DNA of 64,000 nt from Meiothermus cerbereus DSM 11376 (lineage in GTDB: Bacteria > Deinococcota > Deinococci > Deinococcales > Thermaceae): positions 1 to 64,000 of the forward strand of contig NZ_JHVI01000021.1 in assembly GCF_000620065.1 (NCBI RefSeq). Direction: 5' to 3'. Each line of letters starts with the position of its first letter. The first letter of the stretch is position 1. A model generated the notes under the pieces. It was not told the DNA's origin. It saw only the letters and a list, made by a program, of their open reading frames with translations, and searched no databases. Positions 1 through 64,000 of this stretch are shown in pieces. The translations under genes were made by a program, and so were the position numbers.

Positions 1-37
1 AAGGGATACGCTTTCTTCGCCGAGCGCAGCGAGGGGT

Positions 38-107
38 GTGCTCTAGGATTCAAAAAGATAGCCTCTTAGCGCTTTTTATTTGAAGATTATCTTTTTGAAT
101 CCGGTAT
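38..107. repeat. Family A palindromic repeat, copy A1
   Basis: A 70-bp stretch that recurs with one mismatch at 31230-31299. It carries a perfect 15-bp inverted repeat (GGATTCAAAAAGATA and its complement) around a 28-base spacer, so it can form a long hairpin in either transcript. It ends in CCGGTAT, the right terminus shared by other family A copies. The left half of the element, which in the copy at 31173 holds a second hairpin, is replaced here by unrelated GC-rich sequence. No coding potential. It lies downstream of yqeY, where it could also act as a terminator. Confidence 0.8.
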
Positions 108-157
108 TACGAGCCGTTGGAGGAATCCGGCCTGAAGGGGGATCGGGCCTGGCTGGA

Positions 158-553
158 TTAGCCTTTGACGATTTTCTCAATCACCTGCTTCACCCGTTCC
201 CCCGGCGCAGATGGCCCTAGCGCCCTGGTTACAATACCGATAGCGGCCATGGGCGATTTGAGCTGGGAGAAGTCCACGTTGGCGCGAACCCAGGCTTCAA
301 TTTCGGCTTCGCTCAGCTCTTTCGGCAGGTATCTGTCCAGAAAAGCAAGCTCGAAGGCGTTTTGGTTTTCTTCCGCCGTGACCCGCAGGGCCTTGAGAAT
401 TTTGGCTGCATCGGCATCTGGTAGGGGTCTGCCATCGCCCTTGCGGTCGAGTTCGGCTTTGACTACGCGGGCGAAGTCGCGGGTGGCGGCATCGCCCCGC
501 TTCATGGCTTCGACAATCTCCTTCTTGATGGCTTCATAAATGCTCGTGCTCAT
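158..553 (-). CDS. yqeY: GatB/YqeY domain protein
   Basis: A 131-residue protein resembling the C-terminal helical domain of GatB that occurs free-standing as YqeY. Known GatB/YqeY domains bind tRNA in amidotransferases; the role of the free-standing form is unsettled. The family pattern is seen in the N-terminal SIYEAIKKEIVEAMK helix and the RYLPKELSEAEIEAWV segment. I place the start at the ATG at 553, 12 codons inside the longest frame, because MSTSIYEAIKK is the usual N-terminus and a TACACT -10 box (560-565) lies exactly 6 bases upstream, implying a leaderless message. It is divergent from purH, and the two promoters share about 75 bp. Confidence 0.85.
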   Translation of the reverse strand: MSTSIYEAIKKEIVEAMKRGDAATRDFARVVKAELDRKGDGRPLPDADAAKILKALRVTAEENQNAFELAFLDRYLPKELSEAEIEAWVRANVDFSQLKSPMAAIGIVTRALGPSAPGERVKQVIEKIVKG

Positions 554-559
554 ATCTAC

Positions 560-565
560 AGTGTA
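560..565 (-). promoter_or_regulatory. -10 box of leaderless yqeY transcript
   Basis: TACACT read on the minus strand, 6 bases before the yqeY ATG. The spacing puts the transcription start at or next to the start codon. No Shine-Dalgarno sequence is present. Confidence 0.6.
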
Positions 566-613
566 GCTTGCTCTGGCCAGCCAAACCAAAGTTTATAGGC
601 GCTCTTTGGAGGG

Positions 614-619
614 TATGAT
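614..619 (+). promoter_or_regulatory. -10 box of purH
   Basis: TATGAT, 9 bases before the purH ATG. A GGAGG sits on the upstream side of the -10 box, too far from the ATG to be a ribosome binding site, so purH also appears leaderless or nearly so. Confidence 0.5.
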
Positions 620-628
620 TTTTGAGCT

Positions 629-2137
629 ATGCGTGCGCTTTTATCGGTGTCGAATAAGTCGGGCCTGGTGGAGTTCGCCAGCGGTCTGGTAGAGCTGGGG
701 TTTGAGCTGGTGTCTACCGGAGGAACCTACAAAACCCTGCAGGCGGCGGGCCTGCGCGTTACCTACGTGTCCGAGGTGACCGGCTTCCCCGAAATTTTGG
801 ATGGCCGGGTAAAAACCCTGCATCCCCATATTCATGCAGGCTTACTGGCCAGCAAAAGCCCCCAACACGAAGCAGAGCTAAAAGCCCACAACCTGACCCG
901 CATCGACCTGCTATGTGTCAACCTGTACCCCTTTCGCGAGACGCTTGCACGCGGGGCCGCTTTTGAAGAGTGCCTGGAAAACATCGACATTGGGGGGCCG
1001 GCCATGCTGCGCGCCGCCGCCAAAAACCACGAGGCTGTGCTGCCGGTGTGCGACCCCGCCGACTATGCACAGGTACTGCAGGCCCTGCGAACCGGTATCA
1101 GCAGTGAGTTTCGTCGTAGGCTGGCCTATAAGGCTTTTGCTCACACTGCGGCCTACGATGCGGCCATTGCCAACTTTCTGGCTTATGAGAAGTTCCCCCA
1201 GACCAAGCTCCTGACCCTGGAGCGCCTGCCGGGGGTGGAGCTGCGCTATGGCGAGAACCCGCACCAGGAAGCGGCTTTGTACGCCCTCGAGGGCCAGACC
1301 GGCCCAGTGTTGCACGCAAAGGTGCTTTCGGGTAAGCCCATGGGTTTCAACAACTACGCCGACGCCGACGCGGCCTGGAGTCTGGTCAAAGAGTTTGAGC
1401 TGCCGGCTTGTGTGGCCGTCAAGCACGCCAACCCCTGCGGGGTAGCCCTGGCCGATAACCCCAAAACTGCCTGGGAACGTGCCCGTGACGCCGATACCCT
1501 CTCGGTGTTTGGCGGGGTGGTGGCTTTTAACCGTCCGGTGGATTTACCCACCGCGATGGCTACCCGTGGAACTTTCCTCGAGGTGCTCATCGCGCCCGAG
1601 GTAAGCCTCGAGGCCCTGGACTGGTTCCGCAGCAAAAAACCAGACCTGCGGGTGCTGGTTGCGGCTTTGGAAGACGCCGACAAGCGAGAGTTTCGCCCCC
1701 TGGTGGGCGGTTTCCTAGCCCAGGACAGAGATTTTCGGCGTTGGGAGGAGCTAAAGCTGCGCTATGTGACCGAGCGCATTCCCACACCCCAGGAACTGCT
1801 CGACCTTAAGTTTGCCTGGTATGTGGGCAAGCACACCCGCTCGAACAGCGTGGTGCTGGCTAAAGATGGCGTGACGGTGGGGCTGGGTACAGGTGCGGTA
1901 AGCCGCATCTGGGCCGCCGAGCGCGCCATCCAGAATGCGGGTGAGCGGGCCCGTGGGGCGGTACTCTCTTCCGAGGCCTTTTTTCCTTTCGACGATGTGG
2001 TGCGGGCGGCGGCGGCAGCAGGTGTTACCGCCATCGTGCAGCCAGGTGGCGCCAAACGGGATGAAGAGGTAATTGCTGCTTGCAACGAGCTGGGCCTTGC
2101 GATGGTTTTTACTGGTTCGCGCCACTTCAAACACTGA
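629..2137 (+). CDS. purH: Bifunctional AICAR formyltransferase / IMP cyclohydrolase PurH
   Basis: PurH carries out the last two steps of de novo IMP synthesis: formylation of AICAR with 10-formyl-THF, then ring closure to IMP. The 502 residues match the family length. An MGS-like cyclohydrolase domain occupies about residues 1-130 with the KTLHPHIHAGLL signature at 62-73. The AICARFT domain follows, with the catalytic Lys265-His266 in VKHANPCG. The start ATG follows a TATGAT -10 box by 9 bases. It stands alone; guaA, the GMP branch enzyme, lies 4 kb downstream on the same strand with its own promoter. Confidence 0.97.
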   Translation: MRALLSVSNKSGLVEFASGLVELGFELVSTGGTYKTLQAAGLRVTYVSEVTGFPEILDGRVKTLHPHIHAGLLASKSPQHEAELKAHNLTRIDLLCVNLYPFRETLARGAAFEECLENIDIGGPAMLRAAAKNHEAVLPVCDPADYAQVLQALRTGISSEFRRRLAYKAFAHTAAYDAAIANFLAYEKFPQTKLLTLERLPGVELRYGENPHQEAALYALEGQTGPVLHAKVLSGKPMGFNNYADADAAWSLVKEFELPACVAVKHANPCGVALADNPKTAWERARDADTLSVFGGVVAFNRPVDLPTAMATRGTFLEVLIAPEVSLEALDWFRSKKPDLRVLVAALEDADKREFRPLVGGFLAQDRDFRRWEELKLRYVTERIPTPQELLDLKFAWYVGKHTRSNSVVLAKDGVTVGLGTGAVSRIWAAERAIQNAGERARGAVLSSEAFFPFDDVVRAAAAAGVTAIVQPGGAKRDEEVIAACNELGLAMVFTGSRHFKH

Positions 2138-2170
2138 TGGTTGGACAAAGGTTCCCTTGGCGCAGTCAGG

Positions 2171-3070
2171 TTAGAGCACAGGCTGGACAGCGGGCTTCAT
2201 GCGGCTGCGGAAAACCAGGCCCACCCCCACAAGCACCAGGGCGGCCCCTATCCAGGTCCAAACCCCCAGGGGCTCTTGCAAGAACGCCCAGCCTAACAGC
2301 AGGGCAATTACCGGATTTACATAGGCATAGGTTGTTACGAGGCTCAGGGGCAGCAGCCGCACCGCCAGGATGTATGAGGTATAGGCAATTAGTGAACCAA
2401 AGACAATCAGGTAAAGGTTGCTGGCCCAGCCCAGAAGCGTGGGGGTGTGCCACGGCTCGCCAAGAACGATGGAGATCAGCAAGAAGCCCAGCCCGCCAAA
2501 AAGTTGCTGATAACCCGAGACGACCACCGGCTCTACGCTGGCAATGCTGCGCTGGGTGTAGATAGTGCCGCTGGCCCACATTATTGGAGAGATGAGCAAT
2601 AGCGCGAAAGCCAGCAGGTTGGTGGGCGCGGCTGTGCTCAGCTTGGGTACGTTTAGCGCCAGGATACCCAACAAACCAATCAGCAGGCCTAGCACTAGAA
2701 GCCCTGAGGGCTGCTTTCGATCCAAAAAGCCTTCAACGATGGCAGCCCAGATGGGTGTAGTGGCAATCATCAAAGCCACGTAACCCGAAGGCACATACTG
2801 GGTTGCCACCAGAATGAGGCCGGTGCCGCCCAGCCATAGCATGGTGCCCGATAGCGCCAGTTTCCCCACTATGGCACGGCGGGGCTGTACCTGCCTGCCC
2901 CGCCAGCGGGCATACAAAAGCAAAAGCAAGGCCGCGGGGATAAACCGCGTGGCTCCCATCCAAAACGGCTCAAAGCCATTGAGGAGACCAATTTTGAAGG
3001 CCAGATAGGTGCTGCTCCAAACCAGATATACCACCAGGAGATGCAGCAGGCCAACACGGGAGATAAGCAT
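2171..3070 (-). CDS. EamA/DMT-family transporter
   Basis: A 299-residue integral membrane protein with about ten predicted transmembrane helices and two EamA repeats (roughly residues 10-140 and 150-290), the architecture of the drug/metabolite transporter superfamily. Such proteins export amino acids, metabolites or drugs; the substrate here cannot be read from sequence. Typical features are the N-terminal YLVWSSTYLAFKIGL helix and the C-terminal YVNPVIALLLGWAFLQEPLG segment. It converges with purH and lies upstream of nothing co-oriented within 100 bp except the uracil-DNA glycosylase, with which it could share a transcript. Confidence 0.9.
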   Translation of the reverse strand: MLISRVGLLHLLVVYLVWSSTYLAFKIGLLNGFEPFWMGATRFIPAALLLLLYARWRGRQVQPRRAIVGKLALSGTMLWLGGTGLILVATQYVPSGYVALMIATTPIWAAIVEGFLDRKQPSGLLVLGLLIGLLGILALNVPKLSTAAPTNLLAFALLLISPIMWASGTIYTQRSIASVEPVVVSGYQQLFGGLGFLLISIVLGEPWHTPTLLGWASNLYLIVFGSLIAYTSYILAVRLLPLSLVTTYAYVNPVIALLLGWAFLQEPLGVWTWIGAALVLVGVGLVFRSRMKPAVQPVL

Positions 3071-3113
3071 TTGCGAGCTCTGTCAAACAGGCATCTTGGG
3101 GGCTTTTGACCAT

Positions 3114-3731
3114 TCAAAAAAGCGATTCCTGGCTGGCGGCTTTGATTTCGACACCCCTTTTGGGGCCCAGCTCGTCGAGGGTTTTTTTGACCAGCTGAAT
3201 GTCTTGCCAGGTGAGGTATTTGGGGCTGCCTGCTTCGCGCGAGGGATTGCGTAGCAGGTAAGCCGGGTGGAACATGGGGAAAATTTTGATGCCCTGCCAC
3301 TCAAAAAACTTGCCTCGAGCTCTGGTGATGGGCAGCTTCTCGCCAGCGAAGAACTCGAGCGCTGTCGCACCCAGGGGAATAATGATTTGGGGCTTGACCA
3401 GCTGGATTTGCTTTATCAGCCAGAGCGAGGTGCAGGTCTTGGCCTCGAGCGGCTCGGGTGCACGGTTTCCTGGTGGGCGGCACTTTACGATGTTGGCGAT
3501 GTAGACGCTCTCTCGAGCGATCCCCACAGCCCCCAGGATTTTGTCGAGCAGTTGCCCGCTGCGCCCCACAAACGGCCTACCCTGCAAGTCTTCATCTTCG
3601 CCAGGGCCTTCGCCCACTATCATCAGCTGGGCATCGGGGTTGCCCTCTCCAAAGACCACCTGGGTACGGTTTTTGGCCAGGCCACAGGCCACACAGGCTC
3701 TGGCTTGAGCAGCAAGAAGTTCGAGGTTCAT
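3114..3731 (-). CDS. udgA: Type 4 (Fe-S) uracil-DNA glycosylase
   Basis: This enzyme removes uracil from DNA, the first step of base-excision repair of deaminated cytosine, and is typical of thermophiles. The 205-residue protein has the paired cysteines of the [4Fe-4S] site (Cys13 and Cys16 in CVAC, then KCRPPGNRAP and a later KTC), the motif GEGPGEDED and the FVGRSGQLLDKI helix. Start chosen at the ATG at 3731 (MNLELLAAQARACVACGL), because the first cysteine pair normally lies 12-16 residues in. It is followed by the DMT transporter on the same strand. Confidence 0.93.
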   Translation of the reverse strand: MNLELLAAQARACVACGLAKNRTQVVFGEGNPDAQLMIVGEGPGEDEDLQGRPFVGRSGQLLDKILGAVGIARESVYIANIVKCRPPGNRAPEPLEAKTCTSLWLIKQIQLVKPQIIIPLGATALEFFAGEKLPITRARGKFFEWQGIKIFPMFHPAYLLRNPSREAGSPKYLTWQDIQLVKKTLDELGPKRGVEIKAASQESLF

Positions 3732-3803
3732 GGTTGATAAAAACAAGACAGTTGTGAGGCCCAAATCTGGGGAGCGCCCCAGTATCCCCCAGGCTGGCGC
3801 CCT

Positions 3804-4172
3804 TTATTGCAAGGGTTTACGTGCTTTGCGGGCCTCCCGGCGAATTTTGGGATCGAGACCAATCATCAGAAAGAAGTTCTCGAGGGCGTTTTCCTGGCCT
3901 TTAATTTCGGGGTGTGCATCTTCGGCGGTGCCGGTTACAAAGGGCAACTGCTGGTACAGCTCCAGGGCCTGGCTCACGACCGCATCGGGGCCTTCGGCCT
4001 CGGCTACCTCGGCCAGCTTGGCATAAATTTCGCGCCGGGCTTCAGCGTGCAGGCGAAAGATATCGGGGTTCGGTGTCTCCGGGGCCCGAAGAACATCCTG
4101 CTTGGCAATACGGCGATAGTGCTTGAGACCGCGCACAATTTCTTCGGTGGAGAGGGTCACCTTGTACTCCAT
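3804..4172 (-). CDS. Conserved-looking protein of unknown function
   Basis: A 122-residue, highly charged soluble protein with no signal peptide or membrane segment; mostly helical by composition (KHYRRIAKQDVLRAPE, HAEARREIYAKLAEVAEAEG). I do not recognise a domain. The start is set at the ATG at 4172 rather than the longer frame because AAAGGAG lies 5-6 bases upstream, a strong ribosome binding site. The conserved-looking C-terminus (NALENFFLMIGLDPKIRREARKA) suggests a real gene. It could be cotranscribed with the uracil-DNA glycosylase 70 bp downstream. Confidence 0.7.
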   Translation of the reverse strand: MEYKVTLSTEEIVRGLKHYRRIAKQDVLRAPETPNPDIFRLHAEARREIYAKLAEVAEAEGPDAVVSQALELYQQLPFVTGTAEDAHPEIKGQENALENFFLMIGLDPKIRREARKARKPLQ

Positions 4173-4443
4173 CCTAGCTCCTTTCAACGCAGAACCCACT
4201 TTGGGGTAAAGGTCGACTTTCCTAGTTGTGATTATAGGATTCACAAAAATATAGTGTCAACGCAAAGCTGTTTGTATAGAGTCTGTTTTTTGTGTACTGA
4301 TGTGTTCGATTCAAAACCCAGATGGCACGCCGGCATCAAGCTGGCGTGCAGGTTGAGGGGGCACCAGGCTGGGCCAAGCTTGAAGCCAGGTATTCAAACA
4401 GCGCTCCTCAGATACCCCATGCCTTTTATGGCCCTAAGCGCGA

Positions 4444-4449
4444 TATACT
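4444..4449 (+). promoter_or_regulatory. -10 box of leaderless transcript
   Basis: TATACT, 7 bases before the ATG at 4457. No ribosome binding site is visible. It fits the spacing seen at guaA, potA and others in this window. Confidence 0.6.
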
Positions 4450-4456
4450 GCGGGTT

Positions 4457-5923
4457 ATGGAAAGCCTGGGGCACTACTTGTTGCGGGAGCGCATTGCGCT
4501 GCCGGGGGTAGGTGCAATTGAGGCGTATGAAGGCCAGGATGTGCGTACTGGTATTGATGTGCTGGCCTTTAAGCCTTTGCCGGAACAACCTCCCAAACTA
4601 TCCATACCCCATACCCTTTCCTGGATAGACCAGGAAGAAGACGCCTGGATTGCCGAGATTCCTGTAGGTGCCGTCAAGACCGCCTGGCTGGCCGGACGGG
4701 TTGATGTGGTCCGACTGACGCAGTGGTGCAAGCAACTATTGGGCGTGCTTAATCGGGCACAAGAAAGCAGCATTCCGGTGGGGTGCATAATTCCAGAGCT
4801 GATCTGGGCCAGGGGTAGCCGGGTCTGGCTGGGTGGGGTAGGGGTGCCCAACCCTGTGCACAGGTGGGATTTTGGAGGGTTGCTCAACACCGTGAAGGTG
4901 CTTGCTGGAGATGCGTATCCAGCCTTGCCCTGGAGGGCAGCACTGGAAGACTACGTGGCGGGCCGGCTCGACTACGCAGACCTGGTGGAGCAACTCGAGG
5001 CCGAAGGCGCGAGCGGTGGAGGGATTAGCGGCCAGTTTACTCCCAGTCAAGATGCCTCGTCTTCGCTCGAGACGCTTGCTTCGGGGCGCGAGGCTGAGGA
5101 TACGTCCCCAGCGACAGACGAGCCCAAGCGCGTCCGAAATGGGCACCTCGAGGCCCGTAGGGCGCGAGCCCAGGGGGAGAGGGTGGACAGTGTGTCTCAC
5201 GAGGAGAGGGCCTCGTCTTCGCTCGAGACACTTGCTTCGGGGCGCGAGGCTCAAGATACGTCCCCAGCGACAGACGAGCCCAAGCGCGTCCGAAATGTGC
5301 GCCTCGAGGCCGAAGGCGCGAGCAGACTGGGCAAGTCCCCACAGACCAAGACACCCCTGGAAGCCTCGTCTTCGCTCGATGGCTTCTACTCGCCATACTC
5401 GGAGGAAGCAAAGCAGGCTCAGCCTGAAGCAGTCCCCGAAAAGCCTGCCGTTAGCAAAAGCCTCAACGTTCAGGTAAACGAACCTTCCTTGCCGACACCG
5501 ACCGCCATACCCCCACGCCGCATCCGTATCGAAGAGCGCCTCGAGCCTCCCTTTGAGGTTTTAGAACCCCCTTCGCAAAGCCGTCGTGCAGCCCTGCTTT
5601 GGCTATGGCTGATTCCCCTTTTGTTGCTGCTGGCCGGGGCTGGTTTGTGGATACGCTCCAGAAACGCTTCTTCCGCGCAGGCTACGGCCTATCCGGTCGA
5701 GTTTCGCCTGCAACCGCCAGGGCCGAGTGCTAGCCTGGTTATCCTGGAAATCCCCGAAGGTTCCAAAATGCCGCTCAACACCGAGGTGGCCCAGTTGCCG
5801 GGGCGGGTCGACTTCGACAAACCTGGTGTTTATCGCATTCGGGTTCGGGTGCAGGGGCGCGTGCCGGTGGAATCGCTGATCGAGGTGCCCAACCCTGGCG
5901 GGGTTACTATCAGCTTGCGCTAG
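4457..5923 (+). CDS. Single-pass membrane protein, possible degenerate kinase-fold plus PEGA-like domain
   Basis: A 488-residue protein of unknown function. Residues 1 to about 180 form a globular domain; the stretch GVLNRAQ...PVGCIIPELIW...VWLGGVG is faintly like the catalytic-loop region of Ser/Thr kinases, but the HRD and DFG residues are absent. Then comes a low-complexity acidic linker with two copies of a 34-residue repeat, one transmembrane helix (about 378-398) and a 75-residue beta-rich C-terminal domain with a PEGA-like look. Start at 4457 is preferred over the longer frame because TATACT lies 7 bases upstream. The kinase reading is a guess; topology is more certain. Confidence 0.6.
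   Translation: MESLGHYLLRERIALPGVGAIEAYEGQDVRTGIDVLAFKPLPEQPPKLSIPHTLSWIDQEEDAWIAEIPVGAVKTAWLAGRVDVVRLTQWCKQLLGVLNRAQESSIPVGCIIPELIWARGSRVWLGGVGVPNPVHRWDFGGLLNTVKVLAGDAYPALPWRAALEDYVAGRLDYADLVEQLEAEGASGGGISGQFTPSQDASSSLETLASGREAEDTSPATDEPKRVRNGHLEARRARAQGERVDSVSHEERASSSLETLASGREAQDTSPATDEPKRVRNVRLEAEGASRLGKSPQTKTPLEASSSLDGFYSPYSEEAKQAQPEAVPEKPAVSKSLNVQVNEPSLPTPTAIPPRRIRIEERLEPPFEVLEPPSQSRRAALLWLWLIPLLLLLAGAGLWIRSRNASSAQATAYPVEFRLQPPGPSASLVILEIPEGSKMPLNTEVAQLPGRVDFDKPGVYRIRVRVQGRVPVESLIEVPNPGGVTISLR
5054..5155 (+). repeat. In-gene direct repeat, copy 1
   Basis: A 102-bp block repeated at 5210-5311 with about five mismatches. The offset is 156 bp, exactly 52 codons, so the reading frame is kept. 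Its first 40 bases are bounded by GCCTCG and its complement CGAGGC. A third fragment, GCCTCGTCTTCGCTCGA, occurs near 5362, and CTCGAGGCCGAAGGCGCGAGC flanks the blocks on both sides. Confidence 0.85.
5210..5311 (+). repeat. In-gene direct repeat, copy 2
   Basis: Second copy of the 102-bp block at 5054-5155, in the same frame; both encode the segment ASSSLETLASGREA followed by DTSPATDEPKRVRN. Confidence 0.85.
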
Positions 5924-6097
5924 GGCGGGTAATACCCAGCAGCTAAAGGCGCATCGCCGAGGCGTGGCCCAGCCGCAAAAGAATCCCTGTACGCTTTTGG
6001 CTCAAATTGAGAACGGTTGAGGGTGCAGGCTTACCCCGGTGGTGTTTCAGGAACTGGCCGACAGAGAACAGAGCAGGCAAAACATGTCGTCAACATC

Positions 6098-6126
6098 TTG
6101 GAGCTTGCCGCCTCGAGCCTTATGCT
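6098..6126 (+). promoter_or_regulatory. guaA promoter
   Basis: TTGGAG at 6098-6103, a 17-base spacer, then TATGCT at 6121-6126. The ATG of guaA follows 6 bases later, so the message should be leaderless. Confidence 0.65.
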
Positions 6127-6132
6127 TCTTGC

Positions 6133-7659
6133 ATGAGTGTGGTCATCCTCGACTATGGTTCGCAGTACACCCGCCTGATTGCCCGCCGTATCCGGGAGCT
6201 ACGGGCATATTCGGTTATTTTGCCGGGGACTGCCAGTTTAGAGCGTATCAAAGCGGAAAATCCGCAAGCCCTGATTCTCTCGGGGGGGCCCGCCTCGGTG
6301 TTCGACCCGAGCAGTCCGCGGCCTGCGCCAGGGGTGCTCGAGCAGGGCTGGCCGGTGCTGGGCATCTGCTACGGGATGCAGTACCTGGCCCAGCACTACG
6401 GGGGCAGGGTCGAGCGGGCTGGGCGCCGCGAGTACGGTAAGGCCAACCTGGTTTTTCATACCGGCCCGCTCTTTGCTGGCCTCGAGGGCGAGCTGCAGAT
6501 GTGGATGTCCCACTCCGACGCAGTTACCGAGCTACCCCCTGGTTGGCAGGTAATTGCCCGTACGGAAGAAAATCCGGTTGCGGCCATTGCTGCGCCCGAT
6601 GGGCGTACCTTTGGGGTACAGTTTCACCCCGAGGTGGTGCACAGCCCCAAGGGAATGCAGGTGCTGGAGAATTTCCTCGAGCTAGCCGGAGTTGCCCGCG
6701 ACTGGACGGCCCAGCACACCCTGGAAAGCCTGGTGGCCGACATTCGCGCCAGGGTGGGCGACGACAGAGTGATGCTGGCCGTATCGGGCGGGGTAGACTC
6801 CTCCACGCTGGCCCTCTTGCTGGCAAAAGCCATTGGAGACCGTCTCACAGCGGTTTTTGTGGATCATGGCCTGCTGCGGCTGGGTGAGCGAACCGAGGTC
6901 GAGCAGGCCCTGCGCCCCCTGGGAAAGGCCCTGCGGGTGGTGGATGCAAAAGAGCAGTTTATGGCTGCTCTGCAAGGGGTAGCTGACCCCGAACAGAAGC
7001 GCAAAATAGTGGGCCGCGAATTTATCCGGGTTTTCGAGCGCGAGGCCCGGCAGCTTTCGGCCCAGGGCTACCGATGGCTGGCCCAGGGAACCCTCTACCC
7101 CGACGTGATCGAGTCAGCGGGCAGCGGCGAGGGCAGCGCCAACATCAAAAGCCACCACAATGTGGGGGGCCTGCCCGAGGATTTGCAGTTTGAGCTGCTC
7201 GAGCCCTTCCGCTACCTGTTCAAAGACGAGGTGCGCGAACTGGCCCTGCTGCTGGGCCTGCCCGAGCCCATCCGAATGCGGCACCCTTTTCCGGGGCCGG
7301 GGCTGGCCATCCGCATACTGGGCGAAGTCACCCAGGAGAAACTGGATATTCTGCGTCGGGCAGACGACATCTTTATCTCCAGCCTGCGGGACTGGAACCT
7401 CTACGACCAGGTTTCGCAAGCAGCGGCCATCCTGACCTCTATGCAAAGCGTGGGGGTGGTGGGCGATGAGCGCAGCTATGGCTATGTGCTGGGTTTGCGG
7501 GCGGTATCCACGGTAGACTTTATGACCGCCGACTGGGCCCGTCTTCCGCTGGACTTTCTGGACGAAGTGGCGCGCAAAATTACCCGCCAGGTACCGGAGA
7601 TTGGGCGGGTGGTCTACGACATTACCAGCAAGCCCCCGGCTACCATTGAGTGGGAGTGA
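6133..7659 (+). CDS. guaA: GMP synthase (glutamine-hydrolysing)
   Basis: Converts XMP to GMP using glutamine and ATP. The 508 residues hold a class I glutamine amidotransferase domain with the nucleophile Cys79 in GICYGMQ and a later FHPE motif, then an ATP pyrophosphatase domain with the P-loop SGGVDSST, then the dimerisation domain ending in TIEWE, the usual C-terminus. The open frame extends 42 codons further upstream, but [13 protein letters not shown] is the canonical start, and a TTGGAG-17-TATGCT promoter ends 6 bases before it, which would exclude the longer form. Confidence 0.97.
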
Positions 7660-7700
7660 AGCCCAAGCAAAGGGCGCTGTGGGGCAGGCCTGCTTGTCTA

Positions 7701-7789
7701 TGGTGAACAGCCGCTTTAGCGGTCTGTCCCGAAGGGGATCGTCCGGCTGGTGAACAGCCGCTTTGGCGGTCTGTCCTGAACGGGGTCGC
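7701..7789. repeat. Tandem pair of hairpin-forming repeats
   Basis: Two copies of a ~42-bp unit at 7701 and 7748 (47-bp period). Each holds ACAG-CCGC-TTTA-GCGG-T-CTGT, which folds as an interrupted stem with a short loop; the second copy keeps the stem with a G in the loop. The unit lies between guaA and the convergent protoglobin gene. There is no T run, so it is not a standard intrinsic terminator. Confidence 0.7.
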
Positions 7790-7835
7790 CTACCTGCTGT
7801 TGTTCAAAGCCATTATTGCAACACAGGCAAAGTGG

Positions 7836-8417
7836 TTAGATCTGGCTGGAACGTTCCTCGAGCCAGCTCACTGCTGCCGACTGGAGAATGCGCGGACTGA
7901 CCCCGGACTGCTCCAGTTTATGCAGGTAGGCCTCGAGCCGCTCGTCAGCAGCCATGGCTTGGACGGAGTTGGCCAGGCGCATCCAGGCCCTGAAGAGCTG
8001 GTCGGCCTCGTCGAGGGGCAGGCTGAGGTGGGAAAGTTGCCAGATTTGCTCGATGAGCCAGCCCCACATCACCATGACCTGGCTTTTGGAGATGCCCCGG
8101 TACTGATGCACCCATCCGACCAGAACCTGCCAGGCGAAGTACTCGAGGTCAAACGGCCCAGCAATCGTGCGCCGGTACCATATCCTGAGCACCTGCTCCC
8201 GCATGGGCCGCTCACCCTCACGAAACACCGAGCGGGTGGCTGGGTGGCTGAATAAGATGTCGTAGAACCCGCTGATAATGGCCTCTTCCCAGCCCCGTAA
8301 GTGCGCCGCGTAGGTATTGAGGGTAACCCCATCCTGGGGGCTATAGCGGGTCATGGGTGGTAAGGTCTCCCAGACGGTCTGGGCGACCTGGAAATACCCG
8401 TTCAACGATGGATACAT
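7836..8417 (-). CDS. Single-domain protoglobin
   Basis: A 193-residue haem protein of the globin-coupled-sensor/protoglobin family, with no signalling domain attached. The family pattern is visible in EEAIISGFYDILFSHPATRSVF (B-C helices) and in the E-F region FAWQVLVGWVHQYRGIS, where His104 is the likely proximal haem ligand. Such proteins bind O2, NO or CO; the function here (gas sensing or NO detoxification) cannot be told. A TAAGCT -10 box ends 6 bases before the ATG, so it should be leaderless. It converges with guaA. Confidence 0.75.
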   Translation of the reverse strand: MYPSLNGYFQVAQTVWETLPPMTRYSPQDGVTLNTYAAHLRGWEEAIISGFYDILFSHPATRSVFREGERPMREQVLRIWYRRTIAGPFDLEYFAWQVLVGWVHQYRGISKSQVMVMWGWLIEQIWQLSHLSLPLDEADQLFRAWMRLANSVQAMAADERLEAYLHKLEQSGVSPRILQSAAVSWLEERSSQI

Positions 8418-8423
8418 ACGGTC

Positions 8424-8429
8424 AGCTTA
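8424..8429 (-). promoter_or_regulatory. -10 box of leaderless protoglobin transcript
   Basis: TAAGCT on the minus strand, 6 bases before the ATG at 8417. Confidence 0.5.
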
Positions 8430-8557
8430 GAACAGTTTCAGAGGTACAAATTGCCCCGATCCCCACAGGCGCTGAACAGTTGACTTTGCAAGCATAGCGG
8501 CTTCACAGCGCTGTGCAGCCAAATTCTGTTCATCCAAACCCGGTATCGGCTGGGGTA

Positions 8558-8586
8558 GCAAAAGACCCCCACCCGCAGGTGGGGGC
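8558..8586 (-). terminator. Intrinsic terminator after secDF
   Basis: Read on the minus strand: CCCCCACC-TGCG-GGTGGGGG stem followed by TCTTTTGC. It starts 18 bases beyond the secDF stop codon. Confidence 0.85.
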
Positions 8587-8603
8587 TGCCCGGCCCGGCT
8601 GAA

Positions 8604-10883
8604 CTAGGCCGAACGGGCTTTTGTGGCCGCCTTGCGGCGCTGCTCGAGGGTTTTGTACCAGACCACCAGGCCCGAAACCACATAGATGGAAGAGTAGGTT
8701 CCCACAATAAAGCCCACGAAGATGGCCAGCGAGAAGTCGCGCAGTACCGGCCCGCCCAGGAAGAGCAGGGCCAGGATGGGCAGCATGGTTGAGAGCGAGG
8801 TCATAAGGGTGCGGGAGAGGGTCTGGTTGATGGAGGCGTTGACGATATCGTAGTAACTGCGGCCCCGCATTAGCTTGAGGTTTTCCCGGATGCGGTCAGA
8901 GATGATGACGGAGTCGTTGATGGAGAACCCCACAATGGTCAGCAAGACCGCCACCGTCGGAATGGAAAATTCCAGCCCCAACAAGCTATACATCCCGGCC
9001 ACAATCGCCACGTCGTGGCCTACTGCAATCACGCTGGCTACCCCGAACACCCAGTCGAAGCGGAAAGCCACATAAATCAGGATGAGCGCCAGCCCCACCA
9101 GCACCGCAAAAACAGTATTCCGGCGCAGCTCCGCCCCAATGGCCGGGCCCACCGTTTCGGACTGGAGGATGGTGGCATTTAGGCCTTCCTGGAACTTTTT
9201 CTCTAGTTCGATGCGCTGTTCTTCGCTCACCTGACGCACCCGCACCGAGAACTCATTGCCGCTCACACTGGAGAGCGAGGTGATGACCGATTCGGCCCCG
9301 CGCAGCTCGGCAATGCCAGTGTTATCCAGGAAGCTGCGTATCTGATCGGCCCTGACGGTATCAGGTACGCGGATGGTAAAAGCCGTACCGCCGGTAAAGT
9401 CGATGCCAAAGTTGAAGCCCTTTACAAATACAATACCCGCGGCGATGACAGCCAGGGTGAGCGATGCAGCCGTGACGTAGCGGGAGATGCCCAGGAAGTC
9501 AATTTTTGTACCCCACAGCCAGTAGGGGGGCTTAACTTCGCGGCGGTCGCCGATGGTTTCCAGGAGCCAGCGGCTGAAGACCAGGTTGGAGAAGACCGCG
9601 GTTACCACCCCCAGGGCCAGCATCACCGCAAAACCCCGCACCGGGCCGGTGCTGTACTGGTAAAGGGCGGCTGCCGCCAGCAGATGGCACATGTTCACGT
9701 CGAGAATGGTAATGATGGAGTGGGAGAAGCCGCCCGGGATGGCCTGACGGAACTTCTTGCCCATTTTGAGCTCTTCCTTGATGCGCTCGAAGGAGAGCAC
9801 GTTGCCGTCCACCGCGGCTCCCAGGGTGAGAATCAGGCCAGCGATGCCCGGCAGGGTAAGGGTTGCGCCCAGCATGGAAATCGAAGCTAGCAGCAGGATG
9901 GCAGTATAAACCAGGCCAAGTGCAGCAACCAACCCCATCCAGAAGCCGTAGTAGGCGAAGATTAAGACAAACAGCAGGATCGTGCCGATAATTCCTGCCT
10001 GGATACCCGCGTTGATGGCATCCTGACCTAGGGTAGGGCCAATGGCGCGGGTTTCCGCCACTTCCAGCTTCACCGGGAGGGAGCCTGAGCGCAGCACCAG
10101 GGCAATGTCGGAGGCTTCCTGTACGCCTGAAAGCCCCTCGATAACGGCCCGCCCACCGACGATGGCCTGGCGGATGCTGGGTGCAGTATAAACTTTGTCG
10201 TCCAGCACTACTGCCAGCTGGCGGCCCACATTGGCCCGGGTAACCTCCTCGAACTTTTTAGCCCCCTCGGGGGTGAACTCCATATCGACCTGAGGTCGGC
10301 CAAACTGATCGAAAGAGGCATTGGCAGTGCGGAGGTCGGCACCGGTGAGCAGGGGCGGTCCGAGGTCCTCGAGCTTGTACAGATTTTTCTCGAGCTCGGC
10401 CCGGCGGGCAGCCAGGGCGGCCCCGCTCAGGCCTGAGTTGCGCAGTTGCTCGTTGATTTGCGCCACGGTGGTGCCAGTTGCGCCCTGATTGACAATGCGA
10501 AACTCGAGCTTGGCGGTCTGGCCAATCAATGCTAGGGCACGCTCTTGCTGGTCCTGCTTCAAGCCTGGCAGCTCAACGATAATCCGGTCGTTGCCCTGCA
10601 CCTGCACCAGCGGCTCGGCCACCCCAATCGCATTGACCCGGTTCTCGATAACGGTGCGGGCTACCTCGAGCTCGGTTTTGGCTACGGCAGGGTCGGGGTT
10701 CGGGGTTACTACCCTCAGGGTTACCCGCAAGCCCCCTTGCAGGTCGAGGCCTAGCCGAATCAGTCCATCTGCAGGCAGCAAGGGGTTTTGCGGGTTGCGG
10801 GCTTCCCAGGGACGGAAAAGTCCCACCATGGCTGCTACAAGCAGCCCGATCAGAAAAACAGCTTTCCACAAACGGTTGGTCAT
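8604..10883 (-). CDS. secDF: Fused SecD-SecF protein translocase subunit
   Basis: SecDF uses the proton gradient to pull exported proteins through SecYEG. The 759-residue protein is a single-chain fusion, as in Thermus. The SecD half begins with one transmembrane helix and the motif LGLDLQGG (45-52), then the large periplasmic P1 domain and five more helices. The SecF half starts near residue 460, with FNFGIDFTGGT at about 489-499, and ends with five helices. An AGGAG ribosome binding site precedes the ATG. A terminator follows the gene; its upstream neighbour on the strand is a small membrane protein 190 bp away. Confidence 0.96.
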   Translation of the reverse strand: MTNRLWKAVFLIGLLVAAMVGLFRPWEARNPQNPLLPADGLIRLGLDLQGGLRVTLRVVTPNPDPAVAKTELEVARTVIENRVNAIGVAEPLVQVQGNDRIIVELPGLKQDQQERALALIGQTAKLEFRIVNQGATGTTVAQINEQLRNSGLSGAALAARRAELEKNLYKLEDLGPPLLTGADLRTANASFDQFGRPQVDMEFTPEGAKKFEEVTRANVGRQLAVVLDDKVYTAPSIRQAIVGGRAVIEGLSGVQEASDIALVLRSGSLPVKLEVAETRAIGPTLGQDAINAGIQAGIIGTILLFVLIFAYYGFWMGLVAALGLVYTAILLLASISMLGATLTLPGIAGLILTLGAAVDGNVLSFERIKEELKMGKKFRQAIPGGFSHSIITILDVNMCHLLAAAALYQYSTGPVRGFAVMLALGVVTAVFSNLVFSRWLLETIGDRREVKPPYWLWGTKIDFLGISRYVTAASLTLAVIAAGIVFVKGFNFGIDFTGGTAFTIRVPDTVRADQIRSFLDNTGIAELRGAESVITSLSSVSGNEFSVRVRQVSEEQRIELEKKFQEGLNATILQSETVGPAIGAELRRNTVFAVLVGLALILIYVAFRFDWVFGVASVIAVGHDVAIVAGMYSLLGLEFSIPTVAVLLTIVGFSINDSVIISDRIRENLKLMRGRSYYDIVNASINQTLSRTLMTSLSTMLPILALLFLGGPVLRDFSLAIFVGFIVGTYSSIYVVSGLVVWYKTLEQRRKAATKARSA

Positions 10884-11075
10884 ATGGGCTCCTGCTGCAG
10901 TTCACTGTATTTCTCCGCCAGAGTGGGGCGGGATTGTTTTCGCGAACTGCTCTAAATCCAGTTAGGACGAGGGTTTTGGGCCATACCTTATCCAGATTGC
11001 ACTCGCCTGGGGCCAGGCCAAAATTCCTGAACAGCGTTTATTTTTTGGCCTTTGGCACCGGGCCGCATGGGGGTT

Positions 11076-11396
11076 TTAGCCACCGTCGGTTTGCAGGCGG
11101 GAATAGGCCAGATAAAGCCGCCGCCTTGGGGGCAGCATGAACTGTGCAGGGGCCGGCGGGCAAACCGGGACAGAAGGGCTGCGCATGGCCAGTCCAAGCG
11201 CCACCACAATCAAGCCCAAACTTAGGGGATTGAATTTGGCTTTGGCCTCGAGCAGTTGCTGGGGTAGGGGAATGGCCATCCAGCCCTGGCTAAACCCGTT
11301 ATCGGCTTTGGCTTTGCTGGGCGACCAGAAGAGCCCCGGCCCCAAGGCTAATAGGGCCAGGATTGCAAAGGTGATCCAGCGTTGCCAGCGTTTCAT
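11076..11396 (-). CDS. Small secreted or membrane protein, unknown function
   Basis: A 106-residue protein with an N-terminal signal-like helix (residues 7-25, TFAILALLALGPGLFW) and a second hydrophobic stretch at about 58-72 (LSLGLIVVALGLAM). The C-terminus is Pro/Arg-rich. I recognise no domain. It lies between infB and secDF on the same strand. Neither a good ribosome binding site nor a well-placed -10 box is clear, so confidence that it is expressed is moderate. Confidence 0.45.
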   Translation of the reverse strand: MKRWQRWITFAILALLALGPGLFWSPSKAKADNGFSQGWMAIPLPQQLLEAKAKFNPLSLGLIVVALGLAMRSPSVPVCPPAPAQFMLPPRRRLYLAYSRLQTDGG

Positions 11397-11525
11397 AACT
11401 TAAAGCCAAACCACTTTATACCGCAATGCAAAGTTTGACCAGCTCGAGGCACCGCTGCGGCAAAGCGCAAAGCACTCGACTGCCCATACACAAGAAGGTT
11501 TTCTGTAACCGCTTGAGGCGCTTGG

Positions 11526-13241
11526 TTAGTCTGTGGCGACCTCAACTTGCTGGCTGGCCTCGAGCACGTCCCCCTCCTGGAAATCGGTAAAGCCATCCAG
11601 CAGAATTCCGCACTCAAAGCCCTGAGCCACCTCACGCACATCGTCTTTGACCCGCTTGAGGCTTTCGATTTTGCCTTTCCAGACCTCCTTACCTTTGCGC
11701 AAAACCCTGATGTCGGCGTTGCGTGTAATTTTGCCCGAGGTGACCATGCAGCCTGCAATGACCCCACGGGTCAGCTTGAAGATGGCCCGCACTTCGGCAG
11801 TTCCCAGGATTTCTTCTTTGTAAACCGGCTCGCGCTGCCCCTTCACCATTTTTCGGATCTCGTCAATCAGCTCGTAGATGATGCGGAAGCTTTGTAAGGG
11901 CACACCCTTTTGCTCCGCCGCTTTCTTAACTGAGCCGCTGGGATTGACGTTAAAGGCGAGGATGGCCCCGCCCGCAGTCGAGGCCAGCAGCACATCCGAT
12001 TCCGTAGGTGCGCCTACCGCGGCCAGCAGCAGGTTGATCTTGACTTCTTCGGTGGCCTCTTTAGCCAGAATGTTTTGAATGGCTTCCAGGGAACCCTGGG
12101 TATCGGCGCGCAGGATCAGGTTGATTTCCTTTTGTTCGTCCTCGTGTACCTTTCGCATCAGATCGGCCAGGCTGCGGGCGCGGGTAAACTCGGCTTTGGC
12201 CTCAGAGGCTTTGCGCTCCTCGATGCGCTCTTCGGTAATTTCCTTGGCCGCTACCTGGTCGGGGACCCAGGTAAAGGTATCCCCGGCCGAGGGCAGGTCG
12301 GAAAAGCCCAGTACCTGCACAGCACTCCCGGGGCCAGCCTCAGTGCGACGGTTGCCTTCGGCATCGGACATGGCCTTTATCTTGCCCCAGTGCTCGCCCG
12401 CGACCACATAATCGCCGATTTTGAGGGTACCTTGTTGTACCAGCAGGCTCACCAGGACACCGGCTTGTTTGTCAACTCGAGCTTCCAGTATTACCCCCTG
12501 GGCCTCGGCTTTGGGGTCGGCCCGCAGGTCTTCGAGTTCGGCTAGCAGCAGGATGGTCTCGAGCAGATCGGCGACGCCCTGGCCGGTCTTGGCCGAGATG
12601 GGCAGCACTTCTACATCCCCCCCGAAGGCCACCGGCACCATGCCCAGCTGCATCAAGTCCTGGTAGACCTTGTTGATGTCTGCGCCTGGCAGATCCATCT
12701 TGTTGGCGGCAAAGACAATCTTGGCCCCGGAGGCCTTGGCGTGGGCGATGGCCTCTTTGGTCTGGGGCATCACCCCCTCGGTGGCGGCGACCACGATAAC
12801 GGCGATATCGGCAACCCGGGCCCCCCGCTGCCGGATGGTGGTGAAGGCCTCGTGGCCGGGGGTATCGATAAACACCACTGTGCCGCCTTTGGTCTTTACT
12901 TCAAAGGCCCCTACGTGCTGGGTAATACCTCCGGCTTCCTTCTCGGCGATGCGGCTTTTGCGCAGGTAATCGAGCAGGCTGGTCTTGCCGTGGTCTACGT
13001 GCCCCATAATCACCACCACCGGGGGACGGTGGGGGATAGACTTGCGGGCCTCTTCAGCTTTGCGTGCTGCCTCGGCGACCTTTTGTTCACCGATGAGCTC
13101 CTTGACTGCTAGGGCGGTGTCTTCCTCGAGGGTGCTGGCATGGGACTTATAGCTTACCCCCATCTCGTCGAGGATTTTGAGCAGCTCTTCGTTGGTCATG
13201 CCGAGCTCTTTAGCGAGCTGATAGATTCTGATTTTTGCCAT
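11526..13241 (-). CDS. infB: Translation initiation factor IF-2
   Basis: GTPase that brings fMet-tRNA to the 30S subunit. At 571 residues it is the short Thermus-type form, with only one IF2-N module (residues 1-50) and a brief linker before the G domain. GTPase motifs: G1 GHVDHGKT at 80-87, DTPGHE, and NKMD. Domains II-IV follow. GGAGG lies 7 bases before the ATG. Last gene of rimP-nusA-ylxR-infB. Confidence 0.97.
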
Positions 13242-13269
13242 GCTGACCTCCAGTTCTGTGCGTCCAAAG

Positions 13270-13569
13270 TCATGTGTCTTGCGACGACGGTTTCTCGACC
13301 TTTGGGGCCTGACTAAAGACGTTTCCTAGAACCATTTGTAACGCTGTGGAGAGCTCTGTTGCTTTGGCTCCGGCGAAGCGGCGAAGTTTTTTCTCGGCCC
13401 AGCACCCGGGGCGGTCGGGGCATACGTAAGCGCCACGCCCGGGTTTGCGCCCGCTGGGATCGAGCACGGGGCCTCCCTCGGTAATCACAATCCGCAACAA
13501 TTCCTGCTTGGGCCTGCGTTCCCGACAGGCGATGCACTGGCGGATGGGAATGTGTTTAGCCTTGGGCAT
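13270..13569 (-). CDS. ylxR: YlxR family RNA-binding protein (DUF448)
   Basis: A 99-residue protein of the YlxR family, normally encoded between nusA and infB, as here. The family signature RQCIACRERRPKQELLRI is at the N-terminus, followed by GRKPGRGAYVCPDR. YlxR proteins bind nucleic acid; roles as a nucleoid or RNase P partner have been described in other bacteria. The start at 13569 is chosen over the longer frame since GGAGG lies 5 bases upstream and the longer form would overlap nusA. Confidence 0.92.
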   Translation of the reverse strand: MPKAKHIPIRQCIACRERRPKQELLRIVITEGGPVLDPSGRKPGRGAYVCPDRPGCWAEKKLRRFAGAKATELSTALQMVLGNVFSQAPKVEKPSSQDT

Positions 13570-13595
13570 CCAGCCTCCGTGATGGGCCACCGCCA

Positions 13596-14774
13596 CTATT
13601 CGCCGTCTTTGAACAGGCTCTCGAAGCGGCTCTTGGCATCCTGCGAGACCTTCAGGGACTCGTCCTTCTCGGCTGCTTTCAGAATGGCTGCGTCGAGGTC
13701 GGTAATCTCTTCGGCTTCTTCAAAGTCGATCTCGTAGCCGGTTAGCTTGGACGCCAGGCGCACATTCTGGCCAGCCTTACCGATAGCCAGCGAGTGTTGA
13801 TCTTTTGCGACCACTACCCTGGCGCGGTTCTTGCCATCCTCGCTGGTTTCTATGGTTATTTCGCCCACAGTGGCGGGCGAGAGTGCGTTGCGGATGAACT
13901 CTTTTGGATTAGGGCTCCATTGAATAATGTCGATTCGCTCGCGGCCAAGCTCGGCCGAGACCGCCTGAATGCGCTGGCCCTTGTGCCCGATGCAGGCTCC
14001 GATGGGGTCGACGTTGGGGTTGTGGCTTACCACGGCCACCTTGGAGCGGCTTCCGGGTTCGCGAGCCAAGGCCTTGACCTCCACGATGCCCTCGGCAATC
14101 TCGGGGACTTCCTGGCGAAGCAGGTAGCGCAACAGTTCTTCGTGGGCCCGGGAAACCACCAGGCTGGGTCCTTTGGTGGAGCGCTGCACCTGTTTCAGGT
14201 AGACCTTAATGCGCTGGCCGGGGTGATAACGCTCGGTGGGGATTTGCTCTTTGGGGGGCATCAGGGCCTCACCGCGGCCCAGCTCCACGTAAACGTTGCC
14301 CCGGTTGTCCACCCGGGCCACGCTGCCGGTTACGACCTCGCCTTCTTTGTTCTTGTACTCGTTATGTACGCGGGTGCGTTCGGCTTCTTTGAGGCGCTGG
14401 GTGAGCACCTGCTTGGCAATCTGTACCGCAATGCGGCTGAACTCCTCGGGGTCGACGGGGAACTCCATCTCCTCGCCCACTTCGACTTCGGGGTCGTACT
14501 TTCTGGCCGTCTCGAGGTCAATCTCTTTATCGGAGTCTTCGACCTTCTCGACCACCCGCCGTATTTCCAGCACCTCGAGGTGGCCCTCCTGGGGGTCTAG
14601 CTGCACCTCTACGATGGGGCCCTTGCCTTCTTCTTCGACATCTTTTTGTTTGAAGCCTTTTTGCCGTAAGTAGGCTAGCCGCAAGGCCTCTTCAAAATTG
14701 GAAATTAACTCTTCTGCTGTAACCCCACGCTCGTGGGCTACCTGGGAAAGGGCGTCTACAAAATCTTTGTTCAC
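13596..14774 (-). CDS. nusA: Transcription termination/antitermination factor NusA
   Basis: NusA binds RNA polymerase and modulates pausing, termination and antitermination. The 392 residues hold the N-terminal polymerase-binding domain (1 to ~125), an S1 domain (GEVVTGSVARVDNRGNVYVELG, about 130-200) and two KH domains with IGHKGQRIQAV and IGKAGQNVRLA. It lacks the C-terminal acidic repeats of the E. coli protein. The start is GTG with GGAGG 7 bases upstream. As operon member behind a leader hairpin, it may regulate its own synthesis. Confidence 0.96.
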   Translation of the reverse strand: MNKDFVDALSQVAHERGVTAEELISNFEEALRLAYLRQKGFKQKDVEEEGKGPIVEVQLDPQEGHLEVLEIRRVVEKVEDSDKEIDLETARKYDPEVEVGEEMEFPVDPEEFSRIAVQIAKQVLTQRLKEAERTRVHNEYKNKEGEVVTGSVARVDNRGNVYVELGRGEALMPPKEQIPTERYHPGQRIKVYLKQVQRSTKGPSLVVSRAHEELLRYLLRQEVPEIAEGIVEVKALAREPGSRSKVAVVSHNPNVDPIGACIGHKGQRIQAVSAELGRERIDIIQWSPNPKEFIRNALSPATVGEITIETSEDGKNRARVVVAKDQHSLAIGKAGQNVRLASKLTGYEIDFEEAEEITDLDAAILKAAEKDESLKVSQDAKSRFESLFKDGE

Positions 14775-14828
14775 AGATGTTCCTCCTTTTTGGATGCGGA
14801 TACTTGCCTGGGGCTTGTTGGGCCTGAC

Positions 14829-15326
14829 CTACCTGGGCCTGTCGGGCCACTCGGCCAGGTTCGCTTTGAAGGTGCCGAGCTGAAGGGTGCGCACCTCGTC
14901 CTTCTCGAGCCAGAACTCCACCATATCCCCCTTGACTGTCCCTACCCGTCCGGTAAAGTTGCCCTGGGGGCTGCGAACCTTCACCTTCAAGCCCACAAAG
15001 CGCTCGAAATGGCGGGCAGTGAAGAGCGGACGTTCGGCGCCCGGCGACTCGACCTGAAGCAGGTAATGCTCTGGCAAAAGCGCCTCGAGGGTGTCGAGAT
15101 GCGCGCTGAGTGCGCGGTTGGCCCGCTCGAGGTCGGCCACCGAGATGGGCACCTCGTCCTTGCGCTCAATGCGCACGAGCAGAATGGGGTTCTTACCGCT
15201 TTTTAGGCTGGCCTCGAGCACCTCATAACCCAGGGGCGACAGCACACCTGCGGCAACCTGGTTCCACTGAGAAGTGCTTTCTGAGCCGGTTTTGGGCCCC
15301 ATCTGCAAGGATTTATCTGGCTCCAC
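14829..15326 (-). CDS. rimP: Ribosome maturation factor RimP
   Basis: RimP assists 30S subunit assembly. The protein shows the family pattern: LLVRIERKDEVPISVADLERANRALSAHLD, then VESPGAERPL and a C-terminal SH3-like domain (VGLKVKVRSPQGNFTGRVGTVKGD). I set the start at the GTG at 15326 (165 residues): GGAGG lies 7 bases upstream, while the longer frame would begin inside the leader hairpin region. First gene of the rimP-nusA-ylxR-infB operon; nusA follows after 54 bp. Confidence 0.93.
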   Translation of the reverse strand: MEPDKSLQMGPKTGSESTSQWNQVAAGVLSPLGYEVLEASLKSGKNPILLVRIERKDEVPISVADLERANRALSAHLDTLEALLPEHYLLQVESPGAERPLFTARHFERFVGLKVKVRSPQGNFTGRVGTVKGDMVEFWLEKDEVRTLQLGTFKANLAEWPDRPR

Positions 15327-15341
15327 GCATTCACCTCCTCC

Positions 15342-15373
15342 CCAAGAAAGAAGGGTGGGTTGAAAACCCACCC
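15342..15373 (-). terminator. Terminator-like hairpin in the rimP-nusA-infB leader
   Basis: On the minus strand a perfect 9-bp stem GGGTGGGTT / AACCCACCC with a 3-base loop (15353-15373), followed by TTCTTTCTT. It lies after the promoter and 15 bases before the rimP ribosome binding site, so it is a candidate attenuator rather than an end-of-operon terminator. Confidence 0.7.
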
Positions 15374-15404
15374 CCTGGAATCTCGGGAGAACTTAGCAAG
15401 TAAA

Positions 15405-15433
15405 AGTGTAGCACTATTTGATGAGAGGGTAAA
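15405..15433 (-). promoter_or_regulatory. Promoter of rimP-nusA-ylxR-infB
   Basis: Minus strand: TTTACC (15428-15433), 17-base spacer, TACACT (15405-15410). The predicted start near 15398 gives a leader of about 70 bases containing the hairpin at 15353-15373. Confidence 0.65.
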
Positions 15434-15658
15434 GTGAGACGGATTGCCTTGTGCGCTGGGCTTAACCTGGGGGCAACAAACCCCTAGTACCGGCTTAACA
15501 GATTGGCTGTTCAGCCAAACCCGACATAACTAAGAAATGCCCTTGGTTAGTTCTTTTTGCTGGGGTTCCCACCTGAAGCACGGGTAGCAACGGCCTGAAA
15601 AACGCTGGTGCTCCGACCTCTCCCTAACGGAACGATTCGGGTAGGATTCATATAAGAG
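15434..15658. other. Intergenic stretch without a recognisable gene
   Basis: Between the rimP promoter and the tRNA-Leu terminator. It contains a small perfect inverted repeat, TTGGCTG-TT-CAGCCAA (15503-15518), but no credible reading frame or second RNA gene that I can see. Confidence 0.5.
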
Positions 15659-15680
15659 ACCCCCTCTTGCAAGAGGGGGT
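15659..15680 (-). terminator. Terminator of tRNA-Leu
   Basis: A perfect 22-base palindrome (ACCCCCTCTTG and its complement) directly after the tRNA, followed on the minus strand by TCTCTTAT. Confidence 0.8.
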
Positions 15681-15683
15681 TGG

Positions 15684-15770
15684 TGGTGCCGGGAACAGGA
15701 CTTGAACCTGCACACCCTTGCGGGCGCATGACCCTGAATCATGTGCGTCTACCAATTCCGCCATCCCGGC
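15684..15770 (-). tRNA. tRNA-Leu (CAG)
   Basis: An 87-base class II tRNA with CCA encoded. The acceptor arm GCCGGGA pairs with TCCCGGC; the discriminator is A. The D-arm holds GGTAGACGC. The anticodon stem CATGA/TCATG encloses TTCAGGG, so the anticodon is CAG, decoding CUG. A long variable arm (GCCCGCAAGGGTGT region) and the T-loop GGTTCAAGTCC confirm tRNA-Leu. It has its own promoter and terminator. Confidence 0.97.
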
Positions 15771-15784
15771 TCAGGGCAAGAGAA

Positions 15785-15813
15785 ATAGTAGCCAGTTAAG
15801 TCTACTTCGTCAA
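15785..15813 (-). promoter_or_regulatory. tRNA-Leu promoter
   Basis: Minus strand: TTGACG (15808-15813), 17-base spacer, TACTAT (15785-15790), ending 14 bases before the mature tRNA 5' end. Confidence 0.75.
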
Positions 15814-15866
15814 GGGGGGTAGCAGAAAGAAACCGGGGCATGTTGTCGTCAACCTTTATTAAAGAT

Positions 15867-15872
15867 TACACT
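15867..15872 (+). promoter_or_regulatory. -10 box of leaderless potABCD transcript
   Basis: TACACT, 7 bases before the GTG start at 15880; TTGTCG lies 18 bases further upstream as a weak -35. Confidence 0.55.
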
Positions 15873-15879
15873 CTGCCCT

Positions 15880-17022
15880 GTGGAGCCTACGCTTTTTCGC
15901 AGCCGACGCGAGCGGAAACTGGGTGAGCAAATTGCCGTGCGCCTCGAGGGTGTCACCAAACGCTTTGGCGATCAGGTAGCGGTTGATAGGGTAAGCCTCG
16001 AGATTCGTGATGGTGAGTTTTTTAGCCTGCTGGGGCCCTCGGGCTGTGGCAAAACCACCTTGCTGCGCATGATTGCCGGCTTTGATACCCCCGACCAGGG
16101 CCGGGTCATCATCGGAGGAAAGGACATGACCGAGGTGCCGCCCTACCTGCGCCCGGTCAATACAGTTTTTCAGAACTATGCGCTTTTCCCCCACATGACC
16201 GTGGAGCAAAACATCGCTTTTGGGCTGCGCATGAAAAAAATGCCCCGCGACGAAATTGCCCGGCGGGTGCAGTGGGCCCTGGAGCTCATTAACCTGCCGG
16301 GCTACGAAAAACGCCGCACCGACCAGATGTCCGGGGGCCAGCGTCAGCGCATTGCTCTAGCCCGGGCCCTGGTTAACGAGCCGGAGGTGCTGCTGCTCGA
16401 CGAACCCCTTTCGGCCCTCGACCTAAAGCTGCGCCAGGAGTTGCGGGTAGACCTGATGAACCTCCAGGAACAACTGGGCATCACCTTCATCTTTGTAACC
16501 CATGACCAGGAAGAAGCCCTGGTCATGTCCGACCGCATCGCCGTGATGAACAAGGGGCGTATCGAGCAATTAGGCCCCACCGAGGAGATTTACGAGCTTC
16601 CACAAACGGCCTTTGTGGCTAAGTTCATCGGCGACTCCAACCTGATTCCGGCCCAGGCCATAGAGCCGCGCAAAGTCAGGACGCCCCTGGGTGAGTTTGT
16701 GCTCGACGACGAGGACGCCCTCGCCCCTGGTCAGGAGGTGCTGCTTTCGATTCGCCCCGAGAAAATACGCCTCTTTAGGGAGAAACCCAGCCTGCCCAAC
16801 GTTTTTTCGGCAAAGGTAGACGACATTATCTACACGGGTTCGGAAAACCAGTATTTGCTTTTGGCCGATGGGCAGCGCCTGATGTGCAAGACCCTCAACC
16901 AGGACATACAGGAGCCCGGCCACGAGGAGTTTGCCTACGACGAAGAGGTCTGGGTGGCCTTCACGCCCGAAAAGCTGGTGGTCATTCAGGGCGGGGCCGA
17001 AGGGAGCAATCCCTATGCGTGA
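15880..17022 (+). CDS. potA: Spermidine/putrescine ABC transporter ATPase PotA
   Basis: ATP-binding subunit of a polyamine-type importer; couples ATP hydrolysis to transport through PotB-PotC. In the 380 residues are Walker A GPSGCGKTT (about 52-60), the signature SGGQRQR, Walker B LLLDEP and the H-loop THD, followed by a TOBE domain. The GTG start gives a PotA N-terminus with a short basic extension; TACACT lies 7 bases upstream, so the operon message is probably leaderless. The 3' end overlaps potB by 8 bases. Confidence 0.92.
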   Translation: MEPTLFRSRRERKLGEQIAVRLEGVTKRFGDQVAVDRVSLEIRDGEFFSLLGPSGCGKTTLLRMIAGFDTPDQGRVIIGGKDMTEVPPYLRPVNTVFQNYALFPHMTVEQNIAFGLRMKKMPRDEIARRVQWALELINLPGYEKRRTDQMSGGQRQRIALARALVNEPEVLLLDEPLSALDLKLRQELRVDLMNLQEQLGITFIFVTHDQEEALVMSDRIAVMNKGRIEQLGPTEEIYELPQTAFVAKFIGDSNLIPAQAIEPRKVRTPLGEFVLDDEDALAPGQEVLLSIRPEKIRLFREKPSLPNVFSAKVDDIIYTGSENQYLLLADGQRLMCKTLNQDIQEPGHEEFAYDEEVWVAFTPEKLVVIQGGAEGSNPYA

Positions 17023-17878
17023 AGCCGCAAGGCCCTGGGAGCGCTTGCGCCAGGTGCTCGTTACGGTGGGGCCGGGTGCTTTGTGGCTGGTGGTTTTTGT
17101 TCTTATCCCGACCCTCATCATGTTTGTGGCCTCGCTGATGAGCCGGGGCAGCCTGGGCCAGCTGGTACCGCCATTTGGCCTGCACAACTATGCGCGCTTT
17201 TTTTCCGACCCGCTTTTTATTGAAATTATCGGGCGCAGTCTGGTGATTGGCTTCTGGTCTACGGTATTCATCGTTTTGCTGGGCTATCCGCTGGCCTTTT
17301 ACATTGCCCAAAGCCGACACAAGGAAGTGTTGCTGCTGCTGGTGGTCATTCCGTTCTTCACCAATTTTCTGATTCGGGTCTACGCCTGGATTGTGGTGTT
17401 TCAGAAAGAAGGCCTTGTGAATAGCCTATTCGCAGCCTTTGGTCTCCCACCTGCGGAGCTGCTGCCCTCTACCTTCGCGGTGTATGTGGCTACCGTTTAC
17501 ACCTACCTGCCTTTTTTTGTACTGCCGCTTTATGCCGCCGTCGAGCGCATCGACTGGAGCCAGCTCGAGGCTGCCTACGACCTGGGGGCCCGGCCCATCC
17601 GGGCTTTCTGGGAGGCCATCTTTCCCCAGACGCTTCCGGGCTTGTTTGCTGGCTTTTTGCTGGTGTTCATACCGGCGGTAGGCACTTTTGTCATTGCCGA
17701 CCTGCTGGGGGGCGGCAAGGTTACGCTGGTGGGCAACCTGATCCAGCTTCAGTTTGGCTCGGCGCAAAACTGGGCCTTTGGCAGCGCGGCCAGCATGGTG
17801 CTAATGGGCATGGTATTGCTGGGGCTGTGGCTCTACGCCCGTACCCAGGGTGAGAAAGGACTGGACAAGCTGGTATGA
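17015..17878 (+). CDS. potB: Spermidine/putrescine ABC transporter permease PotB
   Basis: Membrane permease (287 residues) of the polyamine importer, with six predicted helices and the permease EAA loop EAAYDLGARPIRAFWEAIFPQTLPG around residues 180-205. Start at ATG 17015, inside the end of potA (overlap ATGCGTGA), preceded by GGGAG. The longer frame starting upstream would run far into potA and is rejected. It overlaps potC by ATGA. Confidence 0.92.
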   Translation: MREAARPWERLRQVLVTVGPGALWLVVFVLIPTLIMFVASLMSRGSLGQLVPPFGLHNYARFFSDPLFIEIIGRSLVIGFWSTVFIVLLGYPLAFYIAQSRHKEVLLLLVVIPFFTNFLIRVYAWIVVFQKEGLVNSLFAAFGLPPAELLPSTFAVYVATVYTYLPFFVLPLYAAVERIDWSQLEAAYDLGARPIRAFWEAIFPQTLPGLFAGFLLVFIPAVGTFVIADLLGGGKVTLVGNLIQLQFGSAQNWAFGSAASMVLMGMVLLGLWLYARTQGEKGLDKLV

Positions 17879-18654
17879 AGCGCTTGCTATCCCTTCACGC
17901 CTGGCTGGTATTTGCCTTTTTATATCTGCCCATAGGGGTCATCGTGGCCCTCTCCTTCAACCAAAGCCGCTTTGGGGTGCGCTTTACCGGCTTTACTTTC
18001 GACTGGTACCTTCGGCTTTTTAGCAACGAGCGCATCCTCGAGTACCTCACCAACACCCTGATTGTGGCGGTGGTGTCCACCCTGGTCTCGACCATCCTGG
18101 GCACCCTTCTGGCGGTGGGTTTGGTGCGTTATCAGTTCCGCTGGCAGAACGTGCTGCGCTACTTGCTGTATGTGCCGGTGGTGGTGCCGGACGTGGTGAT
18201 GGGCATCTCGCTGCTGCTTTTGTTCGACGTGGTGCGCGACGCCATTGGCTGGCCCCGGCTGTCGCTGTTTACCATCATCCTGGCCCACATCAGCTTTCAA
18301 ATTGCCTACGTCACCCTGGTGGTGCGGGCCCGGCTAATGCTCCTGGACCCCACCCTGGAAGAAGCCGCCAAAGACCTGGGGGCTACCCCCTGGCTCACCT
18401 TCCGTGAGGTAACGCTGCCGCTGATCATGCCGGGGGTGGTTTCGGGGGCTTTACTGGCTTTTAGCCTATCGCTCGACGATTTCGTGGTAACCTTTTTTAC
18501 CGCAGGCCCGGGTTCAACCACCCTGCCGCTTTATATCTATTCGTCGGTCAAACTGGGGATTAGCCCCGAAATTCATGCCCTTTCTACATTGATGGTGGGG
18601 ATTACAATTTTGGTGCTGTTGTTGGGGACACTGTTCTGGAGGAAGCGTACCTAG
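17875..18654 (+). CDS. potC: Spermidine/putrescine ABC transporter permease PotC
   Basis: Second permease (259 residues) with six predicted helices and EAA loop EEAAKDLGATPWLTFREVTLPLIMPG. The start codon overlaps the potB stop (ATGA), indicating translational coupling. Confidence 0.92.
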   Translation: MKRLLSLHAWLVFAFLYLPIGVIVALSFNQSRFGVRFTGFTFDWYLRLFSNERILEYLTNTLIVAVVSTLVSTILGTLLAVGLVRYQFRWQNVLRYLLYVPVVVPDVVMGISLLLLFDVVRDAIGWPRLSLFTIILAHISFQIAYVTLVVRARLMLLDPTLEEAAKDLGATPWLTFREVTLPLIMPGVVSGALLAFSLSLDDFVVTFFTAGPGSTTLPLYIYSSVKLGISPEIHALSTLMVGITILVLLLGTLFWRKRT

Positions 18655-18709
18655 CGCCCTGGGTGCGTTGGTAGGAACGACAACAAGTCTTGAGTGGAGG
18701 AAGGTTGGC

Positions 18710-19735
18710 ATGAACAGATTCGGGCTTATCGCTTTGTTGGGGCTTTTGATAGCCGGGTGCGGTCAGCAGAAAAAAGAGTTGCGTCTGCTGAACTGGTCGG
18801 ACTACATGCCCAAAGAGGTGCTTCAGGAGTTCGAGAAGCGTGAGGGCATTAAGGTGGTGGAGGATACTTACGACTCCCCCGAGGCCATGCTCTCCAAGTT
18901 GCAGGCCGGTGGCGACACCGAGTACGACGTGCTGATTACCCCCGACTATACCGTGGGGTCGCTGGCTCGAGCCGGTAGCCTGCTGGAGCTCGACAAGACC
19001 AAAATTCCCAACCTCAAGAACCTCGACCCGCAGTTTGCCAACCCGGCCTTTGATCCAGAGGGCAGGTACAGCGTGGTGTACCAGTGGGGCACCACCGGGC
19101 TGGCCTACCGTGAAGACCTGGTAAGTGGGCCGGTGGAGAGCTGGGCGGTGTTGTTCGACCCGGCCAAGCAGGTAGGGCGGTTCTTGCTGCTGGACGAGAT
19201 GCGCGAGATGATAGGGGCAGCCCTCAAATACAAGGGGGCGTCGGTGAACACCACCGACCCGGCTATCCTGGCCGAGGTTCAGGCCCTGCTACTCGAGGCC
19301 AAGCGTCGTTCGCAGGGCTTTGCTGGGGGAACCAGTATCCGCGATCGCCTGATTGCCGGTGACATTGCGGTGGGGCCCGCCTATTCGGGGGACATCCTGG
19401 CGGCCCAGCCCGAGAATCCCCAGCTCAAATATGTAATCCCTGCTGAAGGGGCTACCCTCTGGACCGACAACCTGGTGCTGTTGAAAAAGAGTCCCAACCA
19501 CGAGCTGGCCCATAAGTTCATCAACTTCTTGCTCGAGCCCGAGATTGCCGCGCAAATCTCCAACTCGATTGGCTATGCCACCCCAGTAGCGGCAGCCATG
19601 GATCAGGTTGAAGAAAAAGACAACCCCATCATCTACCCCACCCCCGAGATTAGGGCCCGCCTCGAGCTGCTGGCCGACCTGGGCGACCAGGCCGATTTGT
19701 TCAATAAGGTCTGGGCGGAGGTCAAGTCACGTTAG
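18710..19735 (+). CDS. potD: Spermidine/putrescine-binding lipoprotein PotD
   Basis: Substrate-binding component, 341 residues. The N-terminus MNRFGLIALLGLLIAGC is a lipoprotein signal with Cys17 as the lipidated residue. The mature protein shows the PotD/PotF pattern LNWSDYMPKEVLQEFEKREGIKV and later YVIPAEGATLWTDNLVLLKKSPN. Start at 18710 is favoured by GGAGG about 8 bases upstream and by the signal peptide. It lies 55 bp after potC and completes the operon. Substrate is a polyamine by family; not proven. Confidence 0.92.
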   Translation: MNRFGLIALLGLLIAGCGQQKKELRLLNWSDYMPKEVLQEFEKREGIKVVEDTYDSPEAMLSKLQAGGDTEYDVLITPDYTVGSLARAGSLLELDKTKIPNLKNLDPQFANPAFDPEGRYSVVYQWGTTGLAYREDLVSGPVESWAVLFDPAKQVGRFLLLDEMREMIGAALKYKGASVNTTDPAILAEVQALLLEAKRRSQGFAGGTSIRDRLIAGDIAVGPAYSGDILAAQPENPQLKYVIPAEGATLWTDNLVLLKKSPNHELAHKFINFLLEPEIAAQISNSIGYATPVAAAMDQVEEKDNPIIYPTPEIRARLELLADLGDQADLFNKVWAEVKSR

Positions 19736-19934
19736 GGGGCTTTGACCCCGAAAGCAAACTTTGGGCATGCAGCACGGATTGCTCATAGGCGCAGGTGCGG
19801 TATCGTCCAAAACCCGTTCTGCTCTGGCCTGGCTCGGCCAGCGACTTTTGCTAAATCGGACTGGCGGCCTTTAGCTTCGATTAACCAAAGGCCCCTGTGG
19901 GGCTGAACCTTACTTTTGTCACAGCCAGCAGGGC

Positions 19935-19940
19935 TATACT
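19935..19940 (+). promoter_or_regulatory. -10 box of leaderless cytochrome c transcript
   Basis: TATACT, 6 bases before the GTG start at 19947. Confidence 0.6.
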
Positions 19941-19946
19941 CAGGGC

Positions 19947-20399
19947 GTGAGAACGCTCTTTGGTCTCCTGACCTTTTTGAGCCTGGCGCTGGGCCAGCCT
20001 GGGCCCCAGATTTACCAGCAGAACTGCGCGTTCTGCCACGGCGACAACGGCCAGGGACGGCCGGGAGCCTTTCCGCCCCTGGCGGCCCATGTCAACGAGT
20101 TGGTAAAAATCCCAGAAGGCCGTACCCATCTGATTAATGCGGTGCTATTCGGGATGCAGGGCCCGGTTCGGGTTAAGGGTATTACCTATAACGGTGTGAT
20201 GCCGGCTTTTGGTCAGCTTACCGACGACCAGATCGCTACTGTGCTCAATTACATCCTCAACGCCTGGGGCAATGACAAACTGCTGCCGCGGGATCATCGG
20301 CCCATAACGGCATCAGAAGTTGGCGCTGCGCGCAATGTGGCCGATAGGCCAACCCCTCAACAAATCGGCAGCATTCGCTCCCGCATAAATGTCCCGTAG
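19947..20399 (+). CDS. Exported c-type cytochrome, first of tandem pair
   Basis: A 150-residue mono-haem cytochrome c with a signal peptide (MRTLFGLLTFLSLALG) and the haem site CAFCH. The distal Met ligand is probably in YNGVMPAFGQL. GTG start, 6 bases after TATACT. It shares layout and several blocks with the next gene (YQQNC/YQQC, FPPLA, VKG.KYNGVMP, YILNAWGN/HISTQWGN), so the pair arose by duplication. It probably carries electrons in the periplasm; the partner enzyme is not evident from neighbours. Confidence 0.85.
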   Translation: MRTLFGLLTFLSLALGQPGPQIYQQNCAFCHGDNGQGRPGAFPPLAAHVNELVKIPEGRTHLINAVLFGMQGPVRVKGITYNGVMPAFGQLTDDQIATVLNYILNAWGNDKLLPRDHRPITASEVGAARNVADRPTPQQIGSIRSRINVP

Positions 20400-20433
20400 C
20401 GTTCGAAGCTAAACTTGTTTTGGAGGAGAAGCG

Positions 20434-20874
20434 ATGAAGAGGCTTTTGCTTTTGCTGGTTCTAATTCTTCCGGCTGCTTTTGCCCAAAGTGGGCCAGTGC
20501 TGTACCAGCAGTGCCAGGGCTGTCATCAGCCCAATGGCGCGGGTATACCTGGCGTATTTCCCCCATTGGCCGGGCATGTTCCCGATATTCTGGCAGCCAA
20601 GGGGGGCCGACCCTGGCTCATCCAGGTTTTACTCTGGGGTATGAGCGGCGAAATTGTCGTAAAAGGGGTCAAGTACAACGGGGTTATGCCTAGCTACCGC
20701 CAGCTTGGTGATGCCGAGATTGCTGCCCTGCTCAACCACATCTCGACCCAGTGGGGCAACAAGTTCCCTGCAGGGCAGAAGCCGTTCACACCAGCAGAGG
20801 TCAGGGCCCAGCGGGCCAAAACCTTGACGCCGGCCCAGGTTAACTCAGCCCGCAAGGCCCTGGGCTTGAAGTGA
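20434..20874 (+). CDS. Exported c-type cytochrome, second of tandem pair
   Basis: A 146-residue mono-haem cytochrome c with a signal peptide (cleavage after AAFA), haem motif CQGCH and likely axial Met in YNGVMPSYRQL. Unlike the first cytochrome it has a strong ribosome binding site (GGAGGAG), as expected for the second gene in a transcript. It lies 34 bp downstream of its paralogue. Confidence 0.87.
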   Translation: MKRLLLLLVLILPAAFAQSGPVLYQQCQGCHQPNGAGIPGVFPPLAGHVPDILAAKGGRPWLIQVLLWGMSGEIVVKGVKYNGVMPSYRQLGDAEIAALLNHISTQWGNKFPAGQKPFTPAEVRAQRAKTLTPAQVNSARKALGLK

Positions 20875-20890
20875 GCTGGCGTGGTTTTTG

Positions 20891-21103
20891 TAGGACTTAC
20901 GCAGTTGAACGTTGACAAAACCATAGGTTAGCTCCTCACTTCAGCCCGTCGGAATCGTGTTTTATTGACGTTGTGGGCTTCTTGTTTCTGGAATCGTTAT
21001 ACCTTGTAAACGCAGGCACCTTAGGATTCGGGTAAATGCTGTTCTGTACGCGATTTTATCGATCTTGTTCTCCCCAAATCCTCACTCAAGTGCGTAACTC
21101 CTA
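20891..21103. mobile_element. Miniature inverted-repeat transposable element, 213 bp
   Basis: The ends are an 18-bp inverted repeat with 16 matches (TAGGACTTACGCAGTTGA against TAGGAGTTACGCACTTGA). TTTTG flanks both sides (20886-20890 and 21104-21108), a 5-bp target duplication. No transposase frame fits inside, so it is non-autonomous and must have been mobilised by an element elsewhere in the genome. The parent family cannot be named from this sequence. Its interior is AT-richer than the surroundings. Confidence 0.85.
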
Positions 21104-21152
21104 TTTTGTTTTTTGCAAATTGCCAATCTTACGGCTGTGTCCAAGAGTGCGA

Positions 21153-21158
21153 TAGGCT
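21153..21158 (+). promoter_or_regulatory. -10 box of leaderless PadR-like gene
   Basis: TAGGCT, 6 bases before the GTG at 21165. Confidence 0.55.
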
Positions 21159-21164
21159 GATGGG

Positions 21165-21713
21165 GTGAGCGAGCTGGCGTCCTACAGGCTCTCGACCACC
21201 GATTGGGCTGTGCTGGCAGCCTTGTTCGAGCAGCCCTCGCACGGGTTCCGCCTGTCGCTTTTGTTTGCCCCCAGTGGCGAACTGGGGGATATCTGGCGCA
21301 TCCAGCGCACCCAGGTCTATAGGGCCATAGAACACCTCGAGGCTCGAGGGCTTATCGAGGCTGTCCGGCAGGAAGAAGGCGATGCGGGGCCGCCCCGAAC
21401 GCTGTATGGCGCTACCTCCAGCGGCCAGGCAGCGGTGCTGTGCTGGCTTTACACCCCCGTAACCCAGCTGCGCTATGGCCGCTCCGACCTGAGGCTGAAA
21501 ATCGCTTTCCTGATTCGATTGCAGCGCGACCTCGAGCCATTGCTAAAAGCCCAGGCGGGGGTTTTTAGGGCCATACTGGAGGATTTGCAGCAGCAGATTC
21601 GGGCGGCAGAGGGTATTCAACTGGTTTCGGCTTTGTGGCGCATGGAGATGGCCAGGGCCAGCCTGGGGTTCATTGAGCGGCTGCTGGCGCAAAACGTGGC
21701 CTTGTCCAAGTAG
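21165..21713 (+). CDS. PadR-family transcriptional regulator
   Basis: A 182-residue protein with an N-terminal winged helix (STTDWAVLAALFEQPSHGFRLSLLF, then IQRTQVYRAIEHLEARGLIEAV) and a helical C-terminal half for dimerisation, as in PadR/Vir-type regulators. It immediately precedes modABC on the same strand, and a 17-bp perfect palindrome lies in the 45-bp gap, so it may control molybdate uptake; no ModE-type molybdate-binding (TOBE/Mop) domain is present. GTG start, leaderless by its -10 spacing. Confidence 0.8.
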   Translation: MSELASYRLSTTDWAVLAALFEQPSHGFRLSLLFAPSGELGDIWRIQRTQVYRAIEHLEARGLIEAVRQEEGDAGPPRTLYGATSSGQAAVLCWLYTPVTQLRYGRSDLRLKIAFLIRLQRDLEPLLKAQAGVFRAILEDLQQQIRAAEGIQLVSALWRMEMARASLGFIERLLAQNVALSK

Positions 21714-21726
21714 GCACCGACCCATA

Positions 21727-21743
21727 TAGTTACACTGTAACTA
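21727..21743. promoter_or_regulatory. Palindromic operator overlapping the modABC -10 box
   Basis: TAGTTACACTGTAACTA, a perfect 8+1+8 palindrome. Its centre contains TACACT, the likely -10 box for modA. A repressor bound here would block polymerase. The adjacent PadR-like protein is the natural candidate ligand; this is inference. Confidence 0.65.
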
Positions 21744-21758
21744 ATAGGGGAGACTGAC

Positions 21759-22607
21759 GTGATTCGCTTATTGAGCATGGGGTTGTTGCTGATGGGACTG
21801 GGCCTGGCCCAAAACGCGGTGCGGGTGGTGGCTGCTGCGGACCTGCAATACGCCCTGAGCGAAATTGCGCAAAATTTCGAGCGGCAGAACCCGGGCCTGC
21901 GGGTTGAACTGAGCTTTGGCTCCTCGGGCAAGATTTACACCCAGCTTATGCAGGGTTTGCCAGCGGACATCTATTTTTCTGCTGATGAAACCTTCCCCAA
22001 CCAGCTCGAGCAGGCAGGACGTATCGTGCCCGGAAGCCTGAAGCTGTATGCCGTAGGCCGCATGGTGATATGGGCTTCCAATAGGTTGGTTGAGCAAGGG
22101 CTTGACCCCCGGCGGCTGGGGCCGCGCATACTGCTAGATCCGAAAGTTACCCGGCTGGCCATCGCTAATCCGATACACGCACCGTATGGTCGGGCTGGGG
22201 TAACGCTTCTGGAGCGTTTCGGTTTATTGCGCCAGACCCGTCCAGTTAGATGGGAGGAGATGACCGGCGGCATCCCGGCTTATTACGACCTGGCCGCACT
22301 ACAGCGGGGCAAGGCCGGCTTTGAGTTTGTGTATGGCGAAAACATCTCCCAGACTGCACAACTGGCCCTGACCAGCACCAATATTGGCCTGATTGCGCTC
22401 TCCCTGGCCAGGAGTGAGGCCATGCAAAGTTCTGGGGTTTACTGGCTGGCCCCCCTGAGCAGCCACCTGCGCCTGAACCAGACCTACGTCATCTTGCGGG
22501 GCCAGGATCGCCCGGCGGTGCGTCGTTTTTATGACTATGTGGCTTCGCCCGAGTCGCACCGTGTGCTTCGCAAGTATGGGTTCTTGCTGCCGGGGGAGAA
22601 AGAGTAA
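21759..22607 (+). CDS. modA: Molybdate-binding protein ModA
   Basis: Periplasmic solute-binding protein for molybdate/tungstate. 282 residues, with a signal peptide (1-17) and the family pattern AAADLQYALSEIAQNFERQNPGLRVELSFGSSGKIYTQL, where the Ala-Ala-Asp and Gly-Ser-Ser segments line the oxyanion site, and a C-terminal SPESHRVLRKYGF. GTG start with GGGGAG 8 bases before. First gene of modABC; one-base overlap with modB. Confidence 0.92.
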   Translation: MIRLLSMGLLLMGLGLAQNAVRVVAAADLQYALSEIAQNFERQNPGLRVELSFGSSGKIYTQLMQGLPADIYFSADETFPNQLEQAGRIVPGSLKLYAVGRMVIWASNRLVEQGLDPRRLGPRILLDPKVTRLAIANPIHAPYGRAGVTLLERFGLLRQTRPVRWEEMTGGIPAYYDLAALQRGKAGFEFVYGENISQTAQLALTSTNIGLIALSLARSEAMQSSGVYWLAPLSSHLRLNQTYVILRGQDRPAVRRFYDYVASPESHRVLRKYGFLLPGEKE

Positions 22608-23275
22608 TGGACGACCCGGCCTTCTGGCAGACCCTGCGCCTGACCCTCGAGGTCAGTCTGGTGACGACCGTAATTCTGCTTATCCTGGGGCTGCCGCTGG
22701 GCTGGGTGCTGGCCCACAAGCGCTTTTGGGGCAAGCGGGTGCTGGAGTCCATTGTGCTTTTGCCCCTTACCCTGCCCCCCACGGTACTGGGGTTTTACCT
22801 GCTCCTGCTGCTGGGCCAGAATGGTCCAATCGCCCAGACCTTTGGCTTCACCTGGGCCTTTCGCTTCGAGGGGCTGGTGGTGGGTTCGGTGCTGTTTAGC
22901 CTGCCATTCGCCCTCAATGGCTACCGGGAGGCCTTTCGCAGCCTGGACTTAGACCTGATACAGACCGCGCGCACCCTGGGGGCGGGCTGGCGGCGGGTCT
23001 GGCTCGAGGTGATTCTGCCCATTACCTGGCCGGGCATTTTGTCGGGCTCCATCCTGGCTTTTGCCCACACCCTGGGCGAGTTTGGGGTGGTGCTGATGGT
23101 AGGGGGAAGCATTCCCGGTAAAACCCAGCTGGTCAGCATCTACATCTACGACCAGGTACAGGCCCTCCAGTTTGGGCGGGCTGGGGAGGCCGCGGGGCTT
23201 TTGCTGGCGGTAAGCTTTGTGCTGGTGTACCTGGTACGCACCCTGGAGGACGTGTGGAGATCGCGTATGCCCTGA
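22607..23275 (+). CDS. modB: Molybdate ABC transporter permease ModB
   Basis: Permease of the molybdate importer, 222 residues, five or six helices, with the short ModB-type EAA loop QTARTLGAGWRRVWLEVILPITWPG. Preceded by GGGGGAG; its ATG uses the last base of the modA stop. Overlaps modC by 22 bases. Confidence 0.92.
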   Translation: MDDPAFWQTLRLTLEVSLVTTVILLILGLPLGWVLAHKRFWGKRVLESIVLLPLTLPPTVLGFYLLLLLGQNGPIAQTFGFTWAFRFEGLVVGSVLFSLPFALNGYREAFRSLDLDLIQTARTLGAGWRRVWLEVILPITWPGILSGSILAFAHTLGEFGVVLMVGGSIPGKTQLVSIYIYDQVQALQFGRAGEAAGLLLAVSFVLVYLVRTLEDVWRSRMP

Positions 23276-24261
23276 AGCACCCGGTAAGGCTAGAGCTAAA
23301 GCTGCAGGTGCAGGGTTTTACGGTTTTGCTGGGGGAGAGTGGGGTGGGCAAGACCAGCCTGCTCAAGGCCATTGCGGGCTTGATTCCGGCAAGCGGCCAG
23401 CCTTTTTCCGGGCTAAGGGCGGAAAAGCGCCCTGTTGGCTACCTGCCCCAGCACTTTGCCCTGTTTCCGCATCTGCGGGCCTGGCAGAATGTGGCGTTTC
23501 CGCTGGCCCATCTACCGGGCCCGGCCCGTAAGCAAAAGGCCCTGGCCTACCTCGAGCTGATGGGCATTGCCGAACTGGCCGAACGCTACCCAAGGCAGAT
23601 GTCGGGTGGGCAGCAGCAGCGGGTAGCCCTGGCCCGGGCCCTGGCTAAAGAGCCCCAGATTCTACTGCTGGACGAACCCACCAGCGCGCTGGATATGGCG
23701 ACCCGGGAGGAGGTTTTTGGGGGGGTGCTGGAGCGCCTGAAGTCCCTTGCGCTGCCTACCCTGGCCGCCTCGCACGACCAGTGGCTGGCCCAACGGGCCC
23801 ACCGGGTGGCGGTGCTGACCCGGCATGGGCTGGTGCAGCAGGGTTCTGCCGAAGAGGTGTTTACCCGACCAAAGCGCCTCGAGGTGGCCCGGCTGGTGGG
23901 TTTTCGCAACCTGTGGGGAGGAGTGGTGCTGCGGCTGGAAGGGGGGTGGGTCTGGGTAGAGACCCCGCTGGGGGTGCTTCAGGCGGCCCGCCCCGACTGG
24001 GTTCAGGTGGGCCAGAAGGTCTGGCTGGGTATTCGTTCGGAGGAGGTATTTACCCTGGACACACCACAAAACCGCGTACTGGGCAGGGTTTGTCAACTGC
24101 GCTGGCAGGGCTTGCGTCTGCGCGGCCAGCTGGTGGTGGGAGAGGTTGCGCTGGACTTCTTGCTGCCCCGCTACAAACAGACCCAGCTGGGGCTGACCGA
24201 AGGACAGCAGCTCGAGGTTGCCCTCGAGCCGCGCTTTTTGCACCTGATGCCAGCAAGCTAG
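23254..24261 (+). CDS. modC: Molybdate ABC transporter ATPase ModC
   Basis: ATPase of the molybdate importer, 335 residues. Walker [10 protein letters not shown] (about 28-36), signature SGGQQQR, Walker B LLLDEP, H-loop SHD, then a C-terminal TOBE/Mop-like domain (about 265-330) expected to bind molybdate. GTG start within the end of modB, with GGAGG just upstream. Its stop codon shares CTAG with the stop of tatA on the other strand. Confidence 0.92.
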
Positions 24262-24437
24262 GACTGCTTCTGCTCAGGCTTGCTTTCTTCGGGCTTTTTG
24301 TCCTCTTCGCTCAAACCTTTGCGAAACTCTTTGGCCGACTGGCCCAGACCTCGAGCCAGCTCCGGTAGCTTGCGTGCGCCAAATAACAAAACCACAATTA
24401 GCAGGATGATGAGTAGTTCGGTGGGGCCTAAAGGCAT
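24258..24437 (-). CDS. tatA: Sec-independent (Tat) translocase subunit TatA
   Basis: A 59-residue protein, short for a gene caller. The N-terminus [31 protein letters not shown]-like layout is diagnostic: one membrane helix, then the conserved F-G-x-x-KLPEL amphipathic helix, then a charged tail ([16 protein letters not shown]). TatA forms the pore-like assembly that exports folded proteins, such as the molybdoenzymes and cytochrome partners seen nearby. GGAGGAAC lies before the ATG. No tatC or tatB is adjacent. The stop codon overlaps that of modC. Confidence 0.93.
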
Positions 24438-24522
24438 GGTGTTCCTCCTTGCGGCTAGTATACGCCGACTGACCTATGCCCAACTATAAACCCCCTTCGT
24501 AACAGAAGTATGAAAACCACCC

Positions 24523-25605
24523 TTATACCTCGCTGTACCGGTCGCGGTGGATCAGCAAAGCCAGCCCCAGGCCTAAGTAGACCATAATCAGGCTGCTGCC
24601 ACCTTTAGAGACCAAAGGCAGGGTGAGGCCGGTTACCGGGGCCAGGCCCAGCGTAACCGCAATATTAACCGCAACCTGAAAAGCCAGCATCGAGAGCACC
24701 CCCATGATGATCAGGCGATCCTCCAGGCGTACGCACTCTAAGGCCATGCGGCCCAGGCGAAAAAAAAGCAAGGCATAAAGTGCCATCAGCGTGGTTGCAC
24801 CGACAAAGCCCCACTCTTCGGCCAGCACAGCGTAGATGAAGTCGGTCTGGCGCTCTGGTACGAACCCCAGCTGGGTCTGGGTGCCGGCTCCAAAACCCTT
24901 GCCCATCAGGCCCCCAGAGCCAATGGCAATGGTGGATTGAATCTGTTGAAAGCCCTTGCCCTTGGGGTCTTTGGAGAGATCGAACAAAATTTCAACCCGT
25001 TCGCGCTGGTACTGGTTCAGGTTGGGCCAAATTACTGTTGGCAGCAGTACCGCAACCGCAACCAGCCCAAAAATGATGTGTCTGGTGGGCATACCCCGCA
25101 CAAACAACATGCCCAGAAACCCCGCGATAAGCACCAGGGTGCCCCCCAGGTCTGGCTGGATGAAAACCAACCCCAGCACGGGGGCTGCCAGCAAAGCCGG
25201 CAAAACATAGTCCAGCGGGCCTTCCAGCGGTCTTGCCGCCAGCACTCGAGCCAGCACCAGGATGAGGCCAATTTTGGCGAGCTCGAGCGGCTGAAAACTA
25301 ACCGGGCCCAGGTCGAACCAGGCCTTGGCGCCGTTTATCTCGCGGCCTATCAGCAAGACCAGCACCAGCATGGCCAGTGAAGCCAGGTAGAGCGGAAAGC
25401 CCCAGGAGAGTACCTGTCGGCGCGTAAACACCTGTATCAACAGGCCCACCGCCAGGGCAATCGGAAGGGCTACCAGCTGCTGTAACCAGACACTATGGCT
25501 TGGCGCCGCACTGTAAAGTGTAACCAGCCCAATAAAGCTAATAAGCAATACCAAGCCTATCAGTACCCAGTCATAAGCAAAAACCGGAACCCTGCGCAGC
25601 GTCAC
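24523..25605 (-). CDS. rodA: SEDS-family peptidoglycan polymerase RodA
   Basis: A 360-residue integral membrane glycosyltransferase of the RodA/FtsW/SpoVE family, which polymerises lipid II with a partner class B PBP. It has about ten helices and the SEDS signatures INGAKAWFDLGPVSFQPLELAKI and ATTLMALYALL, ending GLTLPLVSKGGSSLIMVYLGLGLALLI. The motif content suits RodA better than FtsW. The start is GTG at 25605 with TAGACT 6 bases upstream, so leaderless. No mre genes are adjacent. Confidence 0.92.
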   Translation of the reverse strand: MTLRRVPVFAYDWVLIGLVLLISFIGLVTLYSAAPSHSVWLQQLVALPIALAVGLLIQVFTRRQVLSWGFPLYLASLAMLVLVLLIGREINGAKAWFDLGPVSFQPLELAKIGLILVLARVLAARPLEGPLDYVLPALLAAPVLGLVFIQPDLGGTLVLIAGFLGMLFVRGMPTRHIIFGLVAVAVLLPTVIWPNLNQYQRERVEILFDLSKDPKGKGFQQIQSTIAIGSGGLMGKGFGAGTQTQLGFVPERQTDFIYAVLAEEWGFVGATTLMALYALLFFRLGRMALECVRLEDRLIIMGVLSMLAFQVAVNIAVTLGLAPVTGLTLPLVSKGGSSLIMVYLGLGLALLIHRDRYSEV

Positions 25606-25943
25606 CCCAACAGTCTATAAAGGCAGGGTGAGATTTGTCATATGAACCCCACCTGAAGGTTTCTGTTTGGGCAGGTCAAAGCCGACCGGATGCAAGGGCA
25701 ACTCCCAGCAAAACGAGCGAATCAAATCAGAAAATGTGTGATTACAAAGGTACTGCGAACCCCCCTGAATATGGCAATGGTGCTAAACTTTTGTTGGGTA
25801 GTTCGTCACCAAGGCTGGCGAACCACCCCGATCGGCGGGAGATACTTGTTCCCGAACGCTATCAGGGGTGTGCTCCAGGATTCAAAAGATAGCCCTGAGC
25901 CGATTATCTGTTTGAATCCGCAACAAAAGGAGGTTAGAAGGCT
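25606..25943. other. Intergenic region upstream of the 34-residue membrane protein
   Basis: Holds the rodA -10 box (minus strand, 25612-25617), about 165 bp without recognisable features, a TAAACT -10-like hexamer (25784-25789, no clear -35), the diverged family A element at 25796-25919, and the AAAGGAGG ribosome binding site at 25925-25933. The 85-codon frame at 25635-25892 shows no coding character. Confidence 0.55.
25796..25919. repeat. Family A palindromic element, diverged copy A3
   Basis: Two hairpin segments in the order of the full element at 31173: GGTAGTTCGTCACC...GGCGAACCACC, then GGATTCAAAAGATA...TTATCTGTTTGAATCC. Many substitutions compared with A1 and A2. It lies in the presumed 5' leader of the small gene at 25944. 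Confidence 0.65.
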
Positions 25944-26048
25944 ATGGACGAGATCATCACCATTGGTTCGGCTGTGGTTATTTTGCTGCTGGTTATCATG
26001 TTTGTCTTTTTTGTAAAGGATAAGGGCCTGCCCAACAAGGATCACTAA
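25944..26048 (+). CDS. Small single-pass membrane protein, 34 residues
   Basis: The peptide starts MDEIITIGSAVVILLLVIMF, continues with a few aromatic residues and ends in a basic/acidic tail (KDKGLPNKDH). One transmembrane helix (about 6-24) with the charged C-terminus likely cytoplasmic. Its reality is supported by a near-perfect ribosome binding site (AAAGGAGG, 10 bases before ATG) and by a 12-bp terminator stem right after the stop. It stands alone. The size fits small subunits of respiratory or transport complexes, but I recognise no family. Confidence 0.7.
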   Translation: MDEIITIGSAVVILLLVIMFVFFVKDKGLPNKDH

Positions 26049-26069
26049 GTACCGGGCAGATTTGCTGGC

Positions 26070-26110
26070 CCCAGCACCCAGCCGGAGGTATGTCTGGGTG
26101 CTGGGTGTTT
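26070..26110 (+). terminator. Terminator after the 34-residue gene
   Basis: A perfect 12-bp stem (CCCAGCACCCAG / CTGGGTGCTGGG) with a 12-base loop, followed by TGTTTGATG. The U run is weak. Confidence 0.65.
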
Positions 26111-26222
26111 GATGTTCAGGTGCTATAAACGGTCGATTTCCCCTTACCCGCCAAACCCACAAACATCCTACGGTTTTACGTTGCTGGGCCAAAATGACGT
26201 AATATATCGTCAGGAGGCAGTT

Positions 26223-27416
26223 ATGCGTGAGGTGTTGGTTGTCTCGGCCGTGCGCACCCCGATTGGGCGGTTTGGTGGTGCGCTTAAGGATTTTTCGCCG
26301 GTTGACCTGGGGGCGCATGTGATGAAAGCGGCCCTCGAGCAAGCAGGCTTGAACGGAGCCGACCTAGACCTGTTTGTGTTTGGGCAGGTGTTGCGGGCCG
26401 GGCACGGCCAGCTGCCGCCGCGGCAGGCTGCTTTCAAGGCGGGCATCCCCAACACCGTCGACGGCTACGCGGTGGATATGGTGTGCGCTTCGGGCATGCA
26501 GGCTGTGGCCAACGGGGCGCTGGCCATCAAAAATGGCGATGCAGAGGTGGTGCTGGCTGGTGGCATGGAATCCATGACCCAGACTGGGTTTTACCTCTCG
26601 AGCCGGGCCCGCTGGGGCTACAAGTACCTGGCGGGTGCGCCCGAGCAGCTGCAAGATATTTTGCAGCGGGACGGGCTATCCGACCCCTTCACCGGGGAGG
26701 CCATGGGCGACCAAACCGAACGCCTGGCCGCCGAATTCGGCGTTACCCGGGCCGAGCTCGACGAGGTGGCCTGCGAGTCGCATCAGCGGGCTGCCAGGGC
26801 CCAGGAAGCCTGCTACTTTAGCAGGGAGATTGTGCCCCTCGAGCTCAGGACCCGCAAGGGGCTCGATAAGATTGAAAAAGACGAAGGCGTAAGGCCCGAT
26901 ACCACCCTCGAATCGCTGGCAGCCTTGCGCCCGGCCTTCAAGAAAGACGGGGTGCTGACCGCAGGCAATGCCTCGCAGATATCCGACGGGGCCTCGGCGC
27001 TGATTTTGGCCAGCCCCGAAGCAGTGCAAAAGTACGGCTTGAAACCTATTGCGCGCATTCTGGGCAACAGCTGGGCCGCGGGTGAGCCCTGGCGTTTCCC
27101 CGAGGCGCCGGTTCCTGCGGTGAAGAAGCTTCTAGAAAAGCTCCGTCTTGGCGTGGGCGACTTCCAGCTATTTGAAAATAACGAGGCCTTTGCCCTCAAC
27201 AATCTGTTGTTCAACCGCCTGTTGGGCGTGCCCATGGATCGCCTGAATGTGCACGGAGGGGCCATTGCGCTGGGTCATCCCATTGGGGCCTCCGGTGCCC
27301 GCATCCTGACCACCCTGATTCATGCCCTGCACATCCGCGGCAAGGAGCGGGGTCTGGCTGCGATCTGCCACGGAACCGGTGGCTCTACTGCAATGGCGCT
27401 GGAAGCCATCGGCTAG
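26223..27416 (+). CDS. Acetyl-CoA C-acetyltransferase (thiolase)
   Basis: Condenses two acetyl-CoA, or cleaves acetoacetyl-CoA. 397 residues, the usual length. Catalytic residues in place: Cys88 (VCASGMQA), His351 (GHPIGASG) and Cys382 (ICHGTGGS). Start at ATG 26223, with AGGAGG 7 bases upstream; the longer frame is rejected. Upstream lies TGACG-TAATATAT-CGTCA, a small inverted repeat over a possible TAATAT -10 box. No other beta-oxidation gene is adjacent, so biosynthetic and degradative roles cannot be separated. Confidence 0.93.
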   Translation: MREVLVVSAVRTPIGRFGGALKDFSPVDLGAHVMKAALEQAGLNGADLDLFVFGQVLRAGHGQLPPRQAAFKAGIPNTVDGYAVDMVCASGMQAVANGALAIKNGDAEVVLAGGMESMTQTGFYLSSRARWGYKYLAGAPEQLQDILQRDGLSDPFTGEAMGDQTERLAAEFGVTRAELDEVACESHQRAARAQEACYFSREIVPLELRTRKGLDKIEKDEGVRPDTTLESLAALRPAFKKDGVLTAGNASQISDGASALILASPEAVQKYGLKPIARILGNSWAAGEPWRFPEAPVPAVKKLLEKLRLGVGDFQLFENNEAFALNNLLFNRLLGVPMDRLNVHGGAIALGHPIGASGARILTTLIHALHIRGKERGLAAICHGTGGSTAMALEAIG

Positions 27417-27434
27417 GCCAGTTATCCCAGACTG

Positions 27435-27468
27435 GGTTAGCTCGTCACCCTTCGGTGGCGAACTAACC
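27435..27468. repeat. Family A element, isolated first hairpin
   Basis: GGTTAGCTCGTCACC-CTTC-GGTGGCGAACTAACC, the 34-base first hairpin of the element at 31184-31217 with compensatory-looking changes, followed by CCGACCGAAG as in that copy. The second half is missing. It sits just after the thiolase stop codon and could serve as a bidirectional terminator. Confidence 0.7.
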
Positions 27469-27653
27469 CGACCGAAGTTATCTGCATAGCGGAGGGCGGC
27501 ACCGCTCCTTGGGAGGGATGCGCACTGCGTTGACAAGCTCAGCAACCTGGCTAACCTGGTATATACGCATGTTTTCGAGGTTCCCAGCGGCAAAAAATAG
27601 GCCTTGGACGGCACCTGTTTTAATCGGCTTCGTGCCTCTCTCTGAAGACCGCG

Positions 27654-27980
27654 TTAGTGAGCCCAGGTGGGAACTAGATCCTCGAGGTTTACCTCCTCGA
27701 TGCTCCAGCTCACATCGGTTACCGTGTATTCGGCCTGGGCCGCAATAAAGTCGGCGGCTTGGCGCAGTACCGTTTCGACCCAGACCCCGTCGTAGCCGAT
27801 TAGGCTAAAACCCACCACTTCCCAGCCGTGGTCGTCCTGCCCGGCCAGCCGCGCTGCCGAAACGGGAAAGCGCGAACGCAGGCGCTCGATGGTGGGCTTG
27901 ATTAGCGCCCGCTTTTCCTTGAGGCTTTTCACCCAGGGCATTTCCAGGCGCGCGGTGTAGATGCCCAGGTAGGCTTTCAT
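27654..27980 (-). CDS. DUF503 protein (YlxP-like)
   Basis: A 108-residue protein of the DUF503 family, matching its N-terminal YLGIYTARLEMPWVKSLKEKRALIKPTIERLRSRFPVSAARL pattern. In many bacteria the gene sits next to infB/rbfA; here it is separate. Function not established. A CACAAT hexamer 7 bases before the ATG suggests a leaderless message, less clear than at other genes. It converges on the thiolase gene. Confidence 0.85.
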   Translation of the reverse strand: MKAYLGIYTARLEMPWVKSLKEKRALIKPTIERLRSRFPVSAARLAGQDDHGWEVVGFSLIGYDGVWVETVLRQAADFIAAQAEYTVTDVSWSIEEVNLEDLVPTWAH

Positions 27981-28031
27981 ACCCTAGATTGTGCCACAAA
28001 CCCGGACACGACCCCCAGCATGGGGTCAGGG

Positions 28032-28916
28032 TTAGGAGCTGGGGCCGATATCGAGCCGCTCTGCACCGCTATACACATTGAAGCTGTCTCGCAGAAAACC
28101 AATCAGGGTTAGGTTAAATTCCCTGGCCAGCTCCACCGCCAGGCTGCTGGGGGCGGAAATAGCGCACAGCAGGGGAATGCTGGCAGCAAGGGCTTTTTGC
28201 ACCAGCTCGTAGCTGGCTCGTCCGCTTACCAGCACCATGTGTTCACAAAGGGGGAGCTGGTATTCCAGCAAGGCCCAGCCCAGAAGCTTATCCAGGGCAT
28301 TGTGGCGGCCCACGTCTTCGCGCAGGGCCAGGAGGTTGCCGTATCGGTCGAACAGGGCGGCTGCGTGCAGGCCCCCGGTTTGGGCAAAGAGGGGCTGGTG
28401 GGCCCGGAGCTGTGAGGGCAGTTTGGCGATGACTTCGCTCGAGACCGTCCAGCCTGCTTCCAGCGGGGCATACCGCCGCTGGAGGTTCTCCAGCCCGGCC
28501 TTCCCGCAGACCCCACAGGCCGATGTGGTGTAAAAATGGCGCTCCAGTGGGGCCAGGTCGGGTAGCCTGGCTGCCTTCAACTCCACGTTCACGATGTTGT
28601 ACTGCTGGGGCTCGCCGGGGTCGGTGCAGTAGGCAATGCGCGCGATGTCTTCCCGCCCTGCAATTACCCCTTCGGCCAGCAAAAACCCCGCGGCCAGCTC
28701 AAAGTCGTGGCCGGGGGTACGCATGGTTACAGCCAGGGTTTTAGCTCCCTCAGACACCTTTTTGCTCACCTGACCTGAGCTTGCAAGCAAGCGTATCTCC
28801 AACGGTTCTTCGCTGGCGAGCAGGTCGGACTTAACCAAAGCCCGCCCGTATTCAATCCGCAATAGCTGGGTTCGGATGCGGGCTTTGGGACGGTGGTTGG
28901 GTGTGGATATAAACAT
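28032..28916 (-). CDS. fdhD: Formate dehydrogenase accessory sulfurtransferase FdhD
   Basis: FdhD passes sulfur from the IscS/cysteine desulfurase to the molybdenum cofactor of formate dehydrogenase. The 294-residue protein has the catalytic pair Cys134 and Cys137 in SACGVCGK and the DVGRHNALDKLLG and VSGRASYELVQKA motifs. It starts within the last 65 bases of the upstream oxidoreductase gene, so the two are translationally coupled and should act together. Confidence 0.93.
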   Translation of the reverse strand: MFISTPNHRPKARIRTQLLRIEYGRALVKSDLLASEEPLEIRLLASSGQVSKKVSEGAKTLAVTMRTPGHDFELAAGFLLAEGVIAGREDIARIAYCTDPGEPQQYNIVNVELKAARLPDLAPLERHFYTTSACGVCGKAGLENLQRRYAPLEAGWTVSSEVIAKLPSQLRAHQPLFAQTGGLHAAALFDRYGNLLALREDVGRHNALDKLLGWALLEYQLPLCEHMVLVSGRASYELVQKALAASIPLLCAISAPSSLAVELAREFNLTLIGFLRDSFNVYSGAERLDIGPSS

Positions 28917-31116
28917 ACACCTCTTTGTAAGCGGGAATTTTGGCCTGGCTCGAGCGCAGCGTGGGGTCTACCAGCACATTGCCCTCAGGCCAGTGTACCT
29001 GGATGCTGCCGGGCCGAAGCTCGGCCGCAAAGACCCGGCCCGCCAGGGTGCCAGAGGGGTTTTGTAGCCAGACCTGCTGACCCGGTTGCAGGCCCAGCTT
29101 TTGCAGGTCGCTGGGGTTCATCAAGACCGCATCGCGGGGAGCGCCGTTGATGGGATCGGTGTGCTCATGCACCATGCTATTGAACTGCTTGCCGCGCCGG
29201 GTAACCAGGCGGTAAGCCCCTGCGGGAAGGCTGCTTTCGGGCAGCACCACGGGCAGGAACCGTGCCCGCCCGCTGGGGGTAGGGCAGATCCCCCCAGGGC
29301 ACAGCTGCGGCCCCCCGTACTGGAAGCTGTCGCCTTTGTTTCGCAGGTGCTGGATGCCGTCGTAAAGTGGAACCACCCGGGCAATCTCGGCCCGCACGGC
29401 GGCGGTATCCGCAAAGCGCACCTTTTCGGCCAGCTCGGGACTGCACATCCGGGCGACCACATCCTGGAAGGCCTGCCCTTCCCAGCGGGCTTCGGCAATG
29501 CGAGGGCCGGGGATTTCGGGGCTAAAGATAACCCGACGCTCGGTGCTGGTCTCGGTACACCCGCCTGGTATTTCGTAGCGGGTGGTGGCAGGCAGCAGAA
29601 TAACCTCTTCGGCAGGCTCTACCAGCATCTGCGAAGACAGCACAATGTCCTGGTGAATACGCAGTGGCACCTGGGCCAGGTGGGCTTCGGCCAGGGCCGG
29701 GCTGGGCAGGGTTTCGAGGAAATTGCCCCCCACGCTCCACAAGACCTCGAGGCCCCCCTCGAGCATTTCCGTGACCGTCAGGCCCGGCTGGCTTGGTACC
29801 GGAAAACCCCACAGCTTCTCCAACGCAGCTGCATTTTCGGCGTTGATGGGCAGGCCGCCGGGAAACACCGAGGCATAGGCTCCCATCTCGGCCCCGCCCT
29901 GTACGCCCGAGTGGCCGCGGATGGGCATCAGGCCACAGCCCTCGCGCCCCAGGTAGCCCCGCGCCAGGCCCAGGTTGATGATGTTCTGCACGGTGTCCTC
30001 GCCCGAGCGATGCTGGGTAATGCCCATGCTCCAGACCAGCACTGCTTTCTCGGCCTTGTAAAGCAGCAGAGCAAACTCGAGCATCTCGGCTTTGCTCAGC
30101 CCGGAAAGCTGCTCGAGCCTCTCCCACGAGGTTCCAACCACCTGGGCTCTGACCTGCTCAAAACCTTCGGTGTGCTCGGCAATGAAGCTGTGGTGCAGCC
30201 AGCCCTGTTCAATCAGATGTTTGAGCACTCCGGCAATAAAAGCACTGTCGCCCCCCGGCTGAACCAGAAAGAAGCGGTCGGTAATTTTGCTGCCAAAAAG
30301 CGCACTCTCTGGGTCGGAGGGAATCCAGTAGTGCTGCATGGCCGGTTCCTGGTAGGGGTTTACACAAACCACCTGGGTTCCGGCTTTTTTGGCGTAGTAG
30401 AGGTACTTCATCATGACCGGCTGGTTAACCGCCGGATTCGAGCCAAAAAACACCACCAGGTCGGTGCCAATCAGGTCGCGGTAGCTGATTGTGGTAGCGG
30501 CCACGCCCAGGGCAGCTTTAAGTGCAACCGTGCTGGGGCTATGGCAGATGCGCGCGGCGTTGTCGATGTTGTTGCTGCCCAGCGCTCGCACCGCTTTCTG
30601 GGCCACGTAGTAGGTTTCGTTGGGGGTGCCGCGGCTGGTCAGGTAGAAACCCATCTTTTCGGGAGATGTTTTACAAAGCTTCCAGGCGATGCGGTCGAGG
30701 GCCTCGTCCCAGCTAATCCGGGTGAACCCCGCCTCCCCCCGACGGCGGCGCATGGGGTAGGGGAGGCGGCCCAGCGCCCGCAGTTCAGCAGAGCTTTTTG
30801 CACGAAGCTGCGCTACATCCTTCAGACTGGAGGCCTCGAGCGGCCCCATGGTGTTGAGCCGCAGCAGCCGCAGGCGGATGTTGCAGAGATGGATACCCTC
30901 GATGGTCCAGTCTTTTAGCCCACTGGTGCCCAGGGCGCAGCCATCGCAGACCCCATCGCGCAGGATACGCCAGGCGTACTCGAGGTTATCGGCGTTCTCA
31001 AAAACCGCCCGGAAGACCTCGAGGAAATTGTTGGGTTTCTGCATCCCCAGCCCAAAAGGCCGCAGGCTGACCCAAGTTTCGGGGCTCCACCCTTTCTTGA
31101 CTGGCTTGAGTGCCAC
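28852..31116 (-). CDS. FdhF/YdeP-type molybdopterin oxidoreductase
   Basis: A 754-residue bis-MGD molybdoenzyme of the formate-dehydrogenase-like FdhF/YdeP branch. Cys57, Cys60 and Cys78 near the N-terminus resemble an incomplete Fe-S ligand set. The Mo ligand is Cys191 in ARICHSPS, with the neighbouring His192 as in formate dehydrogenases (Cys in place of selenocysteine). The C-terminal cofactor-binding domain includes NPSDLQKLGLQPGQQVWLQNP. No Tat or Sec signal is seen, so it should be cytoplasmic. GTG start with GGAGG upstream. Paired with fdhD; modABC lies 5 kb away. True substrate uncertain. Confidence 0.85.
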   Translation of the reverse strand: MALKPVKKGWSPETWVSLRPFGLGMQKPNNFLEVFRAVFENADNLEYAWRILRDGVCDGCALGTSGLKDWTIEGIHLCNIRLRLLRLNTMGPLEASSLKDVAQLRAKSSAELRALGRLPYPMRRRRGEAGFTRISWDEALDRIAWKLCKTSPEKMGFYLTSRGTPNETYYVAQKAVRALGSNNIDNAARICHSPSTVALKAALGVAATTISYRDLIGTDLVVFFGSNPAVNQPVMMKYLYYAKKAGTQVVCVNPYQEPAMQHYWIPSDPESALFGSKITDRFFLVQPGGDSAFIAGVLKHLIEQGWLHHSFIAEHTEGFEQVRAQVVGTSWERLEQLSGLSKAEMLEFALLLYKAEKAVLVWSMGITQHRSGEDTVQNIINLGLARGYLGREGCGLMPIRGHSGVQGGAEMGAYASVFPGGLPINAENAAALEKLWGFPVPSQPGLTVTEMLEGGLEVLWSVGGNFLETLPSPALAEAHLAQVPLRIHQDIVLSSQMLVEPAEEVILLPATTRYEIPGGCTETSTERRVIFSPEIPGPRIAEARWEGQAFQDVVARMCSPELAEKVRFADTAAVRAEIARVVPLYDGIQHLRNKGDSFQYGGPQLCPGGICPTPSGRARFLPVVLPESSLPAGAYRLVTRRGKQFNSMVHEHTDPINGAPRDAVLMNPSDLQKLGLQPGQQVWLQNPSGTLAGRVFAAELRPGSIQVHWPEGNVLVDPTLRSSQAKIPAYKEVYVYIHTQPPSQSPHPNPAIAD

Positions 31117-31172
31117 TTCATGCCTCCAGCGAATGCCTTCATTTTAAGCCCCAATCTGGAAAACGATGTGTG

Positions 31173-31299
31173 ATACCAGATTCGGTTAGTTCGTCACCGA
31201 ACGGTGACGAACTAACCCGACCGAAGGGAGTGCTCTAGGATTCAAAAAGATAGCCTCTTAGCGCTTTTTGTTTGAAGATTATCTTTTTGAATCCGGTAT
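31173..31299. repeat. Family A element, full-length copy A2
   Basis: A 127-bp element bounded by ATACCAGATTC and GAATCCGGTAT (10 of 11 inverted). It holds two perfect hairpins: GGTTAGTTCGTCACC-GAAC-GGTGACGAACTAACC (31184-31217) and the 15-bp GGATTCAAAAAGATA stem (31237-31294). The right 70 bp are nearly identical to A1. No reading frame. Located between the molybdoenzyme gene's start and the transferase gene's 3' end. Confidence 0.85.
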
Positions 31300-31360
31300 G
31301 AGGGGGGCTCTGGCTTATCGCACTCTGTACAGACGTGGTCTCCCATCCGGGAGGCCGCTT

Positions 31361-31420
31361 TGCTGTGCAGGACAAAGCAATCAAGTTGTGGGCAGCTCAA
31401 TATTGGTGAAAAGCGCTCTA
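31361..31420. repeat. Family B repeat, copy B1
   Basis: Sixty bases with 54 matches to 44066-44125. Key stretches are GGACAAAGCAA and AGCGCTCTA. On the minus strand it encodes the last 12 residues and the stop codon of the transferase-like gene at 31381. Confidence 0.75.
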
Positions 31421-32070
31421 CCTGGCAGATCTGCCTCAAATTTCAGCCAGTTGCCTTGCCAGTCGAAGTATTCAAGCGCCCCCAGCCGTTTCTTGTAGTC
31501 GTACTCGGAGGGTTCCTGGTAGGCATAGCCAGGGTAGTAGTAGGCCTTTCCCCAGGATCGCGAAAGCTCAATCGAGTGAACAATCATCAGAATGCCCAGA
31601 CTGCGCTTTGTGTAGGCGGGGTCGAAACACTGGTAAACGCTGGAAGTGGCCTGCTCGCCCTCGTCCAGATAACTGATGCCCACCAGGCGATTCTGGTGGT
31701 ACAGGGTCAGGCTGTGGCAGCGGCAGGGGATGTCGGCCGGACGACGCGAGATAAAACTGTAGATGCTCTCGGGTACGTTGTGGGTAAAGCGGGTTCTGTG
31801 CCTGGCGAACAAGGCCTCAACCTCACTGTTTACGAAGGCAGGTTGTAGTTTCAACTGCAAGTCCTGATTCCTGTTGCGCGCTCGACGCTGGCTACGGCTT
31901 GGGGTATGGTCGGCCAGCCGCACCCTAAGGGGCAGCACATGATTGTTTCCAAGACGGCTATAGCGAAAGAAATACACTCCAAAATGACGCCAGCCTTCTG
32001 CCCAGAGCGCGTCCGTCTGGGCGGGGTCAGTCGCCGTGGCCAAAAAATACTCATTAACCTGGGGCCGCAT
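31381..32070 (-). CDS. Aminoacyl-tRNA-protein transferase-like protein (ATE/Bpt family)
   Basis: Resembles arginyl/leucyl-tRNA-protein transferases of the N-end rule pathway: ALWAEGWRHFGVYFFRYS, the basic PSRSQRRARNRN segment, and the C-terminal GNAT-like part with SVYQCFDPAYTKRSLGILMIVHSIE, YYYPGYAYQEPSEYDYKKRLGALEYFD. The cysteines normally found in the N-terminal domain are missing (RLGNNHVLPLRV where Cys-rich sequence is expected). I use the ATG at 32070 (229 residues), 9 bases after TATGCT. The C-terminal 12 residues come from repeat B1, so the original end may be lost. Activity is uncertain. Confidence 0.7.
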   Translation of the reverse strand: MRPQVNEYFLATATDPAQTDALWAEGWRHFGVYFFRYSRLGNNHVLPLRVRLADHTPSRSQRRARNRNQDLQLKLQPAFVNSEVEALFARHRTRFTHNVPESIYSFISRRPADIPCRCHSLTLYHQNRLVGISYLDEGEQATSSVYQCFDPAYTKRSLGILMIVHSIELSRSWGKAYYYPGYAYQEPSEYDYKKRLGALEYFDWQGNWLKFEADLPGRALFTNIELPTT

Positions 32071-32147
32071 GCTTCCAACAGCATACGCAATCCACATGCC
32101 CACCTCGCAAAAGTTTCTGGCAGGCTTCTATAGCGGTTTGGCTGAAA

Positions 32148-32209
32148 TTGGCCAGGTACGCATAGACTCATTCCGCGGGTTTTGCCAATCTACCCTGGCG
32201 CAACTTAAA
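32148..32209. repeat. Family C palindromic element, copy C1
   Basis: Matches 43590-43660. The core between TTGGCCAGG and CCTGGCGCAA holds GACTCATTCCGC and TTTGCCAATCT. The left arm has decayed (GGCCAGG instead of GCGCCAGG). It abuts the hydrolase gene and carries its TAA stop at 32205-32207. Confidence 0.75.
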
Positions 32210-33269
32210 CCGACTTCAGATGGGCATGAAACAACGGGTCGAAGATGTCGGGTTTTTCCATGTGGGGGGAGTGGCCGGTATCCGGGACTACCTCTTCGTG
32301 GAACCAGCCACCGTTGGCTGCGTACAGCTCGAGCACATAACGGGTCTGGCCCACCATTGGCTGTGGGGGGTGTACGTCATCGCCAGGCCAGCCAGGAACC
32401 ACGCCCAGCTTGCCTAGGGTGCCCATGTTGAACAGGCTCATATCCCCCACAATCTGATCGTCAGAGCCGCGCACCCAGAGGATGGGGGGTTTGGCTGTTG
32501 CCGATAGCATCTTTTGAACTGTATCACCCACATACTTGGGCGAGATGGCGTTGGCCGGGCCCCACTTTCCTGGCGCCACGCCCGGCCAGTGGGGCGAAGG
32601 TACAGCGTCGCCAGGGTACCGATCCGGCCCAATCTTTTCGGAGAGAACCCCCGAAAGCAGGGCCTCCTCGCGGGGGTGACGAAAGGGCGGCTTCCAGTAG
32701 AAGCTGTTCATAACGACGCGGGGGGAGGCCTGGAATTCGCTGCCCCGGTAGCCCTCGGCGATAAGCCGTGCGAACTCGGGGTTGACGATGCCAGCACCCG
32801 AGCCAGCAAAGTCGGGGGCGCAGGGGGTTCCCTGGAGATCCTTGGTGCCGCCAAACCCAAACGGGGAACCCGGCGCAATTACGGTAGCGGTGTAAATGCG
32901 ATGGGGTGCGGTAGCCAGCAAGGCCCAGACCACGCTTCCCCCCAGCGAGTGCCCCGCTACATGAAAGCGGGCATAGCCCAGGGTGTCCATCAGGCCCAGC
33001 AGGTCGTCCACCCAGTCCATGCAGCCACGGCTGGCATCAATCGGCTTGTCTTCGGTATCGCCGTAGCCGCGCAGGTCGGGGGCAATGGCGCGGTAGCCTG
33101 CGGGTAGGGCCAGCATGGTCTCTTCCCAAAAGGTATTGCTGCTGGCGTTGCCATGAAGCAGCAGCACCGGTACCCCATCGGAGGGGCCTCGTAGCAGCAG
33201 GTGCATGCGGAGGCGAGGGGTCTCGATCACTGTGGAAAAAATGCCCGGCAAGGTAGGGATGGAACCCAT
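32205..33269 (-). CDS. Alpha/beta-fold hydrolase
   Basis: A 354-residue hydrolase with the nucleophile elbow GHSLGGS (Ser near residue 105), oxyanion-hole HGNASSN segment near residue 40 and catalytic His in DTGHSPHMEKP. The cap region between (about 140-245) is long and Pro/Gly-rich, unlike small lipases. No signal peptide. It resembles epoxide hydrolase/haloalkane dehalogenase-type enzymes in layout, but substrate cannot be assigned. GAAGGAG precedes the ATG. The TAA stop is within the edge of repeat C1. Confidence 0.85.
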   Translation of the reverse strand: MGSIPTLPGIFSTVIETPRLRMHLLLRGPSDGVPVLLLHGNASSNTFWEETMLALPAGYRAIAPDLRGYGDTEDKPIDASRGCMDWVDDLLGLMDTLGYARFHVAGHSLGGSVVWALLATAPHRIYTATVIAPGSPFGFGGTKDLQGTPCAPDFAGSGAGIVNPEFARLIAEGYRGSEFQASPRVVMNSFYWKPPFRHPREEALLSGVLSEKIGPDRYPGDAVPSPHWPGVAPGKWGPANAISPKYVGDTVQKMLSATAKPPILWVRGSDDQIVGDMSLFNMGTLGKLGVVPGWPGDDVHPPQPMVGQTRYVLELYAANGGWFHEEVVPDTGHSPHMEKPDIFDPLFHAHLKSV

Positions 33270-33370
33270 AGCTCACTCCTTCAGACTCGAGGTAAATCAT
33301 GCTACTGAAATTTTGTTACAAACTTGTTACTCATAGGCCGGGCGCAACAATCAGCTTTGCCCAAACTGGG

Positions 33371-33376
33371 TATCCT
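33371..33376 (+). promoter_or_regulatory. -10 box of leaderless ypdA-like gene
   Basis: TATCCT, 7 bases before the ATG at 33384. Confidence 0.5.
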
Positions 33377-33383
33377 TTAGCCT

Positions 33384-34367
33384 ATGTGGGATCTAGTGAT
33401 TGTAGGTGCAGGGCCAGTGGGGCTGGCGGCTGCAATCGAGGCCAGGCGAGCTGGCCTCAATGCGGTGGTTCTGGAGAAGGGCACCATCGTTCACACCCTG
33501 TACCGCTGGCCTAAAGAAACGGTTTTTTTCAGCGAAGCCAAAAACATCGAGATTGGGGGGCATCCCTTTCCCTCGCTCTTTGCCAAGCCTACCCGGCGCG
33601 AGGCTTTGCAATACTACCGTCGGGTAGCTGAGAACGAAGCGCTGAATATTCGAACCTATACCGAGGTAACCGGCATCTACCCCGAGCTGGCCCACTTCAG
33701 GGTGGGCTACCGCGACCGCGATGGTGAAGGCGAGCTTGAAAGCCGTTTTGTGCTGGTAGCCACCGGCTACTACGACAACCCCAACCGCTTAGGTGTACCC
33801 GGGGAAAATCTGCCCCACGTGCGCTACGGCATAGACGAAACCCTGCCCTACTGGAACCAGAGGGTAACGGTGGTGGGGGGCTCCAACAGTGCGATAGAAG
33901 CGGCCCTCGAGCTCTACCGTGCGGGGGCTGGGGTTACGGTTGTCCATAAGGGGGCCGAAATTCGGCCCAGGGTCAAGTACTGGCTCAAGCCCGATTTTGA
34001 GAACCGGGTCAAAGAGGGCGCCATACGGCTTTTGCTGAACGCGCAGGTGGTGGAGATTACCCCGCGAGAGGTAGTGGTTCAGCAGGTTGCGGAAGAAAAG
34101 GCCGTACACCACCTCGCCAGCGATTTTGTGCTGATTCACATTGGCTACAAAGCGGCAGACGGGCTTCTAAGGGCGGCCAGGGTGGCTTACCGCGGCGATG
34201 CGCCGGTGCTGTCCGACACCTACGAGACCAGCATCAAGGGCCTTTTTGTGGCGGGCAGTGCCGGGCATGGCTCCGATACCCGCACGGTGTTTATCGAAAA
34301 CGGGCGGGAGCACGCCAGAAGAGCCGTGCTGGAGATGGCTGTTCGTATGCAAAAGCGCCTTACCTAG
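33384..34367 (+). CDS. ypdA: YpdA-family FAD-dependent reductase (putative bacillithiol disulfide reductase)
   Basis: A 327-residue flavoprotein with two Rossmann motifs: FAD-binding VIVGAGPVGLAAAIEA (about 5-20) and NAD(P)-binding VTVVGGSNSAIEAALEL (about 165-181). The redox-active CxxC of thioredoxin reductases is absent, as in YpdA, which reduces bacillithiol disulfide in Firmicutes. Bacillithiol is known in Deinococcus-Thermus, which supports the call. The C-terminal GLFVAGSAGHGSDTRTVFIENGREHA is typical. Leaderless by promoter spacing; divergent from the hydrolase. Confidence 0.82.
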   Translation: MWDLVIVGAGPVGLAAAIEARRAGLNAVVLEKGTIVHTLYRWPKETVFFSEAKNIEIGGHPFPSLFAKPTRREALQYYRRVAENEALNIRTYTEVTGIYPELAHFRVGYRDRDGEGELESRFVLVATGYYDNPNRLGVPGENLPHVRYGIDETLPYWNQRVTVVGGSNSAIEAALELYRAGAGVTVVHKGAEIRPRVKYWLKPDFENRVKEGAIRLLLNAQVVEITPREVVVQQVAEEKAVHHLASDFVLIHIGYKAADGLLRAARVAYRGDAPVLSDTYETSIKGLFVAGSAGHGSDTRTVFIENGREHARRAVLEMAVRMQKRLT

Positions 34368-34402
34368 AGCGGTCTTCGGAGAGAGGGGACATAGGCCAAG
34401 CC

Positions 34403-34432
34403 TTGACACGGTATACCAAACACCCGTAAACT
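34403..34432 (+). promoter_or_regulatory. Promoter of the ilv operon
   Basis: TTGACA (34403-34408), 18-base spacer, TAAACT (34427-34432). The leader peptide ATG follows 10 bases later, so the 5' end of the message lies within a few bases of that ATG. Confidence 0.75.
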
Positions 34433-34442
34433 CTTGCACAAG

Positions 34443-34514
34443 ATGCTTCTGCCCAGCAGCCTAATCCTAGTCGTAGTAGGCCTAATTACCAGGCCTACGG
34501 GGGATTTGGTGTAG
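34443..34514 (+). CDS. ilvL: Branched-chain amino acid leader peptide
   Basis: A 23-residue peptide starting MLLPSSLILVVVGLITRP and ending GDLV. Twelve residues are Leu (6), Val (4) or Ile (2), with SLILVVVGLI as the control run. It sits between the ilv promoter and the terminator before ilvB. This composition and position are those of an attenuator leader peptide: scarcity of charged Leu, Val or Ile tRNA would stall the ribosome in the run and shift RNA folding. No ribosome binding site is present; the -10 spacing suggests translation from a leaderless end. Confidence 0.88.
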   Translation: MLLPSSLILVVVGLITRPTGDLV

Positions 34515-34570
34515 CGAAGAGCCTATAAGCGCATCCTAAAGCCCCCCGAAGCACCGGGGGGCGATTTTTT
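34476..34570 (+). promoter_or_regulatory. ilv attenuator: pause hairpin, antiterminator, terminator
   Basis: Three exclusive pairings. Pause hairpin (34476-34498): GTAGGCCT and AGGCCTAC, 8 bp, overlapping the control codons. Antiterminator: 34498-34503 (CGGGGG) with 34543-34548 (CCCCCG) and 34505-34509 (TTTGG) with 34536-34540 (CCTAA+A region), 6 + 5 pairs. Terminator (34541-34562): GCCCCCCG/CGGGGGGC, 8 bp, loop AAGCAC, then six T. The antiterminator uses the 5' arm of the terminator. Confidence 0.85.
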
Positions 34571-34582
34571 GAGGAGAGAGCT

Positions 34583-36268
34583 ATGAACGGAGCCGCCGCC
34601 ATCCTGAAAGCCCTGGAGATGCAGGGAGTGGATACCATTTTTGGGCATCCGGGGGGCACCATCATGCCCACCTACGATGCGCTCTACGACTCGCCTATAC
34701 GGCACATCCTGGTGCGACACGAGCAGGCCGGTGTGCATGCTGCTACGGCCTATGCGCGGGCTTCGGGTCGGGTGGGGGTGTGTATGGCGACCTCGGGGCC
34801 GGGGGCACTGAACCTGGTCACGGGGCTGCAGGATGCCCTCATGGATTCCACCCCGGTGGTGGCTATCACGGGTAATGTGCCCCAGCACCTCATCGGCACC
34901 GATGCCTTTCAGGAAGCCGACGTGGTCGGCATCACCCAGCCGGTGACCAAACACAACTTTCAGGTGCGCAAGGTCAACGATATTCCGCGGGTAATTGCCG
35001 AGGCCTTTTACATCGCCTCCACCGGTCGGCCTGGCCCGGTGCTGATAGACTTTCCCAAGGACGTGCAGCAAGCCGAGTTTACCGGTAGCTTCGATGTGGA
35101 GATAGACTTGCCGGGTTACAAGCCAACCTACAAGGGCCATCCCCGCCAGATAGAGCGGGCCCTCGAGGCCCTGCAAAAAGCCGAAAAACCCATTCTGATG
35201 GTGGGCGGTGGGGCCTTGAATGCGGCCCCGGAAATCATGGCCCTGGCTGAGAAGACGGGCCTTCCGGTGATTCCAACCCTGATGGGCCTGGGGGTCTTCC
35301 CCGGAACCCACCCGCAGTTTCTTGGCATGCCGGGGATGCATGGTTCGGTAGCGGCCAACCGCGCCATCCATAATGCCGATACCATCCTGGCAATTGGGTT
35401 GCGCTTCGACGACCGAGTAACTGGCAAGGTTTCGCGCTTTGCCCCCAATGCCCACACCATCATCCACGTGGACATTGACCCCGCCGAGATTGGCAAGCTG
35501 GTCAAGACCACTGTTCCGGTGGTGGGCGACGCCAAATGGGTGGCGGCAGAGCTGGTCAAGGGCGCAAAAAAGCTCAACCTAAGCAAGTGGTGGGTGCAGC
35601 TCGAGGACTGGAAGACCAAGCACCCCTTCGCCTGGAGGCCCAAGCCCCACCTGCAAAGCCAGGAGGTCATCCAGGCCTTCTGGGAGGCTACCCAGGGCAA
35701 GGCCGTGGTGACCTCGGGGGTAGGGCAGCACCAGATGTTTGCAGCCCAGTTCTACAAGTTCGACGCGCCGCGCTCCTGGATCAACTCCGGGGGCCTGGGC
35801 ACCATGGGGGTGGGGTTGCCTTTCGCCATCGGGGCGGCCCTGGCCCGACCGGGCGAGCTGGTGATCGACTTCGATGGCGATGGCAGCTTCCAGATGACCC
35901 TGCAAGAGCTAGCCACCCTCAAAAAACACAACCTGAATGTCAAGATTGTAATTCTGAACAACGGCTTTTTGGGCATGGTGCGCCAGTGGCAAGACCTTTT
36001 CCACGCCAAGCGCTACAGTGAGGTCTACCTGGCCGACTCCAATCCCGACTTCGCCAAGCTGGCCGATGCCTATGGCATCAAAGGCATTACCCTGACCGAC
36101 AAGGCCAAACTGCACGATACCGTCAAAGAAGTGCTGGCGCACCCCGGCCCGGTGCTGCTGGAAGCCCGGGTTTACCATGAAGAAGGCGTCTTCCCCATGA
36201 TTCCAGCAGGTGGGGCGGCGGAAGACATGATCATCGAGAACCCGCGGGAGACAGTGGCGGGTGATTGA
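34583..36268 (+). CDS. ilvB: Acetolactate synthase, large (catalytic) subunit
   Basis: ThDP enzyme that condenses two pyruvate to acetolactate (valine, leucine) or pyruvate with 2-ketobutyrate (isoleucine). 561 residues with the cofactor-activating Glu in HEQAGVHAA, a central domain, and the ThDP motif DFDGDGSFQMTLQELAT...NN at about residues 430-460. GAGGAGAG lies 6 bases before the ATG, directly after the attenuator U run. The catalytic partner of IlvN, encoded 62 bp downstream. Confidence 0.96.
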   Translation: MNGAAAILKALEMQGVDTIFGHPGGTIMPTYDALYDSPIRHILVRHEQAGVHAATAYARASGRVGVCMATSGPGALNLVTGLQDALMDSTPVVAITGNVPQHLIGTDAFQEADVVGITQPVTKHNFQVRKVNDIPRVIAEAFYIASTGRPGPVLIDFPKDVQQAEFTGSFDVEIDLPGYKPTYKGHPRQIERALEALQKAEKPILMVGGGALNAAPEIMALAEKTGLPVIPTLMGLGVFPGTHPQFLGMPGMHGSVAANRAIHNADTILAIGLRFDDRVTGKVSRFAPNAHTIIHVDIDPAEIGKLVKTTVPVVGDAKWVAAELVKGAKKLNLSKWWVQLEDWKTKHPFAWRPKPHLQSQEVIQAFWEATQGKAVVTSGVGQHQMFAAQFYKFDAPRSWINSGGLGTMGVGLPFAIGAALARPGELVIDFDGDGSFQMTLQELATLKKHNLNVKIVILNNGFLGMVRQWQDLFHAKRYSEVYLADSNPDFAKLADAYGIKGITLTDKAKLHDTVKEVLAHPGPVLLEARVYHEEGVFPMIPAGGAAEDMIIENPRETVAGD

Positions 36269-36330
36269 GTAGGCCAGTATAGCCGGTAGCTGTTCCGCGT
36301 TTGGCTATCCGCAGAAATCGGAGATTTCTC

Positions 36331-37937
<1,607 letters not shown>

Positions 37938-37979
37938 CAGTCATAGCTGATAGCCGAAATCAGCAGAACTGGAGATTTT

Positions 37980-39539
37980 ATGCGGCACATCCGAATTTTC
38001 GATACCACCCTGCGGGACGGCGAGCAAAGCCCCGGTGTAGCCCTTTCGCTCCAGCAGAAGCTGGAAATTGCCCATGGGCTGGCCCGGCTGAATGTAGATA
38101 TCATCGAGGCAGGCTTTCCGGTGAATGGGGCTAGCGAGTTCGAGTGTGTCTCGCGCATCGCAGCCGAGGTTAAGGGGCCGGTCATCTGCGGGCTGGCCCG
38201 CACCCACAAGCTTGATATCGAACGGGCCGCAGCGGCCCTCGAGAAAGCCGAAAAGAAGCGTATTCACGTCTTTACCAGCGCCTCCAAGGTGCACCTGGAA
38301 TACATGCTGCGCAAGACCCCAGAGGAGATTTTGGAAATTTCCGATGCGATGGTGCGCTACGCCCGGCAGTTCACCGACGATGTGGAGTTTAGCGCCCAGG
38401 ATGTGATGCGGGCCGACTTCGACTTCGTCATGAAGCTCTACGAGACCGCCATCAACGCAGGGGCTACCACCATCAACATCCCCGATACCACCGGCTACGG
38501 CACCCCGCAGGAGTACGGGGCGCTGATCGGGCGCATCTACAAAGAAGTGGTGCGGGGGCGGGATGTGCATATCTCGGCCCACTGCCACGATGATTTGGGC
38601 ATGGCCACGGCCAATAGTCTGGCCGCGGTGGAGAACGGGGCGACCCAGATCGAGTGCACCATCAACGGCATCGGTGAGCGGGCGGGCAACACCGCCTTGG
38701 AAGAGGTGGTGATGGCCCTGTATGTGCGCCGCGACCACTACAAGGCCCATACCCGCATCAACACCCGCGAGCTGTACCGCATGAGCCGGATGGTAGAGCG
38801 CTACACCGGCATGGTGGTGCAGCCCAACAAGGCCATTGTGGGCGATAACGCCTTTGCCCACGAGTCGGGTATCCACCAGGACGGGGTCATCAAGAACAAA
38901 GAGACCTACGAGATCATGAATGCCGAGCTGGTAGGCCGCCAGGCCGCAGTGCTGGTGCTGGGCAAGCACTCTGGACGGGCTGCGGTCAAGAAGGCCCTGG
39001 CCGACCTGGGTTATAAGCTGGACGATGCCCAGATTGGCACCATTTTTGCCCGCTTCCGCGAGATCGTCGAGCGCAAGGGGCCCATCGAGACCGAGGAACT
39101 GCGGGCCCTGGTGGAGAGCGAGTCGGTTTCGACCCCCCACCTGTTCAACCTCGAGAAGCTGCAATTCTTCTCCGGCTACGGGATGCTCCCCACCGCCACC
39201 GTGAGCCTCGAGACCCCCAAGGGCGTGGTGACCACCACCGCCATTGGCGATGGCCCGGTAGATGCGGTCTACAAAGCTCTTTCTGAAGCGATTGGCCTGA
39301 AACCCGAACTTGACCTGTACCGGGTGGAGTCGGTTACGGGCAGCACGGAAGCCCTGGGTGAGGTTACGGTAAGGCTCAAGCTGGGTGAGGTGATGGCTAC
39401 TGGGCACGGCATCTCACCCGACATCATCGAGGCCTCGGCCCGGGCCTATCTGGATGCGGCCAACAAGCTCGCCGCCGGACAGGCCGCGCGGCATCCCAGG
39501 TCGCTGGAAGAGGTGCAGCGTTCGGGCCTGGGGAAATAA
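37980..39539 (+). CDS. leuA: 2-isopropylmalate synthase
   Basis: First committed step to leucine: acetyl-CoA plus 2-ketoisovalerate. 519 residues: a DRE-TIM catalytic barrel starting IFDTTLRDGEQSPGVAL, metal-binding HCHDDLGMATANSLAAVENGA, communication subdomains, and a C-terminal LeuA allosteric dimer domain (about 390-510). GGAG sits 6 bases before the ATG. It is 42 bp after ilvC and 2 bp before cimA. Confidence 0.95.
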   Translation: MRHIRIFDTTLRDGEQSPGVALSLQQKLEIAHGLARLNVDIIEAGFPVNGASEFECVSRIAAEVKGPVICGLARTHKLDIERAAAALEKAEKKRIHVFTSASKVHLEYMLRKTPEEILEISDAMVRYARQFTDDVEFSAQDVMRADFDFVMKLYETAINAGATTINIPDTTGYGTPQEYGALIGRIYKEVVRGRDVHISAHCHDDLGMATANSLAAVENGATQIECTINGIGERAGNTALEEVVMALYVRRDHYKAHTRINTRELYRMSRMVERYTGMVVQPNKAIVGDNAFAHESGIHQDGVIKNKETYEIMNAELVGRQAAVLVLGKHSGRAAVKKALADLGYKLDDAQIGTIFARFREIVERKGPIETEELRALVESESVSTPHLFNLEKLQFFSGYGMLPTATVSLETPKGVVTTTAIGDGPVDAVYKALSEAIGLKPELDLYRVESVTGSTEALGEVTVRLKLGEVMATGHGISPDIIEASARAYLDAANKLAAGQAARHPRSLEEVQRSGLGK

Positions 39540-39541
39540 GC

Positions 39542-41158
39542 ATGATCGAAATCCTCGACACCACCCTCCGCGACGGCACCCAGGGCGAGGCCGTCAACCT
39601 GTCGTCGGACGATAAGATCGCCATCGCACGCCGCCTGGCGGCTTTTGGGATTCCCCTCATCGAGGGGGGCTGGCCGGGCAGCAACCCCAAGGATGCCGAG
39701 TTTTTCGCCCGCATGAAGGGGGTAGATCTGGGGAAAAGCCAGCTCTGCGCCTTTGGCTCCACCCGGCGTAAGGGGGTGCGGCCCGAGGACGATCCCTCGG
39801 TGCAGGCCATGCTGGAAGCGGCCACCCCGGTGGTCACGGTGGTAGCCAAGAGCTGGGACTTTCACGTGACCCAGGCGCTCGAGGTCTCTTTGGAAGAAAA
39901 CCTTCGCATGATTGAGGAGACCTACCGCTACCTGGTGGGTCAGGGTCGGCGGGTGATCCACGATGCCGAGCACTTTTTTGATGGCTTCAAGGCCAACCGG
40001 GGCTACGCTATGGCGACCCTCGAGGCCGCCGCGCGGGGCGGGGCCGATACCCTGTGCCTGTGCGATACCAATGGGGGGAGTTTGCCAGAAGAGGTCTTCG
40101 AGATCACCAGGGCTGTGCGCGAGGCCTTTCCGGGCCTCACCATCGGCATTCACCCCCACAACGACGCCGAGCTGGCGGTAGCCAACGCCCTGGCAGCGGT
40201 GCGGGCCGGGGCCACTCACGTGCAGGGCACCATCAACGGCTACGGTGAGCGCTGCGGCAACCTGAACCTGACCAGCGCCATCCCCAACCTGATGCTAAAG
40301 TACGGCCTACCGCTCAAGGGACTCACCCCCGAAAGACTGGCCGAGCTGCGCGAAGTTTCGCACTTTGTGGACGAGCGGGCCAACCTGGCCCCCAACCTGC
40401 GCGCGCCCTACGTGGGGGATGCGGCCTTTGCCCACAAAGGGGGCATTCATGTCTCGGCGGTGCTCAAAGACCCCCGCACCTACGAGCACGTGCCGCCCGA
40501 GGCGGTGGGCAACAGCCGAAGGGTGCTGGTTTCCGACCTTTCGGGCCGAAGCAACCTGCTGGCCAAGCTGGCTGAGTCCGGGGTTAATGTGCCCAAGGAG
40601 ATAGCCGGGGCTTTGCTGGAGGAGGTCAAGCAGCTCGAGCACGCCGGCTATTCGTTTGAAGGGGCCGAGGCCAGCTTCTACCTGCTGGCCCACAAGCTGC
40701 GGGGCGGGCAGATGCCCTTCACCGTGGAAGGCTTTACGGTGTTTGTGCACGTCAACGATGCCAACCCCGAGACCCCCACCTGGGCCGAGGCCACGGTGCG
40801 GGTCAGGGTGGGCGAAACCCTACAGCACACCGCAGGCGAAAGCCAACACGGGCCGGTTTCAGCACTGGACAAGGCCTTTCGCAAGGCCATCGAGTCGTTT
40901 TATCCCGAGATTGCCGAAATCGAGCTTTGCGACTACAAGGTGCGCATCCTCTCGGGCCAGGAAGCCGGTACCGCCTCCGGGGTCCGGGTCATGATTGAGA
41001 TGCACCGCGCGGGGGAGCGCTGGAGCACCGTGGGAGCCAGTAAAAACAACCTGGAAGCCTCCCTCAAAGCCCTGACCGATGGCTACGCTTACGCCCTGGT
41101 GAGAAGCCAGGAAGTACCGCAAAGTGTGGACCCGCGGGCGGATTTACCTCAGCGCTAG
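39542..41158 (+). CDS. cimA: (R)-citramalate synthase
   Basis: A paralogue of LeuA in the citramalate synthase group, which condenses acetyl-CoA and pyruvate and opens a threonine-independent route to 2-ketobutyrate and isoleucine. 538 residues; the N-terminal LDTTLRDGTQGEAVNLSSDDK and IHPHNDAELAVANALAAVRAG are typical of CimA rather than LeuA or homocitrate synthase. C-terminal LeuA dimer domain present. The start lies 2 bases after the leuA stop; together the two enzymes supply leucine and isoleucine branches from one transcript. Confidence 0.9.
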   Translation: MIEILDTTLRDGTQGEAVNLSSDDKIAIARRLAAFGIPLIEGGWPGSNPKDAEFFARMKGVDLGKSQLCAFGSTRRKGVRPEDDPSVQAMLEAATPVVTVVAKSWDFHVTQALEVSLEENLRMIEETYRYLVGQGRRVIHDAEHFFDGFKANRGYAMATLEAAARGGADTLCLCDTNGGSLPEEVFEITRAVREAFPGLTIGIHPHNDAELAVANALAAVRAGATHVQGTINGYGERCGNLNLTSAIPNLMLKYGLPLKGLTPERLAELREVSHFVDERANLAPNLRAPYVGDAAFAHKGGIHVSAVLKDPRTYEHVPPEAVGNSRRVLVSDLSGRSNLLAKLAESGVNVPKEIAGALLEEVKQLEHAGYSFEGAEASFYLLAHKLRGGQMPFTVEGFTVFVHVNDANPETPTWAEATVRVRVGETLQHTAGESQHGPVSALDKAFRKAIESFYPEIAEIELCDYKVRILSGQEAGTASGVRVMIEMHRAGERWSTVGASKNNLEASLKALTDGYAYALVRSQEVPQSVDPRADLPQR

Positions 41159-41179
41159 CCCTTGAGGCTCTGGGTCTGT

Positions 41180-41692
41180 CTAGGTTTGATCGTAGGTCGA
41201 GAGCGCTTTTTCCTCCGCGGGGATGCGGACGGTCAGCAACAACCAAGCGTTGAGCAGTGTGGCTGCCAGGGCGGTGATCCAGGCGTTGAAAATGAGCGGC
41301 AAGGACAGCAGCTCCAGCGCAACTGCCAGGTAGTTGGGGTGGCGCAGGTAACGGTAGGGCCCACCGGCGATCTTTTTTGCGCCAGGCACGATGATGATGC
41401 GGGTATTCCAGTACCTGCCCAGGCTTTGAATAGCCCAGTAGCGCAGACCCTGAGCCAGCACGAACACGGCCAGCCAGAGCCACCAGATGGGGGAGAGCTG
41501 CTGGCGTGCCAGGCCCTCGAGCAGCCATCCAAGCATCCAGCCAAGGTGCAGCAGAAAAAAAACCGGGTAATGTTCGCGTCCGTACTCCCTGGCCCCCTGG
41601 GATAGGGCCCAACGCAGGTTGGCCTGGGCCAGCCGCAGCTCTAGAATTCGCTGTACCACAACAAAGGCCAGTGCCAGCCAGAGGGCTACCAC
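41180..41692 (-). CDS. Isoprenylcysteine carboxyl methyltransferase (ICMT) family membrane protein
   Basis: A 170-residue membrane protein with four or five helices and the ICMT C-terminal motif GGPYRYLRHPNYLAVALELLSLPL plus EEKAL near the end, the SAM-binding region. Bacillus has a comparable pair, BpsA (type III PKS) and BpsB (ICMT-type), in which the membrane enzyme methylates alkylpyrones. Here it overlaps the upstream type III PKS gene by 7 bases, so the same role is likely: O-methylation of a polyketide in the membrane. Confidence 0.82.
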   Translation of the reverse strand: MVALWLALAFVVVQRILELRLAQANLRWALSQGAREYGREHYPVFFLLHLGWMLGWLLEGLARQQLSPIWWLWLAVFVLAQGLRYWAIQSLGRYWNTRIIIVPGAKKIAGGPYRYLRHPNYLAVALELLSLPLIFNAWITALAATLLNAWLLLTVRIPAEEKALSTYDQT

Positions 41693-42756
41693 TCCAAGAC
41701 CACCCCTTCTGCCGCAAAGCCAGGCCCCAGGGCCAGCAATACCCCTTTGCTTCCTGCGGGGGGGCGCTCGAGCTGGTACATCTGCCGGGCCAGCACAAAA
41801 AGCACCGTGGGGCTCGACATATTGCCAAACTTTTTGAGCACGCAGAAGGAGGCCTCGAGGCTCTTCTCGTCCACCGCCATGCCGCTTCGGTAGGCCTCGA
41901 GCACCTTGACCCCGCCAGGGTGGAGCGTCCAGGTCTGGATGTCCCCTGCCGATAAGCCATGGCCAGCCAGGCCGTCCCGGATGAGGTTGCCTAGCTCACC
42001 TTGTACCAGGGCGGGTATGCTCTGGGCAAAACGCACCTGCAGGCCCTCGGGGCTTACGTCCCAGCCCATTACGTCGTAGCTGTTGGGCAGCAAGCGGCTG
42101 AAGCCACTCAGAATAGCTGGGCCGATGGGGGAGTCTAGGGAGGCGGGATGCCCCAGTACCACTGCGGCGGCCCCATCGGCAAACAAACTGGTGGCCACCA
42201 GGTTGCTTTTGCTCAGGTCGCCCCGGACAAAAGTAAGGCTGCAAAGCTCGACAGCTACCAGCAGCACATACTGGCCAGAACCTTGCCCGGCCAGCTCGGC
42301 GGCCCGGGCCAGCCCCGCCGCACCGCCTGCACAGCCCAGCCCCCACAGGGGCAGGCGCACCACCGAAAGGGGCAGACCCAGGCGTTGGGCCAGGTAGGCC
42401 TCGAGGCTCGGGGTGGCGATGCCGGTGGTGGTGACCAGAACCACGGCTCCTATCTGCCGGGGCTCGAGGCCCGCCAGCGCAAGGGCTTCTCGGCTGGCTT
42501 TTTCGCTCAGGACCAGGGCGCTTTCGAACCAAAGCTGGTTTTTTTCACTGAAGCCATGCGGCTGTGCGAACCACTCGAGCGGGGCGGCCAGGTAGCGCGA
42601 CTCGATGCCGGTGTTTTCAAAGACGCTCAGCAGTCGCTTTAGGCCCTCTAGGCGCTCAAATAAAACCTGTGCCAGCGCACGCGCCTCGGGCTGGCCCACC
42701 TTATAGGGTGGGTTGGCCGTGGCCACACTCAAAATTCTGGGGTGCATAAACCTCAT
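41686..42756 (-). CDS. Type III polyketide synthase (chalcone/stilbene synthase family)
   Basis: Extends an acyl-CoA starter with malonyl-CoA, probably to an alkylpyrone or alkylresorcinol. 356 residues with the full catalytic triad: Cys142 (GLGCAGG), His279 (TLHPGG) and Asn312 (FGNMSSP). The start may be the ATG at 42756 or the one 3 codons later; the former overlaps the stop of the upstream nitroreductase. Middle gene of a nitroreductase-PKS-ICMT operon. The product is unknown; long-chain quinone-like lipids are plausible. Confidence 0.9.
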
Positions 42757-43538
42757 CCGTCGCTTTCGGGGGTGGTGCAGGAATCGCGAAACACATACTG
42801 CGAGATGCGCTTGCGGTGATCAGACTTCCAGTCTATGCGGGGCCGGGGTTTTTGCGCGGGCAGGTAGCCCAGCCGGTAGATGGCCATAAGCTCCAGGTGC
42901 GTGGGCACTTCCAGCAGCGCTTTTAGCTCCTCCCAGGCTGCGGGTACTTCCATGGGCGTGGAGACAAACTGAATGCCCATGCCCAGCTCCACTGTGGTGA
43001 GCCAGATGTTTTCAATGGCCATACCCAAGCCCAGCACGCTATAAAAGCCCGAAAGTTCGCCAGGGCGGTACTCTTGCTTGTCTAACAGCGCGGCCAGCAG
43101 CAATGGCGAACCCGCTATCAGCTTGCGGTTGTCCTCGCCCAGGGTTTGGGGAACGCGCAATGTCCGCAAAAGCCCCAGGGCCGAGGGGCTCATAATTTGG
43201 CGGGTAAAAGGGCGCAACGGCCCGGGCAGCTGGTCAATCAGGATGCCGTCCCGCCGCTCCTCCATCTCTTTTTCGCTAAAACGGAAGTAGGGGCGGTACC
43301 GCTCAAAAAATTTGCCATCCGTAATGAGCTGCTCCATGGTTCTTCCACCAATTTCAGCGATTTTTTCCCGCTTGGCTTGGTCTTCTATCAGGATAAAACG
43401 CCAGGGCTGCGAGTTGAAGTGGCTGGGAGCCCGGCTGGCGGCTTCCATGAGTAGATGCTGGTGCTCTCTGGAAACAGGTTTGTCCAGAAAGGGGCCGTTG
43501 GTGGTTCTGCGTTTACGAATGACTTCTAGAAACTCCAT
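42753..43538 (-). CDS. Nitroreductase-family flavoprotein
   Basis: A 261-residue FMN-dependent oxidoreductase: N-terminal [39 protein letters not shown], where RRT and the S-x-N-x-QPW segment bind FMN, and a C-terminal GYLPAQ. Start at the ATG at 43538, with GGAG 9 bases upstream. Its stop overlaps the PKS start (ATGA-type), so it is cotranscribed and may oxidise or reduce the polyketide product; alternatively a general quinone/nitro reductase. Confidence 0.83.
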
Positions 43539-43589
43539 ACCAAGTGTCTCCATAAGCGAAATGCGAGATGTCGTACCGAAAGTTTGCTT

Positions 43590-43660
43590 TAGGAATTGCG
43601 CCAGGCATGCATTGACTCATTCCGCTGGTCTTGCCAATCTGCCCTGGCGCAACTCAAACC
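43590..43660. repeat. Family C palindromic element, copy C2
   Basis: Perfect 10-bp terminal inverted repeat TTGCGCCAGG / CCTGGCGCAA (43596-43652) around a 37-base core that matches C1. Homology continues outside the arm through GAGTTTGGG read in reverse (minus strand GGGTTTGAGTT). It provides the stop codon of the gene at 43654. Confidence 0.8.
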
Positions 43661-43935
43661 CCTAGCGACAGCAAGTATCCGATCAACCCTAGCATACCCA
43701 GTGTGGGGTGAAGCCAGGTCCGTGGCCTAGCCTTAGGAAACAGTGCCAGGCAGCCTATGGTAAGCGAAAGCCACCATTCCCTTGCAAAGATCATGGCTAT
43801 AGCGGTGCCAATAAACACCACCAGGTATAGCCCGTGGTGCCAGATGCCGAAGTGGGCCAGGCGAAAATGCGCGGCCAGACCCACCAGCAGATTGAGCATA
43901 TAAAGGCCAAATCCCACTGCAACCAAAAGGGACAT
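43654..43935 (-). CDS. Small integral membrane protein, unknown function
   Basis: A 93-residue protein with three predicted helices (residues 2-23, 36-52, 56-70 and a fourth short one at the end). Charged or aromatic residues between helices: AAHFRLAHFGIWHHG, FAREWW, PKARPRTWLHP. I recognise no family. Start at 43935: TATGCT lies 8 bases upstream. The stop codon TGA is inside the edge of repeat C2, so the C-terminus LSLGV may differ from that of relatives. Confidence 0.65.
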   Translation of the reverse strand: MSLLVAVGFGLYMLNLLVGLAAHFRLAHFGIWHHGLYLVVFIGTAIAMIFAREWWLSLTIGCLALFPKARPRTWLHPTLGMLGLIGYLLSLGV

Positions 43936-44065
43936 CCCCCCCCAGCATAACGGTATGACCAATTATGATTGTGCACACCGGCTCAAGGTCAAGCCGTACC
44001 GGCGCTATTCCGCGCTTGAAGCACGCCTGGCTCCGCGCAAACAGCAACGATTTGGCGGGCAGGTG

Positions 44066-44125
44066 TGCTGTGCGGGACAAAGCAAACAAGTTGTGAGCAG
44101 CGCAATATTTGTGAAGAGCGCTCTA
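44066..44125. repeat. Family B repeat, copy B2
   Basis: Sixty bases, 54 identical to 31361-31420. Lies in a 198-bp gap with no gene; the rest of this gap shows no clear feature except ATAAC-N-GTTAT type inverted sequence just after the repeat (GCCTATAAC...GTTATGGC, 44134-44163). Confidence 0.75.
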
Positions 44126-44160
44126 AGCACAGCCTATAACCGAGCGAGCGCCTGTTATGG

Positions 44161-44736
44161 CTACCTTCGCTCACAGCTCGAGCCGGTCCAGCGGCCACCA
44201 CGGCTCTGGCACTCCCGCCGCAGGTTTTCCTCGGGGGCGCGTAACACCGCAAACACCAGACCCGCCGGGTAACCGCCAGCACCAGCCCCCAGGCCCAGCT
44301 CCAGGCGGGTCAGGGTGAAGCTTTCGCGGGTGCTGGGAACCTGGGTGCTCACATAGCCCCGCCCATCCCAGGTGTAAATCACACTTTTGATCACCCGGCC
44401 ATGGGGACGATACGGTGGGTTGACCTGCAATTCAATCTCGATAGGCTTTAAGAAGCTGGTGGCCCCAGAGGAAAGCCGGTAAATCCCCACCACCTCACGT
44501 TCGGAGAGGGTCTGAATAAAAAACACTTCGTTTTGGGGCGGGGAAGTGGGTACGGCCTGCAGACGCTCGAGGCGGAAGCGAACCGAAGAAACCAGGGCAC
44601 CGGCGGGAATCAACACCTGAATACCAGGTAGTGTCAGGGTTCCGCCTTGTGCATCAACACGGCGCTCGACCACAGGGGCGCTCAGCCCCCATCCCCCAGT
44701 TGCCATCAGACCCAACAGCAGCACCAGCCGAATCAT
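44161..44736 (-). CDS. Secreted protein with ZU5-like fold, unknown function
   Basis: A 191-residue exported protein: signal peptide 1-19 (LLLGLMATGGWGLSA), then a beta-rich region in which GGTLTLPGIQVLIPAGAL resembles the start of ZU5 domains, as found in autoproteolytic surface proteins; no cleavage motif is obvious. The C-terminus has two cysteines in RRECQSRGGRWTGSSCERR, probably a disulfide, the pattern of small secreted domains. TAGGGT lies 6 bases before the ATG; leaderless. Confidence 0.65.
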   Translation of the reverse strand: MIRLVLLLGLMATGGWGLSAPVVERRVDAQGGTLTLPGIQVLIPAGALVSSVRFRLERLQAVPTSPPQNEVFFIQTLSEREVVGIYRLSSGATSFLKPIEIELQVNPPYRPHGRVIKSVIYTWDGRGYVSTQVPSTRESFTLTRLELGLGAGAGGYPAGLVFAVLRAPEENLRRECQSRGGRWTGSSCERR

Positions 44737-44928
44737 AGCTTCACCCTACTTCCCTGCCCAGGTTAACCTACAAATATCTGAGAAAATCCAAGTTAGTTCT
44801 GCGCCAACCTTGCATAGGGCTTCAACCGGGCAGTGATAGAAAACTGAAGCTCGATGGGGACATGGTACGGCGCCAACATACCCACTGGGCTGCAGCAGGG
44901 GAACACCCTCAACAGTGGGACTGGCGGG

Positions 44929-46350
44929 CTACAAACCTACCAGCTTTCTGGCCTCGGCCAGGACGGCCTTTACGGTTTTCTCGTCTTGGGCCTCGCAGTA
45001 GATGCGCAGCACCGGTTCGGTGCCGGAAGCCCTGAACAGCAGCCAGCCGGTATCGTTGAAAAGCCACTTGATGCCGTCCAAATTCTCGCTGCCGCTCACC
45101 TGCTGAGCTGCGATGGGATGCGGGGTTTGCACTTTCTCCATGACCTGCTTAAGCTGCTCCATCGAGGGCAGGTGTAAATCGATGCGATCGTAGGCGTGCT
45201 TGAAGCCTACCTCGGCTTCAATTTCGGCAAACTGCTGGCCCAGGCTTTTTCCGGTATGTATCACCGCTTCCAGGAGCAACAGGGCGTTGAAAATTCCATC
45301 GCGTTCGGGTATATGCCCGGCTACACCGATACCGCCCGATTCTTCTCCCCCAATCAGGACACCGCCCTTTAGCATCTCATCGGTGATGTACTTGAAACCG
45401 ATGGGCGTGACCAGCAGCTCCAGGCCCAGCTTATGCGCGAGCTTGTCGATAATTTTGGAGGTTGAGAAGGTCTTGACCACCCGCCCGGATAGCCCTTTGC
45501 GGTGAAGGTGTTTGAGCAACACCGCAAAAATCTGGTGGCTGTTGAAGTTGATTCCGCCTGCCAGCACCGCCCCAATGCGGTCGGCGTCCCCATCGTTGAC
45601 GGCGGCAAAGGTGGGGTCTTCCTCGGCTTTGAGCACGGTCATGACGGTGAACTGGTTTTGGGGGATGGGTTCGGGATTTACACCGTAGAACATGGGGTCG
45701 GGCACGGCGTGCAGCTCACGAAGCTCGAGCTTCAGTCCCGCATGCTTAACAAAGCCGGCCAGCCAACCAGCCCCGGCCCCGCCCAGGCTGTCGTGATACA
45801 TCACCCCGCTGTAGTTACGCAGCGCCTCCATGTCCAGCTGCTGCGCAAGGAAGTTGTAGTAGTCTTTGCGTACATCGAAGCTATGAACGGTTGCGCTGGC
45901 TTTCTTGGGTTCAGCACCAAGGTGCTTTTCCACTTCAGCTACCAATGCCGGTGTGGCCGCCCCGCCGTAGCTGCCCTTTATCTTGAACCCCAGGTACTCG
46001 GCGGGGTTATGGCTTGCGGTAATCATTACCCCCCCATCGGCCTGCAAGTGCTTCACTGCAAAAGAGAGCACCGGCGTGGGGAGGTAAGACCTGGCCAGGT
46101 AGACTTGCAGTCCGTTGGCGGCCAGCACCTCGGCGGCCCTTTGGGCAAACCTATTGGCCAGGAAGCGGGTGTCATAACCAACCACCACCCGCTTGCCCTG
46201 GTGCTCGAGCAGGTATTGGGCGTAGGCCTGGGCCACCAGCGCCACATTGTCGAAGGTGAATTGGTCGCCAATAATGGCTCGCCAGCCGTCGGTGCCAAAC
46301 TTGATGCCTGTATTAGATGGGTTGCTGACGGCTTCTTTCGCCTTTTCCAT
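44929..46350 (-). CDS. Phosphoglucomutase/phosphomannomutase
   Basis: Alpha-D-phosphohexomutase interconverting 1- and 6-phosphates of glucose or mannose, feeding nucleotide-sugar synthesis. 473 residues, four domains: GTDGWRA near the N-terminus, the phosphoserine loop MITASHNPAEYLGFK, metal-binding NDGDADRIGAV, sugar-binding GGEESGGIGV and the phosphate loop FRASGTEPVLRIYCEA. TAGTGT lies 6 bases (TATAGT 8 bases) before the ATG. The preference for glucose or mannose cannot be read; it could supply precursors to the glycan cluster 5-18 kb away. Confidence 0.92.
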   Translation of the reverse strand: MEKAKEAVSNPSNTGIKFGTDGWRAIIGDQFTFDNVALVAQAYAQYLLEHQGKRVVVGYDTRFLANRFAQRAAEVLAANGLQVYLARSYLPTPVLSFAVKHLQADGGVMITASHNPAEYLGFKIKGSYGGAATPALVAEVEKHLGAEPKKASATVHSFDVRKDYYNFLAQQLDMEALRNYSGVMYHDSLGGAGAGWLAGFVKHAGLKLELRELHAVPDPMFYGVNPEPIPQNQFTVMTVLKAEEDPTFAAVNDGDADRIGAVLAGGINFNSHQIFAVLLKHLHRKGLSGRVVKTFSTSKIIDKLAHKLGLELLVTPIGFKYITDEMLKGGVLIGGEESGGIGVAGHIPERDGIFNALLLLEAVIHTGKSLGQQFAEIEAEVGFKHAYDRIDLHLPSMEQLKQVMEKVQTPHPIAAQQVSGSENLDGIKWLFNDTGWLLFRASGTEPVLRIYCEAQDEKTVKAVLAEARKLVGL

Positions 46351-46464
46351 ACCCCAACACTATACAGGAGGCAAAGGCAGGGGGCGCGGGGAATTTGCCG
46401 GTTCACGGCGTACCCGCATGACTCACCCCTTGTCATGGGTTGGGTGATAGACTTCTAAGGCTTT

Positions 46465-48585
46465 ATGTCCGACCTCCTTTCTTCCCTCAATCCCTCCCAG
46501 CAGGAGGCCGTTTTGCACTTTGAAGGCCCGGCCCTGGTGGTAGCAGGGGCTGGTTCTGGTAAGACCCGCACGGTGGTGCATCGAATTGCCTATTTGCTGC
46601 GTGAGCGGCGCGTGTATCCCGCCGAGATACTGGCCGTAACCTTTACCAACAAAGCCGCCGGCGAGATGAAGGAGCGGCTGGAAAAAATGGTGGGGCGTCC
46701 TGCAAAAGATCTCTGGGTTTCTACCTTTCACGCGGCGGCGGTGCGAATTTTGCGTACCTATGGTGAATATGTGGGGCTTAAGCCGGGCTTTGTCATCTAC
46801 GACGACGACGACCAGAATGCGCTTTTGAAGGAGATTTTGAAGGAGCTTGGGCTCGAGGCCAAGCCCGGCCCATTCCGGGCCATGATTGACCGCATCAAGA
46901 ACCGTGGGGATGGCCTGGTGGAGTTTTTGCGCGAGGCCCCCGACTTTATTGGGGGAGTGCCCAAGGATGTGGCTGCCGAGGTCTACCGCAAATACCAGAG
47001 CGGCTTGCGGATGCAGGGGGCGGTGGACTTTAACGACCTGTTGCTGCTGACCATCGAGCTTTTTGAGCAGCACCCCGAAGTCTTGCACAAGGTGCGCCAG
47101 CGGGCCCGCTTTATTCACGTGGATGAGTACCAGGACACCAACCCGGTGCAGTACGAGCTAACCCGCCTGCTGGCCGGCGATAAGCCCAACTTGATGGTGG
47201 TGGGCGACCCCGACCAGAGCATCTATGGCTTCCGGAGTGCTGACATCAACAATATCCTCGACTTTGCCAAAGACTACCCTGGTGCCAGGGTTATTCGCCT
47301 GGAGGAAAACTACCGCTCGAGCAGCACCATCCTGCGGGTGGCCAATGCGGTTATCGAGAAAAATGCACTGCGCTTGGAAAAGGTTCTGCGCCCTACCAAA
47401 GAGGGGGGAGAGCCGGTGCGCCTCTACCGTGCCCCCAATGCCCGCGAAGAGGCCGCATTTGTAGCCAGAGAAGTTGTTCGGTTGAGGGACTTCCAGCACA
47501 TTGCAGTGCTTTACCGCACCAACGCCCAGTCGCGCTTGCTGGAAGAGCACCTGCGGCGGGCCAATGTGCCGGTACGGCTGGTAGGGGCGGTGGGTTTTTT
47601 TGAGCGCCGGGAAATCAAGGATCTGTTGGCCTATGGGCGCGTTGCCATCAACCCGGCCGACTCGATTAACCTGCGCCGCATTGTGAACACCCCGCCCCGT
47701 GGCATTGGGGCTACCACGGTGGCTAGGCTGGTTGAACACGCCCAGAAGTCCGGCATCACGGTCTATGAAGCTTTTCGCCTTGCTGAGCAGGTGATTAGCC
47801 GTCCCCAGCAGGTGCAGGCGTTCGTGCGGCTGCTGGACGAACTGATGGAAGCAGCTTTCGAGACCGGCCCAGCTGCTTTTTTCGAGCGAGTGCTGGATGA
47901 AACGGGTTTCCGTGAGGCCCTCAAGCAAGAACAGGACGGCGAAGACCGTTTGCAAAACGTGGAGGAACTGCTGCGGGCCGCGCGGGACTGGGAAGAAGAG
48001 GAGGGTGGCAGCCTTTCGGACTTCCTCGACTCGGTGGCCCTGACGGCCAAAGCCGAAGAGCCGCAGGGGGATGCCCCGGAGGAAGCCGTAACCCTCATGA
48101 CCCTGCACAACGCCAAGGGCCTCGAGTTTCCCACGGTATTTCTGGTGGGCCTGGAAGAAAACCTGCTGCCCCACCGCAACAGCCTGAACCGCCTGGAAGA
48201 CCTGGAAGAAGAGCGGCGCCTGTTTTATGTGGGCATTACAAGGGCCCAGGAGCGGCTTTATCTGTCTTATGCCGAAGAGCGGGAAACCTATGGTAAGCGC
48301 GAATTCACCCGCCCGAGCCGTTTTTTGGAGGACATTCCCCAGGAACTGCTCAAGGAGGTGGGGGCTTTTGGTGATAGCGAGGTGCCGGTGCTGTCGCACA
48401 GCCGCCCTGAGCCCAGGCCCAAAACCCAGCTTTCCGAGTTTAAGGGTGGCGAAAAGGTCAAACACCCCAAGTTTGGCAGCGGGACGGTGGTGGCCGCGAT
48501 GGGTGGGGAGGTTACGGTGATGTTTCCTGGAGTTGGCCTGAAAAAGCTGGCCGTCAAATTTGCCGGGCTCGAGCGGCTCGATTGA
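46465..48585 (+). CDS. UvrD/PcrA-type DNA helicase
   Basis: Superfamily 1A 3'-5' helicase in nucleotide excision repair and removal of stalled RNA polymerase. 706 residues. Motif Ia/I VAGAGSGKTRTVVHRIAYLL at about 26-45, motif II DEYQDTN, motif III GDPDQSIYGFR, motif VI VGITRAQERLYLSYA. The C-terminal 60 residues form the Tudor-like domain of PcrA (KVKHPKFGSGTVVAAMGGEVTVMFPG) that contacts RNA polymerase. The start lies soon after a divergent phosphohexomutase promoter. Confidence 0.94.
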   Translation: MSDLLSSLNPSQQEAVLHFEGPALVVAGAGSGKTRTVVHRIAYLLRERRVYPAEILAVTFTNKAAGEMKERLEKMVGRPAKDLWVSTFHAAAVRILRTYGEYVGLKPGFVIYDDDDQNALLKEILKELGLEAKPGPFRAMIDRIKNRGDGLVEFLREAPDFIGGVPKDVAAEVYRKYQSGLRMQGAVDFNDLLLLTIELFEQHPEVLHKVRQRARFIHVDEYQDTNPVQYELTRLLAGDKPNLMVVGDPDQSIYGFRSADINNILDFAKDYPGARVIRLEENYRSSSTILRVANAVIEKNALRLEKVLRPTKEGGEPVRLYRAPNAREEAAFVAREVVRLRDFQHIAVLYRTNAQSRLLEEHLRRANVPVRLVGAVGFFERREIKDLLAYGRVAINPADSINLRRIVNTPPRGIGATTVARLVEHAQKSGITVYEAFRLAEQVISRPQQVQAFVRLLDELMEAAFETGPAAFFERVLDETGFREALKQEQDGEDRLQNVEELLRAARDWEEEEGGSLSDFLDSVALTAKAEEPQGDAPEEAVTLMTLHNAKGLEFPTVFLVGLEENLLPHRNSLNRLEDLEEERRLFYVGITRAQERLYLSYAEERETYGKREFTRPSRFLEDIPQELLKEVGAFGDSEVPVLSHSRPEPRPKTQLSEFKGGEKVKHPKFGSGTVVAAMGGEVTVMFPGVGLKKLAVKFAGLERLD

Positions 48586-48594
48586 TTAAGTTTA

Positions 48595-48700
48595 GAGCGT
48601 GTTTGAAAACGTGCCTCACGCAATCTTAGCGAGACGTGCGAGCACAAGGTGGGACATGCAGGCGTAGATAATGGCCTCGGTGGTGCGTGTAATAAGAAAC
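48595..48700 (-). pseudogene. Insertion-sequence remnant (3' end of an IS5-type transposase)
   Basis: The minus strand encodes TTEAIIYACMSHLVLARLAKIA then stop (TGA at 48616-48618), like the final helix of IS5-group transposases, and is followed by GAGCGTGTTTGAAAAC (48595-48610), which resembles a terminal inverted repeat of that group. Upstream the frame is soon lost and no other end is found. A decayed scar between uvrD and the LruC gene. Confidence 0.55.
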
Positions 48701-48744
48701 CCCAATTCGGAAAAGCCACCAGCCACATTCCCCCAAACAATCAA

Positions 48745-48779
48745 TCGGTAGAGCTGGTTTGGCCCTACCGATTGGGCAT
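48745..48779 (-). terminator. Possible terminator of the LruC-domain gene
   Basis: A perfect 10-bp inverted repeat CAATCGGTAG / CTACCGATTG with a 13-base loop, followed on the minus strand by ATTGTTTGG. The U tract is weak. Confidence 0.5.
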
Positions 48780-48792
48780 TCCAGGGAAAACC

Positions 48793-51078
48793 TTACTTAT
48801 AGCGGTTGGAACCCGGCTGAGCCAGCGAGGGCAGGTTCATCAGCTTGCTGGTCTCGCGGTAACCTGGCAGATCGCGGTACCAGTCCTTGTAGCTCGAGCC
48901 CCCACTAGCAATCCAGGGGTCGAACTTAAGATAGCCGTCCCGGATGTCGATGCCCAGGCTAACCCAGCCTCCGGGCCCGTCCAGCTCTTCCCGGACGTAT
49001 TTGTGCTCGGTGGGCAGGTGCAGGCCCCAGGGGCGCCCGATGTTGTCGATGTAGTAGCGGCCAATCACCGGGTCGGTGGTATCGTCTTGGGTTTTGAACA
49101 GGGTGCCGTCGGCTTTATCGCTGGGGCGGAAGCCCGCTAGGTGAATCTCAACCCCCCGTTGCCACTGCGGCACGTAGCGATCGCCTTGCAGCACCACCGG
49201 GTTGGCCACAATGAAGGGGTTGTAGGGCGGCGTGCCCGGGGCGGTAAAGGGCAGGGGCTGGACCAGGTTGATGGTCATCCGCACCCGCCCAGGGGTCTTG
49301 TAGGGCTCTTCGGGCACCACGTTGGCGTAGAAGGGGCGGGTGGGCAGGGAGGGCTCGAGCAGGTCGTAGCCATCGTCGAAGACGAAGAACACCGCCTTGC
49401 TCTGGCCCGCCTCGGTGCCGTTGGGGTTGCGGTCGGTGCTGTAGTGGATGGGCGGCGGGCCAGCCTGCCAGGGGCCCCCGTTCTTCTGCCACTCGTAGCT
49501 CACGCTCTCGACCTGGCCCGGCAGAAGGTCGGTGGCAAAGGCGAAGCCGTTGTGCCAGCCCCCGCCCAGGGCTTTTACAACAAACTCGGCCTGAATCTGC
49601 ACGAGCTGGCTGTTGGCGTTGGTTACGTGGTTGATGCGGTAGTCCACCACCACGTCGTTGAAGTCGTAGTCCCCCTTGCGCGGCCACAGGTCTTCGAAGG
49701 CCAGGGTGCCATAGTCGCTTTTGGCGGGGAAGTAGTTGTTAAAGGCCCGCTCGGGGTCGCTGGGGTAGGCGTCGTAGGGGTCGTTGACGCCGTCTTCGTC
49801 GGTATCGGCGGCCTGCGGGTCGTCGGTGGGCAGGAGGTCGGCGGTGCGGGTCAGGTCGGGGTTGACGGGGTCACGCACCAGAATGGACTCCTTCTTCACC
49901 GCGGTATAGGGGCTGGCCTCCACCAGCAGGACGGCGTCGTTGAAGTCCTGGTCGCCGCCATGGTGGCGCAGAATGTCTTCGAAGCCCAGCAGCAGGGTCT
50001 GCTGGTTGTCGTCGAAGAGCAGCACCGTTTGCGCGCTTTGCTCGACGCTCATGCCCTGGGTGCGGTACAGCTGGTAGTTGAGCACCGGGTCGGAGAAGAC
50101 GGTCTGCTCGTAGCTGCGCTCGAGCACCCCCGTGCTGCTGCTGCGCCAGCCGTTGGCCACCAAAAACCAGCCAATGCCGGTTCCAGCGGGGAAAACGTCG
50201 CTCCAGTTAGCGCCATCGAAGTATTTGAGCTTGACCCGGTTGCCCGCAAGCAGGCCGCCCCCGGAGCCCTGGTAGGAGGCGTTGGGGTAAACCATAATCA
50301 TGCGGTCTAGAATCTCGCTGACGCTGTGCGGGGGGTTGTCTGCGGGGTAGATGTAGTACCCCACGGCGTTCTTGTAGCCTGCCCCTTCGTGCACGAAGGT
50401 CAGCCAGACCTCAGCTGGGTCTTTCAGCACCAGGTTACTGGTCGCTTCGCGGGCAATGTAATTCTTGTGAATAGGGTGCAGCGGCAGCGGGGAGCGCTCG
50501 GGCAGGGTGGCGTTGATGGTCTGGAGCATCTGGCTGGTGAGCTTGCTGCTATTGGTGGTAAGGTTGTTGGGCACGCCCAAGCTGTTCCAGTTGCCAAAGC
50601 CGCTCAGGTAGTGGTAGCTGTAGTTGACGCTCTGGAGCTGCACCCCCTCGGGCCTGCTGGCAGAGGCCGGAACCACCACGTTCAGGCTGCTGACCGAGGC
50701 GTTGTCCAGGGTCACTCGAGCCCGGCCCTGCTGGATAGGAACCTTGATGGGCTCGCTAATAACCCCGATGTAGTCCACGCGCAACCCCACCGCGTCGAGG
50801 TCGGCAGGCAGCGTGACCTTGGCGGCAAAGCGGCCCGAGGCATCGGTCTGGCCAGAAAGTACGGTGGAGCCTTCGTCCACCTCGCCATCGGGCAAAAAAC
50901 CCTGGAACACCGCTACCGGAGCCCCAGCGGCAGGCTGACCCAGGGCCTTGACCTGTACCTCGACCTCGACTTCCTGGGTGGTTTTGTAGTGGAAGGCCGG
51001 GCTGGCGGGCCGGGGGTTGGAGCAAGCGGCCAACCCCAGCACGGCCAGCAACAGGATATAAGTATGATTGCTGTGCAT
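48793..51078 (-). CDS. LruC-domain surface lipoprotein
   Basis: A 761-residue exported protein. The N-terminus ends in a lipobox (LLAVLGLAAC; Cys at about residue 19). An Ig-like or carboxypeptidase-regulatory-like domain follows (about 30-120), then a DUF4114-type region (GGDQDFNDAVLLVEA), a calcium-binding-looking linker DTDEDGVNDPYDAYPSD, and an LruC domain (FEDLWPRKGDYDFNDVVVDY onwards). LruC proteins are outer-surface lipoproteins of unknown role. Start at ATG 51078 after GAGGTGG. Monocistronic; divergent from the laminin-G-like gene. Confidence 0.8.
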   Translation of the reverse strand: MHSNHTYILLLAVLGLAACSNPRPASPAFHYKTTQEVEVEVQVKALGQPAAGAPVAVFQGFLPDGEVDEGSTVLSGQTDASGRFAAKVTLPADLDAVGLRVDYIGVISEPIKVPIQQGRARVTLDNASVSSLNVVVPASASRPEGVQLQSVNYSYHYLSGFGNWNSLGVPNNLTTNSSKLTSQMLQTINATLPERSPLPLHPIHKNYIAREATSNLVLKDPAEVWLTFVHEGAGYKNAVGYYIYPADNPPHSVSEILDRMIMVYPNASYQGSGGGLLAGNRVKLKYFDGANWSDVFPAGTGIGWFLVANGWRSSSTGVLERSYEQTVFSDPVLNYQLYRTQGMSVEQSAQTVLLFDDNQQTLLLGFEDILRHHGGDQDFNDAVLLVEASPYTAVKKESILVRDPVNPDLTRTADLLPTDDPQAADTDEDGVNDPYDAYPSDPERAFNNYFPAKSDYGTLAFEDLWPRKGDYDFNDVVVDYRINHVTNANSQLVQIQAEFVVKALGGGWHNGFAFATDLLPGQVESVSYEWQKNGGPWQAGPPPIHYSTDRNPNGTEAGQSKAVFFVFDDGYDLLEPSLPTRPFYANVVPEEPYKTPGRVRMTINLVQPLPFTAPGTPPYNPFIVANPVVLQGDRYVPQWQRGVEIHLAGFRPSDKADGTLFKTQDDTTDPVIGRYYIDNIGRPWGLHLPTEHKYVREELDGPGGWVSLGIDIRDGYLKFDPWIASGGSSYKDWYRDLPGYRETSKLMNLPSLAQPGSNRYK

Positions 51079-51163
51079 ACACCACCTCATCAATTAGGTT
51101 AGGCGGGGATTTGTAGAAAAGTTGTGACCAATGGGCGGGATTCCGGTAAACTCGAGGCCGCCC

Positions 51164-52777
51164 ATGTCCATGTACCGCTACCTGGCCCGCATTACGCCCT
51201 GGGGAACCCTTCTGATCTGCCTGGCGGGCCTCAACCTGGGCCTGCACTGGGGGCTGGCCCCGCGGGAAGGGCCGCTCACACCCCTGCCCTACAGCGCCGC
51301 AATCGGCAACCCCGCCCCCCCCAAGTGGCAGGAAATAAGCAGGGGCTTGTGGCTCAGCGAGGTGCATCTGGGCCGACAAAGGTCGTACCGCCTCCTGCTC
51401 AGCGGCGATGCGGCGCCGCAAAGCAGCTACGAGGTGATATTTATGGCCCAGGCCACCAGCCCGCTCGCCCGGGCCCATTATGTTCGGGTCGAGGGCCAAC
51501 GGCTTTCCAGTGGCTTCTACGACGCCCAGGGGCAGGCCCGCTCCCTGGTTGAGCACCCGCTCGAGCGCCCGCTTCCGCTAGAAATTGCGCTGGAGGCCAA
51601 GCGTTACACAATTGGGGTGGGCGGGGTGGAGGTGGCTTCGCTGCCGCTGCGCTACCAGGGGGGGCGGATCCTGCTGCGGCTCGAGGGCCGCCCAGCCCTG
51701 CGGCAGCTGCAGGTGTTGGAGGGGGCCGGCCAGCTCCAGCCCAAAGCCCCGGCCAACCCGGCCCCGGGTCGGGTGTTGTATGCCGAAAACTTTGCTAGCG
51801 CCCAGCGCCGGTTTGTGCTGCTTGGGGGCAGTTGGCGGGCAGGGCAGGGCTTCCTCGAGCAGACCGAGGCCCAGGGCTTTGACCGGGTCGCCCTGGCCCC
51901 CATCGGTCCGCAGCGCTTTTATCGCCTGCGGGTGCGCCTACAGCACCTCGAGGGCGCGGGCGGTGGGGTGGTGTTCAACCTACCCAACCCGCGCCGCCTG
52001 GCCCAGGGCCACCTGGTGCGCTACGCCGAGGATGGTCGCAGCGTGTTCTGGGGCTACTTCAATGATCAGGGCACCTTCGTAGGCCAGGGGTTTGTCAAAG
52101 TCGAGCCGCCCGGCGCCGCGCCACACCTGCTCGAGGTGTTCAGCTACGACAAAACCTACGAGGTATGGCTCGATGGCGCACAGCTTGCCCGCGACGTGCC
52201 GTTGGTTTCGAACGCTGGGCACCTGGGGCTCACCACCTCGCTCAGCCGGGTGATGTTCACCGAATTGCGCCTCGAGGCCGCTGGCCCCGCGCCCCATACC
52301 CCCCGTCTGCCCTTCGGGCCGCTCATCCTGCACGCCATCGAAGGCACCTGGATGCCGCAAGGCCAGGCCTTGTACCAGCGCTCCAGCCAGCCCACCCTGG
52401 CCCGGGCCATTAGCGCCCAGCCCCTCCGGCCCCGCCGCCTGCGGGTCGAGCTGCGCTGGGCCTCGCCCCAGGCCGGGGCGGGAATTTTTATCGTGCCCCA
52501 CCTGGGTCTGGAGCAGGGGGGCTGGGGTATACGGCTCAGCCAGGGGGGGCGCCAGGCCACCTGGGGGCGGCGGCTGGAGGGAGAACGCCTGGACGGTGGT
52601 AGTGTAACGCTAGAGCCTGGAAACCAGGTAGTCGCGATTGAGCTCGCAGAAAACCAGGCGCGTGTATGGCTCAACAATCAGCTCCTCTATACCCTTCCCC
52701 AGGCCGAAGCAGGCTTTTTGGTGTTGCAAACCCTGGGCGGCCCAGTGGGGTTCGTACCCTTGGAGGTCGAACCATGA
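51164..52777 (+). CDS. Membrane-anchored protein with tandem laminin-G/DUF1080-like domains
   Basis: A 537-residue protein with an N-terminal membrane anchor (about 9-29) and an extracellular part. Two regions (about 190-375 and 390-535) have the concanavalin-like jelly-roll pattern: ENFAS...WRAGQGFLEQ, FYRLRVRLQHLEGAGGGVVFN, WGYFNDQG, TYEVWLDG and GHLGLTTS. This is typical of carbohydrate-binding domains. TAAACT lies 11 bases before the start. The ATGA overlap joins it to the mannosyltransferase-like gene, so the two probably work on the same glycan. No catalytic residues recognised. Confidence 0.65.
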   Translation: MSMYRYLARITPWGTLLICLAGLNLGLHWGLAPREGPLTPLPYSAAIGNPAPPKWQEISRGLWLSEVHLGRQRSYRLLLSGDAAPQSSYEVIFMAQATSPLARAHYVRVEGQRLSSGFYDAQGQARSLVEHPLERPLPLEIALEAKRYTIGVGGVEVASLPLRYQGGRILLRLEGRPALRQLQVLEGAGQLQPKAPANPAPGRVLYAENFASAQRRFVLLGGSWRAGQGFLEQTEAQGFDRVALAPIGPQRFYRLRVRLQHLEGAGGGVVFNLPNPRRLAQGHLVRYAEDGRSVFWGYFNDQGTFVGQGFVKVEPPGAAPHLLEVFSYDKTYEVWLDGAQLARDVPLVSNAGHLGLTTSLSRVMFTELRLEAAGPAPHTPRLPFGPLILHAIEGTWMPQGQALYQRSSQPTLARAISAQPLRPRRLRVELRWASPQAGAGIFIVPHLGLEQGGWGIRLSQGGRQATWGRRLEGERLDGGSVTLEPGNQVVAIELAENQARVWLNNQLLYTLPQAEAGFLVLQTLGGPVGFVPLEVEP

Positions 52778-53898
52778 GGTCTGCGCTTCAGCGCTTCTGG
52801 GCTGAGTGGTCTTGGCCGCTGCAGGTGTTCTTGCTCACCCGGCTGGCCCTGCTGGGGGTTGCCTTCCTCGCCGATGTGGCCCTACCGGGACCACCCGAGG
52901 CGGCGGGGCGCCTCGAGCCGAGCAACCTTTGGCTCGATGTCTGGGCCCGCTGGGACAGCGGCTTTTACCTGCACATCGCCACCCAGGGGTACTACCTCTA
53001 CCCCGACGAACCCTCGGCGGTAGCCTTCTTTCCCCTTTACCCGCTTTTGCTCAAAGGCCTGGCGGGGCTGGTGGGCAATGCGGTGCTGGCCGGGGTGCTG
53101 CTCAGCCACCTGAGCTTTGCCCTGGCCCTGATGGTGCTCTGGAAGCTGAGCCTTCAGCTTCTCAATAGCCCGGCAGCGGCCCGGCGCGCCGTTTTGTACC
53201 TGGCTATCTTCCCCACCAGCTTCTATTTCAGTGCGGTGTACACCGAAAGTCTGTCGCTGCTGTGGGTGCTGCTGGCTTTTTATGCCTTACACGAGCGCCG
53301 GTGGGAATGGGCCGCCGTCAGCGCGGCGCTGGCTTCGGCCACCAGGGTAACGGGCATTCTGCTGGCTGGGGTGTTGTGGCTGGAGTACCTGCGGGCTTGG
53401 GAGGGGCGCAGCCGGTGGCCTGTGGGCCTTGCCCTGGCCGGGGTGGGCAGTCTGGGGCTGCTGAGCTATATGGCTTTTCTGGCCGTTCAATTTGGCGACC
53501 CGCTGGCCTTTTGGAGCGTTCAGGGTAGCTTCAGCCGCGAGGTGGGGGGCTTTATCGAGGAAATTCGGCCCCTCTTCCAGCAAAACTTTCTGACCGGCCC
53601 CATTTCCTGGAACGTTCTGCTGGATCTGCTGGCCCTGGTATTTGGGGTTGTGGGCTCGCTGGTGGCCGCCCGGCGGCTGGGGCTGGGCTATGCCCTTTTT
53701 GGCCTTTTGAGCCTGCTGATCCCTTTCAGCAGCGGAACCGGGAGCCTCAGTCGCTACGTGCTGATGGTCTTCCCTGCGTTCATGGTGCTGGCAGAGGCCG
53801 CCGAGCGCCCCTGGCTGGACAGCCTGATTCGCTTTATTTTTCCGTTGCTGCTGGGTCTGCTGCTGGCCATACATGTCAATGGCATTTTTGTGGCATAA
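52774..53898 (+). CDS. PIG-V-like mannosyltransferase family membrane protein
   Basis: A 374-residue GT-C-type membrane glycosyltransferase with nine to ten helices. The first luminal loop has the family motif WARWDSGFYLHIATQGY, in which the Asp is the presumed catalytic base, followed by AFFPLYPLLLKGLAG. Relatives transfer mannose from a polyprenyl-phosphate donor. Start at ATG 52774, overlapping the previous stop, with TTGGAGG upstream. Followed by a family A element and then a response regulator. Confidence 0.82.
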   Translation: MRSALQRFWAEWSWPLQVFLLTRLALLGVAFLADVALPGPPEAAGRLEPSNLWLDVWARWDSGFYLHIATQGYYLYPDEPSAVAFFPLYPLLLKGLAGLVGNAVLAGVLLSHLSFALALMVLWKLSLQLLNSPAAARRAVLYLAIFPTSFYFSAVYTESLSLLWVLLAFYALHERRWEWAAVSAALASATRVTGILLAGVLWLEYLRAWEGRSRWPVGLALAGVGSLGLLSYMAFLAVQFGDPLAFWSVQGSFSREVGGFIEEIRPLFQQNFLTGPISWNVLLDLLALVFGVVGSLVAARRLGLGYALFGLLSLLIPFSSGTGSLSRYVLMVFPAFMVLAEAAERPWLDSLIRFIFPLLLGLLLAIHVNGIFVA

Positions 53899-53924
53899 AG
53901 AAAAGAAGGGATAGGGGCGGTTTA

Positions 53925-54012
53925 ATACCGGGTTTGGGTGGCTAGCCACCCCGAGGGCTTCCCAAAGATGTACCTCCGGCGGTTTTGCAGAGTATCTTTG
54001 TGAAGCCGGTAT
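53925..54012. repeat. Family A-like element, copy A4
   Basis: An 88-bp element with the same ATACC...GGTAT termini (ATACCGG / CCGGTAT inverted). It contains the palindrome GGGTGGCTAGCCACCC and paired AAAGATGTAC / GAGTATCTTT arms at the positions of the two hairpins in A2, but sequence has diverged. Its right end lies 23 bp before the response regulator start. Confidence 0.65.
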
Positions 54013-54035
54013 AAGGTAGGCTATAAGCAGGCCGG

Positions 54036-54707
54036 ATGATTCGTATTCTCGTTGTGGACGATGAAGCTATAGTACGTCGGACGCTGCGGGCCTTGCTGGA
54101 GCGGGCAGGTTACGCGGTGCTCGAGGCGGCCCACGGGCTCGAGGCCCTGGATCTGTTGGATGGAGCCGACCTGGTGGTGCTGGATTGGAACATGCCCCAG
54201 ATGGACGGCCTGGAGCTGCTGCGGCACCTGCGCGAGGAGCGGCCCGAGCTGCCCGTGCTTATGCTCACCGCCCACGACGGCGAGGCCGAGCGGGTGCAGG
54301 GCTTGCGCCTGGGGGCCGACGACTACCTGGGAAAGCCCTTGCGCAACGCCGAGTTTTTAGCCCGCATCGAGGCCCTGTTGCGCCGCACCCGGCGGTATGG
54401 GCTGGTGCGTGTGGGGGAGCTAGAGCTCGAGCCCGCCACCCAGGAGACCCGCCTGCAGGGGGCGGCGCTCTCCCTGACCCCTACCGAGTTTGCTCTGTTG
54501 CTGGCGCTGGCCCGACAACCCGGCCAGCCCCTATCGCGCCGAATCCTTTTCGCCCAGGTCTGGGGCAGCGACCCCCAGGTCGATGAGCGGATCGTGGATC
54601 ACTACGTCAAGCGCCTGCGCAAAAAGTTGGGCGATGACCCCAAAAATCCCCGCTACATCGAGACCGTGTTCGCTCGAGGCTACCGACTCAAGCAGCCCGC
54701 CGAGTAA
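54036..54707 (+). CDS. OmpR-family response regulator
   Basis: A 223-residue two-component regulator: receiver domain (1-115) with phospho-acceptor Asp50 (VVLDWNMPQMDG), Thr in LMLTAHDG, Lys in LGKPLRNAEF, and a C-terminal winged helix (about 130-220) with LTPTEFALLLALARQPGQPLSR and the recognition region RIVDHYVKRLRKKLGDD. No histidine kinase is adjacent. TATAAG lies 8 bases before the ATG. Its 3' end overlaps the convergent glycosidase gene by 20 bases. A natural candidate to control the neighbouring glycan genes. Confidence 0.9.
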   Translation: MIRILVVDDEAIVRRTLRALLERAGYAVLEAAHGLEALDLLDGADLVVLDWNMPQMDGLELLRHLREERPELPVLMLTAHDGEAERVQGLRLGADDYLGKPLRNAEFLARIEALLRRTRRYGLVRVGELELEPATQETRLQGAALSLTPTEFALLLALARQPGQPLSRRILFAQVWGSDPQVDERIVDHYVKRLRKKLGDDPKNPRYIETVFARGYRLKQPAE

Positions 54708-56232
54708 GCCACAGCCGCCACCCCAGCAGCAAACCCATCCCCAGCAGCAGCAAAGGCCAGAACACCAGCCATTTGCCCAAGCGCTCGCTCCAGCCCAGCG
54801 GCGGCGCAGGTTGGCCTGCAAGCACCTGCACAACCGGCTTGGGGGTTCCGTCGGCGCGCAGCAGCCCCAGGTGCCGCTCCACCGCCCGCCCCCCCGGCAT
54901 TGCACCCCGGTCGAAGTCGTAAAGGGTCCAGGCCAGCCAGCCCAGGTTGTAGCGGTGGGTGAACTGCAACACCTGTTGGTAGTGGTGGGCCTGCTCGAGC
55001 TCGCTGTGGGGGTCGGGCAGCTTGTTGCGCTGGGTGTGGAAGCCAAACTCTTCCAGCAAGAGCGGCTTTTGGTGCTTCATAAACCCCTCGATGCGCCGCT
55101 CGAGCTGGGCGGGGGTTCCGTAGTGGTGGAAGCTGAGCACCTCCAGCTCGGGCACCAGAGCCGGATGCGGCTCAATAAAACCCACGGTTATGGGCTTTGC
55201 GCTGTAGTAGCGCAAGGCCCGCGACCAGGCCCGCAAAAATTCAATCACCAGCTCTTGGCCGGCTCGAGCGTAGTCGCGGTCGGGCTCGTTCTTGGCATCC
55301 ACCAGCCAGACCGCAGGGTGCCGCAGCAGGGGCGCCAGCTCCTCGAGGTGGGCAAACACCTTGGGGAAGTCTTCAAAGCGGTAGCGGGTATAGCCGTCCA
55401 GCAGTGTCACAACCACCCGCACCTGCTGGTCCTGGGCCAGGCTCAGGAAGCTTTCAAGCCGCTGGCGGTAGCCCGGTGGGGGTGGGTAGGGCACGAAAAC
55501 CCGCCAGGTTCCAAGGCCCAGCATGCGGCCAATGCGCATATCGCTAAGCACCTCGCGGGGCTCATAGCCCGGCCCAAACAGATCGAAGGGGTGGCTGCGG
55601 GGCTGGTAGTTGACTCCCCGCACCCCGGCGGTGGAAACGGGCAGCAGGCGCGCCGGCAGGGGGCGCTCCTGCAGCAGGCGCCAGTGGTGGATGCGCCAGT
55701 TTCCGTCGTCGAGCTGCATCACCACCTCGAGGGTGCGCTCGGCCAGCCTGGCGGGGGACTGCCGGGAGACCTGCGCGTACCAGTAGGTATCGCTAAAGGC
55801 CACCGTCGCGCCGTCGGGGGCATAAAAATGCAGCCGCAGGCGGTGCTTCCAGTCCACCATCACGCCCGAGGGCCCCTGCCCCATCAGCAAGGCGTCTTCC
55901 AACGCCCCCGACTGAAAGTATGAGCGCAACCCGGTGGTCTCGCCGGTGAAGTGGGTGTGGCTCAGCTCCTCGTGGGCCAGCAGGTAGTCGCTGGTAATCT
56001 CGTCGCGGCGGAAAGGCTCGAGCGGGCGCGGGGTGGGGTCGTCGGGCAGCCACTCCAGGCGTCCGGGGGCGGCCCGGCGGGGCTCGATGAGGTTGAGGGC
56101 CTGCTCAAGTGTACTGGCCTGCTGGGCCGTGCGAAAAAGTTCCCCCAGCCCCCTCAAGCCCAGCAAAGCCAGCAGGCTGCCCAGCAGCAGCAGCGCCGCC
56201 CAGACCAGCAACTTGAGCCGAAGCTCGCTCAT
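54688..56232 (-). CDS. Membrane-tethered glycoside hydrolase (clan GH-A, cellulase-like)
   Basis: A 514-residue protein with a helix at each end (8-28 and about 488-508). Between them lie an NTF2/SnoaL-like domain (about 85-190) and a (beta/alpha)8 barrel with acid/base Glu316 in VDAKNEPD and nucleophile Glu395 in LLLEEFGF, the spacing seen in GH5-type enzymes. It should trim, release or remodel a beta-linked polysaccharide at the outer face of the membrane. Last gene of the minus-strand operon; ATGA overlap with the preceding gene. Confidence 0.82.
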   Translation of the reverse strand: MSELRLKLLVWAALLLLGSLLALLGLRGLGELFRTAQQASTLEQALNLIEPRRAAPGRLEWLPDDPTPRPLEPFRRDEITSDYLLAHEELSHTHFTGETTGLRSYFQSGALEDALLMGQGPSGVMVDWKHRLRLHFYAPDGATVAFSDTYWYAQVSRQSPARLAERTLEVVMQLDDGNWRIHHWRLLQERPLPARLLPVSTAGVRGVNYQPRSHPFDLFGPGYEPREVLSDMRIGRMLGLGTWRVFVPYPPPPGYRQRLESFLSLAQDQQVRVVVTLLDGYTRYRFEDFPKVFAHLEELAPLLRHPAVWLVDAKNEPDRDYARAGQELVIEFLRAWSRALRYYSAKPITVGFIEPHPALVPELEVLSFHHYGTPAQLERRIEGFMKHQKPLLLEEFGFHTQRNKLPDPHSELEQAHHYQQVLQFTHRYNLGWLAWTLYDFDRGAMPGGRAVERHLGLLRADGTPKPVVQVLAGQPAPPLGWSERLGKWLVFWPLLLLGMGLLLGWRLWLTRRAA

Positions 56233-57404
56233 GGGCGGGGTACCTCCAGGCGCGCGCGCTGGCCCGCAAGCTCAAGCTCGAGCCAGAAGGGCCGGGCCAA
56301 AGGCGGGGGCGTCCAGAGGGCCTGCCCGTTGACCAGCGGAACGCTCTCCTCCAGCAAAAGCCGCCCGGCCGGGTTCACCACGCGCAGCCGCAGCGGGGTT
56401 CCATCGTCGGGGAGGGCGCCCAGCGCGTCCACCACCGGGCCTATGCGCAAGCGTTTTCCGCTCCAGCGCAGCGGCAGGCGCACCACCCGCACGGCCGGGC
56501 GCGCCCGCAGCGTGATCTCGCTGCTCATCCAGCCCTCGCTCCAGGCCCTCAAGGGATAGCTTCCCGCCCGGTCGGGTAGCGGCAGCGAGAGGGGCAGGCG
56601 GCCCTGGGGCGCCGAGCGGGTCAGGAAGAAATCCTCCAGGGCGCCACCAATCAGACTGACGGCCAGCCCGTCGGGGGCAAGGTTGCCTTTTTCGTCGCGC
56701 AGCCCCTGCACCTCAAGCGCCCAACGGTCGCGCCCGGAAGTGGCCGCCTCTGGCTGGAGCGGCAGCAGCGCCCCAGTGCGAATGCGGCCCGGCAGCACAT
56801 CCACCTCGGCCCGCTCGCCCCGGGCGGTTCCGCTCTTTACCACCACCTTCAGTATCCCGGTGCGGCTTCCTGGGGGAAAGTAGCTCCAGGCCAGTTGGCG
56901 AACCACCGGCAGCACCCATTCCCGCTGCCCCCCATCGGGATAAAACACCTTCATCCGCACCGGCTCTTCGGCCACGTTGAGCTGCGCGTCAAGGGGGTGC
57001 AGTACCAGCGAGGGCTGGCGGGGGGCGTCCAGCCGAACTGCCCGCGCCCCCACCTTGGGTTGCAGGGGGGTTACGGCCGGGCCAGGCCGCCGCCGCAGGG
57101 TTCCCTCGAGGCTGGCCCCACCGACCTCGAGGCGGTAGGGAATCAGCCCGGCCCGACGGTAAGGGATAAAAACCTCCCCCTCTCCCTCGCTCACCAGCGG
57201 CCCTGCCGGGGTGAAGAGGCGTACACGGAACCAACCCTCACCCCGGAAGCGCACCCCTGCCGGGGACACCTCCGCCCGAATCGCGTGCAGGGCGGCAGGC
57301 CGTGGGGGCGGTGCGGCCGGGGTGCGGCTCTGCTGCCAGAACAGCGCAACCTCCAGGGCCAGCACCGCACTCAGTAGTAGAACCAGGAGAATCTTTCGCG
57401 GCAC
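56229..57404 (-). CDS. Signal-anchored beta-sandwich-like protein of unknown function
   Basis: A 391-residue protein with an N-terminal anchor (5-24) and an all-beta-looking extracytoplasmic part with repeated hydrophobic/charged alternation (about 40-110, 120-205, 210-300, 310-390), suggesting three or four Ig-like modules. I recognise no catalytic motif. Overlaps the glycosidase start (ATGA) and begins 4 bp after the GT-C gene, so it is likely an accessory or scaffold of the same exported-glycan machinery. Confidence 0.65.
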   Translation of the reverse strand: MPRKILLVLLLSAVLALEVALFWQQSRTPAAPPPRPAALHAIRAEVSPAGVRFRGEGWFRVRLFTPAGPLVSEGEGEVFIPYRRAGLIPYRLEVGGASLEGTLRRRPGPAVTPLQPKVGARAVRLDAPRQPSLVLHPLDAQLNVAEEPVRMKVFYPDGGQREWVLPVVRQLAWSYFPPGSRTGILKVVVKSGTARGERAEVDVLPGRIRTGALLPLQPEAATSGRDRWALEVQGLRDEKGNLAPDGLAVSLIGGALEDFFLTRSAPQGRLPLSLPLPDRAGSYPLRAWSEGWMSSEITLRARPAVRVVRLPLRWSGKRLRIGPVVDALGALPDDGTPLRLRVVNPAGRLLLEESVPLVNGQALWTPPPLARPFWLELELAGQRARLEVPRP

Positions 57405-57408
57405 CGGC

Positions 57409-60400
57409 TCAATCCTCCCGATAAAAAGCCTGGGCTTGCAGACGGTAGGCCCGTATATCCCCAGCCACCAGGGGTCGGGTATCGGCCGGCACGCCTGGAA
57501 TGAGGCGCTCGAGCAGGTTGGGGCTTTCGCTCAGCTTATGCAGTTCCTTCAGCACTGCATAGCCCTTGGGTAGCCCGGCCCGCAGGCGCGCCTCGCGCTG
57601 CTCGCGCGGGGGAATCGACTCCAGCAGATACTCGCGCTCCACCCAGGCCAGGCCCTTGCGGTCGTAGAGCGAGAGCAGCACCTGGGGCACGGTGGCCTCC
57701 CGCACCCCCAGGTTATCTACCCGCAGGCGCAGAACATCGCCCTCGCGGCGGCTCCAGATGGCCAGATCGCGCCGCAGTTCGCGCGAGGTGACTACCGCTT
57801 TCAACGCCACCTCGAAATCCCCGATGGCGGCTGGGTCGGGTGGGGCTGTCACCCCGTCGAAGTCGATCCGGAAGGGGGTTCGCTCGCCAGGCAGGAGTTT
57901 GTGTAGCACCAGATCTCGAGCGTTGTTGCGGCTTATCTCGAGGCCATCCCGCCCGCGCAGAAAGCCGCTGATGGTCAGGTCGGCAGGGCGGGCATCGAGG
58001 TTTTCCACCTCCCCCACGATGGCCAGGAGGGGCTTGGGGGCATCTTCGGGCCAGTAGCGCACCAGCCGGGCTGAGCGCAGCCGCAACAGGGGGCGATCCA
58101 GCACATCGCCGGCGGCAGTAATGTCGGTGCTGAGCCGCCGCTGGGCCCGAAAATACTCCACCCCTGGCTGGCTGGCAAAGCGCTCGGGGGGGCGGGTCTT
58201 GAGCAGTGGGCGCTGCTCGATCCGCCAGCCTTTGGGGGTGTGCACCAGCAGGTGTTCGTGGGTCTCCTGCACGGTTTTGAGCGCGGTCAGCCAGGTCAGC
58301 TCGACCTGCACCAGCGCCCGCCCGTCCTGCCGAATCACCTGCACCGGGCGAATGTGCTCGAGCTTGGCATAGCCGCTACGCAAACCGCCCTGCACGCTCA
58401 GGTCGAGCTGCCAGCGCTCCTTGGTCAGGCCCTCGGTGGGCGCAATCCATTCCCAGGCCTTCTCAAAGCGTTTGAAGTCGAGGTGATCCCAGTAGCGGAT
58501 AACCGCCCACTCGGGGGTGTCGGGGGGATTAAGCCAACGCCAGCCCAGCCAGCCCAGACCCAGCAGCGCCAAAGCCAGCAGGCTCGAGGCCAGCAACCGC
58601 TTGCTCAACGGCTTTCGCTGCACCTGTATGCGCCCCTCCAGGGCACGCAACAAGCGCAACCAGGGCTGCCAGGGGCTGGGGGGCTCGGGCGGCAGGGCGT
58701 CCTCGACCAGCCAGCTTTGCAGGCGGACAGGAACCCAGGGAAGACGCCGGGAACGAAACGGCGGGAGCAGCAAGCTCAGGTAGGCCAGCAGGGGCATGGC
58801 CACGGGAAGCGTGCCCCACATCATGCGCTGCCAGACCGGCAATTTGCGCCGGGGCAGCCGCTCCGGCAGGGGCGGGATGTCCTCTCGCTCCCAGACCATA
58901 ACCCCGTTCTCGAGGCGGCCCAAGCGGTGCCAGCCGTAAAAGTGCAGCAAGGGGTCATAGAAGGCGTCGTTGGAGTAGATGAACTTGAGGTTGTAGCGTT
59001 CGGGGTAGGTCAGAAACTGCTGCAGGCTGCCAATTCCGGGCACTCCGGTATACTTGGCGCCCTCCAGCCGCTCAACCGGGGTGGTGGTCAGCTCGGGCAA
59101 ACGGCGGGCCGAGTGGTAGTTGCCGTCCGGGGTAGAGGCCCGGGTGTTGGCCGAAAGCCAGGCCATCTGGTCGCCAAAACCCAAGGTGAGGTAGCGGTAG
59201 CGCCAGTGCTCGTCCTTCTCGATAAAGCTCAGGATGGGGGCAATCTCGATGGTTTCGGGCTGGAACTTGCGGTAGCGGGTGAGGGTCGAGATGCCGATGG
59301 AAGCAGTCACCGCAAAAAGCACCAACCCCAAAAGCAAAAGCAGGCGCACCCGTTTGCCCAGGTTGGCCTCGAGCCACAGGCGCAGGCGGCCCTCGAGGGC
59401 GCTTTGCAAGGCCATTCCGGCAAAGGGCAGCACCAGGATGGTGGCCCAGAAGGTGAAGCGATCCAGGGTAAGGATATCGAAGGCCCCCCGCAGGAGCAGC
59501 TTGGGAATGGGGGTGGTGCCGCCGGTTCCCAGCACAAACAGCAGGCCCAAACTGGCCCCCAGGGGCCACAGGTGCGAGAGGCTTTTGTAGAAGGCGTAGG
59601 GCAGGAAGACCAGGCCGCTGGCCCAGGGGATGAGCCAGAACATCAGCCCCATGTTGGGCTGCTGCAAAAAATTGGCCCGGCTGCCATGGGGAATGGGCAC
59701 TTGCGCAATGGGGTCGGAACGGCTCCAAAGCCAGTAGGGCAGCACCACCAGCACCAGCGCCACAATGGCCACCATACCGAAAACGCCCGTCCGATACAGG
59801 CGGGGCAGAACCCGGTACACCCGTCGTCGCACCTGCTGAAACAAACCTCGGCCCGAAGGCTCTCCCGGACGGGGCTGGCGCAGGCCCTCCAATACCAGCA
59901 TGGCCACCACTGGCCCGATAAAGAAAACCGAGCCAAACAGGGTAGTGACGTGGTGGGCCGCAGTGGTTGAGCCTATCCAGACCGACGCCTTGAGCAAGTA
60001 TCCCCAGCGCCCGGTGCGGATGTAGGCCCACACCCAGGGAATGGCGTTGAGCAAAAAACCCAGCGAGAGTGTGGTGGGAAGCTGGCCGAACACATGCACG
60101 GTTTCGGCGATGGCGCTTGAGAGCACCAGTGCCAGGGCCGCAAAACCAGCAGCCTTTGGCGCAACAAATAGCCTCGAGAAGCGGTAAATACCCACGGTGA
60201 GCTGGAGCAAGGCAAATAGCTGCACCGGGGCAAAGGCCAGCTTCAACCCCACTACCTTGGAGGCCAGGGCAATCAGGAAGTGGGAGAGCGGGGGGTAGGA
60301 GACCAGCGAAAAACCCGTATACCAGCGCGGCTCCCAGGGGTCAAACCAGCTTTGGGCGTAGTGGGCCCCGAAGAAGGTGTGAATCAGGGCGTCATAGGTA

Positions 60401-60537
60401 CGAAAATACTGCAGATTAAACAGCAAAGTGCCGTGAAAGAGCAGGGTTAGCAGCAAAGCCACAGCCAGGAGAATCAGGCCGGGCTGCTCCTCTTTTAGCA
60501 ACTCCCGAAGGGCAGGGCAAGGCGAATTGCGCAGCAT
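57409..60537 (-). CDS. Large GT-C-like polytopic membrane protein with C-terminal NTF2-like domain
   Basis: A 1042-residue protein. About 12 helices in residues 20-610, with the first-loop motif TYDALIHTFFGAHYAQSW (Asp49, His52), as in GT-C transferases and the bacterial 6-pyruvoyl-tetrahydropterin-synthase-related membrane family. After another helix near 650-670 comes an NTF2-like domain (IRYWDHLDFKRFEKAWEWI, about 685-790) and a further beta domain (about 800-950). Polyprenyl-linked sugar transfer across the membrane is the likely role. The glycosidase in the same operon also has an NTF2-like domain. Confidence 0.7.
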   Translation of the reverse strand: MLRNSPCPALRELLKEEQPGLILLAVALLLTLLFHGTLLFNLQYFRTYDALIHTFFGAHYAQSWFDPWEPRWYTGFSLVSYPPLSHFLIALASKVVGLKLAFAPVQLFALLQLTVGIYRFSRLFVAPKAAGFAALALVLSSAIAETVHVFGQLPTTLSLGFLLNAIPWVWAYIRTGRWGYLLKASVWIGSTTAAHHVTTLFGSVFFIGPVVAMLVLEGLRQPRPGEPSGRGLFQQVRRRVYRVLPRLYRTGVFGMVAIVALVLVVLPYWLWSRSDPIAQVPIPHGSRANFLQQPNMGLMFWLIPWASGLVFLPYAFYKSLSHLWPLGASLGLLFVLGTGGTTPIPKLLLRGAFDILTLDRFTFWATILVLPFAGMALQSALEGRLRLWLEANLGKRVRLLLLLGLVLFAVTASIGISTLTRYRKFQPETIEIAPILSFIEKDEHWRYRYLTLGFGDQMAWLSANTRASTPDGNYHSARRLPELTTTPVERLEGAKYTGVPGIGSLQQFLTYPERYNLKFIYSNDAFYDPLLHFYGWHRLGRLENGVMVWEREDIPPLPERLPRRKLPVWQRMMWGTLPVAMPLLAYLSLLLPPFRSRRLPWVPVRLQSWLVEDALPPEPPSPWQPWLRLLRALEGRIQVQRKPLSKRLLASSLLALALLGLGWLGWRWLNPPDTPEWAVIRYWDHLDFKRFEKAWEWIAPTEGLTKERWQLDLSVQGGLRSGYAKLEHIRPVQVIRQDGRALVQVELTWLTALKTVQETHEHLLVHTPKGWRIEQRPLLKTRPPERFASQPGVEYFRAQRRLSTDITAAGDVLDRPLLRLRSARLVRYWPEDAPKPLLAIVGEVENLDARPADLTISGFLRGRDGLEISRNNARDLVLHKLLPGERTPFRIDFDGVTAPPDPAAIGDFEVALKAVVTSRELRRDLAIWSRREGDVLRLRVDNLGVREATVPQVLLSLYDRKGLAWVEREYLLESIPPREQREARLRAGLPKGYAVLKELHKLSESPNLLERLIPGVPADTRPLVAGDIRAYRLQAQAFYRED

Positions 60538-60552
60538 GAGCGCCTGGGCCGC

Positions 60553-60903
60553 TTAGTCGAGGAGCCGGCTCACCTCGCGCAGCAGTTCCTCGCGGGAAAA
60601 GGGCTTGGTCAAAAAGGCATCCGCCCCCAGTTGACGCGCTTCGATTTCGAATTGCTCTTCGCCGCTGGCTGTCAGCACCAGAATGGGCAGGTTGGAGAGC
60701 TGCCGTACGTGGCGAATCAGGTCGAACCCGCTCATCCCAGGCATGACCAGGTCGGTAATCAGCAGGCGCACCTCCGGGTGATCCCGCCATAGCTCTACCG
60801 CCTCGCGGCCGTTGTCGGCCACAAGCACTTCGTGGCCAGCCCGCTGCAGCACCAGGCGCAGGACGTGGCGGATGTGGGGTTCGTCGTCAACAGCTAAAAT
60901 CAT
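60553..60903 (-). CDS. Single-domain (CheY-like) response regulator
   Basis: A 116-residue stand-alone receiver domain: acidic pocket Asp6-Asp7, phospho-acceptor Asp51 (LITDLVMPGMSG), Thr in LVLTASGE and Lys in TKPFSREEL. It has no output domain, so it must act by binding a partner, perhaps the GT-C protein 15 bp downstream or the phosphatase module. ATGA overlap with the STAS gene. Confidence 0.92.
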   Translation of the reverse strand: MILAVDDEPHIRHVLRLVLQRAGHEVLVADNGREAVELWRDHPEVRLLITDLVMPGMSGFDLIRHVRQLSNLPILVLTASGEEQFEIEARQLGADAFLTKPFSREELLREVSRLLD

Positions 60904-61211
60904 GCGCCCTCTTCAATGGGAATCACCTTGTCCAGAAGGGTTAGCTCGAGCACCTTCCGCACCGCCGGGCTCGGATTCTCGATAATCAGGCTACCTCCAT
61001 TGTTTTTGGCCTGTTTAAGCCCGGAAACCAGGGCTGCCAGACCCGCGGAGTCCATGAACTCCACCGCGCTCATGCTCAGCCGAAGATCCCGAGCGCCCCG
61101 GTCGCGGGCTTCTCCCAGGATCTGGCGCAAACCAGGGGCTTGCTGCATGTCCAGTCGTCCTTCTATCACCAACCGAGCTGCAGTATCGGAAATCATCTCA
61201 TAACTAATCAC
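60900..61211 (-). CDS. STAS-domain anti-sigma-factor antagonist-like protein 1
   Basis: A 103-residue SpoIIAA/RsbV-like protein. The phosphorylatable serine is Ser55 in EFMDSAGLAALV. In partner switching the unphosphorylated form sequesters the kinase; phosphorylation by it releases. GTG start overlapping the ATPase stop. Sequence differs well from the second STAS protein at 62685, so the two may have separate partners. Confidence 0.9.
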   Translation of the reverse strand: MISYEMISDTAARLVIEGRLDMQQAPGLRQILGEARDRGARDLRLSMSAVEFMDSAGLAALVSGLKQAKNNGGSLIIENPSPAVRKVLELTLLDKVIPIEEGA

Positions 61212-61570
61212 CTTTCCACCTCCCCAAACTCAAGCGTAAGGCAATTCCAACTGCCTTTCCTACGGTACCGCATCCCGCGCACGACCTTGTGTACAATTGC
61301 CATCCCGTACCCCCCCTCGCGCATCTCCCCCATGGGCCGCACCGGCCCCTCGAGGGGATTGAAAGGAACGCCATCGTCGAGCAGCCACACCTGCTTACAC
61401 CTCGAATCTATGCGCACACGGAAACAACGGGCCCGCCCGTGCACGGTAGCGTTGGTTACCAGCTCACTCACGGCCAGCTCCTCCAAAATATCCAGTCCCC
61501 AGGCACGCAAAAAGTCCGACAGCGGCTCGAGGGAGTCGGTGCGGGCTGGCAGGGTCAGAACTAGTCGCAA
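61208..61570 (-). CDS. RsbW/SpoIIAB-like serine kinase (HATPase_c_2)
   Basis: A 120-residue GHKL ATPase: N box ELAVSELVTNATVHG with the Mg-ligand Asn, G1 box LDDGVPFNP, and G2 box GGYGMAIVHKVV. Proteins of this type phosphorylate STAS antagonists and hold a sigma factor or other target. No sigma factor gene is adjacent. It overlaps the phosphatase gene by 10 bases. Confidence 0.92.
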   Translation of the reverse strand: MRLVLTLPARTDSLEPLSDFLRAWGLDILEELAVSELVTNATVHGRARCFRVRIDSRCKQVWLLDDGVPFNPLEGPVRPMGEMREGGYGMAIVHKVVRGMRYRRKGSWNCLTLEFGEVER

Positions 61571-62682
61571 GACCCCACCCCCTGATAGCGGTAAATGTGC
61601 AGGCCTAAATCATCGCGCACCTCAAAGCCGTTCATCGCGACCTCGAGGGCCTCCAAAAACTCCTCGGGCTCGGGGTTGGCCTCGAGTAGTTGGCGCAGGC
61701 GCTCCAGGCCAAACAGCTCACCGCCCCGGTCGGCCTCAATCAGGCCATCGGTGTACACCAGCAACAACTCCCCTGGCTTTAGCTCGAGCTGCCGCATAGC
61801 CGCGGGAGGAGGGTCAAACAGCCCCAGGGGCGGGGCGGTGGCTCCAAAGGCATCTACCCTGCCATCGAGGCGGCGCACCAACAGGGGTGGGTGGCCAAAA
61901 CTGACGTATGAAAGCCGGCCGTCCTGCCCAAAGCTGACCATAGCCAGGGTAGCAAAAGCCCCAGCCCGCTCGAGCAAAGGTGCTGCCGCGCTCGCCAGCG
62001 CTTTCGGCGGGTCGGGCTGCTCTAGGGCTATTGGGACAAGGCCGCTGAGCAGTCCGCTGTGCATGGCCGCTGGCAATCCTTTGCCGCTGACATCGCCCAG
62101 CACCCGCCAGCTCCCCAGCGCCAGCTGAAAGTCACCTCCCAGGTCGCGGGCGGGCCGGAAACTGCTCAACAGCGTATAGCCCGCCGGGGCAGGCAGGTGG
62201 TTGGGCACCAGCGTGCTCCAAATCTGGCTGGCCAGGGTGCGCTCGTGCTCTTCCAGCTGCAGGCGCTCGCGCAAGGCCTGATCCTCCAGGCGCTGAAGCG
62301 AGACCCCAATCATCTGGGCTAGCGCGTTAACAATGCGCTGATCGTGGGCGCTAAACGGCCTCGAGCGGCCCCACAAGGCCAGCCACCCCCCAGGAAAAGC
62401 CACCGCGTAAAGCGCTTCTTCGCGCCGTTGCAGGCGCTTGGCCGGCGCGGGCAGGGCCGCCAGCCACGAAGGCACCTCCTGCAGCCAGCGCCCCCTCGCC
62501 CAGATGGCCGCCCCAGCGCAGGCAAGCTTCTGCGCGGTTTCCAAAAGAAGCGCCAGAATATCGGCCTCGCTGGCGATTTGGGCCGAGTGCACCATCAGGT
62601 CCTCGAGCCACACCGTGCGGTCGTAGCAGTCGGCCAAGGCTTCGCTGAGGTTTTCCAGTTCCTGTAAAGCCGTATCGGGCAT
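61561..62682 (-). CDS. GAF-SpoIIE/RsbU-type PP2C serine phosphatase
   Basis: A 373-residue signalling phosphatase. N-terminal coiled coil and GAF domain (about 20-140), a linker helix (LQLEEHERTLASQIWSTLVP) and a PP2C-type domain with metal-binding acidic residues in DLGGDFQLAL, GDVSGKGLPAAM, VYTDGLIEA and RDDLGLHIYR. It would dephosphorylate the STAS proteins in response to a ligand or partner sensed by GAF. Start at ATG 62682, 2 bases after the STAS stop; a TTG two codons earlier is possible. Confidence 0.92.
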   Translation of the reverse strand: MPDTALQELENLSEALADCYDRTVWLEDLMVHSAQIASEADILALLLETAQKLACAGAAIWARGRWLQEVPSWLAALPAPAKRLQRREEALYAVAFPGGWLALWGRSRPFSAHDQRIVNALAQMIGVSLQRLEDQALRERLQLEEHERTLASQIWSTLVPNHLPAPAGYTLLSSFRPARDLGGDFQLALGSWRVLGDVSGKGLPAAMHSGLLSGLVPIALEQPDPPKALASAAAPLLERAGAFATLAMVSFGQDGRLSYVSFGHPPLLVRRLDGRVDAFGATAPPLGLFDPPPAAMRQLELKPGELLLVYTDGLIEADRGGELFGLERLRQLLEANPEPEEFLEALEVAMNGFEVRDDLGLHIYRYQGVGSCD

Positions 62683-62684
62683 AC

Positions 62685-62975
62685 TCAAGCCTCAATGGGC
62701 AAAATCTCCAGCAGTCCGGTGATCTCCAGGATCAGGCGCACCGGGTCTTGCAGGTTGCGAATCAACAGGGTTTTTCCTTCCTCGCGGGAACGTTTGAATA
62801 GGTTAACCAGCAAAGCCAGACCGCTCGAGTCCACAAAGTTGACCCCTGCCATATCCAGCACCGTGCGGGAGCCGAGCTCCAGTCGGCTTTTGAGCAGGGG
62901 AACCTGGTGGGCATCAAAGCGCCCTTGCAAAGCGTAGATGGTCTGACCGTCCAGATCGTGTCGCTCAACGTGCAT
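62685..62975 (-). CDS. STAS-domain anti-sigma-factor antagonist-like protein 2
   Basis: A 96-residue STAS protein with the phospho-site Ser50 in NFVDSSGLALLV, closer to the SpoIIAA DSSG consensus than the first STAS protein. Starts within the end of the glycosyltransferase gene (11-base overlap), so glycan and signalling genes share translation as well as transcript. Confidence 0.92.
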   Translation of the reverse strand: MHVERHDLDGQTIYALQGRFDAHQVPLLKSRLELGSRTVLDMAGVNFVDSSGLALLVNLFKRSREEGKTLLIRNLQDPVRLILEITGLLEILPIEA

Positions 62976-64000
62976 GTTTCCTCCTCAGGCGTTCAAAGTG
63001 CAGCAGGTACCAGTCCGCTACGTCCTCGAGCAAAACCCCCACCGAGGCGCGGTAGTTGGCCTGCCCCATCTGCTGGGCATACGCTCGGTCGCTAAATAGC
63101 CGCCACAGGGCCTCGGCCAATCCCCCTACATCGCCCGGCGAGAAAAACTCGGCCCGGTAGCCCTCGGCCTCCACCAGTTCGGCCAGGTCGCCGATGCGCG
63201 GCATAACCGCGGGCCGGGCATACTGTCCCGCCTGGTGCAGCACCCCAGAGGAGCCGGTGGTAGCGGTATAGGGGAAAGCCACCACATAGGCCTCCGTAAA
63301 GACCCTCGCCACCTCCTCCTCGGGCACATAGCCGGTGTAGGTCACCCCAGGGATATCCCCGTAAACCGCCCGCAGGCCCTCGAGGTAGCCGGGTGCGTTG
63401 GGCGAGTTGGTACCTGCGACCACCAGTTCCACGCTCGGGTCGCGCTTTAGCAGCAGTTGATGTGCTTCCAACAGGGTTTCCAAGCGCTTGTAGGTACCAA
63501 ACTTGCCAAAGGCCAGCACCCGCTTGGCCTCGGGCAAGGGCGGTGGGGGGCCAGGGTCTTCAAAGGCCCCGTGGGGGGCCAGAAACACATTCTTAGCCCC
63601 GTATTCGCGCCGCAAAATCTCTACGTAGGTGGGCATGGTGGTAGCCACCAGGTGGCTTTGCAAAAGAAGTCGGGTAAAAATCCTACCCCCAGCCCGCAGT
63701 ACCCGCTCCTTCAGGGGGTTCTGTGCATACCCCGCCTGACGCAAATCAATGGTTTCGAAGAGGTTGTGCAGTAGGGTAATGGTTGGAATGCCCAGCGCCC
63801 GCGCCATACCTGGTGCCAGCAAGCCCAGCGCAGCCGGAATCGCAGAGCCACCAAAGCTGGCAAACTGGAGGTTGAAGATTACGGCATCCGGTTGGAGTTG
63901 CTGAAGGGTGCGAGCCAGCCGTAGCGAATTAATCGGGCTACCAAAAGCCCAGACCCGGCGAACATTAGGGGGGTCGGAGGGGGCGTCCACCCCTGTGGGT
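62965..64000 (-). CDS. Glycosyltransferase, GT-B fold (family 4-like), 5' end cut by window edge
   Basis: At least 345 residues of a cytoplasmic GT-B transferase; the frame is open to position 64000, and the N-terminal Rossmann start is missing, so the gene continues outside. Visible parts: QPDAVIFNLQF, PTITLLHNLFE, the C-domain donor site VLAFGKFGTYKRLETLLEAH and TGSSGVLHQAGQYARPAV. A GTG at 63990 is an unlikely start. Expected to add a sugar to a lipid- or polymer-linked acceptor. First visible gene of the nine-gene minus-strand operon. Confidence 0.85.
   Translation of the reverse strand, partial: PTGVDAPSDPPNVRRVWAFGSPINSLRLARTLQQLQPDAVIFNLQFASFGGSAIPAALGLLAPGMARALGIPTITLLHNLFETIDLRQAGYAQNPLKERVLRAGGRIFTRLLLQSHLVATTMPTYVEILRREYGAKNVFLAPHGAFEDPGPPPPLPEAKRVLAFGKFGTYKRLETLLEAHQLLLKRDPSVELVVAGTNSPNAPGYLEGLRAVYGDIPGVTYTGYVPEEEVARVFTEAYVVAFPYTATTGSSGVLHQAGQYARPAVMPRIGDLAELVEAEGYRAEFFSPGDVGGLAEALWRLFSDRAYAQQMGQANYRASVGVLLEDVADWYLLHFERLRRKHAR

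Follow-up and report, generated by a model that had tools for sequence, protein, structure and literature searches.

The 64,000-nt stretch of DNA from the thermophile Meiothermus cerbereus analysed here (the window) ends in a dense run of minus-strand genes between 54688 and 64000, where proteins for the making of a glycan are encoded together with those of a partner switch (Table 1). All nine open reading frames of the initial annotation were confirmed, and their description as overlapping or nearly touching holds, with junctions ranging from an 11 nt overlap to a 15 nt gap. The overlaps are 11 nt at GT-B/STAS1, 4 nt at STAS1/SpoIIE, 10 nt at SpoIIE/HATPase and 4 nt at both HATPase/STAS2 and STAS2/receiver; the receiver and GT-C genes are separated by 15 nt, the GT-C and beta genes by 4 nt, and the beta and GH genes overlap by 4 nt. 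Although these nine genes stand, they are not the whole operon, which continues on the same strand beyond the window with a GT2, a flippase and a ManC-like gene and comprises 12 genes. On the plus strand, an OmpR-type response regulator keeps its position in the locus of a second species of the genus (L007), and a PIG-V-like mannosyltransferase adjoins the cassette in loci L007, L055, L068 and L070. An Rfam search of 50000-64000 found no RNA elements.

Table 1. Genes of the operon and its plus-strand neighbours
Feature	Position	Strand	Evidence and remarks
GT-B (GT4-type) glycosyltransferase, 387 aa	62965..64000 (start at contig position 64128)	-	Pfam Glyco_trans_1_4 1.2e-17
STAS protein 1, 96 aa	62685..62975	-	Pfam STAS 8.1e-16; phosphorylatable Ser50
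SpoIIE/PP2C-type serine phosphatase, 375 aa	61561..62688	-	Pfam SpoIIE 2.1e-31
RsbW/SpoIIAB-like serine kinase, 120 aa	61208..61570	-	Pfam HATPase_c_2 4.1e-11
STAS protein 2, RsbV/SpoIIAA-like, 103 aa	60900..61211	-	Pfam STAS 3.6e-17
Stand-alone receiver domain, 116 aa	60553..60903	-	Pfam Response_reg 4.8e-29; acceptor Asp51
Membrane protein, 1042 aa, GT-C-like N-terminal half, beta-rich C-terminal part	57409..60537	-	11 hydrophobic segments
Membrane-anchored chain of Ig-like domains, 391 aa	56229..57404	-	One N-terminal TM helix; Big_1/Invasin_D3 matches in relatives
Membrane-tethered clan GH-A glycosidase, mannanase/glucuronidase-like, 514 aa	54688..56232	-	Cellulase in relatives; catalytic Glu pair
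GT2	64130-64909, beyond window		After GT-B in operon
Wzx-like flippase	64896-66095, beyond window		After GT2; Polysacc_synt 1.7e-9, over cut-off
ManC-like GDP-mannose pyrophosphorylase	66100-67152, beyond window		After flippase
OmpR-type response regulator, convergent with operon	54036..54707	+	Response_reg and Trans_reg_C
PIG-V-like (Mannosyl_trans2) GT-C mannosyltransferase	52666..53898	+	Pfam PF04188 1.2e-12, over cut-off

The partner switch and its possible partners

The operon holds a complete partner-switching module of the Rsb/SpoIIA type, a device that usually serves sigma-factor control, with STAS, kinase and phosphatase intact in their key residues. Both STAS proteins of the window carry a DS motif with a phosphorylatable Ser/Thr (Asp49-Ser50 in STAS1), and among 23 relatives the phospho-site is Ser in 21, Thr in one and His in one. 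The ATP-binding boxes of the kinase are intact, N-box Glu36/Asn40, Asp65 and Gly87/Gly89 being kept in 11/11 sequences; the metal-site residues Asp186, 199, 314 and 359/360 of the SpoIIE phosphatase are kept in 10/10, and the acceptor Asp51 of the receiver in 7/7. The STAS Ser, kinase N-box and PP2C metal sites are all retained as in Bacillus Rsb/SpoIIA, and the nearest solved structure to STAS2 is the anti-sigma-B antagonist 6m36 (2.4e-11). The phosphatase had been taken for a GAF-SpoIIE protein; its SpoIIE part is clear, but a GAF domain was not detected in the operon's own phosphatase and was found in only 4/9 relatives. Receiver and SpoIIE are fused in two Anaerolineae, while in the window they are separate genes. 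The phosphatase (a single hit in the genome), the stand-alone HATPase_c_2 (RsbW-type) kinase and the two STAS proteins are the only ones of their kinds in the genome. With no further switch components in the genome and just three sigma factors, the target of the switch can be searched for among few proteins.

A cognate group-3 sigma factor, linked or elsewhere in the genome, is what characterizes a canonical sigma-B/sigma-F switch, and neither was found here. The three Sigma70_r2 genes of the genome (640-, 198- and 188-aa frames) all lie off the operon's contig, none of them is SigB/SigF-sized, and searches with each of them found no sigma homologue in any of the switch-bearing loci covered. 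The initial annotation was thus right that no sigma factor accompanies the switch, and this sets the module apart from Bacillus Rsb/SpoIIA, where the other parts agree. Nevertheless, the target could be RpoD or an ECF factor, encoded away from the operon, the switch then setting the transcription of the operon together with other genes and the linkage reflecting co-regulation only. The canonical parts of such a switch are all there, with an RsbV/SpoIIAA-like STAS2 and three sigma genes in the genome, and for Chlamydia, work cited in PMC8256260 reports an Rsb network that controls the primary sigma factor. Yet with no sigma of the SigB/SigF size in the genome, none in the switch-bearing neighbourhoods covered, and an ORF beside one of the ECF genes that looks, from its sequence, like that ECF's own anti-sigma factor, we find this unlikely.

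Alternatively, a STAS protein might activate a diguanylate cyclase whose c-di-GMP would turn on glycan synthesis, as happens in the Bgr, Hsb and Sia systems. Cases in which STAS proteins govern polysaccharide or biofilm formation through a cyclase have been published (PMC8457831, PMC7647112); GGDEF was matched 15 times in the genome, and one Deinococcales locus contains an HD_5 (HD-GYP-like) protein. However, none of the GGDEF matches is on the operon's contig, so that no cyclase is linked to the switch, and none of the operon's proteins showed a domain for binding c-di-GMP; we regard such a route as quite improbable.

The glycan proteins

Single-sequence searches of Pfam, NCBIfam and PDB gave no match for the GT-C, beta and GH proteins, and family alignments were used afterwards. 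In the 1042-aa GT-C-like protein, Asp49 of the first loop is invariant among 17 relatives, which have weak profile matches only (PTPS_related in 5/17, PMT_2 in 1/17); a family-alignment search found no solved relative, and the AlphaFold model built from four sequences is too poor for use (pLDDT 43). No Wzy polymerase or Wzz/Wza-type partner was named as a family among the operon's 12 genes, and this large membrane protein could be the polymerase of a lipid-linked glycan. AlphaFold modelled the beta protein (pLDDT 69) as beta-sandwich strands in a chain behind a single N-terminal helix, and its fold search returned generic Ig-like matches only, with low TM-scores. The 514-aa protein is predicted with confidence to be a clan GH-A glycosidase with a catalytic Glu pair, Glu316 (KNEP) and Glu395 (EEFG) being invariant in 15 sequences. 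Cellulase was matched in 8/15 relatives, the family profile matched GH5, GH2 and mannanases, and the best solved match of the family alignment is the endo-beta-mannanase 7bob (2.3e-16). In addition to this mannanase-like protein, mannose-related genes include ManC, the PIG-V-like enzyme, a phosphomannomutase and a polyprenyl-phosphate sugar synthase.

Conserved linkage and co-divergence

We use the term glycan cassette for the GT-C-like protein, anchored Ig-like protein, GH-A glycosidase, GT-B, GT2 and flippase. A neighbourhood search for the switch beside these genes, as the initial annotation had proposed, found STAS and the cassette together in 14/14 informative Deinococcota and Anaerolineae genomes, 9 of which have the full STAS/kinase/phosphatase set; STAS genes occur at none of seven paralogous GT-C loci. 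The second species of the genus has the same gene set at 85-93% identity (GT-B 92%), and the set is found at lower identity in other phyla, the GT-B being 47-59% identical to its counterparts in other Deinococcota and Anaerolineae. Because it recurs in a second species and in other phyla, the set is no product of chance. Moreover, switch and glycan genes co-diverge: distances correlate with those of the GT-C protein at r 0.94 for SpoIIE, 0.93 for the kinase and 0.86 for STAS1, with within-phylum p values of 0.003, 0.0055 and 0.014, respectively. The suggestion that the signalling genes are mere chance neighbours of a glycan locus could draw on the rarity of the locus, present in 2/50 genomes of the family, and on the Rhodobacterales cassettes that have no switch. 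With a SpoIIE gene expected by chance within 15 kb in 1-5% of genomes, and the combination co-diverging in two phyla, it is largely refuted and can hardly be upheld; the coupling is not incidental. The occurrence in just 2/50 family genomes suggests that the locus was probably acquired by transfer.

In Rhodobacterales, the same cassette has no switch and a response regulator lies upstream of the GT-C gene (LuxR-type in L009). As this regulator stands in place of the switch, the latter is a control module outside the synthesis machinery. In the Deinococcales genome G453, the STAS protein has His for Ser, with no kinase or phosphatase close by.

The initial annotation had also pointed to the GT-C protein as the target of the switch. 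This is not favoured, as the STAS genes more often adjoin GT-B (11/14 genomes) or, in several, the Wzx flippase. A HATPase-Wzx fusion in locus L063 was considered as proof of a flippase target and set aside: three close Wzx homologues are unfused, and the fusion, in which the HATPase sequence is truncated at the G2 box, may be an artefact.

A possible valve on glycan assembly

Since the combination recurs in distant phyla with no sigma gene nearby, it is probably the assembly of the sugar polymer itself that the switch controls. We put at about an even chance that the locus is a mannose-type, lipid-linked surface glycan operon with its own post-translational partner-switch valve, whose non-sigma target would most probably be a cytoplasmic step (GT-B or flippase). 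ManC would provide GDP-mannose and the GT2 would produce polyprenyl-phosphate-mannose; GT-B would assemble the lipid-linked chain on the cytoplasmic side, the Wzx-like protein would flip it, GT-C proteins would lengthen it outside the cell, and the anchored Ig-like protein and GH-A glycosidase may guide or trim it. Both STAS proteins would be substrates of the RsbW-like kinase and would be dephosphorylated by the SpoIIE phosphatase, which would respond to its own N-terminal domain and probably also to the receiver. Unphosphorylated STAS, or the kinase that STAS releases, would then bind the non-sigma target and turn assembly on or off. What the sequences show is the gene content, the intactness of the switch residues, the linkage and co-divergence of the genes and the lack of a sigma gene nearby; all contacts between the proteins, the way in which the switch works and the kind of sugar are what we infer, adjacency being no proof of binding. 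The more general proposal is that, across Deinococcota and Chloroflexota, the switch is connected directly to glycan production: the phosphorylation state of STAS would by itself control the flippase or a cytoplasmic enzyme that assembles the lipid-linked glycan, bypassing both sigma factors and c-di-GMP. It is put forward tentatively, as a possibility on the doubtful side.

Partner switches that control polysaccharides are already known, so that the earlier statement that no such system had been described was too strong; it is in enzymes and gene order that the present operon differs. In Vibrio fischeri, unphosphorylated SypA promotes biofilm via an unknown target (PMC4517449, PMC10120452), and there too STAS, RsbW-like kinase, receiver and PP2C phosphatase are encoded inside a polysaccharide locus. 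However, SypE unites kinase, receiver and phosphatase in one protein, whereas M. cerbereus, of another phylum, has separate genes, two STAS proteins, a GT-C-like protein, a GH-A glycosidase and a polyprenyl-phosphate-mannose route. A STAS protein in the polysaccharide locus is common to both, and for M. cerbereus we infer the non-sigma target. The sigma-free Bgr switch of Sinorhizobium meliloti (BgrV/W/U) controls a mixed-linkage beta-glucan (PMC7647112, PMC8457831), but through the diguanylate cyclase BgrR, for which the operon's contig offers no counterpart. In Nostoc punctiforme, the Hmp phosphatase, STAS and kinase (HmpU/V/W) belong to a hormogonium motility and polysaccharide locus and have an unknown target (PMC8256260); this is a cyanobacterial motility locus, and a cassette like that of M. 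cerbereus is not described with it (PMC8256260). No description of the present gene set was found in the open-access literature.

The target of a STAS protein in the absence of a sigma factor is a standing question for SypA and HmpV, on which the union of switch and cassette in one operon bears. The Rhodobacterales cassette, lacking the switch, provides a natural control. The response regulator that it has instead is also compatible with the M. cerbereus operon being controlled at the level of transcription.

Operon extent and the predicted glycan

The initial annotation had described nine overlapping or nearly touching minus-strand genes, and this arrangement was borne out by the ORFs of the window, where all nine lie on one strand and neighbours overlap or stand within 15 nt throughout. 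The contig extends 7.3 kb beyond the window end and continues the operon with GT2, flippase and ManC-like genes, which together with the GT-B transferase gene overlap or sit at most 4 nt apart, followed by a divergent histidine kinase gene (Table). At the opposite end, two genes run towards the operon, one encoding an OmpR-type regulator and the other a PIG-V-like mannosyltransferase.

Protein families point to a mannose-type glycan: ManC, the PIG-V-like mannosyltransferase and a phosphomannomutase that could possibly supply mannose-1-phosphate are present, the GT2 resembles polyprenyl-phosphate hexose synthases, and among solved structures the GH-A glycosidase matches an endo-beta-mannanase best.

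Table. Location of operon extensions and of features in the window and related loci
Feature	Location	Strand	Remark
Phosphomannomutase/phosphoglucomutase	window 44929-46350	-	near operon
DUF4842/DUF4114 protein, 766 aa	window 48793-51093	-	between UvrD-like helicase gene and 51131-52777 ORF
GT-B, full length	upstream end at contig 64128	-	completed beyond window
GT2, polyprenyl-phosphate sugar synthase-like	contig 64130-64909	as operon
Wzx-like flippase	contig 64896-66095	as operon
ManC-like GDP-mannose pyrophosphorylase	contig 66100-67152	as operon
GAF/PAS histidine kinase, 1266 aa	contig, starts 67194	divergent	no predicted membrane segments
STAS adjoining GT-B	L099:1433-1828	+	His replaces phosphorylatable Ser
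HATPase-Wzx fusion ORF	L063:107-2167	-	two RsbW-like HATPase stretches, second cut at G2 box
Extended Wzx flippase	L069:4685-6517	+	directly upstream of GT-C
Extended Wzx flippase	L070:11172-12995	-	directly upstream of GT-C
HD_5 (HD-GYP-like) protein	L058:2525-3157	+	between histidine kinase and flippase
Small ORF	L072:14072-14707	-	upstream of GT-C
Small ORF	L060:6938-7513	+	upstream of GT-C
Small ORF	L061:13021-13587	-	upstream of GT-C

Conservation of the switch and the glycan cassette

Profile searches found relatives of the GT-C-like membrane protein in 23/396 genomes of the class of an Anaerolineales record, 6/110 of the order of a Deinococcales record and 6/391 of the order of a Planktomarina record ("Rhodobacterales" here), group names resting on these three titled records and some genomes being metagenome assemblies. 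GT-C occurs together with this phosphatase in 2 of 50 family genomes, the second being another Meiothermus species that keeps the entire locus.

The claimed coupling of the partner switch to glycan genes proved real and conserved on comparison of loci: a STAS gene is linked to the cassette in all 14 informative Deinococcota/Anaerolineae genomes, that is, those showing GT-C and the GT2/GT-B pair with flanks, and STAS, kinase and phosphatase are complete in nine. Loci cut by contig ends (e.g. L064, L065, L067, L069) were excluded, as was L062, which has GT-C, the Ig-like beta protein and GH, because GT2/GT-B are absent within ~18 kb on either side. One counted genome (G453) has its STAS gene beside GT-B but ~24 kb from GT-C, and the Ser is missing. 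In comparison with seven paralogous GT-C loci, the STAS linkage gives a Fisher p of 8.6e-6, which is descriptive only since informative loci were picked after the maps were seen.

Pairwise distances correlate with those of GT-C for SpoIIE (r 0.94), the kinase (r 0.93) and STAS1 (r 0.86), with within-phylum label shuffling giving p 0.003, 0.0055 and 0.014, respectively. This supports joint inheritance with GT-C, although correlation alone does not establish physical contact.

The 99.99%-complete genome has its sole SpoIIE domain, sole stand-alone HATPase_c_2 and sole two STAS domains in this operon. Both the window and its relatives retain the phospho-acceptor Ser, the N-box and nucleotide-binding residues of the kinase, the metal-site aspartates of the phosphatase and the Asp of the receiver. 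The phosphatase input domain varies, as GAF was found in 4/9 relatives and a receiver in two others; no domain was assigned to the N-terminal half of the window phosphatase. The STAS proteins form two groups: one mostly adjoins GT-B, and the other is mostly encoded downstream of the kinase and, with moderate support (87/87), includes members of both phyla. The STAS of L099, with no kinase or phosphatase close by, is possibly an unswitchable relic.

Possible output of the switch

In five Rhodobacterales genomes the cassette (GT-C, beta, GH, GT-B, GT2 and flippase) forms a single run, and STAS, SpoIIE and RsbW-like kinase were not found there; all five (L116, L117, L118, L119, L120) have a response regulator gene immediately upstream of GT-C, and three have a histidine kinase gene nearby. 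The glycan cassette is thus the constant part, and the switch a control module that can be replaced. By Pfam, the L009 response regulator has a LuxR-type output. A sixth locus, L115, has just GT-C, beta and GH within the available stretch.

Three Sigma70_r2 genes occur in the genome (one 640-aa frame of RpoD size, two <200 aa of ECF size), none on the operon's contig. These three queries, which divergent sigma factors could escape, gave one match in a scan of 49 loci (871 kb including the window, with some overlap): an ECF-like ORF in the paralogous GT-C locus L079, which lacks the switch. These searches point to no obvious sigma factor as the switch target. The genome has 15 GGDEF matches and this contig none, so that a c-di-GMP route, though possible, would be unlinked to the locus. 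As candidate mechanism, we favour direct gating of glycan assembly by the switch.

The closest system in logic is SypA/SypE, where a STAS output lies within a polysaccharide locus and its target is unknown (PMC4517449, PMC10120452). Bgr, Hsb and Sia work via diguanylate cyclases (PMC7647112, PMC8457831), and Nostoc Hmp is part of a motility and polysaccharide locus (PMC8256260). Compared with these systems in the open-access literature, the present locus matches in kind but differs in gene set, two-STAS layout and phyla.

Variant flippases and neighbouring ORFs

The L063 fusion is possibly an assembly or deletion artefact, because its type was not found in close Wzx homologues. The flippases of L069 and L070 carry ~185 extra N-terminal residues, and that of L070 gave zero Pfam matches. 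ORFs similar in size to the HD_5 protein of the Deinococcales locus L058 occur in L055 and L059. The small ORFs of L072, L060 and L061 in Anaerolineae are similar, and the one scanned gave a weak DUF218 match.
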